DNA from: a virus
Virus record (IMG/VR): IMGVR_UViG_3300033149_006567
Span: 1 to 64,000 of that record
Reading direction: 5' to 3' (one strand)
Length of the DNA stretch: 64,000 nucleotides
Positions 1 through 64,000 of this stretch are shown here, piece by piece; positions within the stretch are counted from its first letter, which is position 1; every line of letters begins with the position of its first letter. The position numbers were made by a program, and so were the translations under genes. The notes beneath the pieces are model-generated. The model saw nothing but the letters and a program-made list of their open reading frames with translations, searched no databases and was not told the origin of the DNA.

Positions 1-57
1 CAGCAAGTTCAAGATATTTTAATTCGCTCGAACATAGAGCTTAATAGAACAATATGA
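1..57 (+). CDS. C-terminus of an upstream gene (partial)
   Basis: An open frame runs from the first base to a TGA at 55-57 and ends in the residues RSNIELNRTI. Its stop overlaps the ATG of the next small ORF (ATGA), the coupling seen at several other junctions in this window. Only 18 residues are visible, so no function can be given. Confidence 0.4.
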   Translation, partial: QQVQDILIRSNIELNRTI

Positions 58-173
58 TTAGAGTGGTAACCATAGATGATTGCCATCAACTGGCTGCCGT
101 GCGAAATGGCATGGAACTTTGGAACAACGCAGGCACTAAAATAGGAGATATATTGCATGTCGCAATTACCTAA
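54..173 (+). CDS. 39-residue hypothetical ORF
   Basis: The ATG at 54 overlaps the previous stop as ATGA, and the frame ends at TAA 171-173, 17 nt inside the next gene. The product begins MIRVVTIDDC and has no signal peptide, membrane segment or motif I recognise. There is no Shine-Dalgarno sequence, so translation would rely on coupling. It could be a chance ORF; the tight overlap is the only support. Confidence 0.3.
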   Translation: MIRVVTIDDCHQLAAVRNGMELWNNAGTKIGDILHVAIT

Positions 174-3100
174 AAGTTTACATATTTTGCGTCAAATAGA
201 ATCAGATGGAAATTTGGTTTTGGCGCATTTTTATGGTAGTGGGTCGTTTCAGGACTTCTCGGGGAATTCGCATAATAGTACTCCGACGGCTGGTTTATAT
301 TTTAATAGAGATGGTGTTTTATTTACAAGTACAGGTTATAAATTAGATGATGGTGCAGATTTTATAGGAATTGGAGATATTACTGTTTGTATATACTGTA
401 ATCCAAGAAGTATTGGGCAAATTGCTGGCAGATTTATAGAGAATGGAAAATTTATTTTTGGGTTGACGGCAGGAAAAATATTTTGTTCTAGTGATGGATC
501 TACATCTCCGGTATCAGCTGCAATAAATTATAATATTAATAGTTTGTTTTCTGTAACTAGGGCATCTGATGGAATAGCAACAATGTATGTTAATGGAGCG
601 ATTAGCGGAACACCAGATCAATCGACAGGTACTCCTGTTGCAGGCTCTACTAATGTTATAATAGGTAATAGATCTGCTGGAAGTAGGACATTTGATGGTT
701 TGATGTCTGATGTTATTGTAGTAAATGGAATATTATCTCAATCAGAAATAGCACAAATGCACGGCGAAATTCGGTCTTTAAAATGGCCCACAAAAACAAA
801 GAGCAAAGCTAGTATATTTCTTCCGACAGATGCGGATGATTCTTCTTTAGTATTTTCCAGTGACATGGAATTAGTGAATGGAAAAATTGTAGATGCTTCT
901 GATAATGCAAATGGGGCCACCAAGGGCGGCACAAATTTATTTCAAACAAATACGATTTTGAGTAAAGCTTTAAGTTTTAATGAAGCAGAATGGCTGGATT
1001 TAGATACAAATATAGAGATGACTTCTGGAGATTATACTGTTGCAGCATGGGTAAGGCCAAGGGATGTTGCAGCAAAAGGCGGGATCGTAGGAAATTATTG
1101 GTTTATGTATGATACGAATAACAAACTTACGCATTATACGGGTTCGAATTATAGAAATTCAAATAATTCTCTTGTTTGGGGAAAGATGCATCATGTTGTG
1201 CAGACAATAGCCTCAGATGGCTCTTTAAGATATTATATTGACGGAGAATTGGATACAAGTGTGCATGGTGATGCCGATACAAGCATTGTAGCAACGGCAC
1301 TGGGGAATCACGCAGCGGTTGCCCCTTCTCATGCTGCTGACATGGACCTCGTTGATATTAAAATATATTCAGAAGTAAAATCTGCAGAATGGGTGAAGAA
1401 TCAGTATACAAAAGGAGCCAAAGCAGTTCAATTTCAAACATCTTATGGCATCGAGGAGTCTGTTGCGAATGTTACTTCAGGCTCGATAGGCGATTCTGAC
1501 ATTTATGTATCGACGGGTGAATGGCAGATTGTAAATGATTCTATTGGTGGATTAACTACTGGGGTTGATCTTAATTATGATGGAGATATGGAAGATGTAG
1601 GTGTTGACAATTATACTGTTGATAATTCTGCTACATTAACGAAAGAGCCTGGAACGAGAGATGGGGGCTTAGGGACTCAAGTTTTAAGAATTGCGTATAA
1701 TGGCAGTAGTTCTCCTGGCGCTTTTTTAGAGGGTGACGGGGGTTCTCATTTTTTAACTGTTGGTAAAACATATAAAATAACTGGCTGGGCAAGAGGTGAC
1801 GGGACTTTTTATCCAAGACTTATTGGTCCATCTGGAAATTATTTATGGGATGGAACTGCATCTACAGATTGGCAGTATTTTGAGTCTATTGATTTAGCTG
1901 CACGGGATTATATGAGATTTCGCTCTGATTGTACATCTGCTGGTTATGTAGAATTCGATGATGTTTCCGTTCAAGAAGTGGTAAGTAATACGAAAGTCCT
2001 CGAATGCAAATCTGCTGGTATAGCATATATTCCAATTGACAATTTTATGAGTGCCACAGATGCGGCATACGGGGCATGGGAATTTTGGTTGTACAAAACC
2101 AGTGGTGGAAATCCATATGTAATGTTAAATTCAGATACAATAGGCGAATACGATGCTGCTGGCTCCAATTCGTATGTATTTTATGCTTCTGGTTCTGAGC
2201 AGTATGTTTTTGGGAAAACTATAGGGGGGGTATATTCTCATATTACTTATAGTTCTGATGCAGGAGATACACTTTTAGATGCTAATGCATGGAATAAAAT
2301 TACTATATCTAGAAATTCTGCTGGAGTTTTTACTTTATATCATAATAACACATATGCTAAATTAGGAGCGAATCCCTCTACTCAAACGCAATTAATTTCT
2401 GGAAATTATTTGGTGTTAGATTTCGATGTTGGAGATAAAATATCATTAGGTGATAGAAATGGGGATTATGCATTTAAAAAATATTTAGGTACTGTTCAAT
2501 CAGCAGGATATCTTATTTTGGAAAATGATCAATCTACATTAACCCAAACAACAATTTATATTACAGCTACAAATGGGAAAAGTCTAACAATTGGTTGGGG
2601 TGATAATAGTTTTAATAAAGTAACATGCAATGATGTTGAACAAACTTTAACGCACAATTACGCTTCAGAAGGTGCATATAAAATAAAATTGTATGGTGAT
2701 GTAGATGCGATAACAAGTTTTAAGTGTTATAGTCAAGCTTTTATTTCAGGAGATATTGGTAGATTTTCAAAGATGACAAGTTTGGGAGATATTTCTGCTG
2801 TTTCTGGATTAACAAGTTTGACTCGTTTATATCTTAATTCAACTTCTGTTTCTGGAGATATTTCTGCTGTTTCTGGATTAACAAGTTTGACTCGTTTATA
2901 TCTTTATTCAACTTCTGTTTCTGGAGATATTTCTGCTGTTTCTGGATTAACAAGTTTGACTCGTTTATATCTTTATTCAACTTCTGTTTCTGGAGATATT
3001 TCTGCTGTTTCTGGATTAGCAAGTTTGACTTATTTACTTCTTTATTCAGCTTCTGTAGACACTTATACTTCTATAGCGCTTCCGGCTTGGGCTGGTATTA

Positions 3101-3258
3101 ATTTACAAATTCAAGACTTGGGCTTAGATGCGACTGAAGTAGATAATTTTCTTATAGATTTTGAGGATGGAGCAGGTGCAGCAGGAACAACTTCTGCGAG
3201 TGATGCCGCTGTTGCTAGTTTGAGAGGAGCGGGTTGGACAGTGAATGTTAATGAGTAA
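157..3258 (+). CDS. LamG / leucine-rich-repeat adhesin (tail fibre-like)
   Basis: A 1033-residue modular beta protein, probably a virion adhesin that binds glycans or surface protein. Two concanavalin/LamG-like domains lie at about residues 20-200 and 230-420. A jelly-roll carbohydrate-binding-like region follows at about 465-610, a third LamG-like region at about 620-790, a PKD/BspA-like beta module at about 800-870 and four leucine-rich units at 877-968. No signal peptide is visible, consistent with a virion part rather than a secreted protein. The start is supported by AGGAGA upstream. Base composition differs from its neighbours: one 60-base line I counted here (2281-2340) has 16 G+C, while one in the tape-measure region (16921-16980) has 27. 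This suggests recent acquisition. Domain calls rest on pattern recognition, not on a profile search. Confidence 0.7.
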   Translation: MSQLPKSLHILRQIESDGNLVLAHFYGSGSFQDFSGNSHNSTPTAGLYFNRDGVLFTSTGYKLDDGADFIGIGDITVCIYCNPRSIGQIAGRFIENGKFIFGLTAGKIFCSSDGSTSPVSAAINYNINSLFSVTRASDGIATMYVNGAISGTPDQSTGTPVAGSTNVIIGNRSAGSRTFDGLMSDVIVVNGILSQSEIAQMHGEIRSLKWPTKTKSKASIFLPTDADDSSLVFSSDMELVNGKIVDASDNANGATKGGTNLFQTNTILSKALSFNEAEWLDLDTNIEMTSGDYTVAAWVRPRDVAAKGGIVGNYWFMYDTNNKLTHYTGSNYRNSNNSLVWGKMHHVVQTIASDGSLRYYIDGELDTSVHGDADTSIVATALGNHAAVAPSHAADMDLVDIKIYSEVKSAEWVKNQYTKGAKAVQFQTSYGIEESVANVTSGSIGDSDIYVSTGEWQIVNDSIGGLTTGVDLNYDGDMEDVGVDNYTVDNSATLTKEPGTRDGGLGTQVLRIAYNGSSSPGAFLEGDGGSHFLTVGKTYKITGWARGDGTFYPRLIGPSGNYLWDGTASTDWQYFESIDLAARDYMRFRSDCTSAGYVEFDDVSVQEVVSNTKVLECKSAGIAYIPIDNFMSATDAAYGAWEFWLYKTSGGNPYVMLNSDTIGEYDAAGSNSYVFYASGSEQYVFGKTIGGVYSHITYSSDAGDTLLDANAWNKITISRNSAGVFTLYHNNTYAKLGANPSTQTQLISGNYLVLDFDVGDKISLGDRNGDYAFKKYLGTVQSAGYLILENDQSTLTQTTIYITATNGKSLTIGWGDNSFNKVTCNDVEQTLTHNYASEGAYKIKLYGDVDAITSFKCYSQAFISGDIGRFSKMTSLGDISAVSGLTSLTRLYLNSTSVSGDISAVSGLTSLTRLYLYSTSVSGDISAVSGLTSLTRLYLYSTSVSGDISAVSGLASLTYLLLYSASVDTYTSIALPAWAGINLQIQDLGLDATEVDNFLIDFEDGAGAAGTTSASDAAVASLRGAGWTVNVNE
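2785..3060 (+). repeat. Four tandem 69-bp leucine-rich repeat units
   Basis: Units start at 2785, 2854, 2923 and 2992, each encoding 23 residues with the core SGLTSLTRLYL. The first three are almost identical at DNA level; the fourth has diverged. The near identity points to recent copy-number change by slippage or recombination in a receptor-binding region. Confidence 0.9.
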
Positions 3259-3285
3259 CTTAAGGATCGTCTAGGAGGGTATAAA

Positions 3286-4266
3286 TTGACTTTACGAAGA
3301 TCACAGGGAGTTGGAGAAACAATTACCCTTAGGGCTTTAATTAAAGATGACCAAGATGATCCTGCTACAACCGCTTCTGGTTTGTCTGTCTCTATTTTCG
3401 GGCCCGATGGAGATTATACTGATCCTACTGATGCGCTAGAGACTGGCACTCCCACTCTTTTCGCTGGGGGTATTTATGAGTATGAGTATTCGATTCCTAG
3501 TGATTCCGAGACTGGAATTTTTCAGGACTATTGGACTGCTGAATTAAATGGGCAAGCCCTTACCGCCCTGTTCTCTTTTGAGGTTTTGGATGCTGGATCA
3601 ATTGAATCTCTCGGAGGACAGCTTAATTATAATAATATAGTTGACGTTACTGTTTCTTCTGGTATTTTGGCGTCTGATGGGGCGGCCTTGGCGGAGGATT
3701 ATTCCTGGACTTTTCTTACTGAAGTATCTCCCTGTTATTCGGATTCTATTAAATTAGAATTAGAAGCGGGTTCTGCGCTTTCTGGTCTGACTGATGACGC
3801 ACTTTACCTAGCCATCCTAGAGGCCAGCATTGAAGCAGATCAATTTAGTTTTAATACCACTGATAGAAATGGCGATTTCTTTTTGCATGCAAGAAGGGAA
3901 TGGGCCACTTGTAAGGCAGCTGCCATTTTAGCAGTCAATATCAAGGGGGGTTTTTATACCCAATCTAAGCGCTTGGGAGATTTATCTGTTACGTATAATC
4001 AAAATGCCCTGAATGAATTATTGGACAGAATAGCCAGCTGTTTGGCTCGCTGGGAGCCTCAATTGATGGCTGGAGGATATGGAACCCAGAATCCGATTGG
4101 CGTGATTAAGGGGGAATATGATCCAGATCGTCCTCAAGTCGGAAGAGTCTGGTTTTCAGATGATGAAGGCAGCTATGTTTCTCGTAAGGTTCCGGCAGCC
4201 AACACGAAGGATCGCACTTATTACAAGCGTCGTTGGCAGCGCGGCTACAAGTCTAGGTGGAAGTAA
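3286..4266 (+). CDS. Head-tail connector/neck protein with Ig-like N-terminus
   Basis: A 326-residue protein that begins at TTG 3286 behind a good Shine-Dalgarno sequence (TAGGAGGG, ending about 10 nt upstream). Residues 1-105 look like a beta-sandwich (GIYEYEYSIPSDSETG, then FSFEVLDAG). The rest is mostly helical with a basic tail (TYYKRRWQRGYKSRWK). It sits just before two further neck-type genes and the tail sheath, so a head-tail joining role is inferred from position and size. I recognise no diagnostic motif. Its stop overlaps the next ATG by one base. It carries the first copy of the CCTAGAGGCC motif (3816-3825). Confidence 0.5.
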   Translation: MTLRRSQGVGETITLRALIKDDQDDPATTASGLSVSIFGPDGDYTDPTDALETGTPTLFAGGIYEYEYSIPSDSETGIFQDYWTAELNGQALTALFSFEVLDAGSIESLGGQLNYNNIVDVTVSSGILASDGAALAEDYSWTFLTEVSPCYSDSIKLELEAGSALSGLTDDALYLAILEASIEADQFSFNTTDRNGDFFLHARREWATCKAAAILAVNIKGGFYTQSKRLGDLSVTYNQNALNELLDRIASCLARWEPQLMAGGYGTQNPIGVIKGEYDPDRPQVGRVWFSDDEGSYVSRKVPAANTKDRTYYKRRWQRGYKSRWK

Positions 4267-4814
4267 TGCGTAATTTTTATTCAGGGAATAGGACCGAGAT
4301 ATCTCTCCGAGATGAGCTGATAAATACTTTAGACGGGAATTTTCCCGAGATTTCCAAGAAGCAGAAGGGAGTTGTTCGTCGTATGCGGCGCGACTCAAGT
4401 GACAATTTAATTGCTTGTGTGTGCAATGATTTGGTTTCCGGAGAGGGTGACAAAGACGGGCCCTGCCCGTATTGTCTCGGAGAAAAATTTTATTGGGAAG
4501 AAGAGTTCATCTATTTTTATCGTTTTGAACCTGGATATGATACCTCTCGAGCTCTCAAGGAGATGAATATCGTTCCGGGTAATTTGAATGTTCCCCTTAG
4601 GGTCTTTTATGTAGACTATCAGGGAGCATTGACTAAGGACGATAAAATGATAGAATTAGTCTTGGATTCTAGCGGGGATCCTGTTGAACCATTGCGACGT
4701 CGAGCTATCTATAGGATAGGGAGTCTTTTTGATGCTCGAGCTGATGAGGGCAGGATTGAGTACTGGAAAGTTGTTTGTTACGAAGATAAAACGCTTTCGT
4801 TGAATGTGGTGTAA
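4266..4814 (+). CDS. Neck-region protein with a four-cysteine cluster
   Basis: A 182-residue protein. I chose ATG 4266 (overlapping TAATG) over the in-frame GTG at 4257 because it matches the coupling seen elsewhere. Residues about 53-75 hold CVC followed by CPYC, a spacing typical of a small zinc-binding knuckle, then an acidic/aromatic patch (GEKFYWEEEFIYFYRF). The remainder is beta-rich. Position between the connector-like gene and the tail-terminator-like gene suggests a head-tail completion role. No enzyme motif is visible. The zinc site is an inference from cysteine spacing. Confidence 0.5.
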   Translation: MRNFYSGNRTEISLRDELINTLDGNFPEISKKQKGVVRRMRRDSSDNLIACVCNDLVSGEGDKDGPCPYCLGEKFYWEEEFIYFYRFEPGYDTSRALKEMNIVPGNLNVPLRVFYVDYQGALTKDDKMIELVLDSSGDPVEPLRRRAIYRIGSLFDARADEGRIEYWKVVCYEDKTLSLNVV

Positions 4815-4816
4815 GC

Positions 4817-5524
4817 ATGCTTGGTGATAGTCCTTTTTCTCGGGAACTCTTGGAGTCGCCTCCTAGGGTTCTAGTTTCTCATGTTTATCGAACCATGACT
4901 TCGATAGACGGGAGTCCTCGGGGAAAAAGTAAAACCCCTTATGGGTTCAAGTCTATTGCGGAGGTGCCTGAATTAATTAAGGAAGCCATCGAGCATTTTC
5001 AGACCAGGGAGTCTACCAGGAGCGAGAATCAGATATTTTTTACGGTTGAATCTCCTGATTTTGAAAGGAATATTGAGGCTATTACTTACGGGGTGGTCAA
5101 AAGAACTCCAGGGGGCCTAGGGGCCGGAAGTCCTTTTTCTCAGCCTTCCAAGGAGCTTAGGCCTAGTTTGAGAGAGGAATATACTGACCCGGATAATCCT
5201 GGTTATTCTAGGGCTGTTTTGGGACAATGGTTCGACAATTTGATTAGGCTTACTTGTTGGTCTCATACTTCTCGGCAGGCCGAGAAAAGAGCCAATTGGC
5301 TTGAAAGGATTGTCACTGAGTATAGATGGTGGTTTGTTATGAAGGGTTTGAATAGGTTCTATTTTTGGGAAAGAGAAGAGGATGAGATGAAAGAGGTTAA
5401 TGGGAATAAGGTTTATGGTAAGCCTCTTTTGTTTTTTGTCAGAACTGAAAAATTGTCATATGTTAGCGAAAAGAAGTTAGAACAGTTGATTGTTCAACTT
5501 TCCATTGGAAAAACAGATAGTTAA
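4817..5524 (+). CDS. Putative tail terminator / neck completion protein
   Basis: A 235-residue protein starting at ATG 4817, two bases after the previous stop. It lies directly before the tail sheath, where contractile phages usually encode the tail terminator. Visible features are an alpha/beta core with WFDNLIRLTCWSHTSRQAEK and a WWF aromatic patch near residue 173, a pattern common in tail-completion proteins that assemble as rings. The function is inferred from gene order and I see no decisive motif. Confidence 0.45.
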   Translation: MLGDSPFSRELLESPPRVLVSHVYRTMTSIDGSPRGKSKTPYGFKSIAEVPELIKEAIEHFQTRESTRSENQIFFTVESPDFERNIEAITYGVVKRTPGGLGAGSPFSQPSKELRPSLREEYTDPDNPGYSRAVLGQWFDNLIRLTCWSHTSRQAEKRANWLERIVTEYRWWFVMKGLNRFYFWEREEDEMKEVNGNKVYGKPLLFFVRTEKLSYVSEKKLEQLIVQLSIGKTDS

Positions 5525-5539
5525 GGAGGATAAATAGAT

Positions 5540-7465
5540 ATGGCGTATACTAATTTGCCTCAGATTTTAGAGGAAAGACTTGACGGGAATTTGATTACTG
5601 CCGTTGAAAGTGCCGATCCTGTTACCCTTGTTATCGGCACTGCAGGTCAGGGTCCGTCTGAGACGGTATATCCCGTTGAGAGGCCGAGTGACGCAAATAG
5701 CGCCTTTGGAGGAGAGGGAACTCTTACTCGAGGTATGTTTGAAGTTAACACGGCTGGGGCTGAAAGGATTTACCTGTATCGTATTGGCGCCACTGCAGCT
5801 CGGTTGGATTATGTTGGTGGTGGGATTACCATTGAAACGATACAGAAGGATGATGAGGCTGGCGCTGATTATGAGCTCTTTTGGGATCATAGTGCTGGGC
5901 GCTTGCGTGTGTGGAGGACTTCGGACGGGGAATTGGTTTATGATAATAATCCCTCTTATCCGTCTCAAGCTGTGGATGAGGGAGAAGTCTCTGTTACTGG
6001 TTCTGCTACCAGTTTGGGTACCGAAACGGATATCGGTTCTTTAGCAAGTCCTGTAATCCTTGCTGCCGCTGATGGTCTTGGTGGGACTCCTGCGGCTGTT
6101 TATACGGCTGGCACGGATGGACTTAACCTGTCTCGGATGGAGACCTATGAGGCCCTTTACAACGCTTATGAGGATTTAGAGGACCAGGCAGTTGATATCA
6201 TAGTTCCGATGAATGTTTTCCTCGATGACGAAAACATTATGGATAAAACTGAAGCAACTGCTTCTGGTTTGGCGCCTACGGGTAATTCTTACCCGACTGT
6301 TGGTGAAACAGATGACGTTCTTGGCAAACTTTATGTAGAAGAATACGATGGTGAGAATTATTTCTGGTGGTGGTTCCCGACTCAGCCTAATGCTGATGCA
6401 GATACTGATTTCGCGGCTGGTTCTGGGGCTCAGATTTATCCAGCTGGCGTGGGTTTGGCTGATGCTACGCATACTCCTGATGGGACTGAATTGGCTGGGA
6501 GTGATTTCCACGAAGTCAATTTTGCTTATCAGTTGGCTAATTTCTGCTATAATCAGAGTTCGGATATAGTTGAAATGACGGGGGTAATTGGTGTCAAGCC
6601 GCCTGTTTCGTATGCTCCCAGAGAAGTTTCTAGGTGGGTTGGAAAGTTGCCTACCACCGAGATAAATGTCAATACTGGGGTCGAAGTCATTAACATCAAT
6701 GGGTCTGGTTTGCTCGGCAACAAGTTTATGGTTGGCCGTAATGGCTCGGCCGCTGCTTCGGGCATTCCAGGTTTGATCATTGATGGGGTAGATGGCCGTT
6801 ATGGCGGCGGCTTTATTGCTACTGATTCTGGTTTCTTGGATGGGACTCAACAGAAAGACGATAATGATGCTTTAATAGACATTGGTCAATTCATTAGTGT
6901 AGTTTCTGCGTATCCTGTTTTGGCTAATAGTTCGGCTACTAGTGCTTATGTTGCCACCGGTGCCCCTTCTTATGGCGGTTTTTATTCTGCTCTTCCGGCG
7001 AACAGTTCTCCTGCCAATAAGGTTTTACCTTTTGTCCAGTTGCCGTTCCGTTTGAAAATAGCTAAGGTTGATACTTTGGCTGGTGCTGGCTATGTTATGT
7101 TTCACTCGAAACCTAAGGGAATTGTTATTTCTGATGCCCCCACTGCTTCTCGTGCGGAATCTGACTATCGCAGACTTACAACGGTTCGTATCGTCAAGGC
7201 GGTTGTAGATGACATTCGGGCTGTTGCGGATCCATTCATTGGAGGAGAGGGTGGTCTTTCAGATCTTCGTTTGGCAGCTCTCGAGTCCAAAATAGGCGAT
7301 CGTTTGCAACAGAGAGTCAAGGATCTTTTCTTGATTCGTTACGACAAGTCTCTTTCTTCGACTCCGATTCAGCGAGTGCTTGGTCAGGCTGTTCTTGAGC
7401 TGGTTCTCGTTCCTGCTTTTGAGTTCAGGAAGTTGACCGTTGTTGTAAGCTTGGCAGCCATCTAA
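5540..7465 (+). CDS. Contractile tail sheath protein
   Basis: A 641-residue protein that polymerises around the tail tube and contracts on infection. The N-terminus (LPQILEERLDG, then ADPVTLVIGTAGQGP) and the C-terminal domain (RIVKAVVDDIRAVADPFIGG, then LVPAFEFRKLTVVVSLAAI) match the conserved sheath fold. The middle, about residues 110-420, is a larger variable region that probably decorates the tail exterior. The start is fixed by AAGGAGG about 10 nt upstream. The tail tube gene follows after a 55-nt promoter-bearing gap, the usual sheath-tube order. This is the anchor identification for calling the phage a myovirus. Confidence 0.9.
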   Translation: MAYTNLPQILEERLDGNLITAVESADPVTLVIGTAGQGPSETVYPVERPSDANSAFGGEGTLTRGMFEVNTAGAERIYLYRIGATAARLDYVGGGITIETIQKDDEAGADYELFWDHSAGRLRVWRTSDGELVYDNNPSYPSQAVDEGEVSVTGSATSLGTETDIGSLASPVILAAADGLGGTPAAVYTAGTDGLNLSRMETYEALYNAYEDLEDQAVDIIVPMNVFLDDENIMDKTEATASGLAPTGNSYPTVGETDDVLGKLYVEEYDGENYFWWWFPTQPNADADTDFAAGSGAQIYPAGVGLADATHTPDGTELAGSDFHEVNFAYQLANFCYNQSSDIVEMTGVIGVKPPVSYAPREVSRWVGKLPTTEINVNTGVEVININGSGLLGNKFMVGRNGSAAASGIPGLIIDGVDGRYGGGFIATDSGFLDGTQQKDDNDALIDIGQFISVVSAYPVLANSSATSAYVATGAPSYGGFYSALPANSSPANKVLPFVQLPFRLKIAKVDTLAGAGYVMFHSKPKGIVISDAPTASRAESDYRRLTTVRIVKAVVDDIRAVADPFIGGEGGLSDLRLAALESKIGDRLQQRVKDLFLIRYDKSLSSTPIQRVLGQAVLELVLVPAFEFRKLTVVVSLAAI

Positions 7466-7478
7466 AGGATGCTATAAT
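7451..7478 (+). promoter_or_regulatory. Sigma70-type promoter for the tail tube gene
   Basis: TTGGCA at 7451-7456 and TATAAT at 7473-7478 are separated by 16 nt, with an extended -10 (TGC directly before TATAAT). The -35 overlaps the end of the sheath gene. The predicted start near 7485 gives a short leader with AGGAGG before ATG 7521. Two other gaps in the window carry the same extended -10 arrangement. Confidence 0.75.
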
Positions 7479-7520
7479 TGAGAATGATGAAGATGAGAAA
7501 GATATAGGAGGTATACATAG

Positions 7521-8180
7521 ATGGCAAGTTCAGCTTTTGCAGGAGCTTATAATTCATTTTCGGGCGTCGATATTAAGGCTGTTTTTAACGAGAAGACTAT
7601 TGCTGAGCTTCAAGCGGTTTCTTATTCGATTACCCGTGAAAAGGGTCCAATTTATACAATGGGTTCGGCAGATCCTCGGAGTTTCTCTCGAGGAAAACGG
7701 GGTATTGCTGGAACTTTAATATTCTTGGTTTTTGATCGTCACGCTTTGCTGGGCGCAATGGGAGCTATGGCCCAGGATACGAGTTCGGTTAACGAATTTT
7801 TGTCGGATATAGATGATTTACGACCTGAATTTTATCCCAGTTCGACTAGAAGTCCGGCTCTTGTTGCTGTTGCAAACGACGTTCGGAATGCTGGTTCTAC
7901 TGTTCATACGCAAGAAAGCGACCTTTTACCAGCTGATATCGCCAGCGATCAAACACCTGCTCTTCCTTGGTATGCCGATCAGATTCTTCCGTTTGATATT
8001 ACTCTTGCTGCGGCCGATGAGTATGGGAGTCTTGCTGTTATGCGGATTTATGGTGTTGAGATTTTAAATGAGGGCTACGGAGTGTCTATTGATGATATTC
8101 AGTCTGCTACTCAGACTACCTATGTGGCTCGGCAGGTTGTTAGCTGGAAGCCCGTTCACAAGAATTTTGGTCTGACATAA
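7521..8180 (+). CDS. Tail tube protein
   Basis: A 219-residue protein directly downstream of the sheath, with a strong ribosome-binding site (AGGAGG, spacing about 10), its own promoter and a strong terminator behind it. These are hallmarks of an abundant structural subunit. The sequence GVDIKAVFNEKTIAEL, then SRGKRGIAGTLIFLVFDRHAL and EYGSLAVMRIYGVEIL, fits the beta-barrel tube fold. The two following genes share GTIIF/FTINF-type strands and the YGSL...IYGVE segment. Of the three this is the shortest and the best isolated transcriptionally, so I call it the major tube subunit. Confidence 0.8.
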   Translation: MASSAFAGAYNSFSGVDIKAVFNEKTIAELQAVSYSITREKGPIYTMGSADPRSFSRGKRGIAGTLIFLVFDRHALLGAMGAMAQDTSSVNEFLSDIDDLRPEFYPSSTRSPALVAVANDVRNAGSTVHTQESDLLPADIASDQTPALPWYADQILPFDITLAAADEYGSLAVMRIYGVEILNEGYGVSIDDIQSATQTTYVARQVVSWKPVHKNFGLT

Positions 8181-8216
8181 ACGAGTGAAACTTTGCTGTT
8201 TTCTAATTTCTAATCC

Positions 8217-8244
8217 AAAAGGGGCGGCTTTGAGCCGCCCCTTT
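8217..8244 (+). terminator. Rho-independent terminator after the tail tube gene
   Basis: A perfect 8-bp GC-only stem (GGGGCGGC at 8221-8228 pairing with GCCGCCCC at 8234-8241) encloses the loop TTTGA. An A-run precedes it and TTT follows, so the stem can extend with A-T pairs. It lies 37 nt after the tube stop and 15 nt before the next start, and would limit read-through into the minor tube-like genes. Confidence 0.9.
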
Positions 8245-8258
8245 CTCCAGGCCCTTAG

Positions 8259-9110
8259 ATGACTTTTGAGGCAACAAGTTCAGGTGGCATAATTAATTTT
8301 TTGGGTTCTAGTTATTCTGGAGCTGATATTAAATTGGCTGTTCATACTTCTTTACCCGTAGTTACCGAAAGATATCGTATCGAATTGGCCGAAAAGTTTT
8401 CGGCAGAAGAAAGACGCCTTAATGAGGAGTGGATGCATATAGCTGAGTATAATGAGCCACTTCGTTCTCAAGAGGAATCTCGAATAATGCGAGAGCGAGA
8501 ACTTAACCAGATGAAGAAAGACGATCTAGAGCGCCACAAGAATCAAGAGTTCCCTGCTTTTCTTCCTCTAGCTTCTGCGCAGTCCTTGTCTGTCCAAGTT
8601 TTTAGGGAGAAAAGACTTGTTAGGGCTTTGGGTCATGTGGCGCCTAAGGGCGTGGTTAGGGGAGCAAGAACTACGGCTGGCACTATTATTTTTACCACGT
8701 TTGACGAACACGCCCTAGCCTCTCTTCTCCATAGGCCTCCCACTATGTTTTCGCATGAGGATGGCCTGGGAATTAGGGCGCTGATTGATCAGTTACCTCC
8801 CATGACTATTACTGCCATATTCGCCAATGAATATGGCAGTTTGTCAGAAATGAATATATATGGGGTTGAGTTTATCGATGATGGACAAGTTCTGTCTATT
8901 GAGGATTTCTTTACTGAGAATACTTGTACTTTTATTGCTCGAGGATACGACGTTCTTTTAAAAAGAGGGAGGGTTGATTTGGTGAAGTCAGTTGTTGGAG
9001 CTTCTGTTGGCAATTCTATGGCACCCCAGTCAGGCAGTTCTCTCTTAGGTAGTTCTGAATATACTAGTTTTAAGGATAGGCTTGGCCTGAGCAGGGACCC
9101 GTATAAATGA
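8259..9110 (+). CDS. Tail tube-like protein with charged helical insertion
   Basis: A 283-residue protein starting ATG 8259 (TTAGATG). It shares the tube pattern YSGADIKLAV at the start and EYGSLSEMNIYGVEFID later with the upstream tube protein. It differs by a highly charged, probably coiled-coil insertion at about residues 38-85 (rich in E, K, R) and a C-terminal extension. It likely forms a minor ring at a tube end or the tube-baseplate junction. Its stop overlaps the next ATG (ATGA). Placement downstream of a terminator suggests lower expression than the major tube subunit. Confidence 0.6.
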   Translation: MTFEATSSGGIINFLGSSYSGADIKLAVHTSLPVVTERYRIELAEKFSAEERRLNEEWMHIAEYNEPLRSQEESRIMRERELNQMKKDDLERHKNQEFPAFLPLASAQSLSVQVFREKRLVRALGHVAPKGVVRGARTTAGTIIFTTFDEHALASLLHRPPTMFSHEDGLGIRALIDQLPPMTITAIFANEYGSLSEMNIYGVEFIDDGQVLSIEDFFTENTCTFIARGYDVLLKRGRVDLVKSVVGASVGNSMAPQSGSSLLGSSEYTSFKDRLGLSRDPYK

Positions 9111-9853
9111 CTCGCAATGTCTCATTGGCTAGAGAGGCCAACTTAGTTTACGACCAGGAATACTACAGTTCGTCTCAGGCTTGCATTTATTTCGGTGATA
9201 TCTGGATAGACGAAATCACTGGGATTCAGTATCAGATAGAGCATTCTAAGACTCCTATTTATGGATATGCTTCGACCCTTTATGATGCCATGGTTAGGGG
9301 TCCCCTTTTGGTTAGGGGTAGTTTTACCATTAATTTCAAAGAAGCTGGCTATTTATTTGTTGTTCTGAATGAGTATAAGAAACGTATGGGGCAGGGGAAT
9401 ACCCATCCCTATCAACGTGACGACAAGAACGGGACCTACGCTATTCAGCGGGCTAATATTGAGCGGCTAATGCAGAAAGACATAGACAACGTAGATTTGA
9501 ATAAATATCATCAAGATATAGCCGGGTTTGTGAGTGAGGCTCAAAGCCGAGGTAATCCTAAGGGCCTGGATACCGCAGAGAATATGTTTGAGGCTTTCGA
9601 GGATGTTGTGTGGGGGAAAAGGGGCGCCCAGGACAAGCTCAATGAGGCGGGCTATGTTGGGCGGCGCGTAGATGACCATAGACTGAATGGATTTGACATT
9701 TTTGTTCAATTTGGTGACTTTTCCAATGAACTTGCTAATCATACTATGCGTAAAATAGTGGATGTTCACATAGTGGGGGACAGTATGGTTATCGGAGGAG
9801 ACTCTGAGCCTCTTCAAGAGTCCTATGTTTTTTATGCCAAGAACGTTATCTAG
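9107..9853 (+). CDS. Tail tube-like / tube initiator protein
   Basis: A 248-residue protein overlapping the previous stop by 4 nt. The N-terminal half (ACIYFGDIWIDEITGIQYQI, then GPLLVRGSFTINFKEAGYLF) resembles the tube fold, and the C-terminal half (DIFVQFGDFSNELANHTMRK, then VDVHIVGDSMVI) completes it around a helical insertion at about residues 90-195. It is the third tube-family member in a row. A role as tube initiator or terminal ring is inferred from family and order. Confidence 0.5.
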   Translation: MTRNVSLAREANLVYDQEYYSSSQACIYFGDIWIDEITGIQYQIEHSKTPIYGYASTLYDAMVRGPLLVRGSFTINFKEAGYLFVVLNEYKKRMGQGNTHPYQRDDKNGTYAIQRANIERLMQKDIDNVDLNKYHQDIAGFVSEAQSRGNPKGLDTAENMFEAFEDVVWGKRGAQDKLNEAGYVGRRVDDHRLNGFDIFVQFGDFSNELANHTMRKIVDVHIVGDSMVIGGDSEPLQESYVFYAKNVI

Positions 9854-9856
9854 TTC

Positions 9857-9885
9857 TTGATTTCGTTTTTCTTTTTTGCTATAAT
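9857..9885 (+). promoter_or_regulatory. Sigma70-type promoter before the chaperone/tape-measure operon
   Basis: TTGATT at 9857-9862 and TATAAT at 9880-9885 have a 17-nt spacer, and TGC precedes the -10 (extended -10). It sits in the 61-nt gap after the tube-like gene. The leader carries AGAGGAG before ATG 9915. It would drive the chaperone, tape-measure and baseplate genes, which have no later visible terminator. Confidence 0.75.
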
Positions 9886-9914
9886 CTTTTTAAACTGATT
9901 AGAGGAGTCCGAAT

Positions 9915-10358
9915 ATGGCTGATACCGAAGAAAAAAAAGTTTCTGAGGAAGTAACCCCGGAGGAGGAGCGAGAACAGTTTATTAGTTCTCTAATGGAAGC
10001 TCTTAATAAGTTTTCTAACGCTCCGAGTGAAGACCAGATTTCTGGATGGAAAACTGAGCACGGAGAAATTTTTGCCTCTGGTTTTTCTGAGGATGAAGTC
10101 TATATATGGAGGCCTTTAACGCGGGAAGAGCACCGAGATTCTCTTCGTAAATTGCGAGAGACCGAGCAGAGCACGGGGGTTCCCGTGGACGAGGGAGTAT
10201 TCAAAGAGGATGTAACTACGACTTGTCTTTTGTGGTCTTCTCACCCTTCGATGCTCCAGAAAAAGGCCGGAACCATAGAGATGCTTTTTGAGCAGATAAT
10301 GAGTCGCTCTAATTTTATGGATCCACGTTTAGCAACTCAGATGGTTATCAAGTTGTAG
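9915..10358 (+). CDS. Putative tail assembly chaperone
   Basis: A 147-residue acidic protein, first gene after its own promoter, with AGGAG about 9 nt upstream. Its place between the tube genes and the giant tape-measure-like proteins is where tailed phages encode the chaperone that coats the tape measure. Visible features are an acidic N-terminus (EEKKVSEEVTPEEEREQ) and a helical C-terminal half. I see no slippery sequence linking it to the next frame. Function is from position only. Confidence 0.5.
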   Translation: MADTEEKKVSEEVTPEEEREQFISSLMEALNKFSNAPSEDQISGWKTEHGEIFASGFSEDEVYIWRPLTREEHRDSLRKLRETEQSTGVPVDEGVFKEDVTTTCLLWSSHPSMLQKKAGTIEMLFEQIMSRSNFMDPRLATQMVIKL

Positions 10359-10362
10359 CGGC

Positions 10363-11325
10363 GTGAAACGCAAGCCCCCCTTTCTCACTATCCTCCCAGA
10401 TGGCCTAGAAGTCCCCTGGAAGCCATTGACTGTCGGCGAGTATCTTAAGCTTATATCAGATCCCTACCTCTCTTTTGATGAGCTAGAAGATATTATATTC
10501 AGCAAATGTGTGTTAGATGAGTATCTGGTAAACAAAATAGATACTATTAAAGCAGGCATTATTCCGACTGTAGTAAGTGGGATACTGGCGAATAGTGTCC
10601 CCAATAACCTTCAAGAATCCCAGATGTTGCTCGATTATTATCGAGTTCAAGTGGATAAAAACTATCTAGAGGAATTGGTTTTAACTATTTTGCTAGCTTT
10701 TCCGGCTTATAAGCCCGAAGATGTTTATGAATTAGATTTGCAAGATCTTATGTATCGATTGGCCCTAGCAGAAAGAAAGTTGTTGATAACCGGGATGCTT
10801 CAGAAGCCTTTCAATTTATTTGACCCTGAAAAAGCCAAAAAGGCCAATAAATCTAAACCGAAAATGGATCCTCACGATTTTAAAAAGCAATGGGAGAAGT
10901 CTCAGAGGTGGTCTGAAATAAGACCAGGTTTTTCTGAAATGCCAGATTATTCTCCGCCTGTCCCTGAGTATGCTGGAGAAAAAACCGTTATCAGAAAAGA
11001 AGATACACCTCCTGCAGAATTGGTGACATCTGGGACCGAAACAGATGCTGGTTTGCTTCAGGAAAAGATGGTCAGAGAGACAATTCCATTTTATTCAGAC
11101 TACTTGGAGATGGTTAAGAAGGGTGATAAAATAACACCAGAGAAGATTAAGTCTCCCGCTCAGAGAGAAAAAGAGGCCAAGGAAAGAGTGGAAGTCAGCA
11201 AGAAAGAACTCGCCAAACAGCTTGCCCAGCAGAGAAAGAAGGAGACTCAGGAGCAGAAACGTATAAATAGCTTATTCGAAAAGGGATTAACTAAGAAGCA
11301 GAAGAAAAAGATATCTAAGAAATGA
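10363..11325 (+). CDS. Putative second tail assembly chaperone
   Basis: A 320-residue protein starting at GTG 10363, 4 nt after the previous stop and without a clear Shine-Dalgarno sequence. Residues 1-160 are probably globular and helical. Residues 160-320 are low complexity and very rich in K, E and Q, likely extended or coiled coil (QREKEAKERVEVSKKELAKQ). This architecture fits a protein that wraps the tape measure. Its stop overlaps the ATG of the TnpB remnant as ATGA. The assignment is positional. Confidence 0.45.
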   Translation: MKRKPPFLTILPDGLEVPWKPLTVGEYLKLISDPYLSFDELEDIIFSKCVLDEYLVNKIDTIKAGIIPTVVSGILANSVPNNLQESQMLLDYYRVQVDKNYLEELVLTILLAFPAYKPEDVYELDLQDLMYRLALAERKLLITGMLQKPFNLFDPEKAKKANKSKPKMDPHDFKKQWEKSQRWSEIRPGFSEMPDYSPPVPEYAGEKTVIRKEDTPPAELVTSGTETDAGLLQEKMVRETIPFYSDYLEMVKKGDKITPEKIKSPAQREKEAKERVEVSKKELAKQLAQQRKKETQEQKRINSLFEKGLTKKQKKKISKK

Positions 11326-11498
11326 CTTTCTTAAATAAAATTTCAAAAGCTTGCTTTCCGAGAATTGTTCATGACAAATGGAGTCGGCGAGGTTCTCGTT
11401 TCACTTGCACTGCGTGTGGACATAAGGCCCACGCAGATGTAAATGCGGCCGAGAACATTGCCGCGAAGGGTACGTCGAGTCTCACTAGCGTGCGTTAG
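11322..11498 (+). CDS. TnpB (IS200/IS605 OrfB) C-terminal remnant, 58 aa
   Basis: An intact 58-codon frame, ATG 11322 overlapping the previous stop (ATGA) and TAG at 11496-11498. Residues 8-49 match the end of IS605-type TnpB: a degenerate first zinc knuckle (ACFPRIVHDKW, where the second Cys is replaced by Arg14), then SRFTCTACGHKAHADVNAAE with the CxxC pair C29/C32. D39 is the position of the last RuvC catalytic aspartate. The nuclease core and the rest of the element are missing, and I see no TnpA. Local sequence is richer in GC than the flanks. It is either a decaying transposon fragment or a captured zinc-finger mini-gene translated with the tail operon. Confidence 0.8.
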   Translation: MTFLNKISKACFPRIVHDKWSRRGSRFTCTACGHKAHADVNAAENIAAKGTSSLTSVR

Positions 11499-11500
11499 CC

Positions 11501-14500
11501 GTGGGAAATAATTCGAAAAACGGCACCTGGACAAAATTTAATTCTCATCAGAATGTCCCCTATTCTCAGCTACAAGATCGTTGGCGTTCAGGTTCTCAAG
11601 ACCCTCAGGGTTCCTCTTGGCCTGCTTGGCGCAATGTCGGTCTTTTTGGAGGAGCCTTGGCCGGGGCGCATCTTCTCGGGAAAGCTCGTGTGGGCGGAAG
11701 GCCCATGTACGACAGGTTCTGGGGAGTCCTTAGAGGCCTAGAAGAATACAGTCCAGCTCAATTTCTCAGAACTTTCCAATTGGGTAGTTTTTTTAGCCAA
11801 TTTACTTCTACTGCAGCAGCTGAATCTTTTTATTCTCCAGATGTTTTCCTTAAAAATGAAGGCTTAAGAACTTATATGGAAGCCCTCATAGGTGGTGGGA
11901 CTAAAACGGCTCATCGCCTAATGCTTGAGGGGGCGACTTTCCGGGGAGGACGTCTTTATTGGGGGGCTAGTGAAGAAATAGCTCTCCGTCATGCCGGTGT
12001 AATACTCAATCCTCCATTTGCTAAGGGTGTGCAGACTCCTGCTGCTCGTTGGTCTGCTGCTTATGCCAGGTCTTTAGGTATCAAGGACTACGCGGCGACT
12101 TGGCGAGGACCTAAGCTTGAAAAGATGTTTGGGCTATCGGTTACTGAAGGAGAGCGGTTTGCCGCCCATATTATTGGTGGTCAGAGTAGGCTTCAGCATT
12201 GGTGGCGGATGGGTTCGGCCTGGGGGACCGAATGGGTAGGTCGTTTTAATCGCCTTCTTTATGATCCGGTTGAAATGCCTATTATTTCTCAGGCAGTTCG
12301 GGGAGCGACTAAAGCGGTCAGGAAGTTAAGTGGTGGAAGATTAGCTCTCAAGTATGGTTTCGGAGTTAAACCTGCTGGAGGGCTTTCTATGCTCGCGAGG
12401 TTGGGCCTGAAATGGGGTTTAGTCGCTGGGGCAGGCCTGACCCTTTGGAATGAAATTGATCGCCTTACACGCCAATCTGAGGCGTTTGAGGGCACATTAT
12501 TCGAGGAGGGGACGACTTATGGCCTGGCTTCTCTCTGGGCAAAGGCAAATATCTCGATTTCGGGAGCAGCAGAAACTCTAGGGTTGCATAGTTTTAGAGA
12601 ATGGCAGGAAGAAGTGGCTCCTGGTAGTACCAGTTTGCTAAAATTGGCAGCCTTTCCAGCCATAGGTGCGATTGCCGGTCCGGCAGGTATGTGGGGGCAG
12701 AGAGTCTTTAGGACTGCTCGCGGTCAGATCGCGGGTCAGAGTCTAGAGGCTGCTGCCCAAGCAGCCAAGATTGCTGGCAGAGAGTTCGGGGAAGGATGGT
12801 TCGGCAAATTAGCTAAAGGAGTAATGGAGAAAGTTCCGTTGCTTCGAGGCACAACTCCGATGAAATTCGCGGCGCTTTTAGGAGCGGCCGCTGGCACCGC
12901 CCTAGTTGCCCCATTTATTCCAGGAGCTCTAGTTCCCTCAGAAAGACCAGAAGAGTTAAGGGCTATTTATTCGGGCGAGAAAGAAGTTCCTATCAGGAAG
13001 GGAAGATTTTGGTTACCTTTCGGCCGTTCTGACGTTGCGGGTGGTCGTATTCAAAGATACCAACCGCATATTATTGCTAGGCTTCGAATGCGAGCCAAGG
13101 AAAAGGCCCTATGGGGAGAGGAAGCAGATAAGCTTAGTGAGTTTGAGAAGCTCTATCTAAAGGAATTCACTTATCACCTTGAAAATAGAGATCAATATGG
13201 GTACGCATTTCCTATCAGTTCGTTGCCCTTTGAGGATGTGCCTTTAGTGGGGCCTTTGCTGGCTCATACATTAGGTAAATGGATCAAGCCTCCCAGATTG
13301 CTCCGTACGGAAGAATGGGTGCGTGAAAGAGGGGGTGGAGTTGAATATGCTCCTGAGCCCTTAGGGTATGGAGAGGAATATCATCCAGAGTTAGGAGAAA
13401 TACCGAGGGGGGCTCCCGCAAGTCCATATGATTTAAAATCCTTAATAAGGGAGCAGACTTACCGCATGACAGAGGCCTTTGGGCTTTCGGGATTTGTTGC
13501 TACTGCTATTAAAGAAAAACTTACTGGTACTCAAGAGTTTTTTGCAGAGAGAACTGAATTGGAAAGTTTTCGGAGAGCTCACGGTGCTAAGAGATCCTAT
13601 TGGGAGCAAGAGATCGGCGATCCTGGATTCACGGAATTTTTTAGGCGTTTATATCCCCATAGAGTGAGATCTGTTAATTTCTATAATCCTCTCGAGTCAG
13701 GTGCTCCCAGTTGGTTGCCAGGAGCCGGAGAGAGATCACCTAATTTTCAACATGGAGCCGTGTATGCAAAAGTGCCCCTTGGGGAGCTTCGTTTGCCTGG
13801 CCCTGGATACGAAGCTAGATATCCGGAGTTAGAAGGAGTTGCTCCCGAGAATTACCCACTTGTTCATCAACACAAAATATTGGCTGATGTTGCAAGATAT
13901 AGCAACAAATTCAGGGAGATATCTCACAAAGTGAGACGAGCTAGAAAAACCGAGGATTGGGGGGAACATGAAGAGCGCATTTATCAGCAAACCTTGGAAC
14001 AATTACGCGCTCGTAGAGAACGTAGAGAGTTTCATGAGTATCAGCATCTTGAGCCGTATGGATCACAGGAAGATTACAAGACCTTTGAGTCCACTGTCCT
14101 GGCGGAGATCAATAGGTCAAAGGCTGCTGGAGAAAAAGAAGAAGGAGTTGTTAATTCAATATTTGGGGGCTATTGGGAATGGCTTTCTCATAGTGCCGAG
14201 ACTTCGGCAGAACAGCTGACTCCGTTTGCCCCGGTTTCTAAACTATTGCATATGAGAGACGCCATAGAGGACTATAAACAGTCCCAGTGGCTGAGCAATG
14301 AATATGCCTTTTGGCAGAATCCAGTAGAAAACTTTTTGGCTCCTTTCGCGACTTCTACGGCCCATGCATTCGGTGCTGATGCAACTCCGAGCAGAACTAA
14401 TCTGGTTAGATCTGTAGAGGAATATTTTGATACATTAAAGTATATAAAATATCGCCGGTTAGCGATGGAAGCTCAAGTTTCTGGAGATATGGAGAAAGCC

Positions 14501-15307
14501 AAGGAGTATTCCCAAAAACAAAAAGAAACTTTGTTTGGAATGGATCCTTATACCAGGAATGCAAGGGCTATTTACCGAGCTCTTCCCAGGAGAGAAAGGG
14601 ATTATTATCAGAGCTTTGTTAATGTTGAAACTCCCGGAGAACGAGCTAAGATATTAAAGATGATTCCTCGGAATGAGAAGGGTTTTTATCTGGCTCAATG
14701 GCAGTTAAGGTACGCCGATAAATTACAGAAGGCCGTTAAAGAGGGAGTGATTACTGGTGAGTTAGCAGACATGGCTACTCGACAGGTAGACATGGTTATG
14801 GCGCAGAGAAAGCACGAGGGGATGCCTTCCAACCAGGAACTGTTCCATGAGTACCTAGGGAGCCGCCACAAGGGAGAAAGTTACCCGGAGTGGTATCGAA
14901 GGACCAAGTTGTTGCCTAGGAAATTAGCGGGTATGGGGCTTCCGGGGCCGGATTTCGTTGGGTTTCACCCGAGTGTAGACCTAGAGGATGTTAAACTTAA
15001 ATTGGTCCAGAATATGGCCGAGAATATTCATAATTTTGACTTGTGGGATGATAGGGCTAGAGGATTAAAATACAAGCCGTATATCAATGACGGAATTGTG
15101 GAGGATTTAGTTTCTCCCCAATTGGAGGAGGGGGAAATTCGGACTAGACTAGATAATATATTCGGAAAATACAATATACGTGGGGGACAGTATCATATGA
15201 ATGAAATTAACTCCACATCTGGTAGGAATTCTGTTAATATAAATGTGAGGCATCGGAGAGATAGAGAAGTTAAAAGAAGAATAAGAGAGCAGCTAAGTGG
15301 CTTCTGA
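11501..15307 (+). CDS. Giant tail protein 1 (tape-measure region)
   Basis: A 1268-residue protein from GTG 11501, 2 nt after the TnpB remnant; no strong ribosome-binding site, so coupling is likely. The N-terminal 500 residues alternate Gly/Ala-rich hydrophobic segments (NVGLFGGALAGAHLL; FAALLGAAAGTALVAPFIPG near residue 455) with amphipathic helices. The C-terminal half is charged and helical, rich in R, E and Y, and ends in a basic NSVNINVRHRRDREVKRR segment. Membrane-like segments in a long helical protein between chaperones and baseplate fit a tape measure or a co-ejected internal tail protein. It overlaps the next gene by 11 nt. Confidence 0.5.
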   Translation: MGNNSKNGTWTKFNSHQNVPYSQLQDRWRSGSQDPQGSSWPAWRNVGLFGGALAGAHLLGKARVGGRPMYDRFWGVLRGLEEYSPAQFLRTFQLGSFFSQFTSTAAAESFYSPDVFLKNEGLRTYMEALIGGGTKTAHRLMLEGATFRGGRLYWGASEEIALRHAGVILNPPFAKGVQTPAARWSAAYARSLGIKDYAATWRGPKLEKMFGLSVTEGERFAAHIIGGQSRLQHWWRMGSAWGTEWVGRFNRLLYDPVEMPIISQAVRGATKAVRKLSGGRLALKYGFGVKPAGGLSMLARLGLKWGLVAGAGLTLWNEIDRLTRQSEAFEGTLFEEGTTYGLASLWAKANISISGAAETLGLHSFREWQEEVAPGSTSLLKLAAFPAIGAIAGPAGMWGQRVFRTARGQIAGQSLEAAAQAAKIAGREFGEGWFGKLAKGVMEKVPLLRGTTPMKFAALLGAAAGTALVAPFIPGALVPSERPEELRAIYSGEKEVPIRKGRFWLPFGRSDVAGGRIQRYQPHIIARLRMRAKEKALWGEEADKLSEFEKLYLKEFTYHLENRDQYGYAFPISSLPFEDVPLVGPLLAHTLGKWIKPPRLLRTEEWVRERGGGVEYAPEPLGYGEEYHPELGEIPRGAPASPYDLKSLIREQTYRMTEAFGLSGFVATAIKEKLTGTQEFFAERTELESFRRAHGAKRSYWEQEIGDPGFTEFFRRLYPHRVRSVNFYNPLESGAPSWLPGAGERSPNFQHGAVYAKVPLGELRLPGPGYEARYPELEGVAPENYPLVHQHKILADVARYSNKFREISHKVRRARKTEDWGEHEERIYQQTLEQLRARRERREFHEYQHLEPYGSQEDYKTFESTVLAEINRSKAAGEKEEGVVNSIFGGYWEWLSHSAETSAEQLTPFAPVSKLLHMRDAIEDYKQSQWLSNEYAFWQNPVENFLAPFATSTAHAFGADATPSRTNLVRSVEEYFDTLKYIKYRRLAMEAQVSGDMEKAKEYSQKQKETLFGMDPYTRNARAIYRALPRRERDYYQSFVNVETPGERAKILKMIPRNEKGFYLAQWQLRYADKLQKAVKEGVITGELADMATRQVDMVMAQRKHEGMPSNQELFHEYLGSRHKGESYPEWYRRTKLLPRKLAGMGLPGPDFVGFHPSVDLEDVKLKLVQNMAENIHNFDLWDDRARGLKYKPYINDGIVEDLVSPQLEEGEIRTRLDNIFGKYNIRGGQYHMNEINSTSGRNSVNINVRHRRDREVKRRIREQLSGF

Positions 15308-18300
15308 TCCTAAAAAAATAGAGCGAGAGTTTACCTTTAAGGACGTTCTCATCGGCGCCCCCCTGGCTGCCGGATTGGGAATGAGCGCGTGGAGATTCGC
15401 CAAGGAAGTTCCAACCGCGTTTTCTCAAACTGTTAGGTCTGGTTTTGGTGAGGACTTTTTGAGGCAGGTTGCCCCTTATGCCTCAAGTGTGGCCGGTACT
15501 GATGCGGCGATAAACAATCTCGTCCGTTCAGCTTCATCTGTTAGGGAGCCCGCAGAGGCTGTGTTTGCTTGGAAAGCGGCTGCTAGTGCCATTCCAGATC
15601 CATTCGGCAAGGCCATTTCTCCTGAAGGATTAACAGAGCCTTTCGCTTCTATTGGGTCAGTTTTCCGAGAGCATTTACCTCGCTTTAGTCCTAGTTATAG
15701 ACTCAAATTTATGAGACTTTTTCAGACTAACCTAAAAGCTATTCAAAAGCAGAAATCTGTAGCGGGAGTAGATTTTGATTTGGCAAAATTAGCTCCCGCT
15801 GAAATAGCGCCCGTAACGCCCGAGTCTTATCTTCGAGCCCCCCTTAGAGGTCCCGAAGACTTACCTGTCCATTTAAAAACTTATGGACAGAGGATACAAA
15901 ATACTCTTGGTGACGTGGGGATGGAATGGGTTTCTCGCCCAGAATGGCAGGGCGCAGGATTGGGGGCTTACAGAATGCGATTAGGTCCCGGTTTGTCATT
16001 GAATATACCGAAATCTGTAGGGGGGCAGGCCCTACTTGGTCAGAATTTGGCCTCTCAGTATGCAGTGGGGGACTTTACTGTTTTCGATGAAGCGACCAGA
16101 AAAGTAACTCGGATGCCTTATGACGAGTATACTCTCTACAGATTTGAAAAGGAAATTCTTCCCAGATTGCGCCCGGGAGCGGAGAATGCTTTTGCTTCTA
16201 CTAGAGAAGCCCAGGCGGCCATAGATGCCTTGGGGAGGGAGCTAAGAGAGAAGGGAACTTTCCTTGGAGCGACTCCGCCTATGTTTCAAACTAGAGCTGC
16301 GCAGGGATATGGAACTCTTAGGTCTAGGGTTACTCATTTGGTTACTTCGAAGGGAAAGACCATCACGGCCCCAGAGGCCTTAAGAATCCCCGAGCTTAGA
16401 GCTTTAGTCGGTCCCGAATTGCGGGCGGCAGGAGTTTCTCCCAGTTCTATGGCAAAGGGAACTTTGTCTAGGTATAGCGCACAAAATCTTTTTCTTGGCG
16501 GCGCAGCGGCTCCGGAAAGTAGGCGCTTAGAGCAGGCGTTCAGAGAATGGGAATTTTTTAAAGGAGATCTTCCAGCTAGAGAGGCTGAGCGATTTAGCTG
16601 GCTTTTGTCTCCTGAATATAAACGCCTTTATGGAGAACGAGGAGCTTTGCTCCATAGGACCGTTTTCGCTAAGCCGGAAGAAATGTCTCGTCTTGCTGAA
16701 AAAGCTCCGAGCTTAATCATGAGAGCGGGTGAAGGGGAGTGGGAGGTCAGCAAGGCTCTTATGGATTATATGAAGTCTGTGAGGAGCTCCCACATGGAGG
16801 TGCATCGTTTAACGACTGAGATGGCCGAGAACTTCATGGAGAAGGGCGGTGTGGGATATGCGAAGAGAGCTGTTTCTCTACCGGCAGGAATGGTCATTGG
16901 GTATGGTCCAAGCGGAGAGATGGTGAATCTTTCCAGGAAGTCGACTTTGTTGGGATACGGAAGGGTCGGAGAAAATCTAAAGTTGTATTTTACCGAAATG
17001 GCGCCTGAGGAAATTCACAAACAAATGTTTGGGGCCAAGGGGGGGGTAGTTCCAAGGAGGAGGGGCGTTTTCTCTATCATGTCTGAGGTCATGAGACTCC
17101 CTCAGGGAGCAGAGGCTAGAATGTCGGTTGGCATGCTTAAAAAGAATCCGCATTATCATACCATGCAAATGACGTCTGCCCTGTGGGATATACTGGGAGC
17201 CAAGCAGGCTGCGGGGCTTCCTGTCGGAGGCCTAGAAGACTTTATTTCCAGGCCAGCAGAAACGGTTCGTTTTCTAGAGCGGCGGGCCACGATGGGAGGG
17301 AAATATAGTCATCGGGCTTTTACCAAAAGCCTTCTTGGCATGGCGCAGGCTGGAGGTCTTTCAGCCGAGGAGTTTGGTCGGGTATTTGGTGGTGTTCCCG
17401 AGGTCTTCGGGGAAGGATGGGAAGCGAGTTTGGGCGGAGGTTTATCTGGAGCTGAACGGAGAGCAATGGAGGAGTTGTCTCCTGTTGGCACGGTGTTTTC
17501 TACTTATGCAGGGATGTTAGAGCAGAGGATCCCCTCGGGCGGGGGAGCGACTATCGAGCCCCGCCTTTTCACACTCCTAGAGGCCGGGCAATACGGAGAG
17601 TTTGGTTCCAAGATTTCTGCAGAAATAGCTCGTCGAGCTGCCTTGGATAATCCAGAAGCCCTATTGGTTTCAGAAGAGGTAAGACGATCTTTAGCTTCAT
17701 TTGTTGGACAGGCAGAAAGTTCGTGGGCCCAAGATGTTTTCAAGTTGCAGTCCAGGTTTTCTCGAGAGGCCTTCGAGGGCTTCCTTGAGAAGGGTGGTTG
17801 GCTAGAAATGCCAGGCAAGACTGGAAACATATACGTGCCTGGCATGGATAAGGTGAGACAAATGCTGCCTCATGAATTGCCTGGAGGAGAGCAGGCTTTT
17901 ACTGAATTCGCTAAGACGTATTCTCGGCTAGCCAGAGCAGCTTCGGATGTAGAAGCAGGAAGGCTGCCGCTGGAAGAGTTCCTGGGGGCAGAGGGCGTCT
18001 ACGAGGGGGCGATGAGGGCTATTCAAAGAGAGCACGCTCCTTTTGGAAAGGGCTTGTTCGGTTTGGCCCGTAAAGGGACTCAGAGGGTCGCTGGTTCTAG
18101 GTTTTTGGAGTTGGCCTCTACGATAGGGGCTTCTGAGGCCGCAGAAAATGCTTTTCTTAAAACTGCCACGCCCTTTGATGTGGGACTATCGGATTATTGG
18201 TTTGAAAAGATGATTCAAGATTCAGAACGTCAAGGCGTTATGGAGGCGGCTGAGACAGCAGCGGTAAGGGCTCGTTGGGAAAGCGGAGAGGCGGTTGGCG

Positions 18301-19760
18301 GGATGTTTTGGAGGCATCCCTTTACCACAGAATATTCTGCCATGCCATTGAGATTTCGGAGAATAGCTGGGGCCGGAAAAGAGGCCCTTGCCTTAATGCC
18401 GGAAATCAATGTGAACATCATGGGAAAGACGGTATCTATTAGTGCCCTAGTGGCCGCTATGGGAGACAAGGATAAGGATACTGCAGGCTTTATGATACTC
18501 GGGGGGGATCTAGAAAAAAAAGCAAGGGATTTCTGGTTTAGAAAGGGAAACATTGAGACTCAGCGCTACTTAGACCAAGTGGTTAAGACGCAGTTACTAA
18601 AACCTCAGGCTGCTAGTGCAGTTGCTGAAATGGAAGCTTTGACTGCCAAGCAGTTATCTGAAATTGCTATTGAAAAGCTTAGCATGCCTAGCCAATATGT
18701 TGGGAGAACGTCTCTCGCTTTGACCAAAATGAAAAGGGCGCTGACTTATATGCCCGAAGGGTACATGAGAGAGCAGGCCGGTTTATTGACAGCCTTAATG
18801 GAGCAGGGGCCAATAGCAGGAAAGCATATACCGGCGGAAGAGCTGGCCGGGAATATACGAGCTTTTGAGGCTTCTTTTCAGGGACTGGAGAGTGCCATTC
18901 TTGGAGGTAGGGGCCGAGATATAGAATACTATTTTAAGGAAACGTTAGGGGCTACTCAAGAATCTCGTATGGTTAGGGATATATTGACTCAAGGAGTTCA
19001 ACTTACAGAGGAGAAAGCTAAGGAGCTATCTAGATTGATGGGGCCAGGAGTGGAAATTTCTCCTCGACTTGGTGGCACGCAATTACAAGAGACTGCGGAT
19101 TTTATGGCCGAAGCTATGCGTCGCTATGCTGGCACAGAAGAAGCTCGGATGTTTGATTTGTTAACGGGTCGAGGGGATGTGAGGGCAGCCAATGATATGA
19201 GGAAATATTTGCAGAGGAGCAATATCGAAGCCGCGAAGCAAGGCATCAATAAGTTGCGAAGTGGTTTCGGCAAGGTAGTTAGTAAAATAAAATTGGCAGC
19301 AGAAAACATAGTCGGGGCTGAAGGCGGGAAATTATTGAAGTATGCGAAACCGTTAGCCATCGGGACTGGAGCAACGATGCTTTTGGCCGCCGTTCTTAGT
19401 CGCCCCTCGGAAACTCTCGGGCCATCAGGTGATAGAATCCCAGGGGATCGCTCTCGGTCAGTTCCTCGCCGAGGAAGAGGGTCGTATAGAACTCCAGAGA
19501 ATCTTCATCCACCTTCTCAGGTGTTGGGTAGTCCAACTGCTCCTACTAGGCTGACGGTTCCATCTGCTCGAATTACATCGGAAAAGGGTTATAATATAAA
19601 TGCGCGGATTGCGATGGAGCAAGAAAATGTAGACCCAGTTAGATTAGCGCAAGAACTAGAACGTGGCGCTGGCAATACCGACAGGGTAAATGTTAATATC
19701 AGTGATAACCGAGCAACTTTAAACATGGATCAATTGCTTAACGAGCTTTATAATGGCTGA
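15297..19760 (+). CDS. Giant tail protein 2 (tape-measure candidate)
   Basis: A 1487-residue protein from GTG 15297, overlapping the previous gene by 11 nt. Mostly helical, with hydrophobic segments at the N-terminus (DVLIGAPLAAGLGMSAW) and near residue 1360 (KPLAIGTGATMLLAAVLS). A proline/arginine-rich linker follows. The tail (TDRVNVNISDNRATLNMDQL) has the same VN-rich strand seen at the end of the preceding giant protein. Size and hydrophobic segments fit a tape measure. Whether this protein, its neighbour or both act as ruler cannot be told from sequence. It overlaps the hub gene start by 8 nt. Confidence 0.55.
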   Translation: MASDPKKIEREFTFKDVLIGAPLAAGLGMSAWRFAKEVPTAFSQTVRSGFGEDFLRQVAPYASSVAGTDAAINNLVRSASSVREPAEAVFAWKAAASAIPDPFGKAISPEGLTEPFASIGSVFREHLPRFSPSYRLKFMRLFQTNLKAIQKQKSVAGVDFDLAKLAPAEIAPVTPESYLRAPLRGPEDLPVHLKTYGQRIQNTLGDVGMEWVSRPEWQGAGLGAYRMRLGPGLSLNIPKSVGGQALLGQNLASQYAVGDFTVFDEATRKVTRMPYDEYTLYRFEKEILPRLRPGAENAFASTREAQAAIDALGRELREKGTFLGATPPMFQTRAAQGYGTLRSRVTHLVTSKGKTITAPEALRIPELRALVGPELRAAGVSPSSMAKGTLSRYSAQNLFLGGAAAPESRRLEQAFREWEFFKGDLPAREAERFSWLLSPEYKRLYGERGALLHRTVFAKPEEMSRLAEKAPSLIMRAGEGEWEVSKALMDYMKSVRSSHMEVHRLTTEMAENFMEKGGVGYAKRAVSLPAGMVIGYGPSGEMVNLSRKSTLLGYGRVGENLKLYFTEMAPEEIHKQMFGAKGGVVPRRRGVFSIMSEVMRLPQGAEARMSVGMLKKNPHYHTMQMTSALWDILGAKQAAGLPVGGLEDFISRPAETVRFLERRATMGGKYSHRAFTKSLLGMAQAGGLSAEEFGRVFGGVPEVFGEGWEASLGGGLSGAERRAMEELSPVGTVFSTYAGMLEQRIPSGGGATIEPRLFTLLEAGQYGEFGSKISAEIARRAALDNPEALLVSEEVRRSLASFVGQAESSWAQDVFKLQSRFSREAFEGFLEKGGWLEMPGKTGNIYVPGMDKVRQMLPHELPGGEQAFTEFAKTYSRLARAASDVEAGRLPLEEFLGAEGVYEGAMRAIQREHAPFGKGLFGLARKGTQRVAGSRFLELASTIGASEAAENAFLKTATPFDVGLSDYWFEKMIQDSERQGVMEAAETAAVRARWESGEAVGGMFWRHPFTTEYSAMPLRFRRIAGAGKEALALMPEINVNIMGKTVSISALVAAMGDKDKDTAGFMILGGDLEKKARDFWFRKGNIETQRYLDQVVKTQLLKPQAASAVAEMEALTAKQLSEIAIEKLSMPSQYVGRTSLALTKMKRALTYMPEGYMREQAGLLTALMEQGPIAGKHIPAEELAGNIRAFEASFQGLESAILGGRGRDIEYYFKETLGATQESRMVRDILTQGVQLTEEKAKELSRLMGPGVEISPRLGGTQLQETADFMAEAMRRYAGTEEARMFDLLTGRGDVRAANDMRKYLQRSNIEAAKQGINKLRSGFGKVVSKIKLAAENIVGAEGGKLLKYAKPLAIGTGATMLLAAVLSRPSETLGPSGDRIPGDRSRSVPRRGRGSYRTPENLHPPSQVLGSPTAPTRLTVPSARITSEKGYNINARIAMEQENVDPVRLAQELERGAGNTDRVNVNISDNRATLNMDQLLNELYNG

Positions 19761-22700
19761 TGGCGGAAATTTTATAATTAATGACATAGAGCTGACGATA
19801 CCCCCTCAGCAGATAAAGATAGACCACCAGTCCTTTAATCATCGCTGGCAGACTCTCCGGACTCGAGGCTCTAAGAAGGTCAAGTCAGGGTATTCTATTG
19901 TAAATATCAGAGTTCGCGCCACTTTTGTTGATCATTCTGATTTTGAAAAACTAAGGAAACTGGTGGCTCAACTTAGGGTCACTCCATTTGCTTATGTGGA
20001 AAACCAGCATATTCGCAATGCCGTTCTAGAAGGCTCCCAGGAAGAGAATCTGGTTTTAGCTTTAAAGTCGATCAATATTCGTAAGCCAGCCAGGACTGTC
20101 AATTCCATAAATGTTGTGTTTGATTTTGCCTGGTTCAATTATAAGCCCTATACTTTGCTTTGGCAGTATCGAGTTGATATATTTAGTAATTTGGCGACTA
20201 ATGATCCCAAGTACTCTTATGCCTGGAAGATGATGTATGAGGCTGAGATTAAGAAGGGAGGCTATATCCCGATTAAGCCCCCCGGAGCTTCTGGAGAAGA
20301 GCTTTCAGATAGTTTGATGATCGGATTTAGAGAGTTTATTTCTCCCCTGATGGAGGGGGATGACTCCAAGAGTATTACCCCAGAAGATGCTATTAAAAAA
20401 TATTTTGAACTGCAAGGGAAAATAAAAAGTCAGGCTGAAAAAAGTCTTAGGGGACACGGAGCTTCTGAGTTTCCACAGCCCGTAGAGACTACTGGGGACT
20501 ACGTGGCAGAAGCCAAAAACTTATTGGGGTACTCTACCTCTATGGAGCTGGATTTATTTTCAGAAATACAGGGAGAGATAGGAGGGAAGAAGTTTACCTA
20601 CAAGGGGTTGGATTGGGAGCCCCTATACAAAGACGATAAGCCTCTCACCAAGGATGGCCGCGCAATATTTAGCCGCAGGACAGCCCTAGATGCCAAAAGA
20701 TCTGATATAACGGTGACTGGGGTAGACATATCCTTTCAGCATAATTTAGCTATGATGCCAGTTCTGGGATATTCTCATGCTACTTTTCAGCATACAGGTA
20801 GTGTGGATTCTGTTGTTTCTCTTCAGATGATAGCTAGAAGTGAAGAGGCGGTCAAAAGAATTACTCATTTTTACAATGCAGTTAAAAATGCGGAAATAAA
20901 ATACAAGTCGATTCCTGCTGGTAGTCGCAATTTGTATGTTAGCAATGACATACTGAATCTTTGCGGAATTCAAGAGTGCATAGTCGAACAGTTTTTTATT
21001 GACACAATACCAGGTCAGATAGGGACTTATTCAATTAGTTTGGTTTTGTCAGAAAATAGTTATCCAGATTTAGGAGAGAAATTTGTTTCAGAGTTTGCTT
21101 TTTCTTCAAAATGGCTGAGGAGCGAGATAGCTAAGATTTTAGAGGGGTATGTCAAATTGGCCCCGGGATTTAAAGAAAAGTATGTTTTCGGCAAGAAGTT
21201 TTCAACGCGGCGAGTGGAATCTTTTGAGAATAGAGTGTATGAGACTACAATACTTTCGTCGGATGAAAGTAAAAAGAAGCTGTATGATGCGACCAAGCAG
21301 TACGCAGAATTGATGAGTGGGTTGTATAACGAGCTAGAGGAATTATTGGGCGAAGGGAAGGGGGTACTTGGGGAGTATGGAGATTCAGCGCTTGGATATC
21401 AGTTGGCGAGCTTTTTATCTCTTCGAGATGAAGGAGTTTTTCCGGGGATACATAAAATACAAAGTGATTTAATGGATAACGTAGTCCTCAATAAGACCAA
21501 GAACGCCAGTCGTGCTGGAAAAGAGAACACTGGGATATCGGATACTTTGGGGGCTTTAGGCGGGGACTACGACGCTGTAACTCGCCCTTCTGCTACGGGG
21601 GCGACGGAGGGTAGTTTTGGAAATGCCCTGAACAGCTTGGGTCAAAAGAGTGCGCAGATACACGCTCTTTATCGAGGAAGTTCTGGAGAGTTTACAGACG
21701 AGGAAAGACGGCAAAAAGACGCTTTGACCCAGGAGTATGAGTGGGCCTTGAACGTCCTAAGGAGGTCTTCTAGGGAGTACGTGAGTAATCGTCATTTGGA
21801 AAGTAAAGAAGAGTATCAGCGGCTTTTAAGTCAGTATAAAAATAATGAGGATGTTATCTCCCAAGGGCTAAGTGGGGCCGCCCTGAAGGCTTACTGGGAG
21901 GAGTTCAGGACTGTTAGCGCAAGGCGTTTGGCAGAAAAGCGCTTGGGGCAAAGGGGTCTGCAAGATCTCATATTCGACATAGTAAGAGATTATATGGGGC
22001 AATATGTTTCTCTTTTGGATCGATTAATTAATCCCGGGGAGATATTGAAGGAAAGGGAGTTTTTAGACATAGCCAAGCAGGTTAAGGAGTCTCTTCTGAA
22101 AAATGTGGGGTCAGAATGCTATCCAGATTTTCCCTTAAGAGAGGTTGCAGAGGCCCTGCAGGTTGAAAAGGGCGACATCAATTATGAGTTGGGAGAGCTA
22201 CTCTTTTCAGAATGGAAAGATAAGGGCGACTACATGAAGGGTTTAAGTCCAGCCTGTTTGATTAATCCGGATTTTTATCTTATCAGCGAGACTTTTGATA
22301 AGGCTGGGAATTTGGTTGATGAAGCTTCTATCAAAAAGGTCAAAGAAATATCCAAAAGTAGTTTGAGCAATTATGAACAAGCGCATAAAAAATGGCTTGG
22401 TAGAGTTGAAGAGAATTATCAAAAACGGACACAGGCAATGAATTCTTATAGTCGGAATTCATTTCAAAGTTTGACGAAAAAGGACAAAGAACGGGTAAAT
22501 AAGGGGAAGGCGAGTGCTTTCGGGGGTGAAGCAGTAAGAAGCTATATGAAACAACAGTCAGATTACATGGATCCCTACGATTTTCCCGAAGGGGGTTATG
22601 CGTATGACACCCCCACAGCCTTAGCTCTCGAAGGCGCAAATCCTGTTGAATTTTCGACCATTGATGCTGGCGTTGATGTTGCACTAGGTCAAGAAGATAT

Positions 22701-25683
22701 GAATGACTATTGGATGTGCTACGGGCGGGAATCTGTTTATTTAGAGGAGCCAGAGGTCAAAAAAGAAGAGCGCATTAGACATATATATGGGGGATACGAG
22801 ATACTGGATGGGACGAAACCCAGTGTGTGGGGGAAGCGAGAGGATATAAGAGCAGGTTCGCAGGGAGCGCCGGATAAATGGATTTGGCCCGTTCCGTCTT
22901 TTGGTAGAGGTCCCAACAATATATCGAGTTATTATGGAGAGAGATGGGATCCCGTGGAGGAAGAAAAAGGGGAATACGTTAAGGCATTTCATTATGGAAT
23001 TGACATAGTAAATGGGATAAGCGGCAAGTCTTCTAGGGGGGCGACAGTTGTTGCCGCAGCCCCAGGCAGGGTTGTTTTTGCAAAAGGAGGCCGAGAGAGA
23101 AAAAGGAATGTCGATAACGAGTATGTAGAGGGAGATAAGGGAGAAACGAGTCAAATACTTATTCAGCATGGTGGAGGGTTTTATACCAGGTACAAGCATG
23201 TAACAGGATATGAAAAGTGGCTAGACCCCAATTCTCCCTCTTATTTTCGCAAAAAGCCCTTTGTTAAGGGTGGAGAGGAAATAGCAAAAGTTGGGAATGA
23301 GGGCTATTCTACTGGAGCCCATTTACATTTCGAAACACTTGCAGGAGGGAAAGAGACTAAAAGTTATGCCAAAGATCCATTACTAGTTTTGGCAGGAGAC
23401 TACAACGTTTCTGCCCCAATAACCGTTGGAGAAAATGCTGAGGCGGAGGATTTACTGGCTCGTTTTATCGGAGAGTTTGAAAGAGACTTATATCTAGGGC
23501 AGGGCAAAGGGGTGATGCGGGCATATCCCACTTTTAAACTTTATTTTATAGAAAGTGATTTCGGGGAACGAAAAGAGTATTCTTTTGACGATTTCTTTTC
23601 TTATTCCTCGGTTAAAAATATACAGCTGGTTAAGCATAAGCATATACCCGCAGACGTGTGCATATTGGAGTTGACGAATATATCTGGGGTATTAAGTAAC
23701 CGGAAGTTTCGGAACGCCCTAGATGACCAAACTGACAGGATAGTCAGTCAAGTAAGGCCCATTAGCAAAGAAGACGCAAAGTCTCCCGAGAGGACAAATA
23801 CGAAAGAGGAGAATCCGCTAGTATCGATGTTACTGCAGGCGGGAGTTCAAGTGCAGCTTAGGCTAGGGTATAACAATAACCCTCAATTTTTAGAAACACC
23901 GTTTAATGGTGTGATAACAGAAGTTCAGTTTACTGAATCTGATGATTTAGTCCGAGTTGTGGCCCAAAGCTATGGCACTCAATTAGTTCAAAGGTTTAAG
24001 GGAATAGATAAAAGTATAAAAAGGGGCGGGCTTTTTAGTACGTCTGGAGACACGGGTTCGCTATTGGAAGAGCTACTTGGTTCTACAGAGGTTACTCATT
24101 TCGGTCGATGGGAGCCGGGGTCAAAGGGCCAGGATGAGCTTTATAATACCCTCACCAATAGGTGGGAGTTTAACCCTAAACCTCATGCCTTAAATATATT
24201 TGCGCCAGGGGGGGATTTCTTTTTTAACTTATTTAAATCTGCTCCAAATTACTATATGTTTCGGACTACCATTTGGGATGTAGCACAAGAGATGACATTG
24301 AGGCATCCCGGGTATATTTGCCAAGCTGTTCCTTACGAGGGAGAGTGGGGACCTCGGATGACTCTTTATTTCGGACTTCCCAATCAGCTTTATTACAGTA
24401 GAGACCCGAATCCTCAGGAAAAGGAGTTCGCTAGTGTTCTTGGAAGTTTAGCGGAGAAGATAGAAAAGAATAAAGAACTAGATGATAGCGGAGAGCAGCT
24501 TGCCAAAACATTGAAGGATTCGGCCTCCTCTATAAATCCAGAGAAATTTAATGAGCAGGTGGAGAAGACCGCCAGAGATAATTACAGCAAGAAGAGTAGA
24601 AGTCAGCATTTTGATAAGCTTAAGAAGATTTTTGCGAGGAGCACAGGCTTGAATAAGCCATTTAGGGCTTATCATTTGGTTACAAGCGAGTCACATATAA
24701 TAGCCAACAATATTTGGCCCGTAGCTCCCAGACGACTTTATAACGCGGTGAATCTTCAATACAGTGACGACACCATATTTTTCGACGAAGTTGAAGACGG
24801 CAAGACCGGAAAACTGGAGTCTAGTGACCCCGAAGTGCTTTCTATGAAGGCGGATGTTGATATACCGGACGAAGACATAAGAGAGTTTTTCGCTAGATAT
24901 CCGAATTGCATAGGAGAAGAGCAGGCCAAAAGATATGCCCTAGGACTTCTTTGGGAAGCTCAGAAGAAAGCGTACCAGGGGAACCTGATTGTGATAGGGA
25001 ATCCAAGAATTAAGCCTTATGATGTTGTAATAATTGCAGATAGCTACACTGACATGTATGGCATGGTGGAAGTAGAGCAGGTTGTTCACAAGTTTTCTCA
25101 GGAAAATGGTTTTGTTACGGAAATAAAACCCAATATGTTAATTCATGTAAATCAGACCGCGACTATGACGACAGACGAGGTTATGGGTATGGTGGCGGCT
25201 GAGGTTTTGGGGAAACTTGACATGGATACCGCTTCCAGACTTTTAACGCAAGGGGTTCAGCTTAGTCGGGAGGCCGATAAATCGGTCAGCGGGAAAATAG
25301 CAAAGGCGATTACGGATAACTCAGAGGCTGTAGCGCTATCTACAATGGCGATCAGTATGCCTGCTGGGCTTGCGATACATAGCTGTCTTTGGTTATTCAG
25401 GAAATTTATGGCGCATTCTCAGTTTAATCACCCCTTTAGGTACGAGCCATTAATTTATCGAGGACAACCGATGCTTCAAGGGTTAAAGGCTAGATATAGT
25501 CAAAAAGGATTTTTCTGGTTAAAGGGAGAGTTTATCGAAGAAGGCCTCGAGGGGCTTAAAAATAAATACGAAAATCTTAAGGAGCAGTTTGCTCCAGAAA
25601 ATTGGTTTGATACTCGAGGAGATTTCGGAGATTATTTCTGGGGTATCAAACAGGGCTATGCCGGGCCTAAGTTGGGAGAATAA
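19753..25683 (+). CDS. Baseplate hub fused to an M23 (LytM-type) endopeptidase
   Basis: A 1976-residue multidomain protein. The N-terminal 450 residues contain two tail-associated beta domains (starting FIINDIELTIPPQQIKI). A helical region spans about 450-1000. A complete M23 zinc metallopeptidase domain lies at about 1042-1216 with H1080-x3-D1084 (FHYGIDIV) and H1190-L-H1192 (GAHLHFE), the zinc ligands and catalytic histidine of the family. It should cut peptidoglycan cross-bridges during DNA entry. Residues about 1250-1850 resemble the gp27/gpD hub fold (FNGVITEVQFTESDDLVRVV). The start ATG overlaps the upstream gene. Hub identity rests on order: tape measure before, spike, gp25-like and gpJ-like after. 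Confidence 0.8.
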   Translation: MADGGNFIINDIELTIPPQQIKIDHQSFNHRWQTLRTRGSKKVKSGYSIVNIRVRATFVDHSDFEKLRKLVAQLRVTPFAYVENQHIRNAVLEGSQEENLVLALKSINIRKPARTVNSINVVFDFAWFNYKPYTLLWQYRVDIFSNLATNDPKYSYAWKMMYEAEIKKGGYIPIKPPGASGEELSDSLMIGFREFISPLMEGDDSKSITPEDAIKKYFELQGKIKSQAEKSLRGHGASEFPQPVETTGDYVAEAKNLLGYSTSMELDLFSEIQGEIGGKKFTYKGLDWEPLYKDDKPLTKDGRAIFSRRTALDAKRSDITVTGVDISFQHNLAMMPVLGYSHATFQHTGSVDSVVSLQMIARSEEAVKRITHFYNAVKNAEIKYKSIPAGSRNLYVSNDILNLCGIQECIVEQFFIDTIPGQIGTYSISLVLSENSYPDLGEKFVSEFAFSSKWLRSEIAKILEGYVKLAPGFKEKYVFGKKFSTRRVESFENRVYETTILSSDESKKKLYDATKQYAELMSGLYNELEELLGEGKGVLGEYGDSALGYQLASFLSLRDEGVFPGIHKIQSDLMDNVVLNKTKNASRAGKENTGISDTLGALGGDYDAVTRPSATGATEGSFGNALNSLGQKSAQIHALYRGSSGEFTDEERRQKDALTQEYEWALNVLRRSSREYVSNRHLESKEEYQRLLSQYKNNEDVISQGLSGAALKAYWEEFRTVSARRLAEKRLGQRGLQDLIFDIVRDYMGQYVSLLDRLINPGEILKEREFLDIAKQVKESLLKNVGSECYPDFPLREVAEALQVEKGDINYELGELLFSEWKDKGDYMKGLSPACLINPDFYLISETFDKAGNLVDEASIKKVKEISKSSLSNYEQAHKKWLGRVEENYQKRTQAMNSYSRNSFQSLTKKDKERVNKGKASAFGGEAVRSYMKQQSDYMDPYDFPEGGYAYDTPTALALEGANPVEFSTIDAGVDVALGQEDMNDYWMCYGRESVYLEEPEVKKEERIRHIYGGYEILDGTKPSVWGKREDIRAGSQGAPDKWIWPVPSFGRGPNNISSYYGERWDPVEEEKGEYVKAFHYGIDIVNGISGKSSRGATVVAAAPGRVVFAKGGRERKRNVDNEYVEGDKGETSQILIQHGGGFYTRYKHVTGYEKWLDPNSPSYFRKKPFVKGGEEIAKVGNEGYSTGAHLHFETLAGGKETKSYAKDPLLVLAGDYNVSAPITVGENAEAEDLLARFIGEFERDLYLGQGKGVMRAYPTFKLYFIESDFGERKEYSFDDFFSYSSVKNIQLVKHKHIPADVCILELTNISGVLSNRKFRNALDDQTDRIVSQVRPISKEDAKSPERTNTKEENPLVSMLLQAGVQVQLRLGYNNNPQFLETPFNGVITEVQFTESDDLVRVVAQSYGTQLVQRFKGIDKSIKRGGLFSTSGDTGSLLEELLGSTEVTHFGRWEPGSKGQDELYNTLTNRWEFNPKPHALNIFAPGGDFFFNLFKSAPNYYMFRTTIWDVAQEMTLRHPGYICQAVPYEGEWGPRMTLYFGLPNQLYYSRDPNPQEKEFASVLGSLAEKIEKNKELDDSGEQLAKTLKDSASSINPEKFNEQVEKTARDNYSKKSRSQHFDKLKKIFARSTGLNKPFRAYHLVTSESHIIANNIWPVAPRRLYNAVNLQYSDDTIFFDEVEDGKTGKLESSDPEVLSMKADVDIPDEDIREFFARYPNCIGEEQAKRYALGLLWEAQKKAYQGNLIVIGNPRIKPYDVVIIADSYTDMYGMVEVEQVVHKFSQENGFVTEIKPNMLIHVNQTATMTTDEVMGMVAAEVLGKLDMDTASRLLTQGVQLSREADKSVSGKIAKAITDNSEAVALSTMAISMPAGLAIHSCLWLFRKFMAHSQFNHPFRYEPLIYRGQPMLQGLKARYSQKGFFWLKGEFIEEGLEGLKNKYENLKEQFAPENWFDTRGDFGDYFWGIKQGYAGPKLGE

Positions 25684-25685
25684 TT

Positions 25686-26090
25686 ATGCCGCTTCCGTAC
25701 AGCAATACCTTTCAGGGTGAACAGCAGAAAATTCAGCGTGAAGCAAGTAGTCCTAGTGACCAAAGCTTGAATATGGCCTTGGGGCGCATAACAGAAATTG
25801 ACGAAGATACCCAACAGGTTAAAGTTCGGCTATTTAGTGGTAGAATGGTTGGAGAGGATCCTAAGCGAGGGAATTTCCTTCCACTGGTTAATGAAATAGA
25901 TGATATTCTTTTTCGCTTTGGACCGCTTAGGAAGAACTTGGTTGTTAGAGTTATGTGGAGGGGAAAAACTTCGACGAGAAATGCTTTGGTAGAGGTAATA
26001 GCAGGGGAAGATGCCGAGTTCTTAAAACAAAAACCTGTTGATCAGGGCGGAGTGGGAGTCCACAAACTAATGTCTCCGGGAGGCTTCTAG
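25686..26090 (+). CDS. Baseplate OB-fold (gpV/gp5-N-like) protein
   Basis: A 134-residue protein immediately after the hub. The central part (MALGRITEIDEDTQQVKVRL, then LPLVNEIDDILFRFGP, then NLVVRVMWRG) has the strand pattern of the small OB-fold domains that link hub and spike in contractile baseplates. It ends VHKLMSPGGF. No lysozyme or long spike repeat follows, so the pointed tip must come from another protein, possibly the next gene. Confidence 0.55.
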   Translation: MPLPYSNTFQGEQQKIQREASSPSDQSLNMALGRITEIDEDTQQVKVRLFSGRMVGEDPKRGNFLPLVNEIDDILFRFGPLRKNLVVRVMWRGKTSTRNALVEVIAGEDAEFLKQKPVDQGGVGVHKLMSPGGF

Positions 26091-26420
26091 ATGGCTGAAA
26101 AAGTTAAGGTATGGAGGGTAACTCCTGATTCTTCTGCGCATATACTGATGAAGGACAGTGCGGTATATGTAGCCGCAAGTAGCAAAAATTTTATGGCCAT
26201 AGATGGCAATGGTATTACCTTAAGGGGGAATATCTCGATAGCTAGTATGGGGCAGGGTCAGCGCACAGGAGGACTATTCGTAAATCAGAATGAAATAGTG
26301 AATATGATTCCCAAAACCATGATGACTCCGATTCCGATTAAGATGCCAATTCCCCCCTTGGGGTTTGTTAAAAATGTTATAAAGGCCGTTCAGTTTGGCC
26401 TAGCGATGATGGTGGGATAG
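26091..26420 (+). CDS. Small spike/baseplate protein
   Basis: A 109-residue protein from ATG 26091, right at the upstream stop (CTTCTAGATGG). Residues 1-75 are a short-strand beta repeat (SAHILMKDSAVYVAASSKNF, then DGNGITLRGNISIAS) of the kind found in needle-like spikes. The C-terminal 35 residues are unusually rich in Met, Pro and Ile (MIPKTMMTPIPIKMPIPPLG) and hydrophobic. Position after the OB-fold gene suggests a spike component. No PAAR motif is evident. Confidence 0.45.
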   Translation: MAEKVKVWRVTPDSSAHILMKDSAVYVAASSKNFMAIDGNGITLRGNISIASMGQGQRTGGLFVNQNEIVNMIPKTMMTPIPIKMPIPPLGFVKNVIKAVQFGLAMMVG

Positions 26421-26421
26421 A

Positions 26422-26907
26422 ATGCCAGGATTTTACGACTCAATAGATATGCGTTGGGACGACAATGGAGACTATTTGCTTTCCGAAGATGGTGATTTCC
26501 AGGATACATCGAGTGACACGATAGAGTCTTTTGTCGCCGAAATAAAGTCTGTTTTGCGTTCGGAATTGGGGGACTGGGAAAAGCACCCCAATTATGCAGC
26601 AGATTTAAGAGAGTTTATCGGGGAGCCGAACAATCCTGAGACGGCGAAGAGAATAGAGAATAGAATTATCTATTCTTTGGTTCAAAACAATGTCGTCTCC
26701 AGAAGTGATGTTAGTGCCAGATTGGTTCCGACTCGTCCTGATACGGGTTTGGTGATTCTGACGATTCAGGCCATGCCGACGGAGACCAATAGTTTGGGAG
26801 AAAGTGGGACTGTTTCGGTGGTCTTTGCGTTTAATTTAATTGAAGGCGGGATACTGTTTTTGGATTCAGAGCGAAAGATAAACTTGTTCCCGGTTACGGA
26901 GAGGTAG
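26422..26907 (+). CDS. Baseplate wedge protein, gp25/gpW-like
   Basis: A 161-residue protein with the compact gp25-like pattern: DTIESFVAEIKSVLRSELGD, then ADLREFIGEPNNPETAKRIE with later strands VILTIQAMPTE. The N-terminus has the typical MRWDDNGDYLLSEDGDF lead-in. gp25-like proteins help nucleate sheath assembly in contractile baseplates. It lies directly before the gpJ/gp6-like gene, the conserved order of these phages. Confidence 0.75.
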   Translation: MPGFYDSIDMRWDDNGDYLLSEDGDFQDTSSDTIESFVAEIKSVLRSELGDWEKHPNYAADLREFIGEPNNPETAKRIENRIIYSLVQNNVVSRSDVSARLVPTRPDTGLVILTIQAMPTETNSLGESGTVSVVFAFNLIEGGILFLDSERKINLFPVTER

Positions 26908-26911
26908 GAAT

Positions 26912-28138
26912 ATGCCAGTTCTTTTAGGTCAAAATGAACAAAAGGTTTTGGGAGATCTTTTATATGATATAACCAGCAATACTGGCTTAACCAGAGCTTC
27001 TCCGGGAAGTAAAACTCGAGCTTTTGCCGAAGCGTTTTCTAAGAAAATCGGCAGGATGTATACTTACTTCGACACGCATTTGGTACAAGCCTTTCTTTCT
27101 GGTGCTACAGATAGATATTTGGATTTTTTCGGAGAAATGCTCGGAGTGCCTCGTCTTGGCCAAGAACGCGCAGATATAGCTTCTACGCACAAGAATTTAA
27201 GATTCTACGTGGAAACCGGAACGTTCGGAGACATCAACGGCAGTTCTTCGATACTTTTGCCAAGTGGAATTGTTATTAGTACTCAGGCGGCAGGTTCTGG
27301 CATTCGATACACCTTGACGTATGATGCTTTATTGAGGGCTACAGATTCTTCTACTTACGTATCCGCCGAAGCCGTGCAAAAGGGATCAAGAGGAAACGTT
27401 GGAGCTAATCGGTTGATATATCATGACTTTACTAGTTATGATGACTCGGCTAATAATTCTCTCAAAGTTATCAATGAGGCAGAGATAGCGAGCGGACAGG
27501 AAGCAGAAAGTAACGAAAACTATCGTTATCGGCTCTCGAATGCTTTGACTTCGGGAGAAAAGGCCAACCAAATAGCCATTCGCTTGGCTGTTCTTTCTGT
27601 CCCAGGTGTGGCTGATTTGGTGATGGAGCAGTATTCCCGAGGTCTGGGAAGCTTTGACATAACTGTTAAATCAGTGAATCCTAGGATATCTGCTGGCCTA
27701 GTAGCGGCCGTCCAGGAGATAGTGGATAAGACGAAGGCTTATGGAACTCGAGCTACGGTTAAAGCCCCCAAGGAAATAGGTACCTCCATGTCCTTTACTT
27801 TGACCCTTAACAAGGCTGTGACGGCCAGTGACAAGGAGGATATAATTACGGACGTCCAGGTTGCGGTTTCAGACTACATAGATAATTTGGATATCGGAGA
27901 GGACCTGATACTGAATGAAGTGGTTCAGAGGGTCATGGAGACGGACAATAGAATCAAAGACATGGGAACTGTCGGAGCCCCCTTTGATACCTTTTATATA
28001 TATACCCCTTCAAGAGTTGAAGACTCTAGAATTAGAACTCGACTTACTCAAAACTATCAAGCAGCCGCTGACGAAAGAGTAATTATTGAGAGGGAAAACA
28101 TAGCTGGAGAAGCGGTTTCAGTAACGATTGAGGACTAG
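26912..28138 (+). CDS. Baseplate assembly protein, gpJ/gp6-like
   Basis: A 408-residue protein, ATG 26912 preceded by GAGAGGTAGG. It has the J-like architecture: helical N-terminus, a beta domain with SSTYVSAEAVQKGSRGNVGA, the segment ESNENYRYRLSNALTSGEKA, then VPGVADLVMEQYSRGLGSFD and a C-terminal alpha/beta part. In related baseplates this forms the inner wedge ring. Its neighbours (gp25-like before, further wedge proteins after) agree. Confidence 0.8.
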   Translation: MPVLLGQNEQKVLGDLLYDITSNTGLTRASPGSKTRAFAEAFSKKIGRMYTYFDTHLVQAFLSGATDRYLDFFGEMLGVPRLGQERADIASTHKNLRFYVETGTFGDINGSSSILLPSGIVISTQAAGSGIRYTLTYDALLRATDSSTYVSAEAVQKGSRGNVGANRLIYHDFTSYDDSANNSLKVINEAEIASGQEAESNENYRYRLSNALTSGEKANQIAIRLAVLSVPGVADLVMEQYSRGLGSFDITVKSVNPRISAGLVAAVQEIVDKTKAYGTRATVKAPKEIGTSMSFTLTLNKAVTASDKEDIITDVQVAVSDYIDNLDIGEDLILNEVVQRVMETDNRIKDMGTVGAPFDTFYIYTPSRVEDSRIRTRLTQNYQAAADERVIIERENIAGEAVSVTIED

Positions 28139-28141
28139 TAG

Positions 28142-29731
28142 ATGTCGAAATATTCTGTTGTTACAACTGAATTAGCGAATATATATCCCACTTGGTCTAG
28201 GGTTCGTTTTGATCGTCAGAGTCTGGGCCAAAGATTTCTAAATAGCGCTGCCTGTTCTTTAGAGCGAGCGCAAAAAGAAATGATCCGGACTACCAACAAT
28301 TTTCATCTTACAACGGCCAATTTGGACGAGATTGATTGGATATATCGGGTTGATCTTCCTGCGTCTTTCACTTTCAACGAATTGGGAGACGATGTTTTCG
28401 ATGTAGTTTACGATGCCCCGACTGTCAGCGGTTTGATAGATGGGACTTACTATAGCACTCCTGCGACTGAACAGAACAACATAGAGAGTTTTTGGTACAA
28501 CCATCTCCCGGATAGGATATCAGAGGGAACCACCGTTTCTGGCAGCCACATTATTTTAGACGATACGGTAGACAATGCGCCCTTTAGCGGACTCCTAGAT
28601 GCCTATATTCCCAACAAGTTATATGTTGATTTGTCTGGTGGAATTGAATATGTAAGCATAAATGACAATAAAGAGCTGGAAAGAGCTCAGGTTTCAATTG
28701 AAGGAACGACCAGGAAGGGAACTAAGGAATCTGAAATAGTTGTTTTTCCCTGGGATCAAACTCAGCAGACTTTTAAAGAATGGGACGAACTGGACAAGAT
28801 AAACTGTGCTTACATGCCGGAGGGTGCAGCCATAAAAGTGTATTCGGGGAATTTTGATAATGGGCCCTATATCGATTTCTGGAATATTGCCTATTCTCCT
28901 TATAGGAAAAAGATAGATATATTTTGGGATGTTGGCTCTATTTCTACAGGGTCTACTCTTGAGATGAAGCAGTATACTACCGATGAAATAAAGCATTTGT
29001 TGGACGGAGTATTTTCGATTTATGTAGAAAGAAGCTTCGAGCTATTTGACCAGTCAGATAATAGTGTGACGATAGCTGATATATCTCAGCAGCCATTTAC
29101 GGATTATGTATGGGCCGCAGACGATAATAAGCTTTATTGCTACAATATGGATCAGCCTCCGATTGTTGAAAACCCTTCGATTTTTGACGACGTAACTCCA
29201 GGCGCGAAGGTTTATTTTGAGTTCGGAAGCGACTACACAGTCAGGACTGAAGAGGTTGATATAGATATGTATAGCACTGAGCCGACGAATGCCGTTTATA
29301 AGTATCGAACGTGGGTTGAGTATCCAGATACGACTCGGAGTGGTATATTGGGAGGAGAATTAGTTTCGTATTATACGGAAAGTGTAGCTAAGAGTCGATA
29401 TGAAAAACGGATTGATCAGCGTTTATCCTTTTCATCTTCTCAGTTGGGAGAACACGTTTTTAATTTAGAAGTTTTGATGAGAGACGGGACTACCCAACTT
29501 ACCAAAAGGGTCTTACGAGTTGACTATAAGACTCCGGTGGCACAATTCGATTTACCCTCAAGTATAACCCGGGTTTATGGTATAGACTTTAGTAGTGACC
29601 AAGATTTATGGATTTGGCATTCCGGAGGGTATACTCAGATAAATTTGCACCATGACGTAATGCTTGTAGATTACGATGGTAGGGCTCTTTATTTTAGGGA
29701 GCCTTATTCTGAAGTTTTGGTTTGGAGTTAA
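28142..29731 (+). CDS. Baseplate structural protein
   Basis: A 529-residue protein starting ATG 28142 right after the gpJ-like gene. It begins with a helical stretch (LEDIYPTW-type lead, ending in NFHLTTANLDEIDWIYRV) and continues as beta modules. I recognise no named family. Position after gpJ makes a wedge or tail-protein-I role likely. It carries an exact CCTAGATGCC at 28594-28603. Confidence 0.5.
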   Translation: MSKYSVVTTELANIYPTWSRVRFDRQSLGQRFLNSAACSLERAQKEMIRTTNNFHLTTANLDEIDWIYRVDLPASFTFNELGDDVFDVVYDAPTVSGLIDGTYYSTPATEQNNIESFWYNHLPDRISEGTTVSGSHIILDDTVDNAPFSGLLDAYIPNKLYVDLSGGIEYVSINDNKELERAQVSIEGTTRKGTKESEIVVFPWDQTQQTFKEWDELDKINCAYMPEGAAIKVYSGNFDNGPYIDFWNIAYSPYRKKIDIFWDVGSISTGSTLEMKQYTTDEIKHLLDGVFSIYVERSFELFDQSDNSVTIADISQQPFTDYVWAADDNKLYCYNMDQPPIVENPSIFDDVTPGAKVYFEFGSDYTVRTEEVDIDMYSTEPTNAVYKYRTWVEYPDTTRSGILGGELVSYYTESVAKSRYEKRIDQRLSFSSSQLGEHVFNLEVLMRDGTTQLTKRVLRVDYKTPVAQFDLPSSITRVYGIDFSSDQDLWIWHSGGYTQINLHHDVMLVDYDGRALYFREPYSEVLVWS

Positions 29732-29732
29732 A

Positions 29733-30647
29733 ATGAGTAGTGGTATCAGATTAGTTCCAGAGTTGTTTCAGGTTCATAATGCTTTTGACCAGCATGGAAT
29801 TACTCTCAATCTTCCTCGACTTAGGGGGGAGGGCAATGACGAGTACAAGCAGCGCCTTCTTGACGTTATGGCCCATAAAGCCGATTCTGCTTATATGGGT
29901 TTGATATATGGTATTACTCGAGAGCTAGGCTTAGAACTTTATGAGGCAGCGTCCATAGAATGCGCGAAAGATTCGAATGGGGATTTTCTTTTAACTAATC
30001 CTGAAGTTAAATTTGAAGGTGGAATGTGCTATTTGATTTCAGATTCTTCTCCGGATAATTACACCGTATATTCGTCTATAGACCTATACGATAGAACGGC
30101 AGACGAATGGTATCTGGGGGGCCTGATAGATACGATTAATGCGACTTCTTATTTTTCCGCGACAATAGACGATGACGCGAATGAATGGTCTAGGTCAGCT
30201 TGTATTTTTGAGCAATCTACTTCTGGGATGGTTGTCAATGAAGATCTGGCGAAGGGTTCAACAAGGATTAAGCTAGACAACGAAGATCTAGTTTCTGGAA
30301 CAATTTCGGTGAGAAGTCCCAATCTTAGAGTCAGGGTTTCTTCCCAGGCGGCACTCCTAGAGGCCGGACAGTATTATATAGATCTTGAGTCTGGGACATT
30401 ATTTTGCACCGAAGACCCAGCAGTGGGTAGCGTGATAAGATATGAACATCGAGAAAGTCCAAAAATTTTTAAGGCTAGTCCAGTTATTATTCAGAACCTT
30501 CAGTCAGCTCCTTTTCTTAACCAACTTTTTGAGAGAAAGACGGATGAGTTGGGTAACGAATATAATTGGTTGCCTTCTGTGCGAGGAATTGATATAATAA
30601 ACGAGCTGTTTTCTGCATCTGCAACAGGTTTGTATTGGGGTAAGTAA
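29733..30647 (+). CDS. Baseplate protein with LPRLRGEGNDEYKQRLLDV motif
   Basis: A 304-residue protein. I chose ATG 29733 (one base after the upstream stop) over an upstream in-frame start at 29676 inside the previous gene. The N-terminus (LPRLRGEGNDEYKQRLLDV, then GLIYGITRELGLELYEA) is a helical segment of a type I associate with wedge proteins of large myoviruses. A beta module (QYYIDLESGTLFCTE) follows, a pattern that recurs in several later proteins here. It carries an exact CCTAGAGGCC (30356-30365). Confidence 0.5.
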   Translation: MSSGIRLVPELFQVHNAFDQHGITLNLPRLRGEGNDEYKQRLLDVMAHKADSAYMGLIYGITRELGLELYEAASIECAKDSNGDFLLTNPEVKFEGGMCYLISDSSPDNYTVYSSIDLYDRTADEWYLGGLIDTINATSYFSATIDDDANEWSRSACIFEQSTSGMVVNEDLAKGSTRIKLDNEDLVSGTISVRSPNLRVRVSSQAALLEAGQYYIDLESGTLFCTEDPAVGSVIRYEHRESPKIFKASPVIIQNLQSAPFLNQLFERKTDELGNEYNWLPSVRGIDIINELFSASATGLYWGK

Positions 30648-30654
30648 TTAGTTC

Positions 30655-33600
30655 ATGGCGTCATATCAAGTAAAATCTGATATCCTTTTTAATATTCACA
30701 AGACTGCCGGGTATTCTGGATCTATTGGATTTGACTCTGTTTATACACAAGAAGAGCATCCTGCTACCGGCAAGAAAATAGAAGGTTTTCAGTGGGAGAA
30801 GCGCCCCTGGCCCCTAGAGGACGAAGAACTTGAAGAATATGCAATCCCTACGATATATGATCCTGGCTTTTATTTCGCAGGGACTTCTGATTGGCAATCG
30901 GGAATTGGCGGTGGAGATGACGTAGAGCTTCTTTCTATTAACGAAGCTTATGTGACCAAAAGTGGGCACCAATGGGCTCCCCGCTTATATCATGGCTATT
31001 TTTACAATTATCGCCAAGAGAACTATTTGTTTAGCGAAGGGCTAACCATAGACTATTTTGACGAGACAGTGGATAGTGGGAATTTTCAGTATATTCAAAT
31101 GTCTGAGTATCCTAAGCCTACCATTCCCATTTTGGCTAGGAACTATTATTACGATAGGGATAAGGCCCGGTATTATGTTAGGCAGGATTTTCGTAAGAAA
31201 GCTGATTTTACTCCTACTGTTGTAAGCGGAGAATATAGTTTTGTAAGAGACGATGATGGCAATCTTTTGCATTCGGGAGTAAACGTTTCTGATCCAGAAT
31301 TTATTGTATACTACGAGTACAATGATCAGAAGCCGTATGCGAAATTGAATGGGAACTACTTGACTACAGCTCAAGAGGACGTTACTGTTTCTGGAGTGGA
31401 CGGCTGGTGCGAAGAAATGGGAGTCAGCAACGGGGAAGCCGATCAGATTTTTCATACGTATCACTCCCCTATTACTCCGAGTGGCGAAGTAAACGTCTAT
31501 ACTTACCATACGACTAATAGTGGCTTAAACTGGCATGTCCAGGAGTGGAACGTAGTTTCCGGAGAGAATCCGACCTTTTCGGGCGCGGCCTATGATTGTA
31601 TAGTAGATAGATATTGGGGTGTTATTGAATTCGGGGATGGGAGTAATGGCTACATACCTTCCCTAGGCGATACGGTGGCTGTTCAATATACTGGTACCGT
31701 GATGCTCACCTACGAGGCAGACGATACTCCCGATTATTATGATGCGATAGGCGAAGAGGCAGATACGAATCCGTTAAATGGGGCGTCTCCGAACGGTTTC
31801 GTAAAAATACGGGCCGCCGAAACAGACCCTGTTTATATAAGGTTAAGCGCCGATCTAGATGTTCTTGCGGATGGAACCTACGGGCCCTTAAGTCTTGGGG
31901 AGACTTATGCAAAATTGCTCTGTGAAGTTACCGGGGGACACGGGGAACTCTTAGAGGGCGTAGATGTTACGTTCGAGATGTCAGATCAAATAGTGGGGGA
32001 TTTTGGATTAGGGGAAACTTCTATAGTTGGTACGACCGATAAGGATGGAGAGGCCGTTGCCTTTTATTCTCCTCCGACTAGCTTGGACGATATCGGGGAT
32101 TATACGACTGATATTACTTATTCTGGTGTGAATACGATTCTTGGCTTTGACGATCTAGTCGAGCCGAATAGTGATTCGTTTATTTATACCTATCAGGTTC
32201 TTAGAGAAGATCTGGTGACTGGCTATCCGGAATCAGAGTTAAACTCTTATTATGAAGATTATTTTGGCGATGAAGACATTGGTTATTCTAGTTTGTCTTC
32301 TGAAATTACTCAGGAAGGGAATTATCGAGCTGCTCACAGCTTGTTGACTCCAGTGACTTATGCCAAGGGTGACATAGAGACGGGTACCAAAAAAGCCGTT
32401 CTGACATATGACGACACAGTTCTTCATCCTCATACGGGAGAGCTTGGAGCTTATACTCTCTTGTCCCATCAAAGCTGGATTGCCACGGAAGAGGGCGTAG
32501 ACGTTACCTATTCAGGCCACCTAGATGCCATAACAACCAGTGGCAGTTTAAAATCCTATTTCGTTGCGACTTCTACTATGGTTAGATTTAAGGCGTCTAT
32601 ATGGAGTGACAAACTTCAGAGACGGATATACTCAAACGAGATAAGTATTAGCATAGAAATTCCAGATCATATGAGTGGGCGCTATGCAGTCGACGCTATT
32701 GAAAATGTAGACTCTGACTTACTTAGCAGAGCCAAAACTGATGCGGAATTCTTGACATACTATAATTCTCTTATAGATGGCGGGGTGTTTTCTGATAGTG
32801 ACACAGAAGAAAGGTACATGAGGGAGAGAGAACCTTCGACTGAAACTCGACAAGAATGGTTTGAACGGACGAGACGAGCTGATAATGTTTTGTTGGGGCT
32901 AGAAAATGTTTCGACTAGTGAGACGGGATCATTGGTAATTCCCCTTGGCTATAGACTTAAGTCTACTGGAATAACGGCTGCTGCAGCGTTAGACTCTTGT
33001 GTATATTTAGACGCAAATGACACTTTCGCGGCTGTTACATTAGAGGAACTTCCCTTTCCCACCACAAAGTCTCTTTATGGGATTGCCTACAACGAAGGCA
33101 GATATGTGGCGGGAGGAGAGGACGTTTCGTTTTTCTATTCAGACGATTGTTATTCATGGAATGAAGCTTCTGTAGATGCGGCTGTTCCTGTGAACGCCGA
33201 CTTTTTGGCTGGGATCGCGTATGGAGGTGGAGTTTTTGTAACTGCAGGAGTACATTACATATTATATTCTGATGACGATGGGGAAAGTTGGCAGATTGGA
33301 TTAAATGATGGAAGTCTATCTGCTTGGGGTGTTTGCTATGGGAACGGGCTTTTTGTCGTAGTTGGAAATAATCACGGAGGCGATGCTTTTATCTATACTT
33401 CCCCGGATGGGATCCATTGGACTGAGAGGGCGAACCCCAAAGATTTTGATTTGCGAGAAGTTACTTATGGAAATGGCTTGTATGTTGCCGTCGGCGAAGC
33501 GGATGGGGGTGACGCATATATTGTTACCTCCCCGGATGGGATCCATTGGACTGAGAGGGCGAACCCCGGGAATTATACTCTCTATTCTGTTTCCTATGAC

Positions 33601-33960
33601 GGAGCAGTTGGGAATGAGCGATTTATCGCGGGAGGGGCGAGTGCGGGAGCGACACCTTACGTAATTACTTCGCCAAATGGCGTTGATTGGACGCAACAAG
33701 TTTTATCAGAAGACGGAATTGTTCTGGGTTCCACATTTGGTGATGGACTGTTTGTTATGACGGGAGCGCTAGCGGATGGCGTACAAGCGATTTGGATTTC
33801 TGCTGATGGAGAAAGTTGGCACCGTCAAGACGCATCTGGTTTTGTTTCCGACTATTGTTATGCGATTGCCTACACAGGAGAGATGTACGTAGGTGTAGGG
33901 AATGAAATTGCCACTGGGGATGGGTACATAACGTTAATTAAAAAATATTTGAAACAGTAG
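30655..33960 (+). CDS. Large baseplate/fibre protein with Ig-like and beta-propeller domains
   Basis: A 1101-residue protein. Residues about 340-375 carry GVIEFGDGSNGYIPSLGDTV, a module common in baseplate proteins. Residues about 380-500 form a bacterial Ig-like (Big_1-type) domain (DGTYGPLSLGETYAKLLCEV, then GTTDKDGEAVAFYSPP). The C-terminal part, about 800-1090, is a BNR/YCF48-like beta-propeller with repeated blades (SPDGIHWTERANP; GDGLFVMTGALADG). It probably projects from the baseplate and contacts the host surface. Binding specificity is unknown. Confidence 0.6.
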   Translation: MASYQVKSDILFNIHKTAGYSGSIGFDSVYTQEEHPATGKKIEGFQWEKRPWPLEDEELEEYAIPTIYDPGFYFAGTSDWQSGIGGGDDVELLSINEAYVTKSGHQWAPRLYHGYFYNYRQENYLFSEGLTIDYFDETVDSGNFQYIQMSEYPKPTIPILARNYYYDRDKARYYVRQDFRKKADFTPTVVSGEYSFVRDDDGNLLHSGVNVSDPEFIVYYEYNDQKPYAKLNGNYLTTAQEDVTVSGVDGWCEEMGVSNGEADQIFHTYHSPITPSGEVNVYTYHTTNSGLNWHVQEWNVVSGENPTFSGAAYDCIVDRYWGVIEFGDGSNGYIPSLGDTVAVQYTGTVMLTYEADDTPDYYDAIGEEADTNPLNGASPNGFVKIRAAETDPVYIRLSADLDVLADGTYGPLSLGETYAKLLCEVTGGHGELLEGVDVTFEMSDQIVGDFGLGETSIVGTTDKDGEAVAFYSPPTSLDDIGDYTTDITYSGVNTILGFDDLVEPNSDSFIYTYQVLREDLVTGYPESELNSYYEDYFGDEDIGYSSLSSEITQEGNYRAAHSLLTPVTYAKGDIETGTKKAVLTYDDTVLHPHTGELGAYTLLSHQSWIATEEGVDVTYSGHLDAITTSGSLKSYFVATSTMVRFKASIWSDKLQRRIYSNEISISIEIPDHMSGRYAVDAIENVDSDLLSRAKTDAEFLTYYNSLIDGGVFSDSDTEERYMREREPSTETRQEWFERTRRADNVLLGLENVSTSETGSLVIPLGYRLKSTGITAAAALDSCVYLDANDTFAAVTLEELPFPTTKSLYGIAYNEGRYVAGGEDVSFFYSDDCYSWNEASVDAAVPVNADFLAGIAYGGGVFVTAGVHYILYSDDDGESWQIGLNDGSLSAWGVCYGNGLFVVVGNNHGGDAFIYTSPDGIHWTERANPKDFDLREVTYGNGLYVAVGEADGGDAYIVTSPDGIHWTERANPGNYTLYSVSYDGAVGNERFIAGGASAGATPYVITSPNGVDWTQQVLSEDGIVLGSTFGDGLFVMTGALADGVQAIWISADGESWHRQDASGFVSDYCYAIAYTGEMYVGVGNEIATGDGYITLIKKYLKQ
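33400..33567 (+). repeat. Two identical 39-bp repeats in beta-propeller blades
   Basis: Positions 33400-33438 and 33529-33567 are identical over 39 bases, 129 bp (43 codons) apart, and encode SPDGIHWTERANP. Identity at silent positions indicates recent blade duplication or gene conversion. Confidence 0.85.
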
Positions 33961-33972
33961 AGGTAGATAGTT

Positions 33973-36360
33973 ATGCCAGACAAAATGAGAAGGACTTTTC
34001 CGATAAATATCACGCTAACAGATAGGGAGCAGCCTACTGCCGCTAAATTGACAGCCATAGCGACTCAGTCTAGAGGTGGCCTGGGCATAATTGAAGAGGC
34101 AGTTGGAGATATTTGGAATCAATCTGGCGATTCTTATTTGTCTTCGGGGGCTTCTAGGCGCACTCTGCGGATACCTTCTATTGGTCGTTTACTTGGTACT
34201 TCTGATGCTTTGAGTCCTTATTTTGAAATGCCGGATGATGACTTTTTGTTCGAAGAGGATTTAGTCGATTACGCTGATTGCAATAGTGTCCCCCTGACCT
34301 TTGAGGCTACAACTTTTTCGGGAGTGCTTTTTTCTGGTCTTCAAAAAGATTATATTACCCAAGTAGACAGTGACGGGGATTGGTTTTATGATGAAACTAC
34401 AGACAAAGTATTTACTTACGATACGATAGATGGGCACGATGACTTAGTCTATGAGGTTGTTACCGCAAATTTCCCAACTCATCCCTCTACGTTTGATTTG
34501 ACCTCCAATACGATTCCTCCGGAAGACCAGGACGGGACATTTACTGGCTGTAAGGTTGTTCCAAAAACTGGGAGTTCGGGATACTATTATATAATTTTTC
34601 CGCCTCGCCTAAGGCTTTCGAATAGAACTGATGTTGACCTGTATCCCACTGATGCGGGCAATGACGGGACAGATCCGGTTGCAGTTACTCCTATGTATTT
34701 TTGGGATGAATCGACAGATGCTCCTGGATTAGGGACGGCCTGGGATGATCATTACCGATACCATTTACCCTCTCTCCTTGATAGTGCGAGTTGGGGGGAC
34801 AGATTGCCTGACGGATTTTTGAGGCTTGAAATTAACAACGAAGTGGCTGACGGAGTGGTCTTTTTTAAACCAGCAGCTGTTGCTTATCAATATGGATATA
34901 TCCTTGAAATTTATGCCCCCTATAGTATTACCGCCCTAGATGCCGTAGCTTCTGCCGTAGGAACCCATACGACTGCCGCTTATGATACTGGAGTGAAAGT
35001 AATTACCACGGGGACTTCAACTGCCGAATTGCTTAATCAGATAGTCAGGATGCTTTTAAACCACAAACATAATTCTACTCAAACTGGTTGGAGCAGCAGG
35101 GTTGACCATAATGATTTGGTGGGGTTAGATCCAAATTATGATGCTGATTTTGATGACGATGGAGGGGGGTATCCCTATTGGCCGTTTGGAACCAACGATG
35201 TTAGGTTGACTAAGAGTAATTGGGAGAATGACGGGCATTTGCAGTATCTTCATCGAGCTGGCTCGTTAGCCTTAGGAGATTCTGATTATTATCGAGACAT
35301 ATATAATAATGCTTTTATTGGTGATTTATTGATAGGGTCGGCCACCAAGGGTGTTGTGGTCCCGTATTTTAATAATGTAATCAATGATAGCTTTAAGGTC
35401 TATTTCGGAAGTGTGGATTACGGACCATGTTTGTATCTGGAGACTGCCATTTATGACGCGATTGTTGCTCAAGGGATATCGGGAGAGCCGGGGTTGGTTG
35501 GAATTAGTGACACAGATAGTGGACTTTACGGGATAGCGGGGGCTGCTCCTGGGGTTGTAGGAGAAACTGCCAGCGTTGATGGAGTACAAGGGGGTGGTGG
35601 AGATACGGGCATCGGAGTCCATGGATATGGTGGGTCTACTTCTGGTGTGGGAGTAAAAGGTGAAGCTCAGGGGGGCGATAGTAGTGGCGTTGAGGGGATT
35701 GGGCATGGAGATGGTACTGGCGTAAAAGGAGCCGGAGGGACAACGGGTGATGGAGTCTATGGGCTAGGGGGAGCGAGTGGGGGGTATGGTGTGGTAGCAG
35801 AGCAGCAGGGTAACACAAGAGCTGCTTTAAGAACCGTGCCTCAGGCATGTCCTCCTGTCGCGGGGTATGAAGGAGACGTACTTTCAAATTCTATGTATAA
35901 TAACCAGCTCTTTCAGTGTTTGGCTGCGGGAAGTCCTGGTACTTGGGATCCTGTTGGACATACGTTGTTGGCTGAGGTTACAGTTTCTCCGGCAGAAGTT
36001 AAAACGCTGAGGGCTTCGCCGAAAGAGATCGTAGCGGCACCGGGAGCTGGGATGGCGATAGTATTCATTATGGCGACCATAGAGTTGGATTATGGCGGGA
36101 CTCAGTATGTCATTCCAGATGCGGATGACGACTTGAGGATTCAATATAGTGCGATAGCGGCTGTTACGGAGACCTATAACAGCGCTGGTTTTATAGATGG
36201 AGCAAACGACAAGATAAAAGCCCTTTCTTGTGCGAATCCGGCTTATGAAGTCAAAGAGAATGTTCATTTAGAGTTGGATAATGTAGGATCCTCCGAATAC
36301 ACAACGGGGAATTCTTCATTGTATGTGAAGTGTTGGTATCGACTGATACGGACCCATTAA
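33973..36360 (+). CDS. Virion fibre protein with glycine-rich repeat region
   Basis: A 795-residue protein starting ATG 33973. The N-terminal 400 residues are beta-rich with structural motifs shared with neighbours. Residues about 500-620 are a Gly/Val repeat (GIGVHGYGGSTSGVGVKGEA, then GDGTGVKGAGGTTGDGVYGL) of the type found in fibre shafts and glycine-rich adhesins. The C-terminal 130 residues form a compact beta domain (LLAEVTVSPAEVKTLRASPK). Likely a tail fibre or whisker subunit. It has an exact CCTAGATGCC (34935-34944). Confidence 0.55.
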   Translation: MPDKMRRTFPINITLTDREQPTAAKLTAIATQSRGGLGIIEEAVGDIWNQSGDSYLSSGASRRTLRIPSIGRLLGTSDALSPYFEMPDDDFLFEEDLVDYADCNSVPLTFEATTFSGVLFSGLQKDYITQVDSDGDWFYDETTDKVFTYDTIDGHDDLVYEVVTANFPTHPSTFDLTSNTIPPEDQDGTFTGCKVVPKTGSSGYYYIIFPPRLRLSNRTDVDLYPTDAGNDGTDPVAVTPMYFWDESTDAPGLGTAWDDHYRYHLPSLLDSASWGDRLPDGFLRLEINNEVADGVVFFKPAAVAYQYGYILEIYAPYSITALDAVASAVGTHTTAAYDTGVKVITTGTSTAELLNQIVRMLLNHKHNSTQTGWSSRVDHNDLVGLDPNYDADFDDDGGGYPYWPFGTNDVRLTKSNWENDGHLQYLHRAGSLALGDSDYYRDIYNNAFIGDLLIGSATKGVVVPYFNNVINDSFKVYFGSVDYGPCLYLETAIYDAIVAQGISGEPGLVGISDTDSGLYGIAGAAPGVVGETASVDGVQGGGGDTGIGVHGYGGSTSGVGVKGEAQGGDSSGVEGIGHGDGTGVKGAGGTTGDGVYGLGGASGGYGVVAEQQGNTRAALRTVPQACPPVAGYEGDVLSNSMYNNQLFQCLAAGSPGTWDPVGHTLLAEVTVSPAEVKTLRASPKEIVAAPGAGMAIVFIMATIELDYGGTQYVIPDADDDLRIQYSAIAAVTETYNSAGFIDGANDKIKALSCANPAYEVKENVHLELDNVGSSEYTTGNSSLYVKCWYRLIRTH

Positions 36361-36376
36361 TAACAGGAGTAAAAAA

Positions 36377-36685
36377 ATGAATCAGCAACAACAAACGCAG
36401 TATCTTAATCAAATTCTCGGTGACCCGGATTTTCGATTTGAAGATCCAGTGGAACAAGAGATACTGGAGGCTCTCCGAAATGTCTCGACTCAAAGTGAAA
36501 GGTTGGTTGAAACCGTTCGGCAAGCCCAGGAGGAACAAAAGTTGCTTCGAGGGGAAACTCGAGGGTACGCTAAGCTTCTTTTGGCCAAAGAGGTCGCTCG
36601 TAGAGAAGAGTTGGCCAAGGAGGAGGTTGCCGAGGATTTACCTGTCGGCGAAAAAGAAGATTTACTGGAGGAAAGTGAGGGCTAG
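36377..36685 (+). CDS. Small coiled-coil protein
   Basis: A 102-residue protein, ATG 36377 with AGGAG 9-10 nt upstream. It starts with a Gln-rich run (MNQQQQTQYLNQ), is almost entirely helical, and ends very acidic (EKEDLLEESEG). Heptad-like spacing in residues 25-70 suggests a coiled coil. It could be a fibre-assembly chaperone or an oligomerisation adaptor for the flanking fibre genes. No family is recognised. Confidence 0.5.
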   Translation: MNQQQQTQYLNQILGDPDFRFEDPVEQEILEALRNVSTQSERLVETVRQAQEEQKLLRGETRGYAKLLLAKEVARREELAKEEVAEDLPVGEKEDLLEESEG

Positions 36686-36690
36686 TCTGG

Positions 36691-38943
36691 ATGCCTTCTC
36701 GTCAGACTCAAAAATTTAAGGTTAGCTCGGTAAATTACTTGGCCGTCTCTGATGTATTTTTAAACATACAGAAACGGCACGAGGATATCGTCTATAAGAC
36801 TTTTACTGGAGATGAGGACGCCCTGATATCTTACCTTAACGCAGTCCGAATATCCGCAGATGACAATCTGTCTATTGTAGATAGGTCTGCAGAAAAGTTG
36901 GTGGAAAATCGCATAGAAAGTGCCTCCGAGTATTCAGTTGAAGAAAGTGCCCTGACGATAACAACTGAGACTGACGAGGTTTTGATTACTGACGAGTTTT
37001 TGACAGGGAATTCTCTTGAGGAGCCCGTACCCCTCTTCTATAAACACCAGATCCCTGAATCTCATTTCGACCCAGACAGCGGACATAAGATCGTATCCAT
37101 GAGACTCCTAGATGACTCTTTGGAAGAGGTTTCTGTAGCCGATTATTCTTTAGATTCTTCCACGGGAACTCTTTTTAATAATTTTGAGCACGAGTTCGAC
37201 GCAGGAGACAATTCCTACAGTCTCTATTATCTTCAATATACGGTTAAGGAATCGTCGGCAGTCGTCAAAAACTATACGGTGCTTTTAGATAATGAGCCAG
37301 TTTACGCTTTGGCCGAAGCCTCTGATTTGAATGAGTGGGGAGCTCTCATCAACGATGGCCGGAAGGTTTTTCTAAGAGAAGAGCTATTCGATGGGACCTA
37401 TCAATTTACATTTCCTTCGATTGCAGACTATGCTTTTCGAGAAGTTTTAACTAATCGCATAAAGGTTTTGCCTCCTGTCTTGGGGTCGAGAAGTGATCCT
37501 TGGTATATACGAGTCTCTAATGGCCTGTTTTATTCGACGGTAGACGGAATAACCTACAAGTATTATGTTCCTGAGATTACTGGCCAAACCTTTAATCCCT
37601 ATTATCCCTACAGGAAGGCCACTAAAGAGCCAGCCGCTATAGTTAATAAGAACTTGATCAAGCTCGGCTATGACAAGATATATGAAGACGGGTCTACTCT
37701 GCATTTAGATGTCTTTATATACGATGCAGATGATTATCTAAAGTATGCCTTTACTACTGACAGTTCCCTTCATGGGACTGCGGCGGGGAATGGGCGAACC
37801 GAGGTGGTTTTGTATTCCAACTTGGAAGCTGGGGGTGACTATGGTATCCGGAGCGTAGATCATTTGTATGGATTTGTTGATATACGAGGGATGGACTTGT
37901 CTTCTTCTTGTACGGCGAAGGCTACCTATTATTATGAATATTCGGATCTTCCCATTAATTCCGTGAATTTCAATTTCACTCAGAATCAAGACATCATTCA
38001 TTATGATATAGTTCTATTCCTCATCCCCGACACTTTAGTCTCGTCTTCAACTCAGACGGTATACCTGCTAAAGGTGGACGAGAATGGGCAGGTAGTCTAT
38101 TCTGATTGGACTTCTTTTGACAATACGGAGCGGTCCCTAGATGGCAAGCCCCTCTTTTATCGAGAGCCCCCAAGTTGGTGGACAGTTTTGCATGGAAGTG
38201 ACTATTCGAATTTCGAAGAAACATATACGGTAAATGGGAACGGATATTACTTGACTTTAGCTGAGATTCATCCTGTTCTGGCCTACAAGCTTGACGGGAT
38301 AGAAGATTCGGATATACGTCAGCAGGGCGGAGGGCTTCGGGGGGACTCTTCTTTGGTGAATACAGAGGAGGCTCAGAGCTGTTGGGATGTAATGAAGTGG
38401 GATGGCAGGCATTATCCGGGAGCAGGTTCTTTTCTCGTTGAAGTTCCTTCGAGTGTTTTGTCTGGGGCAGGTGGGAGTTTTTATTCAGATGAAGTTCGAG
38501 AAGTCATAAATAAGCATATAGGATACGGGCTTTATCCGGTTATTAGAGGCTATGGAGTTGACCCTCGGATCACTAGCGTAGAACCTGGTGATGGGTCGAT
38601 AACGGTGGTTTGGTCTCATGGAAATTCAGATGCCTATTATAAAATATATATAGCGAAAACTCTTCAGGGACCTTTTACGGCGGTCAATGATTCCAGTCCA
38701 GTTCAAGAGAACAGTACAGAAAATTCGTACACCATTACGGGACTGGAAAATGATATGATTTATTATATATTTGTAGTTGGAGGATTTATCTCGGGTAGTA
38801 CGTGGACCGAGAGTTCTGAGCAAATTATCGGGCCGGGGAATTTGACGGCCAAGACCGGAAGCACCTTAGAGTATGTTAAATGTAAGCCTGGGATCCCACG
38901 CGGCTCAAACTTTTTGAGTCAAAGATTTACGGTAATTTCCTGA
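36691..38943 (+). CDS. Virion protein with C-terminal fibronectin III domain
   Basis: A 750-residue protein from ATG 36691. Beta modules recur (DYSLDSSTGTLFNNFEHEFD near residue 150). The C-terminal region, about 625-720, matches a fibronectin type III domain (ITSVEPGDGSITVVWSHGNS, then YTITGLENDMIYYIFVVGG). FN3 domains are common on exposed phage structural proteins and may bind surface carbohydrate weakly. Probably a baseplate-attached fibre component. Confidence 0.55.
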   Translation: MPSRQTQKFKVSSVNYLAVSDVFLNIQKRHEDIVYKTFTGDEDALISYLNAVRISADDNLSIVDRSAEKLVENRIESASEYSVEESALTITTETDEVLITDEFLTGNSLEEPVPLFYKHQIPESHFDPDSGHKIVSMRLLDDSLEEVSVADYSLDSSTGTLFNNFEHEFDAGDNSYSLYYLQYTVKESSAVVKNYTVLLDNEPVYALAEASDLNEWGALINDGRKVFLREELFDGTYQFTFPSIADYAFREVLTNRIKVLPPVLGSRSDPWYIRVSNGLFYSTVDGITYKYYVPEITGQTFNPYYPYRKATKEPAAIVNKNLIKLGYDKIYEDGSTLHLDVFIYDADDYLKYAFTTDSSLHGTAAGNGRTEVVLYSNLEAGGDYGIRSVDHLYGFVDIRGMDLSSSCTAKATYYYEYSDLPINSVNFNFTQNQDIIHYDIVLFLIPDTLVSSSTQTVYLLKVDENGQVVYSDWTSFDNTERSLDGKPLFYREPPSWWTVLHGSDYSNFEETYTVNGNGYYLTLAEIHPVLAYKLDGIEDSDIRQQGGGLRGDSSLVNTEEAQSCWDVMKWDGRHYPGAGSFLVEVPSSVLSGAGGSFYSDEVREVINKHIGYGLYPVIRGYGVDPRITSVEPGDGSITVVWSHGNSDAYYKIYIAKTLQGPFTAVNDSSPVQENSTENSYTITGLENDMIYYIFVVGGFISGSTWTESSEQIIGPGNLTAKTGSTLEYVKCKPGIPRGSNFLSQRFTVIS

Positions 38944-38955
38944 TCGGAGTCGAGG

Positions 38956-39510
38956 ATGGCAGTAACAGTTTATTGGGCTAGTGATAATTCGGGCACTTTG
39001 TTAAATCAGGTCGTAGATCATGGATCTGTAGCAAAAGGGAATAATAGCGGGGCAACCGCTTTTTATCTATATCATAATGGCCAGAATGACATAACTAATT
39101 GCGGCTTTTACATACAGCCTCGGTCTGGGTTGTACGAGGGAGACTTTTCTGCTCTCACAGATTACCAAGAGCTTATCGATTGGGGGGACTCTACGAACGC
39201 TAATGGGTTTGGCGGCTATATGATAAATATGAATGCGACGGGAGCTTGGGCTAATGGTTGGGCGGCAGTCGGAGATAAATTTCCTGCGTACGGCTTTGTT
39301 TGTCGAAGTGGAGTGGCAGATTCTTTTGGTAATGCTCAGACTTTGATGTCAGAGATGGGGTGTTCGTCTTCTGGCGTGGTACAGAATAATTATCCGAATG
39401 GATATGGAATTAATGTCCGGTTTCAATGTAGAATAGCGGTTCCCTCCAATGAGACTTCGTTGGGTCAAAGGGAAATCGATCTTTGTCTTCGATATTCTTA
39501 TACGAGTTAA
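38956..39510 (+). CDS. Hypothetical virion protein
   Basis: A 184-residue protein, ATG 38956 behind GGAGTCGAGG. It is beta-rich with many Gly, Asn, Ser and aromatic residues (FYLYHNGQNDITNCGFYIQP) and four cysteines. No signal peptide. The composition fits a fibre-tip or decoration domain. Its stop overlaps the next ATG (TAATG). Confidence 0.45.
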   Translation: MAVTVYWASDNSGTLLNQVVDHGSVAKGNNSGATAFYLYHNGQNDITNCGFYIQPRSGLYEGDFSALTDYQELIDWGDSTNANGFGGYMINMNATGAWANGWAAVGDKFPAYGFVCRSGVADSFGNAQTLMSEMGCSSSGVVQNNYPNGYGINVRFQCRIAVPSNETSLGQREIDLCLRYSYTS

Positions 39511-39959
39511 TGATGCGCGTGAATGGTTGGATTAAAAGATTCGTGGATGGTTCCTGGGAAGAGGGGAAAGACAAGGAAGTATTAGCCGGAAGAGCTAGCT
39601 GGTCTAGGGGTCGCCTAGAGGGCATGCTGAGGGCAGAGGTTCATCACGGAAGATATTTTCTGGGAATTTGTGGTCCTGGAGAATATTGGCAGTCAGATGA
39701 TTTTTCTGTAAATCTTTCTTCAGGAGAGACGCAGTTAGAGACGAGGAGGCTGCAGAGGAAGATAGTGCTTCCCGACACTAACATGGTAGTGCAGAGAAAA
39801 GAAAGCGAGTTGCTTGTGTTTGTGTATACGGGTTCTCCTCCGTACATGCCAGGAGAGTTTCTTTGTGTGAGCCCAGAGATGTTGGGAAAATGGCTGACGC
39901 TTGAATTAAACTTGAAGGACGACTCTCTCCAGATGAACATTTTGCCGGAGCGGATATAG
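39510..39959 (+). CDS. Hypothetical small virion protein
   Basis: A 149-residue protein. The start at ATG 39510 overlaps the upstream stop by one base; a second ATG follows directly. Basic N-terminus (MMRVNGWIKRF), then beta strands. The stop TAG overlaps the next GTG. The tight spacing makes this part of the fibre operon. No family is recognised. It carries a near copy of the recurrent motif (CCTAGAGGGC, 39614-39623). Confidence 0.45.
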   Translation: MMRVNGWIKRFVDGSWEEGKDKEVLAGRASWSRGRLEGMLRAEVHHGRYFLGICGPGEYWQSDDFSVNLSSGETQLETRRLQRKIVLPDTNMVVQRKESELLVFVYTGSPPYMPGEFLCVSPEMLGKWLTLELNLKDDSLQMNILPERI

Positions 39960-41950
39960 TGGCACAATATTTAAATAAGTTCAAAAGTTCTATAAGCAAG
40001 AATCAGTTCGAAAAGCTCACCAGACTCCTAGATGCCCAGAAGAGGCGCGGGCAGTTTTCTACCATTGATGAATTCCGGAAACATCTTGATTCTGTGATGA
40101 AGGAGTTGTTTGCAAAGAGGATAACTCCCTTACTCGAGGTTTTTCTTGCTATTCCTGGAGAAGTTGCCGATGTAGAAACTTACAATTTTATGCTTGAAAG
40201 AATTCAGGATGATTTGGAGGTTGCCTTTAAGGAGATAGCTAATATAGAGGAAGTTCTTCGGGGTCATCGAGCTGTTGTTCAGGATGTACTTCTTAAGGGC
40301 CTGAAGCATGCTGCGGCGGATCTAGAAAATAAAATATCTACTTATGAGTTGATGGTTACTTCTGGTCATGGATTTAATTCAGCTTTGGCTAGCAATTTTG
40401 ACGGAGCGATTAGCCCTAGGCTTAAGCGGGCTGAGGATGTGGGGGGATATTTTAAAGATCCTCGCACTGGCAAGGCCATATCTGCTGACTATGACATATA
40501 TTTGGACCAAATGGGAAAGTTTTTGACTCTCCCCGTACAGTCCTCTAGCTACGTCAATATAGTCGGAGTGCGTCAGATATTTGACTCAGATGCCACAGCT
40601 ACGGAAAAGAATGTAGAACCAGAGGATTCTTCTGTTTCCAATTTGATAGACGGGGAAAATGGAACTTATTGGATGGTTTTATCCCTGTTCGAGGACAACA
40701 AGAATGACAAGTTTCCTGCGGAAGTTAAGACCAGAATTGAACTCGATCTTGGGGGGGCCAAAGAAGTAAATTTCTTGGAGATAGAACCGGCGCTTTTGAA
40801 TGACGTGACACTTGACTCTATGTCTTATATAAGGAAGGATGGGTCGGTGGAGACTGTTGCAGGCGTATCGGAAACAATTGGCCGCCATAGGGTCAAGATC
40901 CTTTTTAGAAAAATCGGAGCTAAAAAAATAATTTTGACTTTTTCCAACGAGACCTCTCATGCTTTGGCTTATGAAGTTCCAGATACCGAAGTCACCCTAG
41001 AAGAGCTCCTTACTGAGCCCGTAAATGAAAAGATTAGCCAGATGCAGGTCTCTCTGACCGAGAGTTTTAGCGGAAGGCAGTTCCAGATTGGATTTGACAA
41101 TATTCGAGTCGGATTGGCCAAGTACTTGGATAAGGGCGTCTTCATTAATAAGGCCCTGGAACTAAAAAGTAAGCCTGCGAGAAGTTTCGGTTTGCAAGTT
41201 GAAGAGGAGCGTCCGGCGAATTCTACTGCCCTCCCTTCTGGCATTAGTTTTACCGAGGACACTTACGATGATGGTGACACAAAATTTATGTACGGAAGCG
41301 TAGAATATTGGCTTATTCGAAATTCCTACGACAGCAATGAGCGATTTATCGCATCTGATTTTTTACCTATCCTACCTTTGGAAGTTAGTCGAGTCAATCA
41401 TGAACGATTGATACTGACGCATAAGTACGGGGCCACTTCAGTTGTTAATGATTCGGGAACAACGATGTTTTATACTGATGCGACAAATGGGAACATAAAG
41501 GTCTATCGGAATGGAGAATTAACTCCGTTGACTCAATTGACTCCTGGAGATACTGCAGACGGATGGGTGGAAGAAAGCAATCTCGTTAACACTTCTTCCG
41601 GGAATGGGACTCCCATGTCTTATGGCATCCGGATTACTCAGCCAAAAGCCGGAGATATTTTTACCGTTAGTTATGACCCAATAGTTTCTAATGTCCTAAC
41701 TATTTCGACGGCTAGCGGTGCAACTCAACAAAATCTAGTGGATTTACTAGGAGATTTGTCGGCCAGAAGTTACACGGACCAGATTCTTTTATCTTCCGAC
41801 CACAAGGGGGCTTTTGAAATAGAATCTTCAAAAGTATATCTAATGACTATTTTGCGACGAAACACTTCGGATGAATTTTTGTCTCCTCTGGTAAAAGAGC
41901 ATCTTTTAGGAGTCAGCACTAAAAATCCGAGCAAGTTCCAGGGATTTTAA
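39959..41950 (+). CDS. Discoidin-like virion protein 1
   Basis: A 663-residue protein from GTG 39959 (overlapping TAG). It is the first of three consecutive genes with the same plan: a helical N-terminus of about 140 residues, then a coagulation factor 5/8 (discoidin)-like beta domain with an Asp-Gly-x-x-x-T-Y-W signature (SNLIDGENGTYWMVLSLF, then RIELDLGGAKEVNFLEIEPA at about residues 223-270). Further beta modules follow. Discoidin domains bind glycans. It likely forms part of a fibre network. It has an exact CCTAGATGCC at 40027-40036. Confidence 0.55.
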   Translation: MAQYLNKFKSSISKNQFEKLTRLLDAQKRRGQFSTIDEFRKHLDSVMKELFAKRITPLLEVFLAIPGEVADVETYNFMLERIQDDLEVAFKEIANIEEVLRGHRAVVQDVLLKGLKHAAADLENKISTYELMVTSGHGFNSALASNFDGAISPRLKRAEDVGGYFKDPRTGKAISADYDIYLDQMGKFLTLPVQSSSYVNIVGVRQIFDSDATATEKNVEPEDSSVSNLIDGENGTYWMVLSLFEDNKNDKFPAEVKTRIELDLGGAKEVNFLEIEPALLNDVTLDSMSYIRKDGSVETVAGVSETIGRHRVKILFRKIGAKKIILTFSNETSHALAYEVPDTEVTLEELLTEPVNEKISQMQVSLTESFSGRQFQIGFDNIRVGLAKYLDKGVFINKALELKSKPARSFGLQVEEERPANSTALPSGISFTEDTYDDGDTKFMYGSVEYWLIRNSYDSNERFIASDFLPILPLEVSRVNHERLILTHKYGATSVVNDSGTTMFYTDATNGNIKVYRNGELTPLTQLTPGDTADGWVEESNLVNTSSGNGTPMSYGIRITQPKAGDIFTVSYDPIVSNVLTISTASGATQQNLVDLLGDLSARSYTDQILLSSDHKGAFEIESSKVYLMTILRRNTSDEFLSPLVKEHLLGVSTKNPSKFQGF

Positions 41951-44821
41951 ATGGCGAATAAATACCGCAGGCACAGATACGCGAAGCTCCTAGAGGCCAA
42001 GCTGAAAAAGCTTTCAGAGACTTTGGGGGCGAGTTTGAGTTCTCCCAACTTTTATACTAAGGAGCAGTATATAGCAGAATCAGTTAGGGTGCTGACCACC
42101 TTTTACAAAGACCTCGATGGGCCGATAACCAGTGAAGAAGACTATCCTCTCGCCGCTAGTTTGCCAGACGCCGATCAATTTAATGCCATGCTTCAGAATA
42201 TCAAAAATAACCTGGATATTACCTTTGCCGAATTTGAGAATCTAGAAGATTTAATATTGGCAAATTTTAATTTTGCAGTAACTGGGCATAATCGCTTAAA
42301 TGCTCGCCTTAAGAAGGTTTATTCTCTGGCGGGAGATTACGCAGTCTATGCGAATTATGACGATGATATAATTGTTGTCAAAGACAGTTTTAGTAATACC
42401 GACAAGCTCGAGATTGGTAGTTCTTTATTGAATTCTGACGAATGCTACGTTAATGAAGGGGAGGGCATTGTTTGTTTGCCCATAGATACGAGTAAAGAAA
42501 GTACCATATTGGTCCACAATAGCCCTCGTATTGATCCGTCTTCTAATGGCGTGGCGGGGAATAATTATCAGCTTGGAGCTGACTGGAATGGAGACGTTAG
42601 GGCGATTATAGACGATAATGCAGATACTTGGTTTGAGTATGAGCGTACATGTCGACTTTCGAAGGATCCCGGAGATCCTTTGATGCTGGACTTAACTATT
42701 GTTTTAACTGAACCCAAAATAGCGAATTACATCCGCGTAAATCCGAACAATTTTGGAACGAGAACTTCTGTATTTATAGAAAAGATAGAGACCTCTCTCG
42801 ATGGAGACAGTTACCTTAGCATTAAAGATGATATTCCCGTAGCTGGCTATCTGCAAGAGGACGAGGAGAATATATTTACTTTGGCTCCATCAACTTCTAA
42901 GTACAAGGGACAGGGGCTTTACACTTTTACTCCCAGGAAAATAAAGTATATACATTTTGTGTTTTCTCAGCCTGACCCTTATGTGATTGAAACGGCTAAT
43001 GGGCAGCGTCTTAGATACGCGATTGGCATCAAGGACATAGAATTAAAGGCTTTAACTTTCTTGAATGCGGGGGAAATCGTTGGGGTTAATCAAAATGTTG
43101 GTCGAGAGATAGAGAAGGTCGGATTACAGGCAAGTCAAGATCCTATTCTTCCTTCTTCTATCGCCTCTGTAGAGCATTTTGTTTCGACCGACAACGGGGC
43201 TTCTTGGAATCAAATTCAGCCTCAAGCTGAATTAGGGGTGTCTGGGCAAGTTTCTGAAATTCCAGAAATATTAAACTTTAATAATGCAGATGTAAATAGT
43301 ATAGTTACCCCTTATATTCCAACGACTATTCGATGGAAGGCCGTTCTAAAAAGGAATGATGGGGCTTTCAAGGAGGGAGGAGCAGCTCTTTCCGAAAAGA
43401 TAGCGGTTGCTTCGGAAATACATGGCGTAGCGAATACCACCCCTCACACCATTACCCTGGAAAATGTACCACTAGAGAATACCATTCAGGTTATAGATCC
43501 TATGTATGGTTGTCGAGGTGATGCCCGAAATACGTATGTTATTCGCTCTGGAGAGGAGCAGGGTCTTTATCCTCTCCCCGATTGGGGTGACATAAACTCT
43601 AAGCGTCCCTGGAAGAAGGAGTCTATTGGCGATGGGATGTATGGGACCGTGAAATCTGATGATTCAGATTGGATAAATGTTCACGTCGGAGGGAAGGCCT
43701 GGGACTGTGTAACAGACGATATATCCACATATGGTTCTACCGACAAGGTTTATCAGATAGATTGGAACGACGACATACTTCATTTCGGGGACGGCACCAA
43801 CGGAGATTTACCTCCAGCTAATTCTAAGATAACGATGTTTTTTGAGCCCGAGAGATTGATGCCTGTAGGGGGGGAGAATTCCATTGTGCCCCTTGTTTTC
43901 CCGACTGGCTCAGATAAGAAACAGATAGTAATCGAGAGATACGGAGCCCGGAAAAGTGGCGCCAGCAGTATTCCTCGGGGAGAAACTGTGTTGAATTTGC
44001 AGCATGACCATATAGACTCTCTCATAACTGATGCCCTGCCTGTCCTTTCAACCGACGAGCAGACTTTCATAAATGGGCGAGACGAACTTTCCAGTTCGGG
44101 CGATTGGTCCCTAGATGCCGAACGAGGAATAATCTATCTTTATGAGCCGTCCGATACTTTTACGGAGGTTGAGTATTATTATTATCCCGTTTATACCTTG
44201 TCTGAGAGTGATTGGGAGTGGACGAGTAATACGGCCTTGAATGATAGTATTAAAATTAAGCCTAGCGGATGGCAAACCAATTCTGCCACCTTTACTATAG
44301 CTGCTATGCCGTCTCCTATTTCTGATGGATTTTCATATTGTTTGCACCTTCCCAATTTGAGCATAATAAGGAAAACCTTGCAAATAAGTGCGACAGTTTC
44401 TGGCGACGACCCTTTTGTTGAAGAAGTCCCTTATGTTGATGGTCGAGTTGAATTGAAAGAGATACCTTCGGATACGGGACTTTATTCTGTTGACTATGAG
44501 GGGGGGCGGATATTTGTCCAAAGAGCCTTGTCTAACATAACGGCGATTACTGTTCAATACGAATATGCCGACTATAGGATGCAATATCCCATAGCTCGAC
44601 TTATTGATCCGTCTAGCTACAAGATTGACTATGACAATAAAAAAATTACGCTTGACAGTTCTGTGATATTGGGAGGATACAATATCCCTCGTGGAGAGCA
44701 TGGTGGCTATCTGGTTTCCTATTCTTATGTTTTGAAATCGAGGACAGATTTGCCCGCTCTTAAGAACTATTTTTCTCCTGTTTTAAAAGATTATGCCCTG
44801 AGAATTTTACCGAGAGAATAA
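41951..44821 (+). CDS. Discoidin-like virion protein 2
   Basis: A 956-residue protein and the largest of the three paralogues. The helical N-terminus (KLLEAKLKKLSETLGASLSS) leads to a discoidin-like segment (AIIDDNADTWFEYERTCRLS) at about residue 215. Near residue 610 lies the baseplate-type module ILHFGDGTNGDLPPANSKI, which also occurs in the 30655-33960 product. Several DYEGGRIFVQ-like beta modules follow. It contains exact CCTAGAGGCC (41989-41998) and CCTAGATGCC (44110-44119). Confidence 0.55.
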   Translation: MANKYRRHRYAKLLEAKLKKLSETLGASLSSPNFYTKEQYIAESVRVLTTFYKDLDGPITSEEDYPLAASLPDADQFNAMLQNIKNNLDITFAEFENLEDLILANFNFAVTGHNRLNARLKKVYSLAGDYAVYANYDDDIIVVKDSFSNTDKLEIGSSLLNSDECYVNEGEGIVCLPIDTSKESTILVHNSPRIDPSSNGVAGNNYQLGADWNGDVRAIIDDNADTWFEYERTCRLSKDPGDPLMLDLTIVLTEPKIANYIRVNPNNFGTRTSVFIEKIETSLDGDSYLSIKDDIPVAGYLQEDEENIFTLAPSTSKYKGQGLYTFTPRKIKYIHFVFSQPDPYVIETANGQRLRYAIGIKDIELKALTFLNAGEIVGVNQNVGREIEKVGLQASQDPILPSSIASVEHFVSTDNGASWNQIQPQAELGVSGQVSEIPEILNFNNADVNSIVTPYIPTTIRWKAVLKRNDGAFKEGGAALSEKIAVASEIHGVANTTPHTITLENVPLENTIQVIDPMYGCRGDARNTYVIRSGEEQGLYPLPDWGDINSKRPWKKESIGDGMYGTVKSDDSDWINVHVGGKAWDCVTDDISTYGSTDKVYQIDWNDDILHFGDGTNGDLPPANSKITMFFEPERLMPVGGENSIVPLVFPTGSDKKQIVIERYGARKSGASSIPRGETVLNLQHDHIDSLITDALPVLSTDEQTFINGRDELSSSGDWSLDAERGIIYLYEPSDTFTEVEYYYYPVYTLSESDWEWTSNTALNDSIKIKPSGWQTNSATFTIAAMPSPISDGFSYCLHLPNLSIIRKTLQISATVSGDDPFVEEVPYVDGRVELKEIPSDTGLYSVDYEGGRIFVQRALSNITAITVQYEYADYRMQYPIARLIDPSSYKIDYDNKKITLDSSVILGGYNIPRGEHGGYLVSYSYVLKSRTDLPALKNYFSPVLKDYALRILPRE

Positions 44822-44822
44822 G

Positions 44823-47036
44823 ATGGCCATAGACAGTACCTATAAAAAAATTCTTATTGATTCTTACTTGAAGGCTCTGCTTAAAAATGGCGTAGCTTTG
44901 ACTGCCCCCCAAGTGGAGGGGCTGATAGAGAATTTTGAGTCGGACAAAGATTTTACGAAGCCTCAGTTTGTCGCAGAAGACCATATGGTCGAAAAGGGAG
45001 AGGCATCTTCTGCCAGTAAGCAGAGGGCGACTCTTGATGCGATTTATGCCGATATGAGAGCGATTTTTTCTGAATTGCGAATTTTGACTACTACTGCCAT
45101 CAGGCAGTATGAACGGTGGGATTCTGAATACGATGCCATAGAAAAGACTCTGGTGAGTTTGGAAGATCGCATAGGGGATTTGACTCTTATAGCTCAGGAT
45201 ACCGAAGGGTATGTAAATTTTGTTTTAGATGATTTTAAAGATTTGTCAAGGATTGACCAAACCAATACTACTGTTACGGTTAATCCTGCGCTGAGGGTTG
45301 CGGGCCTTTTTCCTAAGACTAGGGATCACAAAGCTATATATTTCGATATAGACCCTAAAAAAGACATATCTTTTAGGGCTACGTCTAAGCTGGGAGCCAT
45401 AACTCAGAACAACTATGGCGGGGCCCTAGAAAACGCTTTTAGCGACCTAAATACTTATTGGCAAACGAAATTGTCTGCCAGCAAGCAAGGGGTAGTTACA
45501 GGAGAACTACTGGTCAAATTGGGTGATACCGCGACAAGTTTGTCGAAGATAGAGTTTGTAGCCCATAGCTCTAACTATTCTTCTCCTCTTGAAGTTACTC
45601 CTCTTTATTCTTTTGATGGATATAATTTTGAGCAGCTTCCTGGGAAAACGGTTTCCCTTTCGATTCGAGATAGCGGGACCTTTATTTTTCAGCCGGTAGA
45701 AGCCACCTATATTAAGTTTTTACTGACGAAGAGGTCGGCGGATTATCTTGAGGGAGGGAAATTTGTATATGAGTTCGGGGCAAAATTAATTCAATTTTTT
45801 AAAGAAACGTTTACCCTGACCCTAGAGGACGATGAAATAAGAAAATTAATTTCTAAGCCGTTGTCTATTACGGACGCGGAAGGAAGTTTAGTCGAATTTA
45901 GCAAGCTTAGGCTTGAAACTTGTGAGGTGATAAATGAGGGGACCAATATCCGATATTTTGTTACTGTTAGCAATGACTCTTCTGTGCCTATAGATGGTTC
46001 GCCAGAATGGGTTCCAGTAGATCCAGTTGGTAGAACAGAAAAAGAAAGCGGTTCTGTTATTGATGTTGGAGATTTGAGTTCGGTAGAAATAGGAGATGAT
46101 GAAACTGTCGTTGTCTCTTATGATGCCACAGGAAATGCCGCCCAGGGGCTCCAGAATCCCTCAGGTTCGTTTTATTTGGTTAGTTATGACTCAGGAACTA
46201 GCTCGTTCATAAATACGAGCAAGACGGCTCTTGTCAATCGATATATGTTGATCAATAGCAATGACCGCATCTTAAACTATCAGTTAAAAAGCCCCAAGGA
46301 TTCCTCGGTCGTAGAGAGCGACGACACTTATTTTTTGGTTGATATGAATGAATTTGAGATATTTCGAAACATAGGAGAGCGGGGAGTTTCAGATCTTGTT
46401 CGGGAGACGGAGAGGGGCTGGGGATTCGATGATCCTTATTATTTCTGTGTTGTTGAGATAGACAATAGTAGCGGGCTTCTAGTGGACACCGGCGATTTTG
46501 ATATTTGGGTTGACAATAGAATTAAAAGCGGCAAGGTTACTATTCCTTATGGTACGCACAGGATTAAGGTTTACAAAGATTACTGGTATGATGTGACTCC
46601 GGAACTGACTACTCTCTCAGCCTTAATTGCGGCGGATCCACTTTATCCTCACAATTTAAAGCTTTTGATAGAAGGATATGATTATGGAGCGGGCTTTAAT
46701 GAGAGCGAAAAAATATATCAGGGAGCAGATGTATTCGCCGAGTGTTTAATGAAAAAGGTTTCTGTTTTCGACTTCGCCAACAATATAGCCGAAGACGACT
46801 ACGAACATTATGCGATTGATTGGGACATTCCCGATAGTTATTCAAACGATTGTGGCAATATGCTATTCATGGTTAAAATAAACGAGGACATAGACGACAG
46901 TGACAATGAACAATTTCTTGTTCGTTTCAAGGCTGTCGACCAGAAGTTTAAATATCTTCGTTTGAGAGCGGATTTTGAAACTGAGGATGCCAATTTGACG
47001 CCGATGCTTACTTCTTATAAGATCAAGTTGGGTTAG
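44823..47036 (+). CDS. Discoidin-like virion protein 3
   Basis: A 737-residue protein and third paralogue. It shares the helical N-terminus (here with LDAIYADMRAIFSELRIL) and the discoidin-like segment (AFSDLNTYWQTKLSASK at about residue 205). Beta modules fill the C-terminal half. The three are diverged rather than recent copies, so they may form distinct positions in one heteromeric assembly. Confidence 0.5.
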   Translation: MAIDSTYKKILIDSYLKALLKNGVALTAPQVEGLIENFESDKDFTKPQFVAEDHMVEKGEASSASKQRATLDAIYADMRAIFSELRILTTTAIRQYERWDSEYDAIEKTLVSLEDRIGDLTLIAQDTEGYVNFVLDDFKDLSRIDQTNTTVTVNPALRVAGLFPKTRDHKAIYFDIDPKKDISFRATSKLGAITQNNYGGALENAFSDLNTYWQTKLSASKQGVVTGELLVKLGDTATSLSKIEFVAHSSNYSSPLEVTPLYSFDGYNFEQLPGKTVSLSIRDSGTFIFQPVEATYIKFLLTKRSADYLEGGKFVYEFGAKLIQFFKETFTLTLEDDEIRKLISKPLSITDAEGSLVEFSKLRLETCEVINEGTNIRYFVTVSNDSSVPIDGSPEWVPVDPVGRTEKESGSVIDVGDLSSVEIGDDETVVVSYDATGNAAQGLQNPSGSFYLVSYDSGTSSFINTSKTALVNRYMLINSNDRILNYQLKSPKDSSVVESDDTYFLVDMNEFEIFRNIGERGVSDLVRETERGWGFDDPYYFCVVEIDNSSGLLVDTGDFDIWVDNRIKSGKVTIPYGTHRIKVYKDYWYDVTPELTTLSALIAADPLYPHNLKLLIEGYDYGAGFNESEKIYQGADVFAECLMKKVSVFDFANNIAEDDYEHYAIDWDIPDSYSNDCGNMLFMVKINEDIDDSDNEQFLVRFKAVDQKFKYLRLRADFETEDANLTPMLTSYKIKLG

Positions 47037-47045
47037 GAGGTTCCT

Positions 47046-48089
47046 GTGAGCAAGATAGAGCAAATGAGAGTTAATTTTATGCAGCGAAATGCTCGGAAGA
47101 ATGGCCCAGCGACGTCTGCGCTAATAAATGACAGTATAGATGAGCTAGCCGTTGATTGGGCCAATTTGGAAGTTCAATGGAACGATTCTCTTTATCCCCT
47201 TTTGGATACCGTTCCCAGCGGAAGTGCCAGTGACGGGACTGACAAGGTTGATGCCTTTACAAATGGACTAGATGGAAGCACTCTCTATGTGGATTCAGAT
47301 ACGTCTTCTACGGGGACGGGGGCTACATACTACAATTCTTCTCGGAGCCGCCCGAATACGATAAGTGAACAGTTTGTTGCTCTTTACGATTATCTTGATG
47401 AGACCTGGGACGACATAAGGAGTGAGTTGGTTACAGCCGCAAATCCGTGGAGTGAGGCCGTTAAAGAACGGATTGGGATGAATATCTTTGACAGTTCTGA
47501 GACCAGCTCTGCCACCAGCTTAGATGGGAAAATTGACACCAATACGAATAACATCACTCAACTGGCCAAGGATATGTATGGATCTGGTGCAGCTCTTGGT
47601 GGCGATGGAGTCGCGGATTTAGCCACTGATGTTTCGACCAATCTGGATAATATTGAGACTTTTGTTGGAATGGCTGACGCAACGGATGCAACTCCGACAT
47701 ACTCTTCTAATAATTATGTGACCGACGGAGATAGCCTGGAGACGGCTATTGGGAAATTAGATACTACTGTAGCTGATGCCTTGGACGGCATTAGCACCAT
47801 GAATGGATTAACTGTAGCCTATGGTTCGGAGACCGTAGGTGATGATGACGAAGTCATTGTCGCAACGGGAGTCACAGGCTGGGGTTTTGCTCAGGCTGGC
47901 GACAACCAGGAATACGCCCAATTTACTTGGACTGCCGCTGGGGCTGTGACTCTGATAGTCAATACGGCAAATGTTAATAATGCCGATGTTGACGGCGATT
48001 TTTGCATATATGACAACGGGGCGGGAATTGCGATAAAGAACCGGCTCGGCGCAGATCTTATCGTCAGATATTCACTATTTTATTCATAA
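47046..48089 (+). CDS. Fibre-associated structural protein
   Basis: A 347-residue protein from GTG 47046 with a strong TAGGAGG 6-7 nt upstream. N-terminal 90 residues are helical, the middle is Asp/Ser/Thr-rich with short helices (NLDNIETFVGMADATDATPT), and the last 85 residues form a compact beta domain ending LIVRYSLFYS. It lies directly before the long fibre gene and may be its attachment protein or an adaptor. Confidence 0.5.
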   Translation: MSKIEQMRVNFMQRNARKNGPATSALINDSIDELAVDWANLEVQWNDSLYPLLDTVPSGSASDGTDKVDAFTNGLDGSTLYVDSDTSSTGTGATYYNSSRSRPNTISEQFVALYDYLDETWDDIRSELVTAANPWSEAVKERIGMNIFDSSETSSATSLDGKIDTNTNNITQLAKDMYGSGAALGGDGVADLATDVSTNLDNIETFVGMADATDATPTYSSNNYVTDGDSLETAIGKLDTTVADALDGISTMNGLTVAYGSETVGDDDEVIVATGVTGWGFAQAGDNQEYAQFTWTAAGAVTLIVNTANVNNADVDGDFCIYDNGAGIAIKNRLGADLIVRYSLFYS

Positions 48090-48099
48090 TAAGGAGGCC

Positions 48100-48109
48100 C
48101 CTAGATGCC
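48100..48109 (+). promoter_or_regulatory. CCTAGATGCC motif overlapping a start codon
   Basis: The exact 10-mer spans the junction between the Shine-Dalgarno AAGGAGG (48091-48097) and the fibre gene, with its ATG at 48105-48107. This is the only exact copy that is not wholly inside a coding frame, so Leu-Asp-Ala coding cannot explain it. See the motif family entry. Confidence 0.7.
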
Positions 48110-50093
48110 ACTAAAACTCCACAATAACGGAATTACGATACAAGATGATGGTGATTTAGATGATACTACTGTAGATGGAGATCTAACCATAACTGGAGAT
48201 GTAGAAGTCGGTAGTACAGGTACTCTAAAGGCTTTTACCGAAGAGATACATTTTGGTGGAGCTGACGGTTCAAAGTCTAATCGAATTTATTGCGACGAGA
48301 CAACTGATCAAACTAATATCGGGTTAAACAGTGATCTCGGAAGACAGCTAGTTATTTGTGATAGGGACGTAGTTGAGGATGATTTTGGCCATGCCGTTCC
48401 GACTAATCCTACCCTTTTTATTCAAAGTGCTTTAGACCCCGATACGAATAACACAAGGTGGGGTTCGTTTTCTCATACAGGCGATGCGGCTAATGCTGGA
48501 TATTTTGATTATGTCTTGGGGGCAGGAGTACATCGTTTTGGTGGAGCTGGAGTCCCAGGCGTTGCGACTGCTGTTAACGACGTGTTTGTCAATGGAGCTT
48601 TTGAAGTTGACGGAGCGGTCGACTTTGGTTCCACTCTCGATGTAGCGGGGGCGGTAAATATTGTTTCCATCCTTGATGTAACAGGAGCGGCATCTTTGGC
48701 TTCCACTTTTAGCGTTGGAGGTAATGCTGATTTTGAATCTGACGTAACGGTTTCTGGTCAATTAGATGTTGACGGAGCGGTCGACTTTGGGTCTGCCCTT
48801 GGCGTTGATGGAGCAGTTACTTTCAATTCTACTCTTGACGTAACTGGCGGCACGTCTACTTTTGGTAGTCCAGCCATTTATTTAAGAAGCGATGGGAAAA
48901 TAAGTACTGGCGGGGAAACAGCCCCTGATTGCGCAGCAGGCGGAATCACGCTTGACATAAATGCGAATGATGGGATATTTTTTTCTGCGAAGTCAAGTGA
49001 CATTGCCCATGCGTTAGCTAGTTATGGTGAGACAGATACGTTTTATTCTTTGAGAAAATATGATGGTGATGGCGGTGGGACCCGGATAAGAAGTTTTGCA
49101 GATGGAGATGAAGCACATCCTGTTGGATATTTTGTCGAAACATTTGTTGAAAATAACGCAGATACAGTTACAGGCAAAGCAGGTTACGGGTTACTCAATT
49201 TTTACGCTGCGCAACATGATGGAGCCGGTAATCTTGTGGATGTTGCAGATGCCGGGAATGCCTTTTCCATTAGATGTCGGAAAAATAATGCTTCGGAAAC
49301 TAAATTTTTGTTGAAAGGTAATGGCGATTTTTGGCATGCAGGAAGTGGGGTAATTGATGGAGGCTTAAGTACTGGCGGGGAAACAGCTCCTGATTGCGAG
49401 GATGGTGGGATCACACTTAACATGGGAGCCAATGACGGAATATTTTTGTCGGCAAAATCAAGTGACATTGCCCATGGACTTACAGCTTATGCGGAGACGG
49501 ATACGTTTTTTACCATGAACAAGAGAGATGCTGCGGGCGGGGGACTTTCTATGCGAAGCTTCACCGATGGAGGAGAAGGTGAAGCTATAGGTTGGAGTGT
49601 GTCGACTTTTATCAGGGATACGTTAGACACGACGACTTCTGTCGCCGGGTTGGGAGGGATTAATTTTTCTGTGTGTCAGCATGATGGTTCGAACAACAAG
49701 GTCACTTGTGCGGCAAACGGAAATCTTTTTACTGTTCGTAGATGGTATAATAGTGGGGGAGGAGCTGATTGGGAGGTAGCTTTTATAATTAAGGGTGACG
49801 GAGACATTTATTATGACGGAGCAGATCAGGGAGCTTTTGATGCAGAGCAAGATGCACTGGCTTGTCGAGACGCCGCATACACAATCGCCGGGGAGTTCGA
49901 TAAAGTTCTGGCGTATAACCGAGAGGAGCTGGAACGTATCGGTGTAATGCAGAATGGTTTCATTTCTAATCGCAAGATGACAAAACTCAATCTTTTTGGT
50001 TTAGCCGAGGTATATGCCGTAGTGGAAAAGCTTTGCGAAAAGTTTGGTTTGAGTTACGAAGACATTCGCAAGGAGATTCGCGGATTAAAATAG
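48105..50093 (+). CDS. Long tail fibre with duplicated receptor-binding-like domain
   Basis: A 662-residue protein, ATG 48105 behind AAGGAGG. Residues 150-250 are a short-period beta repeat (VDFGSTLDVAGAVNIVSILD) typical of triple-stranded fibre shafts. Two copies of a domain of about 155 residues follow, each beginning STGGETAPDC. The C-terminus (CRDAAYTIAGEFDKVLAYNR to EDIRKEIRGLK) is helical and may trimerise or act as an assembly tag. It is probably a receptor-binding fibre and is the last structural gene before the accessory block. Confidence 0.65.
   Translation: MPLKLHNNGITIQDDGDLDDTTVDGDLTITGDVEVGSTGTLKAFTEEIHFGGADGSKSNRIYCDETTDQTNIGLNSDLGRQLVICDRDVVEDDFGHAVPTNPTLFIQSALDPDTNNTRWGSFSHTGDAANAGYFDYVLGAGVHRFGGAGVPGVATAVNDVFVNGAFEVDGAVDFGSTLDVAGAVNIVSILDVTGAASLASTFSVGGNADFESDVTVSGQLDVDGAVDFGSALGVDGAVTFNSTLDVTGGTSTFGSPAIYLRSDGKISTGGETAPDCAAGGITLDINANDGIFFSAKSSDIAHALASYGETDTFYSLRKYDGDGGGTRIRSFADGDEAHPVGYFVETFVENNADTVTGKAGYGLLNFYAAQHDGAGNLVDVADAGNAFSIRCRKNNASETKFLLKGNGDFWHAGSGVIDGGLSTGGETAPDCEDGGITLNMGANDGIFLSAKSSDIAHGLTAYAETDTFFTMNKRDAAGGGLSMRSFTDGGEGEAIGWSVSTFIRDTLDTTTSVAGLGGINFSVCQHDGSNNKVTCAANGNLFTVRRWYNSGGGADWEVAFIIKGDGDIYYDGADQGAFDAEQDALACRDAAYTIAGEFDKVLAYNREELERIGVMQNGFISNRKMTKLNLFGLAEVYAVVEKLCEKFGLSYEDIRKEIRGLK
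48902..49831 (+). repeat. Tandem 465-bp domain duplication in the tail fibre
   Basis: Unit 1 begins at 48902 and unit 2 at 49367, each opening with the same 21 bases and both containing AAGTGACATTGCCCATG. Protein identity is high at the start of each unit (STGGETAPDC, NANDGIF or GANDGIF, SAKSSDIAH) and low later. DNA identity remains strong only at the unit starts. Confidence 0.75.
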
Positions 50094-50125
50094 GTATGTC
50101 CTGTATTTCCATTCTTTTTTTTCTC

Positions 50126-50154
50126 TTGCCTTGCCTTATTTTATCTGTTATAAT
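50126..50154 (+). promoter_or_regulatory. Sigma70-type promoter opening the accessory block
   Basis: TTGCCT at 50126-50131 and TATAAT at 50149-50154 have a 17-nt spacer, with TG at 50146-50147 giving an extended -10. It lies between the fibre stop (50093) and the GTG at 50189. It has the same layout as the promoters at 7451 and 9857, and would start transcription of the actin-like and glycan genes. Confidence 0.65.
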
Positions 50155-50188
50155 CATTTTGGTTCTCAAATTTCGAGGGAAATTTTCT

Positions 50189-50620
50189 GTGGCCGATCGA
50201 CTAAGGTTAAATAAAGACGGTAAAGTAGTCAAAGATCATAATCTTCCTGGCTTTAAAAAGGGAGGGGCGTTTTCAGTTCCCTCTCTTTCTATTGACGAAA
50301 AGCAGTTGAAAAGGTTGGCCATTATTGTTGGGAAAACCATCGCCAGGGAACTACTTAAGCATCCGGAATTATTTAAGACTGAAGTGACTCTTAAACCAGC
50401 TTTATTGCCCGAAAGCGTTCAATATCCCCAGGTAACTTACGATGACATACGGACACCCGATGATTGGAGTAAGCTAGAGGACATAGTTGACGTGGGGGTG
50501 TCTACGGAGGGAATGGAAGGTTCTTTTGATGAAGCTTTTAAAGAGGAGCTGGTTAAGGATGAAGGCGTCGAGGGGGCCCGAGAAAAATTATCTAAGTTGA
50601 AAAGTAAGCAGGGAGTTTAG
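50189..50620 (+). CDS. Small protein paired with the actin-like gene
   Basis: A 143-residue protein. I chose GTG 50189 for two reasons: a promoter -10 lies at 50149, and from this start the N-terminus (MADRLRLNKDGKVVKDHNLP) lines up with that of the GT9 protein two genes on. An alternative ATG at 50096 would add a very hydrophobic segment (ILFFLLPCLILSVIIILVL), making a membrane anchor. The body is helical and acidic toward the C-terminus. It ends 1 nt before the actin-like gene, so it may be that protein's partner or adaptor; this is unproven. Confidence 0.55.
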   Translation: MADRLRLNKDGKVVKDHNLPGFKKGGAFSVPSLSIDEKQLKRLAIIVGKTIARELLKHPELFKTEVTLKPALLPESVQYPQVTYDDIRTPDDWSKLEDIVDVGVSTEGMEGSFDEAFKEELVKDEGVEGAREKLSKLKSKQGV

Positions 50621-50621
50621 A

Positions 50622-51617
50622 ATGTTAGGTTTAGATGTAGGGACGTCTTATGTTATTGGGGCCAGGGAAACTGACAAGGGGATAACTTATCGAGAGTTTC
50701 GGGACGCCTTTTTCAGGATTAAGCCCGCTACGCCCATAGCGGCCAAGATGATAGAGAAGGGTTTGAAAGGCACCAAATATTTTAAAGATTCGGATGGAAG
50801 TTTCGTTGTTATTGACAAGGAGGCTATTGTCAAGGCAGTTGAGAGGAACTCGTCGGCTCTAAGGCCTCTTGCTCGAGGGATTTTATCTCCCAAAGAGAGG
50901 GATGCTCGCAGGGTATTCAAGTTCCTTTTGGGCAAATTACTAGGCAAGCCGAAAGAAAAGAAGGAAAAGCTTGTTTATTCGATTCCTGCGGCTCCGGCAG
51001 ACGTATCCTCAGACGATTTCGATGTTGGATATCACTGCGATGCCATTGGGAACGATCTTAAGGAACTCGGTTTTGATCCCAGCCCCTTAAATGAGGCAGA
51101 GGCAATTTGTTATGCAGAATTAGAAGAGGATGATTATACGGGCGTTTCTATTTCGGCAGGCGCGGGAATGCAAAATGTTTGTGTCATGTCTTCTGGTGAG
51201 CCAGTATTAATATTTAGTCTAGCCAGGTCTGGAGATTATGTTGATCGTATGGCTGCGGCTTCTACAGCGGAACCGGATTCTGTTGTTCAAATGGAGAAGG
51301 AGGCTGGAGATTGGGAAGTGGGGAAGGAAAATGAGAATCGTATTTTGAGCGCTGTTTCCATATATTACGTCAGACTTATTAAATACGTAGTAGAAATGCT
51401 TTCGAAAAAGCTTAATTCAGCAGATGAACTTCCCAGGTTTCCTTCAGCGATACCAGTTGTTTTGTCTGGGGGAACTTCGCTAGCGAAGGGGTACGTAGAG
51501 GAGTTTAAAAAGCAGTTGGCCCCGGTTGATTTGCCGTTCGAAGTCAAGGAAGTTCGTCACGCTAAGGAGCCCCTTAGGGCTGTCGCAAAAGGCTGCTTAA
51601 TCGCCGCGTCTTTATAG
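50622..51617 (+). CDS. Actin-fold ATPase (ParM/MreB-like)
   Basis: A 331-residue protein from ATG 50622 with GGGAG upstream. It carries the actin superfamily motifs in order: phosphate-1 loop at residues 3-12 (GLDVGTSYVI), phosphate-2 loop at about 175-183 (VSISAGAGM), and the adenosine motif around G283-G284-T285 (VVLSGGTSLAKGY). Length suits a ParM/Alp-type filament protein rather than an Hsp70 or sugar kinase. Bacterial relatives segregate plasmids or position phage DNA or cargo. It sits between the small partner gene and the glycan genes, not in a partition locus, so the cargo is unknown. FtsA- or PilM-like non-filament roles are alternatives. Confidence 0.75.
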   Translation: MLGLDVGTSYVIGARETDKGITYREFRDAFFRIKPATPIAAKMIEKGLKGTKYFKDSDGSFVVIDKEAIVKAVERNSSALRPLARGILSPKERDARRVFKFLLGKLLGKPKEKKEKLVYSIPAAPADVSSDDFDVGYHCDAIGNDLKELGFDPSPLNEAEAICYAELEEDDYTGVSISAGAGMQNVCVMSSGEPVLIFSLARSGDYVDRMAAASTAEPDSVVQMEKEAGDWEVGKENENRILSAVSIYYVRLIKYVVEMLSKKLNSADELPRFPSAIPVVLSGGTSLAKGYVEEFKKQLAPVDLPFEVKEVRHAKEPLRAVAKGCLIAASL

Positions 51618-51625
51618 GACCCCAG

Positions 51626-52732
51626 ATGGCTAAAAAACTTGCTTTAAATAAGAACGGGGTTGTTACTAAAAGAATTAATATGCCAGACCTTAAGGTTGTT
51701 CCAACGACTAAAGCTGGGCGCAGATTGGTTCGGTTGCATAAGTTGATAGTCGGAGAGTCTCCTAAGATATGTATTGTTCGAGGTGGAGGAATAGGCGACC
51801 TTTTGATGACTACTCCTGCTGCTAAATTTATCAAGAAGCAGTATCCTCATGTCCATCTGACTTATGCCGTTGACTTTCATTATTTAGACGGGGCTCTTCC
51901 TTCAGTTTTAGAGGGTAATCCTTATGTTGACAAGGTAGTCCACTGGAAGTCATATGACGAAGATGATTTTGATGCTGTTTTAAATCTTCAGTGTCCTTGT
52001 GTTGCTCACGAAAGACCAGGCGCGAAACCGATTAGCAGAATAGACCTTTTTGCTCGTCACCTGGGTATTTATGAGATGGAAGATAAGCGGCCCGTTTACG
52101 TCGGATCAGCGGAAGAGGACGCAGAAGTTGACGCTTGGTTAAATAGTCGGCTTCATTATGATAGTTCTCGTCATAAATTACTTGTTGTGAGTCCTTTTTC
52201 TTCTGCTGGTGGACGTAGTTTTCCGATTGAGAGGATGAAAGAGACTCTTAGGTATGTTAAACAGGTTCTTCCTGAGGTAAAGGTGGTTGTTTGCACTCAT
52301 GACTCAGATTTTCTCAAGGACACGTACTGGGATTCTGTTGCAGATGCTGTAGCTCATGAATTTAAAGTTCGAAAATTTGCTTCTCTTTTGAGTTTTTCTC
52401 GATTAGTTCTTTGTCAGGATTCAGCTGCTCTTCATCTTTGCGGGGCACTTGACATTTCTGTTTTGGCCCTTTTTGGTTCCACCGATCCTCGCGCCAGAGT
52501 AAATCATTACCCTAAGGCGGTCGGGTACTGTCCAGGTCTTAAGCTGCAGTGTTTTCCATGTTGGTATAATTACGGAAATTGTTCTCACAGTACTTGTTGG
52601 CGTTTGATAGAGCCGAAAGACGTGGCCGGTATTATGGTAAATATGTTGACTCAAAAACCAGTTGTGTCCGAGTTTCTATCCCTCGGAGAGAAAAAACCTC
52701 CGAGAAATCGCATTCGAACTGAAACCCTTTAG
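51626..52732 (+). CDS. GT9 (heptosyltransferase-like) glycosyltransferase
   Basis: A 368-residue protein starting ATG 51626. After an N-terminal extension of about 45 residues it shows the GT9 pattern: CIVRGGGIGDLLMTTPAAKF, then DAVLNLQCPC, SPFSSAGGRSFPIERMKE and the nucleotide-sugar end QDSAALHLCGALDISVLALF-GSTDPR. The C-terminus is Cys-rich (CFPCWYNYGNCSHSTCW). GT9 enzymes usually add heptose from ADP-heptose; the donor here is not known. The N-terminal extension shares an odd motif with the 50189 product. Confidence 0.8.
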   Translation: MAKKLALNKNGVVTKRINMPDLKVVPTTKAGRRLVRLHKLIVGESPKICIVRGGGIGDLLMTTPAAKFIKKQYPHVHLTYAVDFHYLDGALPSVLEGNPYVDKVVHWKSYDEDDFDAVLNLQCPCVAHERPGAKPISRIDLFARHLGIYEMEDKRPVYVGSAEEDAEVDAWLNSRLHYDSSRHKLLVVSPFSSAGGRSFPIERMKETLRYVKQVLPEVKVVVCTHDSDFLKDTYWDSVADAVAHEFKVRKFASLLSFSRLVLCQDSAALHLCGALDISVLALFGSTDPRARVNHYPKAVGYCPGLKLQCFPCWYNYGNCSHSTCWRLIEPKDVAGIMVNMLTQKPVVSEFLSLGEKKPPRNRIRTETL

Positions 52733-52745
52733 CCCGAGTCCCCAG

Positions 52746-54020
52746 ATGTCTAAAAAAATTAAGCTACTTGCTTGGTGCGATTTGGTTGCGCATACAGGTT
52801 TTTCAAATGTAGCAGAGCATGTCTTGAAGGCACTTTATTCTACCGGGTTATATGATATAGATGTTTTAGCCATCAATTATCACGGAGACTTTCTCGATAA
52901 AGAAAGATATCCTTATCAAATAGTTCCGGCTAAACTGAAGGACCCCAAGGATCCCTATGGAAAGGGCATGTTCGTTAGGTCTCTAGAGAATAAGGCCTAT
53001 GATGCTGTTTGGATAATAAATGACGTGTATGTGGTTGAACCTGTTTCTAGGGCCGTGACGCAGATGAAAGAGGCTTTTCAGAATAGAGGGAAGACGCCTC
53101 CCTGTATTTTCTATTACTTTCCAATAGATAGCAAGCTTTTGCCTGGATATTCGGGGATGATCAAGGTAGCTGATGTTCCTGTTGCTTATACTCAGTTTGC
53201 TTTGGATGAAACTCTGAAGACAGTCCCCTCTCTAAAGTCCAAGAATATCCCGATTATTTATCATGGAGTCGACACTTCTGTTTTCCGCCCCCTTTCGCTC
53301 GAGGAGCGCTCTAGATGGCGAAGAGATTATTTGAAAGTCGAAGATGACACTTTTGTTATTATTAACGTCAATAGAAACAGTGAGAGAAAACAGTTAACTA
53401 GAACTCTATTGGCTTTTGAGGAGTTTAGAAAACATGTTCCGAAGTCTAAGCTTTATGTGCATGCAGCCCCCAGAGATTCTGGCATTGATCTTTTTTCTGC
53501 TTGCAATGATCTAGGATTTGACATAAGGAGGGATGTCATATTTCCTGACCCAAGAAATTTTTCGCCATCTAAGGGGTATCCGGCTGAGGTGTTAAATCGG
53601 TTTTATAATGCAGCTGATTGCTTTCTGACGACTACCCTAGGCGAGGGATACGGGTTGTGCGCCCAAGAATCTCTCGCTGCTGAGATTCCCGTAGTTGTTC
53701 CCGATAATACCGTTCATCCTGAAATTTTTGGAGAAGATGGAGAACGAGCTCTAATATATGATTGCAAAGAACTTATTTGGGTAGACAACACTGCCTATCG
53801 CCCCCTGGGTCGAGTGGAAGACATAGTCGAGAAATTGCTCCAGGTTTATAACGAGCCCCTAGATGCCAAGCGATCTCGAGCTAAAAGAGGACGTGAATGG
53901 TGTGTTAAAAATGACTGGAAAGAGATAGGGGAGCAATGGATAAGTCTCTTTAATAGAGAGCTTTCTTCTAGAAAAGTTAAGGGGGAAGATACTTCTCGCA
54001 TTAAGGCTAGTTTGGTATGA
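52746..54020 (+). CDS. GT4-type glycosyltransferase
   Basis: A 424-residue protein. ATG 52746 (MSKKIKLLAWCDLVAHTGFS) is preferred over an in-frame start at 52662 that would lie within the previous gene. It has the GT-B layout: N-terminal Gly-rich loop (HTGFSNVAEHVL), IIYHGVDTSVFRPLSLEERS in the linker, and the C-terminal nucleotide-sugar site TTTLGEGYGLCAQESLAAEI-PVVVPD with the E-x7-E type signature. Likely transfers a sugar in the same glycan pathway as its neighbours. It has an exact CCTAGATGCC (53858-53867). Confidence 0.8.
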   Translation: MSKKIKLLAWCDLVAHTGFSNVAEHVLKALYSTGLYDIDVLAINYHGDFLDKERYPYQIVPAKLKDPKDPYGKGMFVRSLENKAYDAVWIINDVYVVEPVSRAVTQMKEAFQNRGKTPPCIFYYFPIDSKLLPGYSGMIKVADVPVAYTQFALDETLKTVPSLKSKNIPIIYHGVDTSVFRPLSLEERSRWRRDYLKVEDDTFVIINVNRNSERKQLTRTLLAFEEFRKHVPKSKLYVHAAPRDSGIDLFSACNDLGFDIRRDVIFPDPRNFSPSKGYPAEVLNRFYNAADCFLTTTLGEGYGLCAQESLAAEIPVVVPDNTVHPEIFGEDGERALIYDCKELIWVDNTAYRPLGRVEDIVEKLLQVYNEPLDAKRSRAKRGREWCVKNDWKEIGEQWISLFNRELSSRKVKGEDTSRIKASLV

Positions 54021-54027
54021 GGAAAAA

Positions 54028-56292
54028 ATGTCTCTAAAGATTAGATGGGTAGGTCCTTACTCGGATCCTTGTTATGATGATCAGACTGAGGTGTTAACTT
54101 CTAGCGGTTGGAAATTTTTCAAAGATATTTCTTTCGAAGATGGTCTTGCCACTCTGAATGAATGGCATATCATAGAATACCAAAAGCCTTCTCATATAAT
54201 AAACAGAGAGTATGAGGGCGAAATGTATTACCTGGACGCTCCAAGGGCTAAAATAAATATTTGTGTGACTCCTAATCATTCTATGTACGTGACTACGGAA
54301 AGCGGTAGGCGTTCAGGGCGAGCGAATGCGTGGCGTCTCGAAGAGGCGAGGGATATATATGGGAAAACGCGAGCTTTTAAAAGAGATGGTCGGTGGCGAA
54401 AAAAGGGGAAGGAGCATTTTCGGATATGTGGAAGAAAGATAAAGGCGGAGCATTGGCTGGAGTTTTTGGGATATTATCTTAGCGAAGGATCTGCAACTAT
54501 TTACAAAAGGCCTGCTGGTGTTACAAAAGGGGGCAGGCATCCGGTATATAGGGATCGTTACGTGAATAGGACTTACGAGCGTTCTGAGTCAACAGAGTAC
54601 ATATTGCAAATCAGGCAGGTTAAAGGCGAGGAGAATCGGGTTCGAATGGCAGAGGCGGTTCGGCGAGTGACGAATAATTCGGTAAATACTCGAAACAAAG
54701 ACGGGCGAATACTGGTGCACGACAAAGATCTGGTGCTTTATTTGAAGCGATTTGGAAATTGCTGTACCAAGTATATACCGAGAGACGTGTTAAACAAATG
54801 CTCTAAGGAACAGCTGGAGGTACTTTTCGAAGCTCTTGTTTTGGGAGGCGGAACAGACAACAGAAAGAAAGGTGGCGGGGTTATTTACAAGACCTTTTCC
54901 AAACGCCTTCGGGACGATTTTCTGGAGCTATTGCTTAAAGTCGGATTTTCTGGGCACTATAAGCGTGAGATCGTGAAGGGCGAAGAGATAAGAATAAACG
55001 GCAGAGTTTGCCATGCGAAAGAGGATGGCTGGAAAATAGGGGTACGATTTAAAAACCGCGGTTTTTTGAAAAAATCATCTCAATGTTCGGTCCCGAGTAA
55101 ACATGAAGAAAAGATAGTCCCCTATAAGGGGCGAATTTATTGCGCTACGGTCCCTAACCATGTGCTTTTTGTAAGGCGAAATGGCTGCGTTTTATGGTGT
55201 GGGAACTCGGGCTACGGTAGTAACTCGAGAAAGTTCGTGCATGCCCTATATAAGTTGCAAAAAAAATACGACTTTCGTCTTGGAACTATGCCGGTTTCTT
55301 TCGAAAAACAAAGGGCGGATTATGGAGAGGCCGGAAGAATTTGTAAACGCCTGGAGGAGCATGCACTTCAAGAGGACATCCGGATAATTAACACTACTCC
55401 AGAGTTTTATGATCGTTTGAAAAGGCCCGGAGTGTTAAATGCTGCTTATGTTACATTCGAACTAGATGGTATTCCCGATTTATGGGTCAGAGAGCTTAAC
55501 AAGATGGACGCGGTATTTACTACGGCGGAGTTTTGTGCGGAAGTGTTTAGGAAGAGTGGGGTAAAAACGCCAGTATTTTCTGTCCCCCCGGGCTTGTTTC
55601 CCGAAGATTATCGGAGAGTGGAACCGTTGTCCTCCCTAGATGTCCCCGAAGATGTCTTTTCTTTTTATTCTATCTTTCAGTGGACTCCTCGCAAAAATCC
55701 CCAGGCTTTACTTCATGCGTATTGGTCGGAATTCACTGGACAAGATGATGTTTGTCTGGTTCTGAAGACTTACAAGAATGATACGTCTCCTCAGCAAGTT
55801 GATATGCTCAGGAGAATTATTGCTCAGGAAAAACGGGGTTTTCGGCTTGATCATCACCCCAAGATATTCTTTATCTCTCAATTGTTGAGTGCTAGTCAAT
55901 TAGAAGATTTACATTTGTCTTGTGACGCCTTTGTCTCGACTACGGCAGGGGAAGGAAATTTTATCCCCGCTTTTAACGCCATGGCATATGCTAAGCCAGT
56001 AATAGTTACGGGGTGGTCTGGGCATACAGAATATTGTCGACCCGAATATAATTATTTGTCTAAATACCAATTGAGGCCAGCTCACTCGATGAGTTGGTGT
56101 GCCTGGAATGAGGCTCGATTTAATTGGGCCGATGTTAATATACTTCATTTTCGAAAATTGATGCGAGAGGTTTATGAAAATCGAGCCCAGGCGAAGAAGA
56201 AAGCTGAGAAAGGACAGCGATTTTTATTTAAGGAGTTTTCTTGGGAAAAAATGATTAAAAGACTCGTAGATGGTATTGAGGAGGTTTTGTGA
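54028..56292 (+). CDS. GT4-type glycosyltransferase interrupted by an intein
   Basis: A 754-residue precursor. Removing the intein (residues 15-393) joins MSLKIRWVGPYSDP to SGYGSNSRKFVHALYKL, giving a 375-residue GT-B enzyme. The rest has FTTAEFCAEVFRKSGVKTPV, a VPPGL linker, FQWTPRKNPQALLHAY and the donor site STTAGEGNFIPAFNAMAYAK. It is similar in plan to the preceding GT4 gene. The insertion falls in the N-terminal glycine-rich loop near the active site, the sort of conserved spot inteins favour. Splicing must happen for the enzyme to work. Confidence 0.85.
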   Translation: MSLKIRWVGPYSDPCYDDQTEVLTSSGWKFFKDISFEDGLATLNEWHIIEYQKPSHIINREYEGEMYYLDAPRAKINICVTPNHSMYVTTESGRRSGRANAWRLEEARDIYGKTRAFKRDGRWRKKGKEHFRICGRKIKAEHWLEFLGYYLSEGSATIYKRPAGVTKGGRHPVYRDRYVNRTYERSESTEYILQIRQVKGEENRVRMAEAVRRVTNNSVNTRNKDGRILVHDKDLVLYLKRFGNCCTKYIPRDVLNKCSKEQLEVLFEALVLGGGTDNRKKGGGVIYKTFSKRLRDDFLELLLKVGFSGHYKREIVKGEEIRINGRVCHAKEDGWKIGVRFKNRGFLKKSSQCSVPSKHEEKIVPYKGRIYCATVPNHVLFVRRNGCVLWCGNSGYGSNSRKFVHALYKLQKKYDFRLGTMPVSFEKQRADYGEAGRICKRLEEHALQEDIRIINTTPEFYDRLKRPGVLNAAYVTFELDGIPDLWVRELNKMDAVFTTAEFCAEVFRKSGVKTPVFSVPPGLFPEDYRRVEPLSSLDVPEDVFSFYSIFQWTPRKNPQALLHAYWSEFTGQDDVCLVLKTYKNDTSPQQVDMLRRIIAQEKRGFRLDHHPKIFFISQLLSASQLEDLHLSCDAFVSTTAGEGNFIPAFNAMAYAKPVIVTGWSGHTEYCRPEYNYLSKYQLRPAHSMSWCAWNEARFNWADVNILHFRKLMREVYENRAQAKKKAEKGQRFLFKEFSWEKMIKRLVDGIEEVL
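54070..55206 (+). mobile_element. Intein with LAGLIDADG homing endonuclease (379 aa)
   Basis: It starts at Cys1 (codon 54070; CYDDQTEVLTSSGWKFFKDI, block A) and ends in CGN before the extein Ser (codon 55207). Block B is VTPNHSMYV with T67 and H70. Two LAGLIDADG-like helices are visible (LEFLGYYLSEGS; LEVLFEALVLGGGT), so the homing endonuclease may be intact. Block F is RIYCATVPNHVLFVRRNG. The usual penultimate His of block G is replaced by Gly, a known but less common variant. The nucleophile after the intein is Ser. Confidence 0.9.
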
Positions 56293-56293
56293 A

Positions 56294-57235
56294 GTGGAAC
56301 ATACGGCAGCAGTAATTGGTTGCGGCTATTGGGGTCCCAATATAGCTCGTAATTTAGTTGATTTTGCTAACCTAAAATATGTTGTTGACAAAAATCTAGA
56401 GCTTGCTTCTGGAGTTGCAGGAAAATATGAAGGGGTCCAGGCCATAGGGGACGTTCAGGTCGCCCTGGATGATGAAGAAGTTGATATGATTGCGATAGTG
56501 ACTCCTCCATCAACTCATGCTGAATTGACAGAAAGAGCCTTGGCAGCGAACAAGCATGTCTTCGTAGAGAAACCCCTTGCTCATTCAGAAAAAGATGCCA
56601 TGAGGATGCTAAACGTCGCTTTAGAATATCCTTACGCGGTTTGCTGCGTGGGACATACTTTTTTGTTTGTCCCCGAGATAATCAAGATGAGAGAGCTTAT
56701 AAAAAATGGTCTTATCGGAAATATAGACCTTATCAGTGTAAGTCGTTTGAACTTCGGGAAATATCAGGAATGTGGTGTGGCAATGGACTTGTTACCCCAT
56801 GACATTTCTATTATGGAGTTCCTTTTAGACAGAGAAAGTTATCCTTTGGGGATGTCTACTGCTGAATTAGGTGGAATTAGCGTGGTGGGTTCGGCGACTT
56901 TTGGCTTTAAGGGGTCTTCCGCCAGGGGAGCTGCTGCCATGAGCTGGGTACATACCGATAAGACAAGGAAGCTGATAGTCACTGGTAGCCGAGGCGTACT
57001 TGAATTCGACATGAGCATGCCGCATTTTGTTAAGCATTATGTCGGGCGGGATGTTCGGGTGAACCGATCTGGAGATTTACGATTAATTGAGATCGATGAC
57101 CACTCAGAGGCTCTCGCGTCTGAAATGAAGTATTGGATAAGCTTGATAAATAATCCGGGTTCTAAAAATAAGATTAGCTTTACTCGAGGCTACAGTGTGG
57201 TTAAGACCATCGAAGGGTTAAGAGATGGCCCATAG
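56294..57235 (+). CDS. Gfo/Idh/MocA-family sugar oxidoreductase
   Basis: A 313-residue NAD(P)-dependent oxidoreductase. The GTG at 56294 has AGGAGG 9 nt upstream, which I prefer over the in-frame ATG at 56270 in the previous gene. It has the Rossmann loop AVIGCGYWGPNIARNL, the strand DMIAIVTPPSTHAEL and the family signature HVFVEKPLAHS, with a C-terminal beta-sheet domain. Relatives oxidise nucleotide sugars (for example at C3 on the way to amino sugars). It probably supplies a modified sugar donor. It overlaps the next gene by 11 nt. Confidence 0.85.
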   Translation: MEHTAAVIGCGYWGPNIARNLVDFANLKYVVDKNLELASGVAGKYEGVQAIGDVQVALDDEEVDMIAIVTPPSTHAELTERALAANKHVFVEKPLAHSEKDAMRMLNVALEYPYAVCCVGHTFLFVPEIIKMRELIKNGLIGNIDLISVSRLNFGKYQECGVAMDLLPHDISIMEFLLDRESYPLGMSTAELGGISVVGSATFGFKGSSARGAAAMSWVHTDKTRKLIVTGSRGVLEFDMSMPHFVKHYVGRDVRVNRSGDLRLIEIDDHSEALASEMKYWISLINNPGSKNKISFTRGYSVVKTIEGLRDGP

Positions 57236-57992
57236 GGAAAACATCGTCATTGGACAGGGAGAAACAGGAGCTCCGCTTCTTAAGGTGCTTAAGAGAGGCG
57301 ACTTGGGGGCAGCTGGAGTAGATATCCAAAAGGGTTTTGATGTTAGGGGGGGGACAACCTGTACTTTTCTTCATGTATGCATCCCGGGAGGTTTGGATAA
57401 TTTTGTCGACATAGTGAATGGGTATAAAAAGCGTTTTAGTCCAGATATTATTATTATTCATAGTACCGTTTTTCCTGGGACGACGAGGAAGATAGGTCAT
57501 GTTCCGACTCGTACCTTTCATAGTCCCATAAATGGAAAGCATAAAGAAATGTACGAGGCTCTTCTCCGTCACCCTAAGTTTTTTAGTGTGGCAGAGGAAT
57601 GCTTGGGGTCGATCGCTAAGATAGAAAATCTTTATTCTGGCTGTGGGATGCGTCCCGAATATGTAGAGGGTGGACCTGAAACTACTGAGCTTGGAAAGAT
57701 ATTGGCCACTACGGCATATTACTATAATATCGTTTGGGCCCAACAAGTCCAGGCTATTTGTGAGGAGCTGGGAGTAAACGAGAAAGAGGCGAAAAAGTGC
57801 TATGAGCTTATTGAGTCCTCCGACTATACCATGAAGGGAAAGTTCGCCGGAGCAGTTGGGGGGCATTGTTGCCGCGAGAACGTCTGGCTTCTTGAGGAGG
57901 GTGGCGTATCTTCGGATCTCCTTGACTACCTTTCTAGGTCAGACGAAGATTTTCGAATAAGACATAAAATAGACCCTGATTGGCGTCGGTAA
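57225..57992 (+). CDS. Short nucleotide-sugar dehydrogenase-like protein
   Basis: A 255-residue protein. NIVIGQGETGAPLL is a dinucleotide-binding loop, IIIHSTVFPGTTRKIG matches the STVxPGTT signature of UDP-glucose/GDP-mannose dehydrogenases, and AGAVGGHCCRENVWLL matches the active-site GGHC region with its Cys. The family is normally well over 400 residues; the C-terminal UDP-binding domain is absent and the N-terminal domain is shortened. It may be a minimal active form, a partner of the preceding oxidoreductase, or a remnant. Confidence 0.6.
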   Translation: MAHRENIVIGQGETGAPLLKVLKRGDLGAAGVDIQKGFDVRGGTTCTFLHVCIPGGLDNFVDIVNGYKKRFSPDIIIIHSTVFPGTTRKIGHVPTRTFHSPINGKHKEMYEALLRHPKFFSVAEECLGSIAKIENLYSGCGMRPEYVEGGPETTELGKILATTAYYYNIVWAQQVQAICEELGVNEKEAKKCYELIESSDYTMKGKFAGAVGGHCCRENVWLLEEGGVSSDLLDYLSRSDEDFRIRHKIDPDWRR

Positions 57993-58706
57993 ATGCGGAA
58001 GTACTTCAAGGTGTACGGTCTTCAGAGAACTGGGACCAATTATATGCATCGTCTTTTGGCTAAGAATTTCAAGGTCGGTCCACTTTGGGAGAAGACGTAC
58101 ATATCGCACAAAGACATGTACAAGCATGCTCCCCCAGGGGCGATTGTCGATAGGCTCCTAGAAGGCGCCATACCTCCGTTCAGCAAGGATAATGTATTTT
58201 TTGTTGTTATGGTGAAGCATCCCTATTCTTGGTTGGTAAGTCGCATGCGATTGGCCAAGAAAACTATTGAGGGAAACGAGGGGGAGGCTCTGGATAGACT
58301 GAAGGAATATAATCTCAAGTACAGAGAGTGGCTTCGATTCCTCTTTTGTAAGCCTTCTTGTTCCATTCTGGTTCGATACGAAGATTTAGTCAAAAATTAC
58401 AAGGCACCTCTGGGGATTTTGCAGGCAGCCTTTAACCTAGAAATGACTGGAGACTCGCTTGAGAATGTTCGGGGGGTTATGCGGAAAAATAATACGGAAG
58501 ACAAGGGTCAGTTATTTGATGTCAATTATTATCTTAAGAAGTTTTACCTGGAAGAATATCCGGAGCAATTTAAACGCCCTGTTTATCGAGCGATAGATTG
58601 GGGTGTAGTGCGTGAGCTGGGATATCGAGATGCATTACGTAAAGATATTTGGGGCTCGTCGGACGGCGACGAACTATTTGACGGTTTTGCTCCCCCTCAA
58701 TTTTGA
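57993..58706 (+). CDS. Sulfotransferase-like protein 1
   Basis: A 237-residue protein, ATG directly after the upstream stop. The N-terminal FKVYGLQRTGTNYMHRLLAK fits the PAPS phosphosulfate loop, VVMVKHPYSWLVSRM the central helix, and SILVRYEDLVKNY the conserved RYED strand of sulfotransferases. It should transfer sulfate from PAPS to a sugar or other hydroxyl. The last 27 or so residues (beyond LGYRD) are not matched in its two paralogues and lie over the start of the next gene. Confidence 0.7.
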   Translation: MRKYFKVYGLQRTGTNYMHRLLAKNFKVGPLWEKTYISHKDMYKHAPPGAIVDRLLEGAIPPFSKDNVFFVVMVKHPYSWLVSRMRLAKKTIEGNEGEALDRLKEYNLKYREWLRFLFCKPSCSILVRYEDLVKNYKAPLGILQAAFNLEMTGDSLENVRGVMRKNNTEDKGQLFDVNYYLKKFYLEEYPEQFKRPVYRAIDWGVVRELGYRDALRKDIWGSSDGDELFDGFAPPQF

Positions 58707-59259
58707 TATTGAAATCGTCAAGGGTCTTTCTTTTAAGCACAACCCTCCCACAGGTCGTTTCGTGGGGGCGATGAAGTCTGATTCTGGGAGACTCAATAAA
58801 ACTTCTCTGTGTGCTATTGTTATGGTTAAACATCCATATCCCTGGGTACTTAGTCGAGCTAGATTTGCCAACATAAAAAAAATGAGAATGGGACGACACG
58901 AGTCTTTTCTCGAGAAATTTATCGCAGATTATAATTTGAAATATAAGGCTTGGCTGGATTTCATTAGTAAGTTTCCCGAAAATACCTCCTTGGTTCGTTA
59001 TGAGGATTTGCTCGATCATCCCAAGAAAGCCACCCTTAAACTCATGCGAAAATTCGGGTGGAAACTTAAAAAGAGTTGGTTTCGAGATATAAAGCAGGTT
59101 GTGGCGCCGGGAGAGATAATTAGGGAGGGCAGAAAATTTAATAAATTTTATTATACTCAAAAAAGGTATCTAGAAGAGTTGTCCCCCGATATCAGGAAGT
59201 TTCTGAACAAAAAATTTGACTGGAAGATGGCTGGAAAAATGGGGTATAAACCTGAATGA
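58630..59259 (+). CDS. Sulfotransferase-like protein 2
   Basis: A 209-residue paralogue. I chose ATG 58630 because MHYVKIFGARRTATNYL then lines up with the starts of the first paralogue; it overlaps that gene by 77 nt in another frame. It has VVMVKHPYPWVLSRARFAN-like core residues and TSLVRYEDLLDHPKK, and ends KMAGKMGYKPE. Function as for sulfotransferase 1; the acceptor is unknown. Confidence 0.65.
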   Translation: MHYVKIFGARRTATNYLTVLLPLNFDIEIVKGLSFKHNPPTGRFVGAMKSDSGRLNKTSLCAIVMVKHPYPWVLSRARFANIKKMRMGRHESFLEKFIADYNLKYKAWLDFISKFPENTSLVRYEDLLDHPKKATLKLMRKFGWKLKKSWFRDIKQVVAPGEIIREGRKFNKFYYTQKRYLEELSPDIRKFLNKKFDWKMAGKMGYKPE

Positions 59260-60032
59260 TACTTCTAGTGACTGGTCCCCCCAGAACGGGTTCTTCTGCT
59301 TTATGTAGAGCCTTGAGCATGCACGACAAGATACTTCTTACCGACGAAATGGGCATTTTTCACGACTACAACTGGAAGCCAAATAAAAAGTATCCCGGAA
59401 AGCTCTTGAATTTTCTTAAAAAGCCTGCCAGGCCATTTTTGTACCCCGTCTTTAAGAAGAAGGGCATCTCCAGGAGCGCCCTAGAGGCCTTTGTCGAGAA
59501 TCAAAAACCTTGTTCGGCTGACGTCCTTAAGTATATGATAAGAAAGAGTAGTCCAAGACCTCTCATAGCTGGAGACAAGTGTCCCTCTAGTTACTTACTT
59601 AGATTCGATGATGTTTCTAGACGAGCCGATAAATTTATTTTTACGATGCGAGACGGCCGGGCAGTTATTGCGTCTCAAGTCAGAAACTGGAGAAGAAATT
59701 TTCGTCTGAATCGGCCTACTGATCATTGGATGAAGCCGTCCATTGAGGGGTCAGTGAAGCTCTGGCTTCGGGACGCCAAGTTGGTTCTGAAATGTTTCAG
59801 AAGGGTCCGAGATCGTGCGATTATTTGCCGATACGAGGATTTTTTTGACGGGAAAACCGATTTGTTCGATTCCATAGGAAGTTTTCTGGAGATTGACGGC
59901 GTGGCCCGGGAGGCTAGGAGGTGGTTTAAGCCCGTTCATTTATCCTCTTGGCAGGATGAAATCCCTGAGATTGATGATAAAATAACAACGGAGTTTAAAT
60001 CTGTGCTCCGTGACTTTGGCTATGAGGTTTAA
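59256..60032 (+). CDS. Sulfotransferase-like protein 3
   Basis: A 258-residue protein coupled to the previous gene by ATGA. It is of a different, more classical subfamily: VTGPPRTGSSALCRALSM is the 5'-phosphosulfate loop, FIFTMRDGRAVIASQ the 3'-phosphate strand, AIICRYEDFF the conserved RYED element, and the W...GYEV C-terminus is typical. It is the clearest sulfotransferase of the block. Confidence 0.75.
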   Translation: MILLVTGPPRTGSSALCRALSMHDKILLTDEMGIFHDYNWKPNKKYPGKLLNFLKKPARPFLYPVFKKKGISRSALEAFVENQKPCSADVLKYMIRKSSPRPLIAGDKCPSSYLLRFDDVSRRADKFIFTMRDGRAVIASQVRNWRRNFRLNRPTDHWMKPSIEGSVKLWLRDAKLVLKCFRRVRDRAIICRYEDFFDGKTDLFDSIGSFLEIDGVAREARRWFKPVHLSSWQDEIPEIDDKITTEFKSVLRDFGYEV

Positions 60033-60034
60033 TT

Positions 60035-60880
60035 ATGTCTATCGCCGCCCTCTATCGTGTCCATAATGTCGAAAGAATGGACTATCCCTTTGAACAGTCA
60101 GTCCGTCAAACCCTGCTTTTGTGCGATGAGATTTGCGTTGCGGCTGGTTATTCAGAAGATAATACTCTTGAGATTATTCTGAATTTGCAAAAAGAATTCG
60201 GGAAGGATAGGGTTAAGTATGTACAGTACGAGTTTGTGTATAACAGAGAATGGCAAGTGCTTGCCTGGAATAAGGCCCGGAAGCTCACTAAAGCCGACTG
60301 GCTCTTGCTCATAGACGCCGACGAGGCTTTTCACGAGCAAGACATTCCTCGACTTAAGAAAATGCTCAAGAAGACAGATAGGCAATTGGTTAATTTTCCT
60401 ATGTACCACTTCTATGGAACGCCAAATTTTTTAGTCACCGGAGGTCATTTTTACAAGAGGCATACGAGGATGGGTTGTAAGGGAATAAAATTCGGGATGA
60501 AGAACTTCCGTCGCGATGGCAATTTAGCGCCCGTGTGCGATGTTGTGGCGACTCTCGGGGGGCGTGAAAAGAAAGTTCATAGGTATGGTGGACCTGAGAT
60601 GCTTCAAGTCGATATTCCTATTTATCATTACGGATGGGTTCGTTCTGCCGAAGCTATGGGTATGAGACGGGTAAAGGGGCGTGCTTGGTATACAAATGAC
60701 AAGAAGTTTTTCGATGGGCATCTACCTGAATTAAAAAAGCGGTTTAATTATCAAATGAAAAAAAATCGTTCTGTTTATAAAAACTTTAAGGGGACTCATC
60801 CAAGATTTATGAGGAGCTGGTTTGAGAAAGACCCCCACCCCAAAGAATGGGATACCCTTAGGAGGCAGGCCGATGAGTAA
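60035..60880 (+). CDS. GT2-like glycosyltransferase (GT-A fold)
   Basis: A 281-residue protein from ATG 60035. The start IAALYRVHNVERMDYPFEQS, the strand CDEICVAAGYSEDNT and the metal/nucleotide site WLLLIDADEAFHE fit GT-A enzymes of family 2 type. The C-terminal half is basic. It probably adds one sugar of the glycan. It overlaps the next gene by 8 nt. Confidence 0.75.
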   Translation: MSIAALYRVHNVERMDYPFEQSVRQTLLLCDEICVAAGYSEDNTLEIILNLQKEFGKDRVKYVQYEFVYNREWQVLAWNKARKLTKADWLLLIDADEAFHEQDIPRLKKMLKKTDRQLVNFPMYHFYGTPNFLVTGGHFYKRHTRMGCKGIKFGMKNFRRDGNLAPVCDVVATLGGREKKVHRYGGPEMLQVDIPIYHYGWVRSAEAMGMRRVKGRAWYTNDKKFFDGHLPELKKRFNYQMKKNRSVYKNFKGTHPRFMRSWFEKDPHPKEWDTLRRQADE

Positions 60881-61625
60881 GCCTCGCGTATCTGCGATCA
60901 TGTTGGTGTTAAACGAGCGCTTTTACATAAAGGCCTCGATGTATAATGCTCTTCAGTTTTTTGACGAGATATTAGTCCTTGACGGAGGTTCTCAAGATGG
61001 AACATTTGAGTTTTTAGAGGAATTTGCCTCTAAATTTTCTAGGGTCAAGATCGAGCAATGGCCTCAAGCTGACGCAAGACATTATCACCCTAGTTGGAAT
61101 CAACCCGCTCGATGGAACAAGCTTATCGAGAAGGCTCGGTTTGATTGGATAGCGGTGCTTGGCGCAGATGAATGTTGGTGTGACCATGCTCGACCTAGAC
61201 GTTTGATAATGAAGTATCAGGATACTCCGGCTTTTGCTTTTCCCAGATATGCCGTTACCGGAAGGCATGAATATACTCCCAATTGGTTTCCAGATTATCA
61301 ACTTCGGCTATTTGACAGGGCTGCCCTCGGGGGAGTTCGTTTCAAAAATATGCCTCGACATTGCACTCCAAAAACCCACATGGGGGCCGGAAGTACTCCT
61401 CCGAAGAAAAATTTTAAGAAATATTATTTAGTTCATTACCATCATGGATTTGGACCCAAAAGACACTCTCTCGGCAAGGGTATGAGAGTTGAAAAACTTC
61501 CTGGCTCTTTCGATCATCCTCGACATGCCCGCAAATATATAATCAACCACCCAGAAAGGGTAGATTTTAAATATGATTTTCGGCTATATGGAAGGGCTGG
61601 GTTTGTCCCCAAGGAGACTCGATAG
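60873..61625 (+). CDS. GT2-like glycosyltransferase (GT-A fold)
   Basis: A 250-residue protein. ATG 60873 has AGGAGG upstream and gives a start MSKPRVSAIMLVLNER that is right for GT2; an upstream in-frame start at 60822 would lie in the previous gene. Motifs: FFDEILVLDGGSQDGTFEF (nucleotide site) and DWIAVLGADECW (metal site). It is a diverged paralogue of the preceding gene. Confidence 0.8.
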   Translation: MSKPRVSAIMLVLNERFYIKASMYNALQFFDEILVLDGGSQDGTFEFLEEFASKFSRVKIEQWPQADARHYHPSWNQPARWNKLIEKARFDWIAVLGADECWCDHARPRRLIMKYQDTPAFAFPRYAVTGRHEYTPNWFPDYQLRLFDRAALGGVRFKNMPRHCTPKTHMGAGSTPPKKNFKKYYLVHYHHGFGPKRHSLGKGMRVEKLPGSFDHPRHARKYIINHPERVDFKYDFRLYGRAGFVPKETR

Positions 61626-62561
61626 ATGGCGAAACCAAAAATCTTAATGATAGTCGGTTTTGATTGGGCCAATGCGGCTTACAAAATGTACGAGGCTATT
61701 AACGAATTTGGAGATGTAGCTTCCATCCGTCTTTGGACTCGGTGGCCCTTTAAGGCACAAGGAAAGCGTAAGGGCTACAAGTATGACATGAAGGGGAATG
61801 AGCAACTTGCCGAGGCAAAGAATCTTGTCAAGGAGGCCGATGTCATACATTTTATAGATAGGGCTCATCCAGCGTTATCAAAGTCTCCCCTGCCAGCATT
61901 GGCTCCTCCCGACAAGAAGGCAATAGTGAGTCTGAATACATCGGCGTGGTATTCGGTGGGACCAGGAAGAGTCAAAAAGCTGTACGGCAAAATTAAAAAT
62001 CGAAACCAAAATTGCTTAATTACCACCCTTACCGCTTCTATGCCTCTTCAGGCTATTCCCTTTAAGTATACTCCGCAACCAATAGACACCAGAAAGATAG
62101 GGTTCAGGGAAAAAGTTTTTTCTCGAGAGAAGCTTGTTGTTGGTCACATGCCATTTTCTGGAAGGTTTGGGAAAAAGGGAACCAGGGAGATACAGGAGGC
62201 ATTAAAAAGATACGAGAAGGCTGAGCTTCGTATTACAACTGGAGCTTCCCAAGAAGAGGCCATCGCTCGGAAAAGAAAGCTTGATGTTCTGATAGATCAG
62301 CTGGTGCTAGGGGCTTATGGCTACAACGCCCTAGAAGCCGCTTGTATCGGCATCCCGGTTATGTGCCATTTAAAAGAGGATTGCTGGCCATTAATTAATT
62401 GTCGGCGAGATGGGACGGATATACCTCAGAAGTTGGATTGGCTACAAGATCGTGCGAAACGGAAAACCGTGGGTAAGAAAACTCGGCGTTGGGTTGAAGA
62501 GACTCATGGTTATCCAGTTATAGGCAAAATGTGGAGTGAAATATACCGTGATTTTTGTTAA
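61626..62561 (+). CDS. GT4-like glycosyltransferase
   Basis: A 311-residue protein from ATG 61626. The N-terminus KILMIVGFDWANAAYKMYEA is a GT-B first strand and loop, and the C-terminal VLGAYGYNALEAACIGIPVM is the donor-binding signature. The typical linker is short and the protein is smaller than most GT4 enzymes. It overlaps the next gene by about 14 nt. Confidence 0.65.
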   Translation: MAKPKILMIVGFDWANAAYKMYEAINEFGDVASIRLWTRWPFKAQGKRKGYKYDMKGNEQLAEAKNLVKEADVIHFIDRAHPALSKSPLPALAPPDKKAIVSLNTSAWYSVGPGRVKKLYGKIKNRNQNCLITTLTASMPLQAIPFKYTPQPIDTRKIGFREKVFSREKLVVGHMPFSGRFGKKGTREIQEALKRYEKAELRITTGASQEEAIARKRKLDVLIDQLVLGAYGYNALEAACIGIPVMCHLKEDCWPLINCRRDGTDIPQKLDWLQDRAKRKTVGKKTRRWVEETHGYPVIGKMWSEIYRDFC

Positions 62562-63255
62562 ACAATATGGTGAACGAAGAACTTGCACTAATCTTGCAAA
62601 ATATTTTGTGGAGCAGAATACTGTCGGAGTCGAAGTCTTGGCTTCGGTTTTGGGGTGGAAACACGGGTTTCATTCTGGGAAAATAGACTGGAGTGGAGAA
62701 ACATGGGGCGAGGAATATGGTAGGCCGCTTAAAGATCAAGTTAAAAATCTTTTGGAGATAAAAGAGGCTTATACGGCAGGGGAATTGAGATACTTAGTTT
62801 GTGTGAAAGATCCGTATTCTTGGTGTTTATCCTTTGCTCGCTATCAAAGAAAAATAAACCCTGTTGGGTACGTAAGACCTGCTTATTTAAAAAATATCAT
62901 TGGTGTTTGGAACAAAAAGTATTTGAACTGGGAAAAGCTTTTAAATTCTGTTGAATTGAGTTTTTTATTTCGTTACGAGGATTTTCTTCGTGAGCCGAGG
63001 AGCGTGAGAGAGAGGCTGCTTAAGTCTTTATGTCTTCCTGGTAGTCAGAAAAGTTCTCTATCTTTTCCTCAGAAATTTTCCAGGGGAGGGCAGAGGCTTA
63101 ACAAAAAAAACGCTTTTTCTTCTACTGCTTTTGATAGGGATTACTACCTGAATAGGCGGTATATGAAATTCTATAATTCTGATCACAAGGGCATATTCAG
63201 GAAGTGTCTGGATATCGCTCTGGCGAAAAGACTAGGATACACATTGTGCGAGTAG
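62548..63255 (+). CDS. Sulfotransferase-like protein 4
   Basis: A 235-residue protein. I prefer GTG 62548 with GGAG at 62533-62536; an in-frame GTG at 62536 is the alternative. FVKQYGERRTCTNLAKYF, LVCVKDPYSWCLSFARY and LSFLFRYEDFLREPRSV align with sulfotransferase-like proteins 1 and 2, so it is a third member of that set separated from them by glycosyltransferase genes. Confidence 0.65.
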   Translation: MIFVKQYGERRTCTNLAKYFVEQNTVGVEVLASVLGWKHGFHSGKIDWSGETWGEEYGRPLKDQVKNLLEIKEAYTAGELRYLVCVKDPYSWCLSFARYQRKINPVGYVRPAYLKNIIGVWNKKYLNWEKLLNSVELSFLFRYEDFLREPRSVRERLLKSLCLPGSQKSSLSFPQKFSRGGQRLNKKNAFSSTAFDRDYYLNRRYMKFYNSDHKGIFRKCLDIALAKRLGYTLCE

Positions 63256-64000
63256 GTTTTTCAAAAAGAAAGCCCGTAGAGTCTGCGGTGGCTCGAGCTT
63301 TTTCGACTTTAGGACATGAGGTCATTTTTAAAAGAAGCAAGGCTGATTTTGAGAGTTTTGTTCGGAACAATAACCTAGACATTCTTTTTCTGTCTTCTAG
63401 CGCCCCCGTTCCTTCCCCCAAGATTGTCCAAAAATTACAGAATAATTGTCGAGTTATCTACTGGGAGAGAAGGGCTCCTCCAAAAGGAATAGACAATAAT
63501 CGCTATCGATTTAGGAACTATTTTACCATTTATAATGACGGGAGTGGGCGGTATCTTCCTTGCGCAGCGGAAGATCACCTATTTCTTAAGGAGGACGAAA
63601 GGTACGGGGTTTCGCTGGTGGCAAAAGATGTTTTCAAAAAGCCACGGAAGAGACAGCATGAGAAAAGAGTCCGATTGCAGAAGATGATATTCAAAGACGC
63701 ATCGAATAGGTTTACGATGTACGGGGATATTCCCGAGAAAAGATACGATGATCGTTTTGAAATAATGGCGAATTCTGTTTGTTCTATCGGGATTTGGAAT
63801 GCTGACAAAGCGGTTCCTCTTCGATATTTTGAGATAATTTCAACTTCTACGCCATTGATAACCTACCCCTATGAGACATTCAGGAGTCTGTTTGTTCCGG
63901 GGGAGCATTACGTGGAGACAGAGTCTCTTTCCCTGACCCTAGATGCCTTATCTGGAGATAAAGAACGTTTTGAGGCGATAGGTCGAGCGGGTTATGAACA
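63246..64000 (+). CDS. CgeB-like glycosyltransferase (partial, runs off window)
   Basis: An open frame of 251 codons from GTG 63246, overlapping the previous gene by 10 nt, with no stop before the window end. It begins MRVGFSKRKPVESAV. The last part (PLRYFEIISTSTPLITYPYE, then LFVPGEHYVETESL and AIGRAGYE) matches the C-terminal donor-binding region of CgeB-type glycosyltransferases. No ATG is available near the start. It carries an exact CCTAGATGCC (63938-63947). Confidence 0.7.
   Translation, partial: MRVGFSKRKPVESAVARAFSTLGHEVIFKRSKADFESFVRNNNLDILFLSSSAPVPSPKIVQKLQNNCRVIYWERRAPPKGIDNNRYRFRNYFTIYNDGSGRYLPCAAEDHLFLKEDERYGVSLVAKDVFKKPRKRQHEKRVRLQKMIFKDASNRFTMYGDIPEKRYDDRFEIMANSVCSIGIWNADKAVPLRYFEIISTSTPLITYPYETFRSLFVPGEHYVETESLSLTLDALSGDKERFEAIGRAGYE

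What the first reader, a model, noticed from the sequence alone, without database searches (positions are those of the whole stretch)
157..3258. AT-rich adhesin with expanding leucine-rich repeats
This gene is clearly poorer in GC than its neighbours and has three nearly identical 69-bp units, so copy number probably varies between isolates. It resembles cell-surface adhesins more than typical phage fibres, pointing to transfer and to a fast-evolving receptor or glycan binder.
Basis: partly seen in the sequence, partly recalled or inferred. Interest (0 to 1): 0.5.

Follow-up and report, generated by a model that had tools for sequence, protein, structure and literature searches.

The report
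Phage adhesin with internalin-like repeat tip
A large tailed phage carries an AT-rich, probably acquired, multi-domain surface protein that ends in near-identical leucine-rich repeats; the same kind of repeat cassette occurs on other environmental phage contigs, with amino-acid change concentrated on its predicted binding face.

Summary
ORF 157-3258 (1033 aa) has the lowest GC (0.365) and GC3 (0.204) of 87 ORFs in its 97.8-kb phage record. Near its end lie four 69-bp units at 2785-3060: units 2 and 3 identical, unit 1 one base different, unit 4 diverged. The gene lies in a myophage virion block, in a variable slot before a conserved gene and the tail sheath; of 34 sheath-relative loci, one has a related protein there and none has the repeats. 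It joins LamG, CBM-like and PKD-like segments to an internalin-type LRR. A strict motif pattern found this 23-residue cassette in 16 viral stretches, but in only one real bacterial stretch of 2 matched. Within arrays, amino-acid change concentrates on four concave-face positions (pN/pS 1.72 against 0.40). Nine further, more diverged arrays repeat the concentration but not a ratio above 1. Varying copy number was not seen in four groups of near-identical contigs. A retroelement hypermutator was tested and not found. Best reading: an acquired virion adhesin with a diversifying LRR tip.

The parts
157..3258 (+). Adhesin CDS in the virion gene block, 1033 aa, GC 0.365, GC3 0.204
143..147 (+). AGGAG, ribosome-binding-like site 9 nt before the ATG
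   Evidence: sequence, read by eye
340..753 (+). LamG (Laminin_G_3) domain, aa 62-199
   Evidence: Pfam best stretch
829..1401 (+). Second LamG domain, about aa 225-415; bounds by eye (Pfam reports 2 stretches and prints only the best)
1561..1980 (+). Segment aa 469-608, 40% identical to aa 283-415 of the slot protein of L006; the label CBM-like is by eye
   Evidence: blastp
2527..2724 (+). Beta-sandwich segment, aa 791-856, matches phrog_14220 (unknown function); the label PKD-like is by eye, Pfam gives no PKD match
2716..2784 (+). Degenerate first turn before the array
   Evidence: by eye
2785..3060 (+). LRR array: units 2785-2853, 2854-2922, 2923-2991, 2992-3060, 23 residues each
3061..3255 (+). 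C-terminal cap; two helices in the model at low to moderate confidence; alignable in part with caps of other viral cassettes
3286..4266 (+). Conserved neighbour, relative found in 34 of 34 sheath-relative loci; marks the slot
5540..7465 (+). Tail sheath (phrog_16991, E 1.3e-75)

Best explanation
The gene encodes a protein carried on the phage particle that binds a glycan or protein on cells or in the surroundings. Shown: its place in the virion gene block, its LamG and LRR domains, its deviant composition, and the concentration of amino-acid change on the predicted concave face across the cassette family. Inferred: that it sits on the virion; that the N-terminal lectin-like domains bind glycan or form a stalk; that the C-terminal LRR solenoid is the exposed recognition tip; that whole-unit duplication, point change on the concave face and exchange of the cassette between phages alter what is bound.
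For: Slot before a gene conserved in 34 of 34 relative loci, two virion structural genes and the sheath; in L004 a major head protein lies upstream of the slot. L006 has a related LamG protein in the same slot, which also matches phrog_5939 'tail' and proteins named tail fibre or structural in annotated phages. Internalin-type LRR by sequence and fold (InlB-type chains 37% identity, rmsd 2.0 over 91-92 columns). Composition outlier; no cassette match in 34 relative loci. Cassettes of other contigs lie on stretches with structural genes: 7 of 10 chosen neighbour proteins match head, packaging or tail families, and further portal, protease and sheath matches occur among 36 chosen neighbours. Change concentrates on unit positions 14, 16, 18, 19: only 2 of 8855 four-position sets reach the observed pN (this one included), 14 of 15 informative arrays, pN/pS 1.72 with bootstrap 1.08-4.19; face pN above the rest in 9 of 9 further arrays.
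Against: No proof of virion location. The gene is the first full one on the contig, so most of the upstream context is missing. The window model is moderate (pLDDT 66.9) and its PDB matches have low TM-scores, 0.30-0.38 of the query. The tail match of the L006 protein (best stretch aa 432-773) does not fall on the parts shared with this protein (aa 283-415, 940-1185). In the more diverged arrays face pN/pS is 0.94, and bacterial LRRs also vary more on the face (0.80 against 0.45), so diversifying selection rests on the younger arrays. The face positions were named after seeing the units, though they fit the LRR convention (recalled). Only two of the window's four units entered the count, and these are identical.
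Confidence: 0.6

Rival explanations
1. It is a head or neck fibre (capsid decoration adhesin) that holds the particle to a matrix or to surface glycan, not the receptor-binding tip of the tail.
For: In L004 a major head protein lies upstream of the slot and the sheath lies downstream; the slot protein of L005 has a weak Phage_cement_2 match below the curated cut-off (E 5.3e-4); the baseplate matches lie elsewhere, at 26.4-28.1 kb.
Against: The L006 slot protein matches phrog_5939 'tail' (E 7.3e-69) and proteins named tail fibre, though not in the parts shared with this protein.
Confidence: 0.3
2. The low GC3 reflects translation selection on an abundant virion protein, not transfer.
For: Sheath and some head genes also have shifted codon use with many T-ending codons; the codon deviation of this gene correlates 0.44-0.46 with that of two other ORFs of the record, 11501 and 48105.
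Against: Correlation with the sheath is only 0.16, and this gene is rich in A as well as T at third positions, unlike the sheath; its GC3 is far below every other ORF.
Confidence: 0.1
3. A diversity-generating retroelement or like hypermutator rewrites concave-face codons (AAY to NNY).
For: In the first set (17 arrays: window, 15 other viral, one bacterial MAG) four-fold codons end in C or T at 85 of 97 face places against 402 of 838 elsewhere, higher on the face in 14 of 16 arrays. Bacterial LRR control: 44 of 85 against 400 of 799.
Against: No reverse transcriptase in 0 of 17 and 0 of 16 viral records; no exact template-like pattern in 17 viral records; no C/T bias in nine further arrays (30 of 53 against 232 of 397); the window's own array is one of the two that go the other way; third bases are not significantly more constant on the face (17 of 64 against 109 of 304 variable, p 0.19); A-containing codons for D2, I3 and T20 are nearly invariant.
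Confidence: 0.05
4. Assembly chimera: the AT-rich gene at the contig start was wrongly joined to the phage.
For: The gene starts 156 bp from the contig end and differs in composition.
Against: L006 has a related LamG protein in the same slot directly before the same conserved gene.
Confidence: 0.05

Closest known systems
Listeria internalins (InlA, InlB), LRR domain
   Same: LxxLxLxx strands and a DIS-type turn; top matches in the PDB by sequence and by fold
   Different: 23-residue units here against 22 (recalled); lectin-like N-terminus; helical cap where internalins have an Ig-like domain (recalled); in a phage virion block
Phage proteins with PKD or LRR names in BFVD, e.g. A0A6J5NQL4 (PKD, uncultured Caudovirales phage) and LRR proteins of Siphoviridae contigs
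   Same: Fold matches to the type-B cassette model, best E 6.1e-9
   Different: 17% identity and rmsd 13.8 for the best; sequences not read here; the window model was not searched in BFVD
BspA-family (DUF285) LRR proteins of large phages: Vibrio phage pir03 (PMC7765460, one passage seen), Klebsiella N1M2 and Aeromonas D3
   Same: LRR surface-type protein in a large phage
   Different: No DUF285 match in Pfam for this protein; fold E 2.8e-3 and 4.1e-3 for the type-B model
Tail-module LRR-like protein of Vibrio phage P. lipares (PMC10945359, passages seen)
   Same: Reported as the most diverse protein between strains that differ in host susceptibility
   Different: LRR assignment had 10% HHpred probability; sequence not compared here
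DGR variable proteins (e.g. Bordetella phage Mtd)
   Same: Phage binding tip with variation focused on a binding site
   Different: C-type lectin fold in annotated targets (PMC8144416, passages seen); here LRR and no reverse transcriptase found
Lamprey variable lymphocyte receptors
   Same: LRR fold for variable recognition (PMC5006420, one passage seen); variable concave face (recalled)
   Different: No assembly mechanism seen here; likeness of principle only

Membership tests
Phage virion adhesin / receptor-binding protein | Gene in the virion structural block | tested here: met
Phage virion adhesin / receptor-binding protein | Protein on the particle and binding a receptor | not testable with these tools
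   needs proteomics and binding assays
Leucine-rich repeat proteins | LxxLxLxx repeats forming a solenoid | tested here: met
   Pfam LRR_4 over cut-off, PDB by sequence, model and fold search
Internalins | 22-residue LRR units (recalled) | tested here: not met
   units are 69 bp, 23 residues
Internalins | Signal peptide, and wall anchor in InlA-type members (recalled) | tested here: inconclusive
   none seen by eye in the sequence; no predictor was run
BspA-like / DUF285 | DUF285 match in Pfam | tested here: not met
   one search lists only Laminin_G_3, LRR_4 and LRR_8 at E 0.001
DGR target protein | Reverse transcriptase in the same record | tested here: not met
   none in G000; 0 of 17 viral records and 0 of 16; records may be fragments
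DGR target protein | Template repeat with AAY codons | tested here: not met
   one exact pattern, absent in 17 of 17 viral records; no mismatches allowed
DGR target protein | Adenine-directed substitution (NNY codons) | tested here: inconclusive
   bias in the first set, none in nine further arrays

The most novel reading that the evidence does not exclude
Environmental phages share a mobile LRR tip cassette that works like a phage counterpart of lamprey variable lymphocyte receptors: whole 69-bp units are duplicated and their concave-face codons are changed by a targeted process (an unseen retroelement, or one acting in trans), while the scaffold stays fixed.
Probability: 0.06. Interest if true: 0.85.

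Novelty: new variant of a known kind. Interest (0 to 1): 0.45.

Why it matters
LRR recognition tips are well known in bacteria, plants and lampreys (recalled); the open-licence papers found here say little of them in phages. This cassette occurs on viral contigs of quite different base composition, beside several kinds of structural genes, with a nearly fixed scaffold and amino-acid change concentrated on the expected binding face. If the inference is right, it is a natural modular binder in which repeat growth and selection on a binding face can be tested directly with long reads and binding assays.

Tried and rejected
DGR: looked likely from the NNY codons but is not supported by the reverse-transcriptase search, the template search or the replication set. 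A simpler reading of the codon bias, not simulated here, is that young arrays descend from C/T-ending two-fold codons. The reverse-transcriptase search did not include the records of L055 (near-copy of L044), L074, L084, L085, L089 and L108 (near-copies of L071) or L102.

Copy-number change: four groups of near-identical contigs (6, 2, 2 and 2) show no change of array length. The group of six carries short, diverged arrays; L081/L086 are identical over 7468 bp and so tell little. No close relative of this phage was found.

One AT-rich source for all cassettes: unit GC3 follows the GC of its own locus (r 0.62, 16 arrays), so low GC belongs to this gene rather than to the cassette.

Homologues in annotated phages: none by tblastn with the whole protein, its N-terminus and two viral cassettes; for the LRR part one chance-level hit at E 3. 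BLAST's low-complexity filter weakens the window query, but in a local test the two viral cassettes stayed easily detectable. Bacterial genomes: the first scan matched 57 stretches, none a relative. The search for related loci with the whole protein and with its first 781 aa gave no viral relative.

Wasted or wrong: pattern too strict; spacing 51 in place of 49; pattern mis-spelt; one search printed a useless list, redone.

Full report
What is there. ORF 157-3258 starts 9 nt after an AGGAG, and its open frame is only 4 codons longer than the ORF. It is the least GC-rich of 87 ORFs in the 97,842-bp record and has the strongest codon deviation of 33 ORFs of 300 aa or more. Pfam gives Laminin_G_3 (two stretches) and LRR_4. 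The last quarter holds a beta-sandwich segment, a degenerate first turn, four 23-residue LRR units and a cap. Units 2 and 3 are identical over 69 bp. Unit 1 differs by one base, which changes residue 18 (N/Y). Unit 4 differs from them at residues 10, 14, 16, 20 and 23, plus one silent change. Three of these six residue changes (14, 16, 18) lie on the face positions named below.

Where it lies. The window begins a record of a large myophage. Downstream come a conserved gene of unknown family, two virion structural genes, the sheath and three proteins of a head-protein family, a very large protein with endolysin and peptidase matches and baseplate genes, and further virion proteins. The sheath is distantly like those of Acinetobacter phage ME3, Moorella phage MTATph1 and Bacillus phage KLEB27-3. 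A sheath query gave 34 IMG/VR loci. All 34 have a relative of the 3286 gene; only L006 has a relative of this protein, in the same slot. In L007 and L008 the held stretch begins within 210 bp of the 3286 relative, so their slot is not seen. Elsewhere the slot holds small genes or other large proteins, such as 1294 aa in L005 and 1021 aa in L032. tblastn with 17 cassettes at E 1e-3 found none in the 34 loci.

The cassette family. A related-loci scan gave 5 viral relatives of the LRR part. A strict tandem pattern gave 16 viral stretches, 4 of them on contigs already seen, and 16 of 16 encode the repeat. The same pattern in genome contigs gave 2 stretches: L059 is not an LRR; L060, at the edge of a contig of a Bacteroidales MAG, is. 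A looser pattern gave 61 stretches; of the 45 loci L068-L112, 23 passed a unit filter and 22 did not; one of the 23 (L100) repeats L038. By eye there are two flavours, A (LTSLTxLYLxSTSVSGDI, the window's) and B (SGWVLPxSLxxFYVxSTSVSGDI). Pfam finds no LRR in the two type-B proteins scanned, L050 and L054. The type-B model (pLDDT 77.7) is a sandwich, a solenoid of short strands and a cap with two helices; it has no PDB match at E 0.001, the best being a plant LRR ectodomain at 1.3e-3, and its best viral match is a PKD-named phage protein at E 6.1e-9. The window model (pLDDT 66.9) matches internalins, best E 2.2e-5, with low TM-scores. N-terminal partners differ by eye: LamG in the window, an LRR-type start in L044, L047 and L049, 'GLTD' repeats in L050 and L054, a probable signal peptide in L048 and L060. 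Of 10 neighbour proteins that I chose, 7 match head, packaging or tail families; among 36 more, portal, protease and sheath families appear.

Bacterial relatives. 52 of 296 genomes of the phylum of G017 match the L047 cassette at E 1e-10. The six loci read (L113-L118) carry GxIP-type repeats, another LRR kind; the other 46 genomes were not read. In these collections the TSVSGDI cassette is thus an LRR subfamily met mainly on viral contigs.

Selection on the face. The first set has 17 arrays with 67 units (window, 15 other viral, one MAG). L058, with one unit, was dropped from pair counts, and the extraction took only 2 of the window's 4 units, both identical. On 16 arrays, 66 units and 127 pairs, positions 14, 16, 18, 19 have pN 0.411 and pS 0.239 (ratio 1.72); the rest have 0.112 and 0.283 (0.40). 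Only 2 of 8855 four-position sets reach that pN, this one included; face pN exceeds the rest in 14 of 15 informative arrays; the bootstrap of the ratio is 1.08-4.19. In nine further arrays (two units or more; the duplicates L086 and L100 and one stray unit of L098 dropped) the face is higher in 9 of 9, but the ratio is 0.94 against 0.56. Bacterial LRRs (71 units in six loci) give 0.80 against 0.45. Greater change on the face is thus general to LRRs; a ratio above 1 is seen only in the younger arrays.

Codon pattern. In the first set four-fold codons on the face end in C or T at 85 of 97 places against 402 of 838 elsewhere, and in 14 of 16 arrays; the window's array is one of the two exceptions. 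This resembles retroelement mutagenesis, but no reverse transcriptase (33 viral records) or template pattern (17 viral records) was found, and the bias is absent in the nine further arrays. It stays partly unexplained.

Literature. Nine full-text searches listed no paper that, by title and abstract, describes this cassette; several lists were cut (for example 25 of 333). Passages only were read of PMC10945359, PMC11476376, PMC8144416, PMC5006420 and PMC7765460. The library holds open-licence papers only.

Noticed in passing
window 54-173: A 39-codon ORF (ATG at 54, directly at the end of the preceding frame) overlaps the adhesin start by 17 nt; no blastp match among ORFs of 60 aa or more in the 34 relatives, a set that would miss short homologues.
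   Followed up: partly
window 7521-9853: Three adjacent genes (7521, 8259, 9107) match phrog_9206, named major head protein: a likely tandem paralogue set.
   Followed up: no
window 19753-25683: 1976-aa protein with endolysin and peptidase matches and weak tape-measure matches.
   Followed up: no
window 39959-47036: Three adjacent virion proteins match phrog_19683, two of them weakly.
   Followed up: no
window 52662-56292: Two genes match glycosyltransferase phrog_2170; the second also matches thymidylate synthase phrog_85.
   Followed up: no
L050 2768-6244 and L054 547-4929: LRR cassette embedded in long proteins made of many 'GLTD' repeats (by eye).
   Followed up: no
L044 and L055: Two contigs of 4648 and 4734 bp carry the same LRR protein; their 42 differences over 3810 bp all lie at 1523-2202 of L044, outside the LRR ORF.
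   Followed up: partly
L038, L040, L045, L046, L049, L052, L056, L060: The LRR ORF runs off the held stretch; in L040, L045, L052, L056 and L060 that is the contig end, as expected if assembly breaks in or near the repeats.
   Followed up: no

Follow-up and report, generated by a model that had tools for sequence, protein, structure and literature searches.

A phage reading frame of 58 codons as the probable remnant of an internally deleted TnpB element at the start of a tail gene

The window analyzed here, which comprises the first 64,000 nucleotides of the 97.8-kb virus record IMGVR_UViG_3300033149_006567, contains an intact ORF encoding 58 amino acids on the plus strand, in agreement with an earlier note on this DNA and with a check of the ORF and its translation. 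As that note also described, the start of the ORF overlaps the stop codon of an upstream gene (320 aa) in the sequence ATGA, and its own stop lies 2 nt ahead of the GTG of a tail gene (1,268 aa). The features of the locus are as follows, with the boundaries of the element accurate to about 1 to 2 nt.

10,363 to 11,325, plus strand: upstream 320-aa gene; relatives have the same neighbor, without an insert.
11,322 to 11,498, plus strand: chimeric 58-codon ORF, made up of an ATG (the probable native tail-gene start), left-end codons, a tnpB tail, and a frameshifted Arg codon followed by TAG.
11,326 to 11,529, plus strand: whole internally deleted element, about 204 nt from left to right end; the ends are common to L005, L002, and L048, and the flanks differ.
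11,326 to 11,373, plus strand: left end, identified by alignment, without 29 nt that the L005 and L048 copies have.
11,373 to 11,492, plus strand: 3' coding remnant of tnpB (ORF residues 18 to 57), identified by profile matches; its DNA is nearly identical to that of L005 and L002.
11,493 to 11,529, plus strand: remaining right end, identified by alignment and folds.
11,501 to 11,503, plus strand: GTG within the right end, with no other tail-gene start ahead of the conserved region.
11,501 to 15,307, plus strand: tail gene, 1,268 aa; codons 1 to 9 plus a junction codon (MGNNSKNGT-W) come from the element.

The TnpB identity proposed earlier for the ORF is upheld by a match to Pfam PF07282 (Cas12f1-like_TNB; E value of 9.1e-8, above the curated cutoff), and a profile search also matched it to the PHROG 506 transposase (E value of 9.6e-8). 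The score against NCBIfam NF040570 (guided_TnpB; 3.4e-7) falls under that model's whole-protein cutoff, as expected because the ORF is a fragment. Both the CxxC pair (CTAC) and the RuvC Asp (in DVNAAEN) are where they had been noticed; a complete RuvC core and a four-cysteine zinc ribbon are absent, with only the second CxxC and the last Asp retained. The ORF had been taken to preserve the end of a TnpB, which is true of residues 18 to 57, but residues 2 to 17 are read from the element's noncoding left end, and this region can be aligned, as DNA, with the left ends that precede tnpB in a sister phage. The zinc ribbon has lost two of its four cysteines, rather than the one reported, because the first knuckle (CAKC in L005) is wholly lost and Cys11 of the ORF is a left-end codon read in a chance frame. 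A domain search detected no other TnpB domain in the whole record.

Relatives of the phage were recovered via the tail sheath (34 in total); the 320-aa and 1,268-aa neighbors recovered none when used as queries. The earlier note proposed a search for full-length relatives with intact TnpB at the same site; none of the nine related phages read there (0/9) has an insert, and the element is absent from 27 of the 29 related records searched whole, the two carriers being contigs of the sister species. In seven of the nine relatives the tail gene lies within 2 nt of the upstream stop or overlaps it (the distances are about 14 and 40 nt in the other two), and the homologues of the tail gene in all nine start without the element-derived stretch.

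Used as a query against viral contigs, the 58-aa protein matched four loci. L003 and L004 are actinophage-like contigs that each encode a 394-aa TnpB, and L005 (UViG_3300033149_006603) and L002/L007 (UViG_3300033153_011712) represent one other phage species, referred to here as the sister phage. Upstream of a portal-like gene, both L005 and L002/L007 carry a close relative. The sister copy consists of a left end beginning with CTTTCTTAAGTAAAGTTCC, a tnpB with about 265 codons remaining, and a right end terminating in GTTAGCCGTGGGAAATAATTCAGAAAACGGCACCTG; its TnpB core matches guided_TnpB (3.2e-9) and PDB chains of Cas12f/TnpB. The element occurs at three sites in the sister phage.

L005 3120: site 1, start of the portal gene.
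L005 319 to 534: site 2, end of a 142-aa gene; left end, then a 43-codon ORF.
L048 6317 and L007 2800 (minus strand): site 3, end of a 216-aa gene.

The 43-codon ORF at site 2 (MNISKRGGQTV...) uses the tnpB start-codon position, and the right end there is weakly recognizable. As queries, the sister TnpB and the portal protein retrieved that same species alone from the viral contigs. The L005 TnpB had no match in the genome collection, where a C-terminal query of 84 aa, assembled from parts of L005 and the window, found distant TnpBs only; these genome-collection searches turned up neither a host nor a complete element. No complete copy was found among the viral contigs and the genome collection searched, and searches of phage and plasmid records gave no DNA relative. 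Among the loci compared, a sister contig (L051) has the tetranucleotide profile closest to that of the window, and it covers genes expected upstream of the window; the ends of the two contigs do not overlap. Both contigs may derive from a single genome. Separately, a terminase-like ORF of the sister phage (L010 3 to 1661) appears to hold the end of an intein (...GNGMLTHNC).

Alignments with the sister copies identify both element ends in the window, the left as CTTTCTTAAATAAAATTTCAAAAGCTTGCTTTCCGAGA from 11,326 and the right as GTTAGCCGTGGGAAATAATTCGAAAAACGGCACCTG up to 11,529, and therefore the ORF is contained in an element, about 204 bp long, whose middle is gone. Thus, the feature is not the ORF alone, as had been described, but a larger unit that takes in GTG 11,501 and the first nine codons of the tail gene. 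Deletion junctions lie at about 11,350, 11,373, and 11,492. The 29 nt missing from the left end comprise a terminator-like hairpin (GTTCC-AAA-GGAAC) and the following A/T tract; L005 has a terminator-like site at 3134, and none is found at the matching place in the window. A simple promoter scan of the left end found nothing. Upstream of 11,373, about 0.8 to 0.9 kb of the tnpB core is deleted, and a further 20 nt (CTGGCGAGACGATCAGGAGA), which held an AGGAG and one arm of a predicted RNA stem, are gone at about 11,492/11,493, shifting the frame so that it runs into TAG. The omega-RNA-like right end that the earlier note proposed to look for is present to 11,529 but is broken by this deletion. 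In L005 the right end folds into nested stems, of which one arm is deleted in the window, and, because shuffled sequences fold about as well (z of -0.85), the omega RNA scaffold is only putative. Candidate subterminal hairpins (GTTCC/GGAAC in the longer left ends and GCCGT/ACGGC in the right ends) fold as DNA no better than shuffles.

The presence of both ends, the longer copies in the sister phage, and the nine relatives without an insert at the site bear out the earlier suggestion of a fossil TnpB insertion. It is highly probable that the ORF belongs to a mobile element with a gene for TnpB, an RNA-guided nuclease, which integrated at the tail-gene start codon of the phage and has since decayed through internal deletion, and the 58-codon frame is probably the remains of that element rather than a new small protein. 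We infer that the window element no longer cuts, guides, or moves. All of the sequences are metagenome assemblies, in which an assembly fault at a repeat is possible.

The frame of the tail gene contains a stop at 11,486 to 11,488, after which GTG 11,501 is the sole start before the conserved region. Skipping 206 nt (the element plus one GA) would give an in-frame ATG ACA AAA TTT AAT TCT, which agrees with what the starts of the relatives suggest. GTG 11,501 lacks a Shine-Dalgarno sequence (+0.1 kcal/mol); the portal gene of the sister phage has an equivalent right-end GTG with a well-spaced AGGAG (-7.4 kcal/mol). The element most probably inserted at the native start of the tail gene, and the window copy then lost through deletions the hairpin of its left end, the core of the nuclease, and the part of the right end with the Shine-Dalgarno sequence. 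The native start, ATG 11,322, would now begin the 58-codon frame; ribosomes would halt at TAG 11,496 to 11,498 and restart 2 nt on at the GTG supplied by the right end, and the tail protein would open with nine element-encoded residues (MGNNSKNGT). We give an even chance to such a relay, in which the 58-codon frame carries ribosomes from ATG 11,322 to GTG 11,501 and which would depend on translational coupling because this GTG has no Shine-Dalgarno sequence.

Two further remnants, one of them doubtful, are found in the record that contains the window.

About 85,731 to 85,802 (outside the window; locus L053), minus strand: 72-nt remnant, left end joined to right end.
97,041 to 97,060 (L009 1501 to 1520), minus strand: possible right-end relic, 18 of 20 nt, with an E value of 0.0095 that chance could produce.

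The first has a 113-aa gene on one side and a DNA polymerase III-like gene on the other, and the second is in a truncated paralogue of a neighboring repeat protein gene. Elsewhere in the record, window positions 157 to 3,258 encode a LamG-like 1,033-aa protein with repeated, leucine-rich-repeat-like SGDISAVSGLTSLTRLYLYSTSV units near its C terminus.

Direct repeats of 7 to 9 bp flank three of the four scorable copies (P values of 0.0001, 0.0013, and 0.011 versus random flanks), in a test that covers four sites only and takes the element ends from a comparison of the same copies. The repeats are ACATTTT on either side at site 3, GATAAGAGT/TATACGAGT at the portal site, and TGAAATGA/TGGAATGA at the 85.7-kb copy, the last being a 7-of-8 repeat that regenerates the downstream ATG. 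The window copy is flanked by GA/GA only, which chance would produce; an 8-bp duplication with a later loss of 6 nt would fit as well. Target duplication is not known for IS200/IS605 and IS607 insertions. The left flanks (AATGA, AATGA, AGAGT, AATCT, and ATTTT) have no motif in common, whereas IS200/IS605 elements have a short conserved target motif on their left. No Y1 TnpA was recognized by inspection of the ORFs beside the copies in these incomplete genomes, nor was a serine recombinase TnpA of the IS607 type noticed there. With no TnpA seen beside the copies, no motif shared by the left flanks, and short direct repeats at three of four sites, the IS605-type assignment made earlier is not established; the absence of IS200/IS605-like insertion without duplication is provisional because the sites are few. 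The copies may, though this is less likely than not, belong to a TnpB element that is specific to phages, lies outside IS200/IS605 and IS607, and inserts at gene junctions with 7- to 9-bp target duplications, the start codon of the downstream gene being either regenerated, as at the 85.7-kb copy, or replaced by a right-end GTG, as in the window tail gene and the sister portal gene. If so, a start codon regenerated by duplication or an in-frame right-end GTG would allow essential structural genes to tolerate the insert and to gain element-encoded N termini.

The short window copy could also be a nonautonomous, MITE-like mini-element, moved in trans in its short form rather than decayed in place. 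It has both ends, and the 72-nt remnant at 85.7 kb, with its flanking repeat, is a second left-end-to-right-end joint. However, no internal structure is common to two short copies, and no transposase gene is seen beside any copy. The deletions in the sister contigs, compared at two sites, also speak against it: the portal-site deletion spans 23 nt around the second zinc knuckle in L005 and 37 nt around the first in L002, and at site 3, L048 lost the DNA between two TACAAA repeats and L007 lost most of the left end. Such dissimilar deletions in copies that occupy one site in the sister species are a sign of in-place decay, and movement of a short form is very unlikely. MITEs have been reported from viral genomes (PMC6004678); the present copies resemble them in being short, lacking coding capacity, and lying within a virus genome but differ in that no terminal inverted repeats were noticed and no uniform short form is repeated.

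Domestication, in which the 58-aa zinc-ribbon fragment would be retained for an independent role, for instance nucleic acid binding or phage regulation, is very unlikely, even though the frame is intact, its start is coupled through ATGA, and its TnpB tail is nearly identical to that of the sister phage. Near identity is explained equally well by recent descent and by selection, and the 58 open codons do not prove selection because chance leaves such a frame open in 8% (shuffled left end, right frame) to 11% (random left/right joins) of simulated cases. The N-terminal third is noncoding left-end DNA, the nuclease core and the first half of the zinc ribbon are gone, the right-end RNA is broken, and no relative retains the ORF; taken together, these points weigh against the domestication event that the earlier note had entertained. 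Phages do carry TldRs, nuclease-dead TnpB regulators that retain guide RNA and DNA binding (PMC13418256), and the window ORF is likewise a TnpB-derived phage gene without nuclease function. Unlike the TldRs, which are near full length, it has 58 residues, of which 40 are TnpB derived, and such a fragment, with a broken right-end RNA, cannot keep guide and DNA binding as they do.

A transcript that drops the insert and rejoins the native ATG to the tail gene is highly improbable. The 206-nt skip would restore the in-frame ATG ACA AAA TTT start, but the boundaries, taken against the conserved ends, would have to differ between the window and portal sites, a start codon is available in the right end itself, and group I introns are generally longer than about 204 nt. 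IStrons, which combine a group I intron with an IS605-type element (PMC4227781), are comparable in that a TnpB-family element is inserted in the coding start of a gene; unlike in IStrons, no intron family matches the window or the L005 element, even at permissive thresholds, and splicing was rejected.

The decayed TnpB element, as we interpret the locus, has a known parallel in Campylobacter phages CP220 and CPt10, which carry the TnpB-only IS200/IS605-family elements ISCaje1 to ISCaje3 (PMC2853527). Here as there, a phage lineage has several related TnpB-only elements, and related genomes carry them at different positions; in contrast to those elements, the present copies are mostly broken, occupy, in the observed cases, junctions between genes of the structural region, and are flanked by short repeats in three instances. 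As a small protein, the 58-codon ORF is of little interest, and the peptide itself is probably a by-product. The finding matters rather because TnpB elements entered this phage lineage more than once and were then deleted piece by piece, and because two different virion genes now seem to start within the right end of a mobile element. Should the flanking repeats be genuine target duplications, there would be TnpB elements that move otherwise than by the two known mechanisms.
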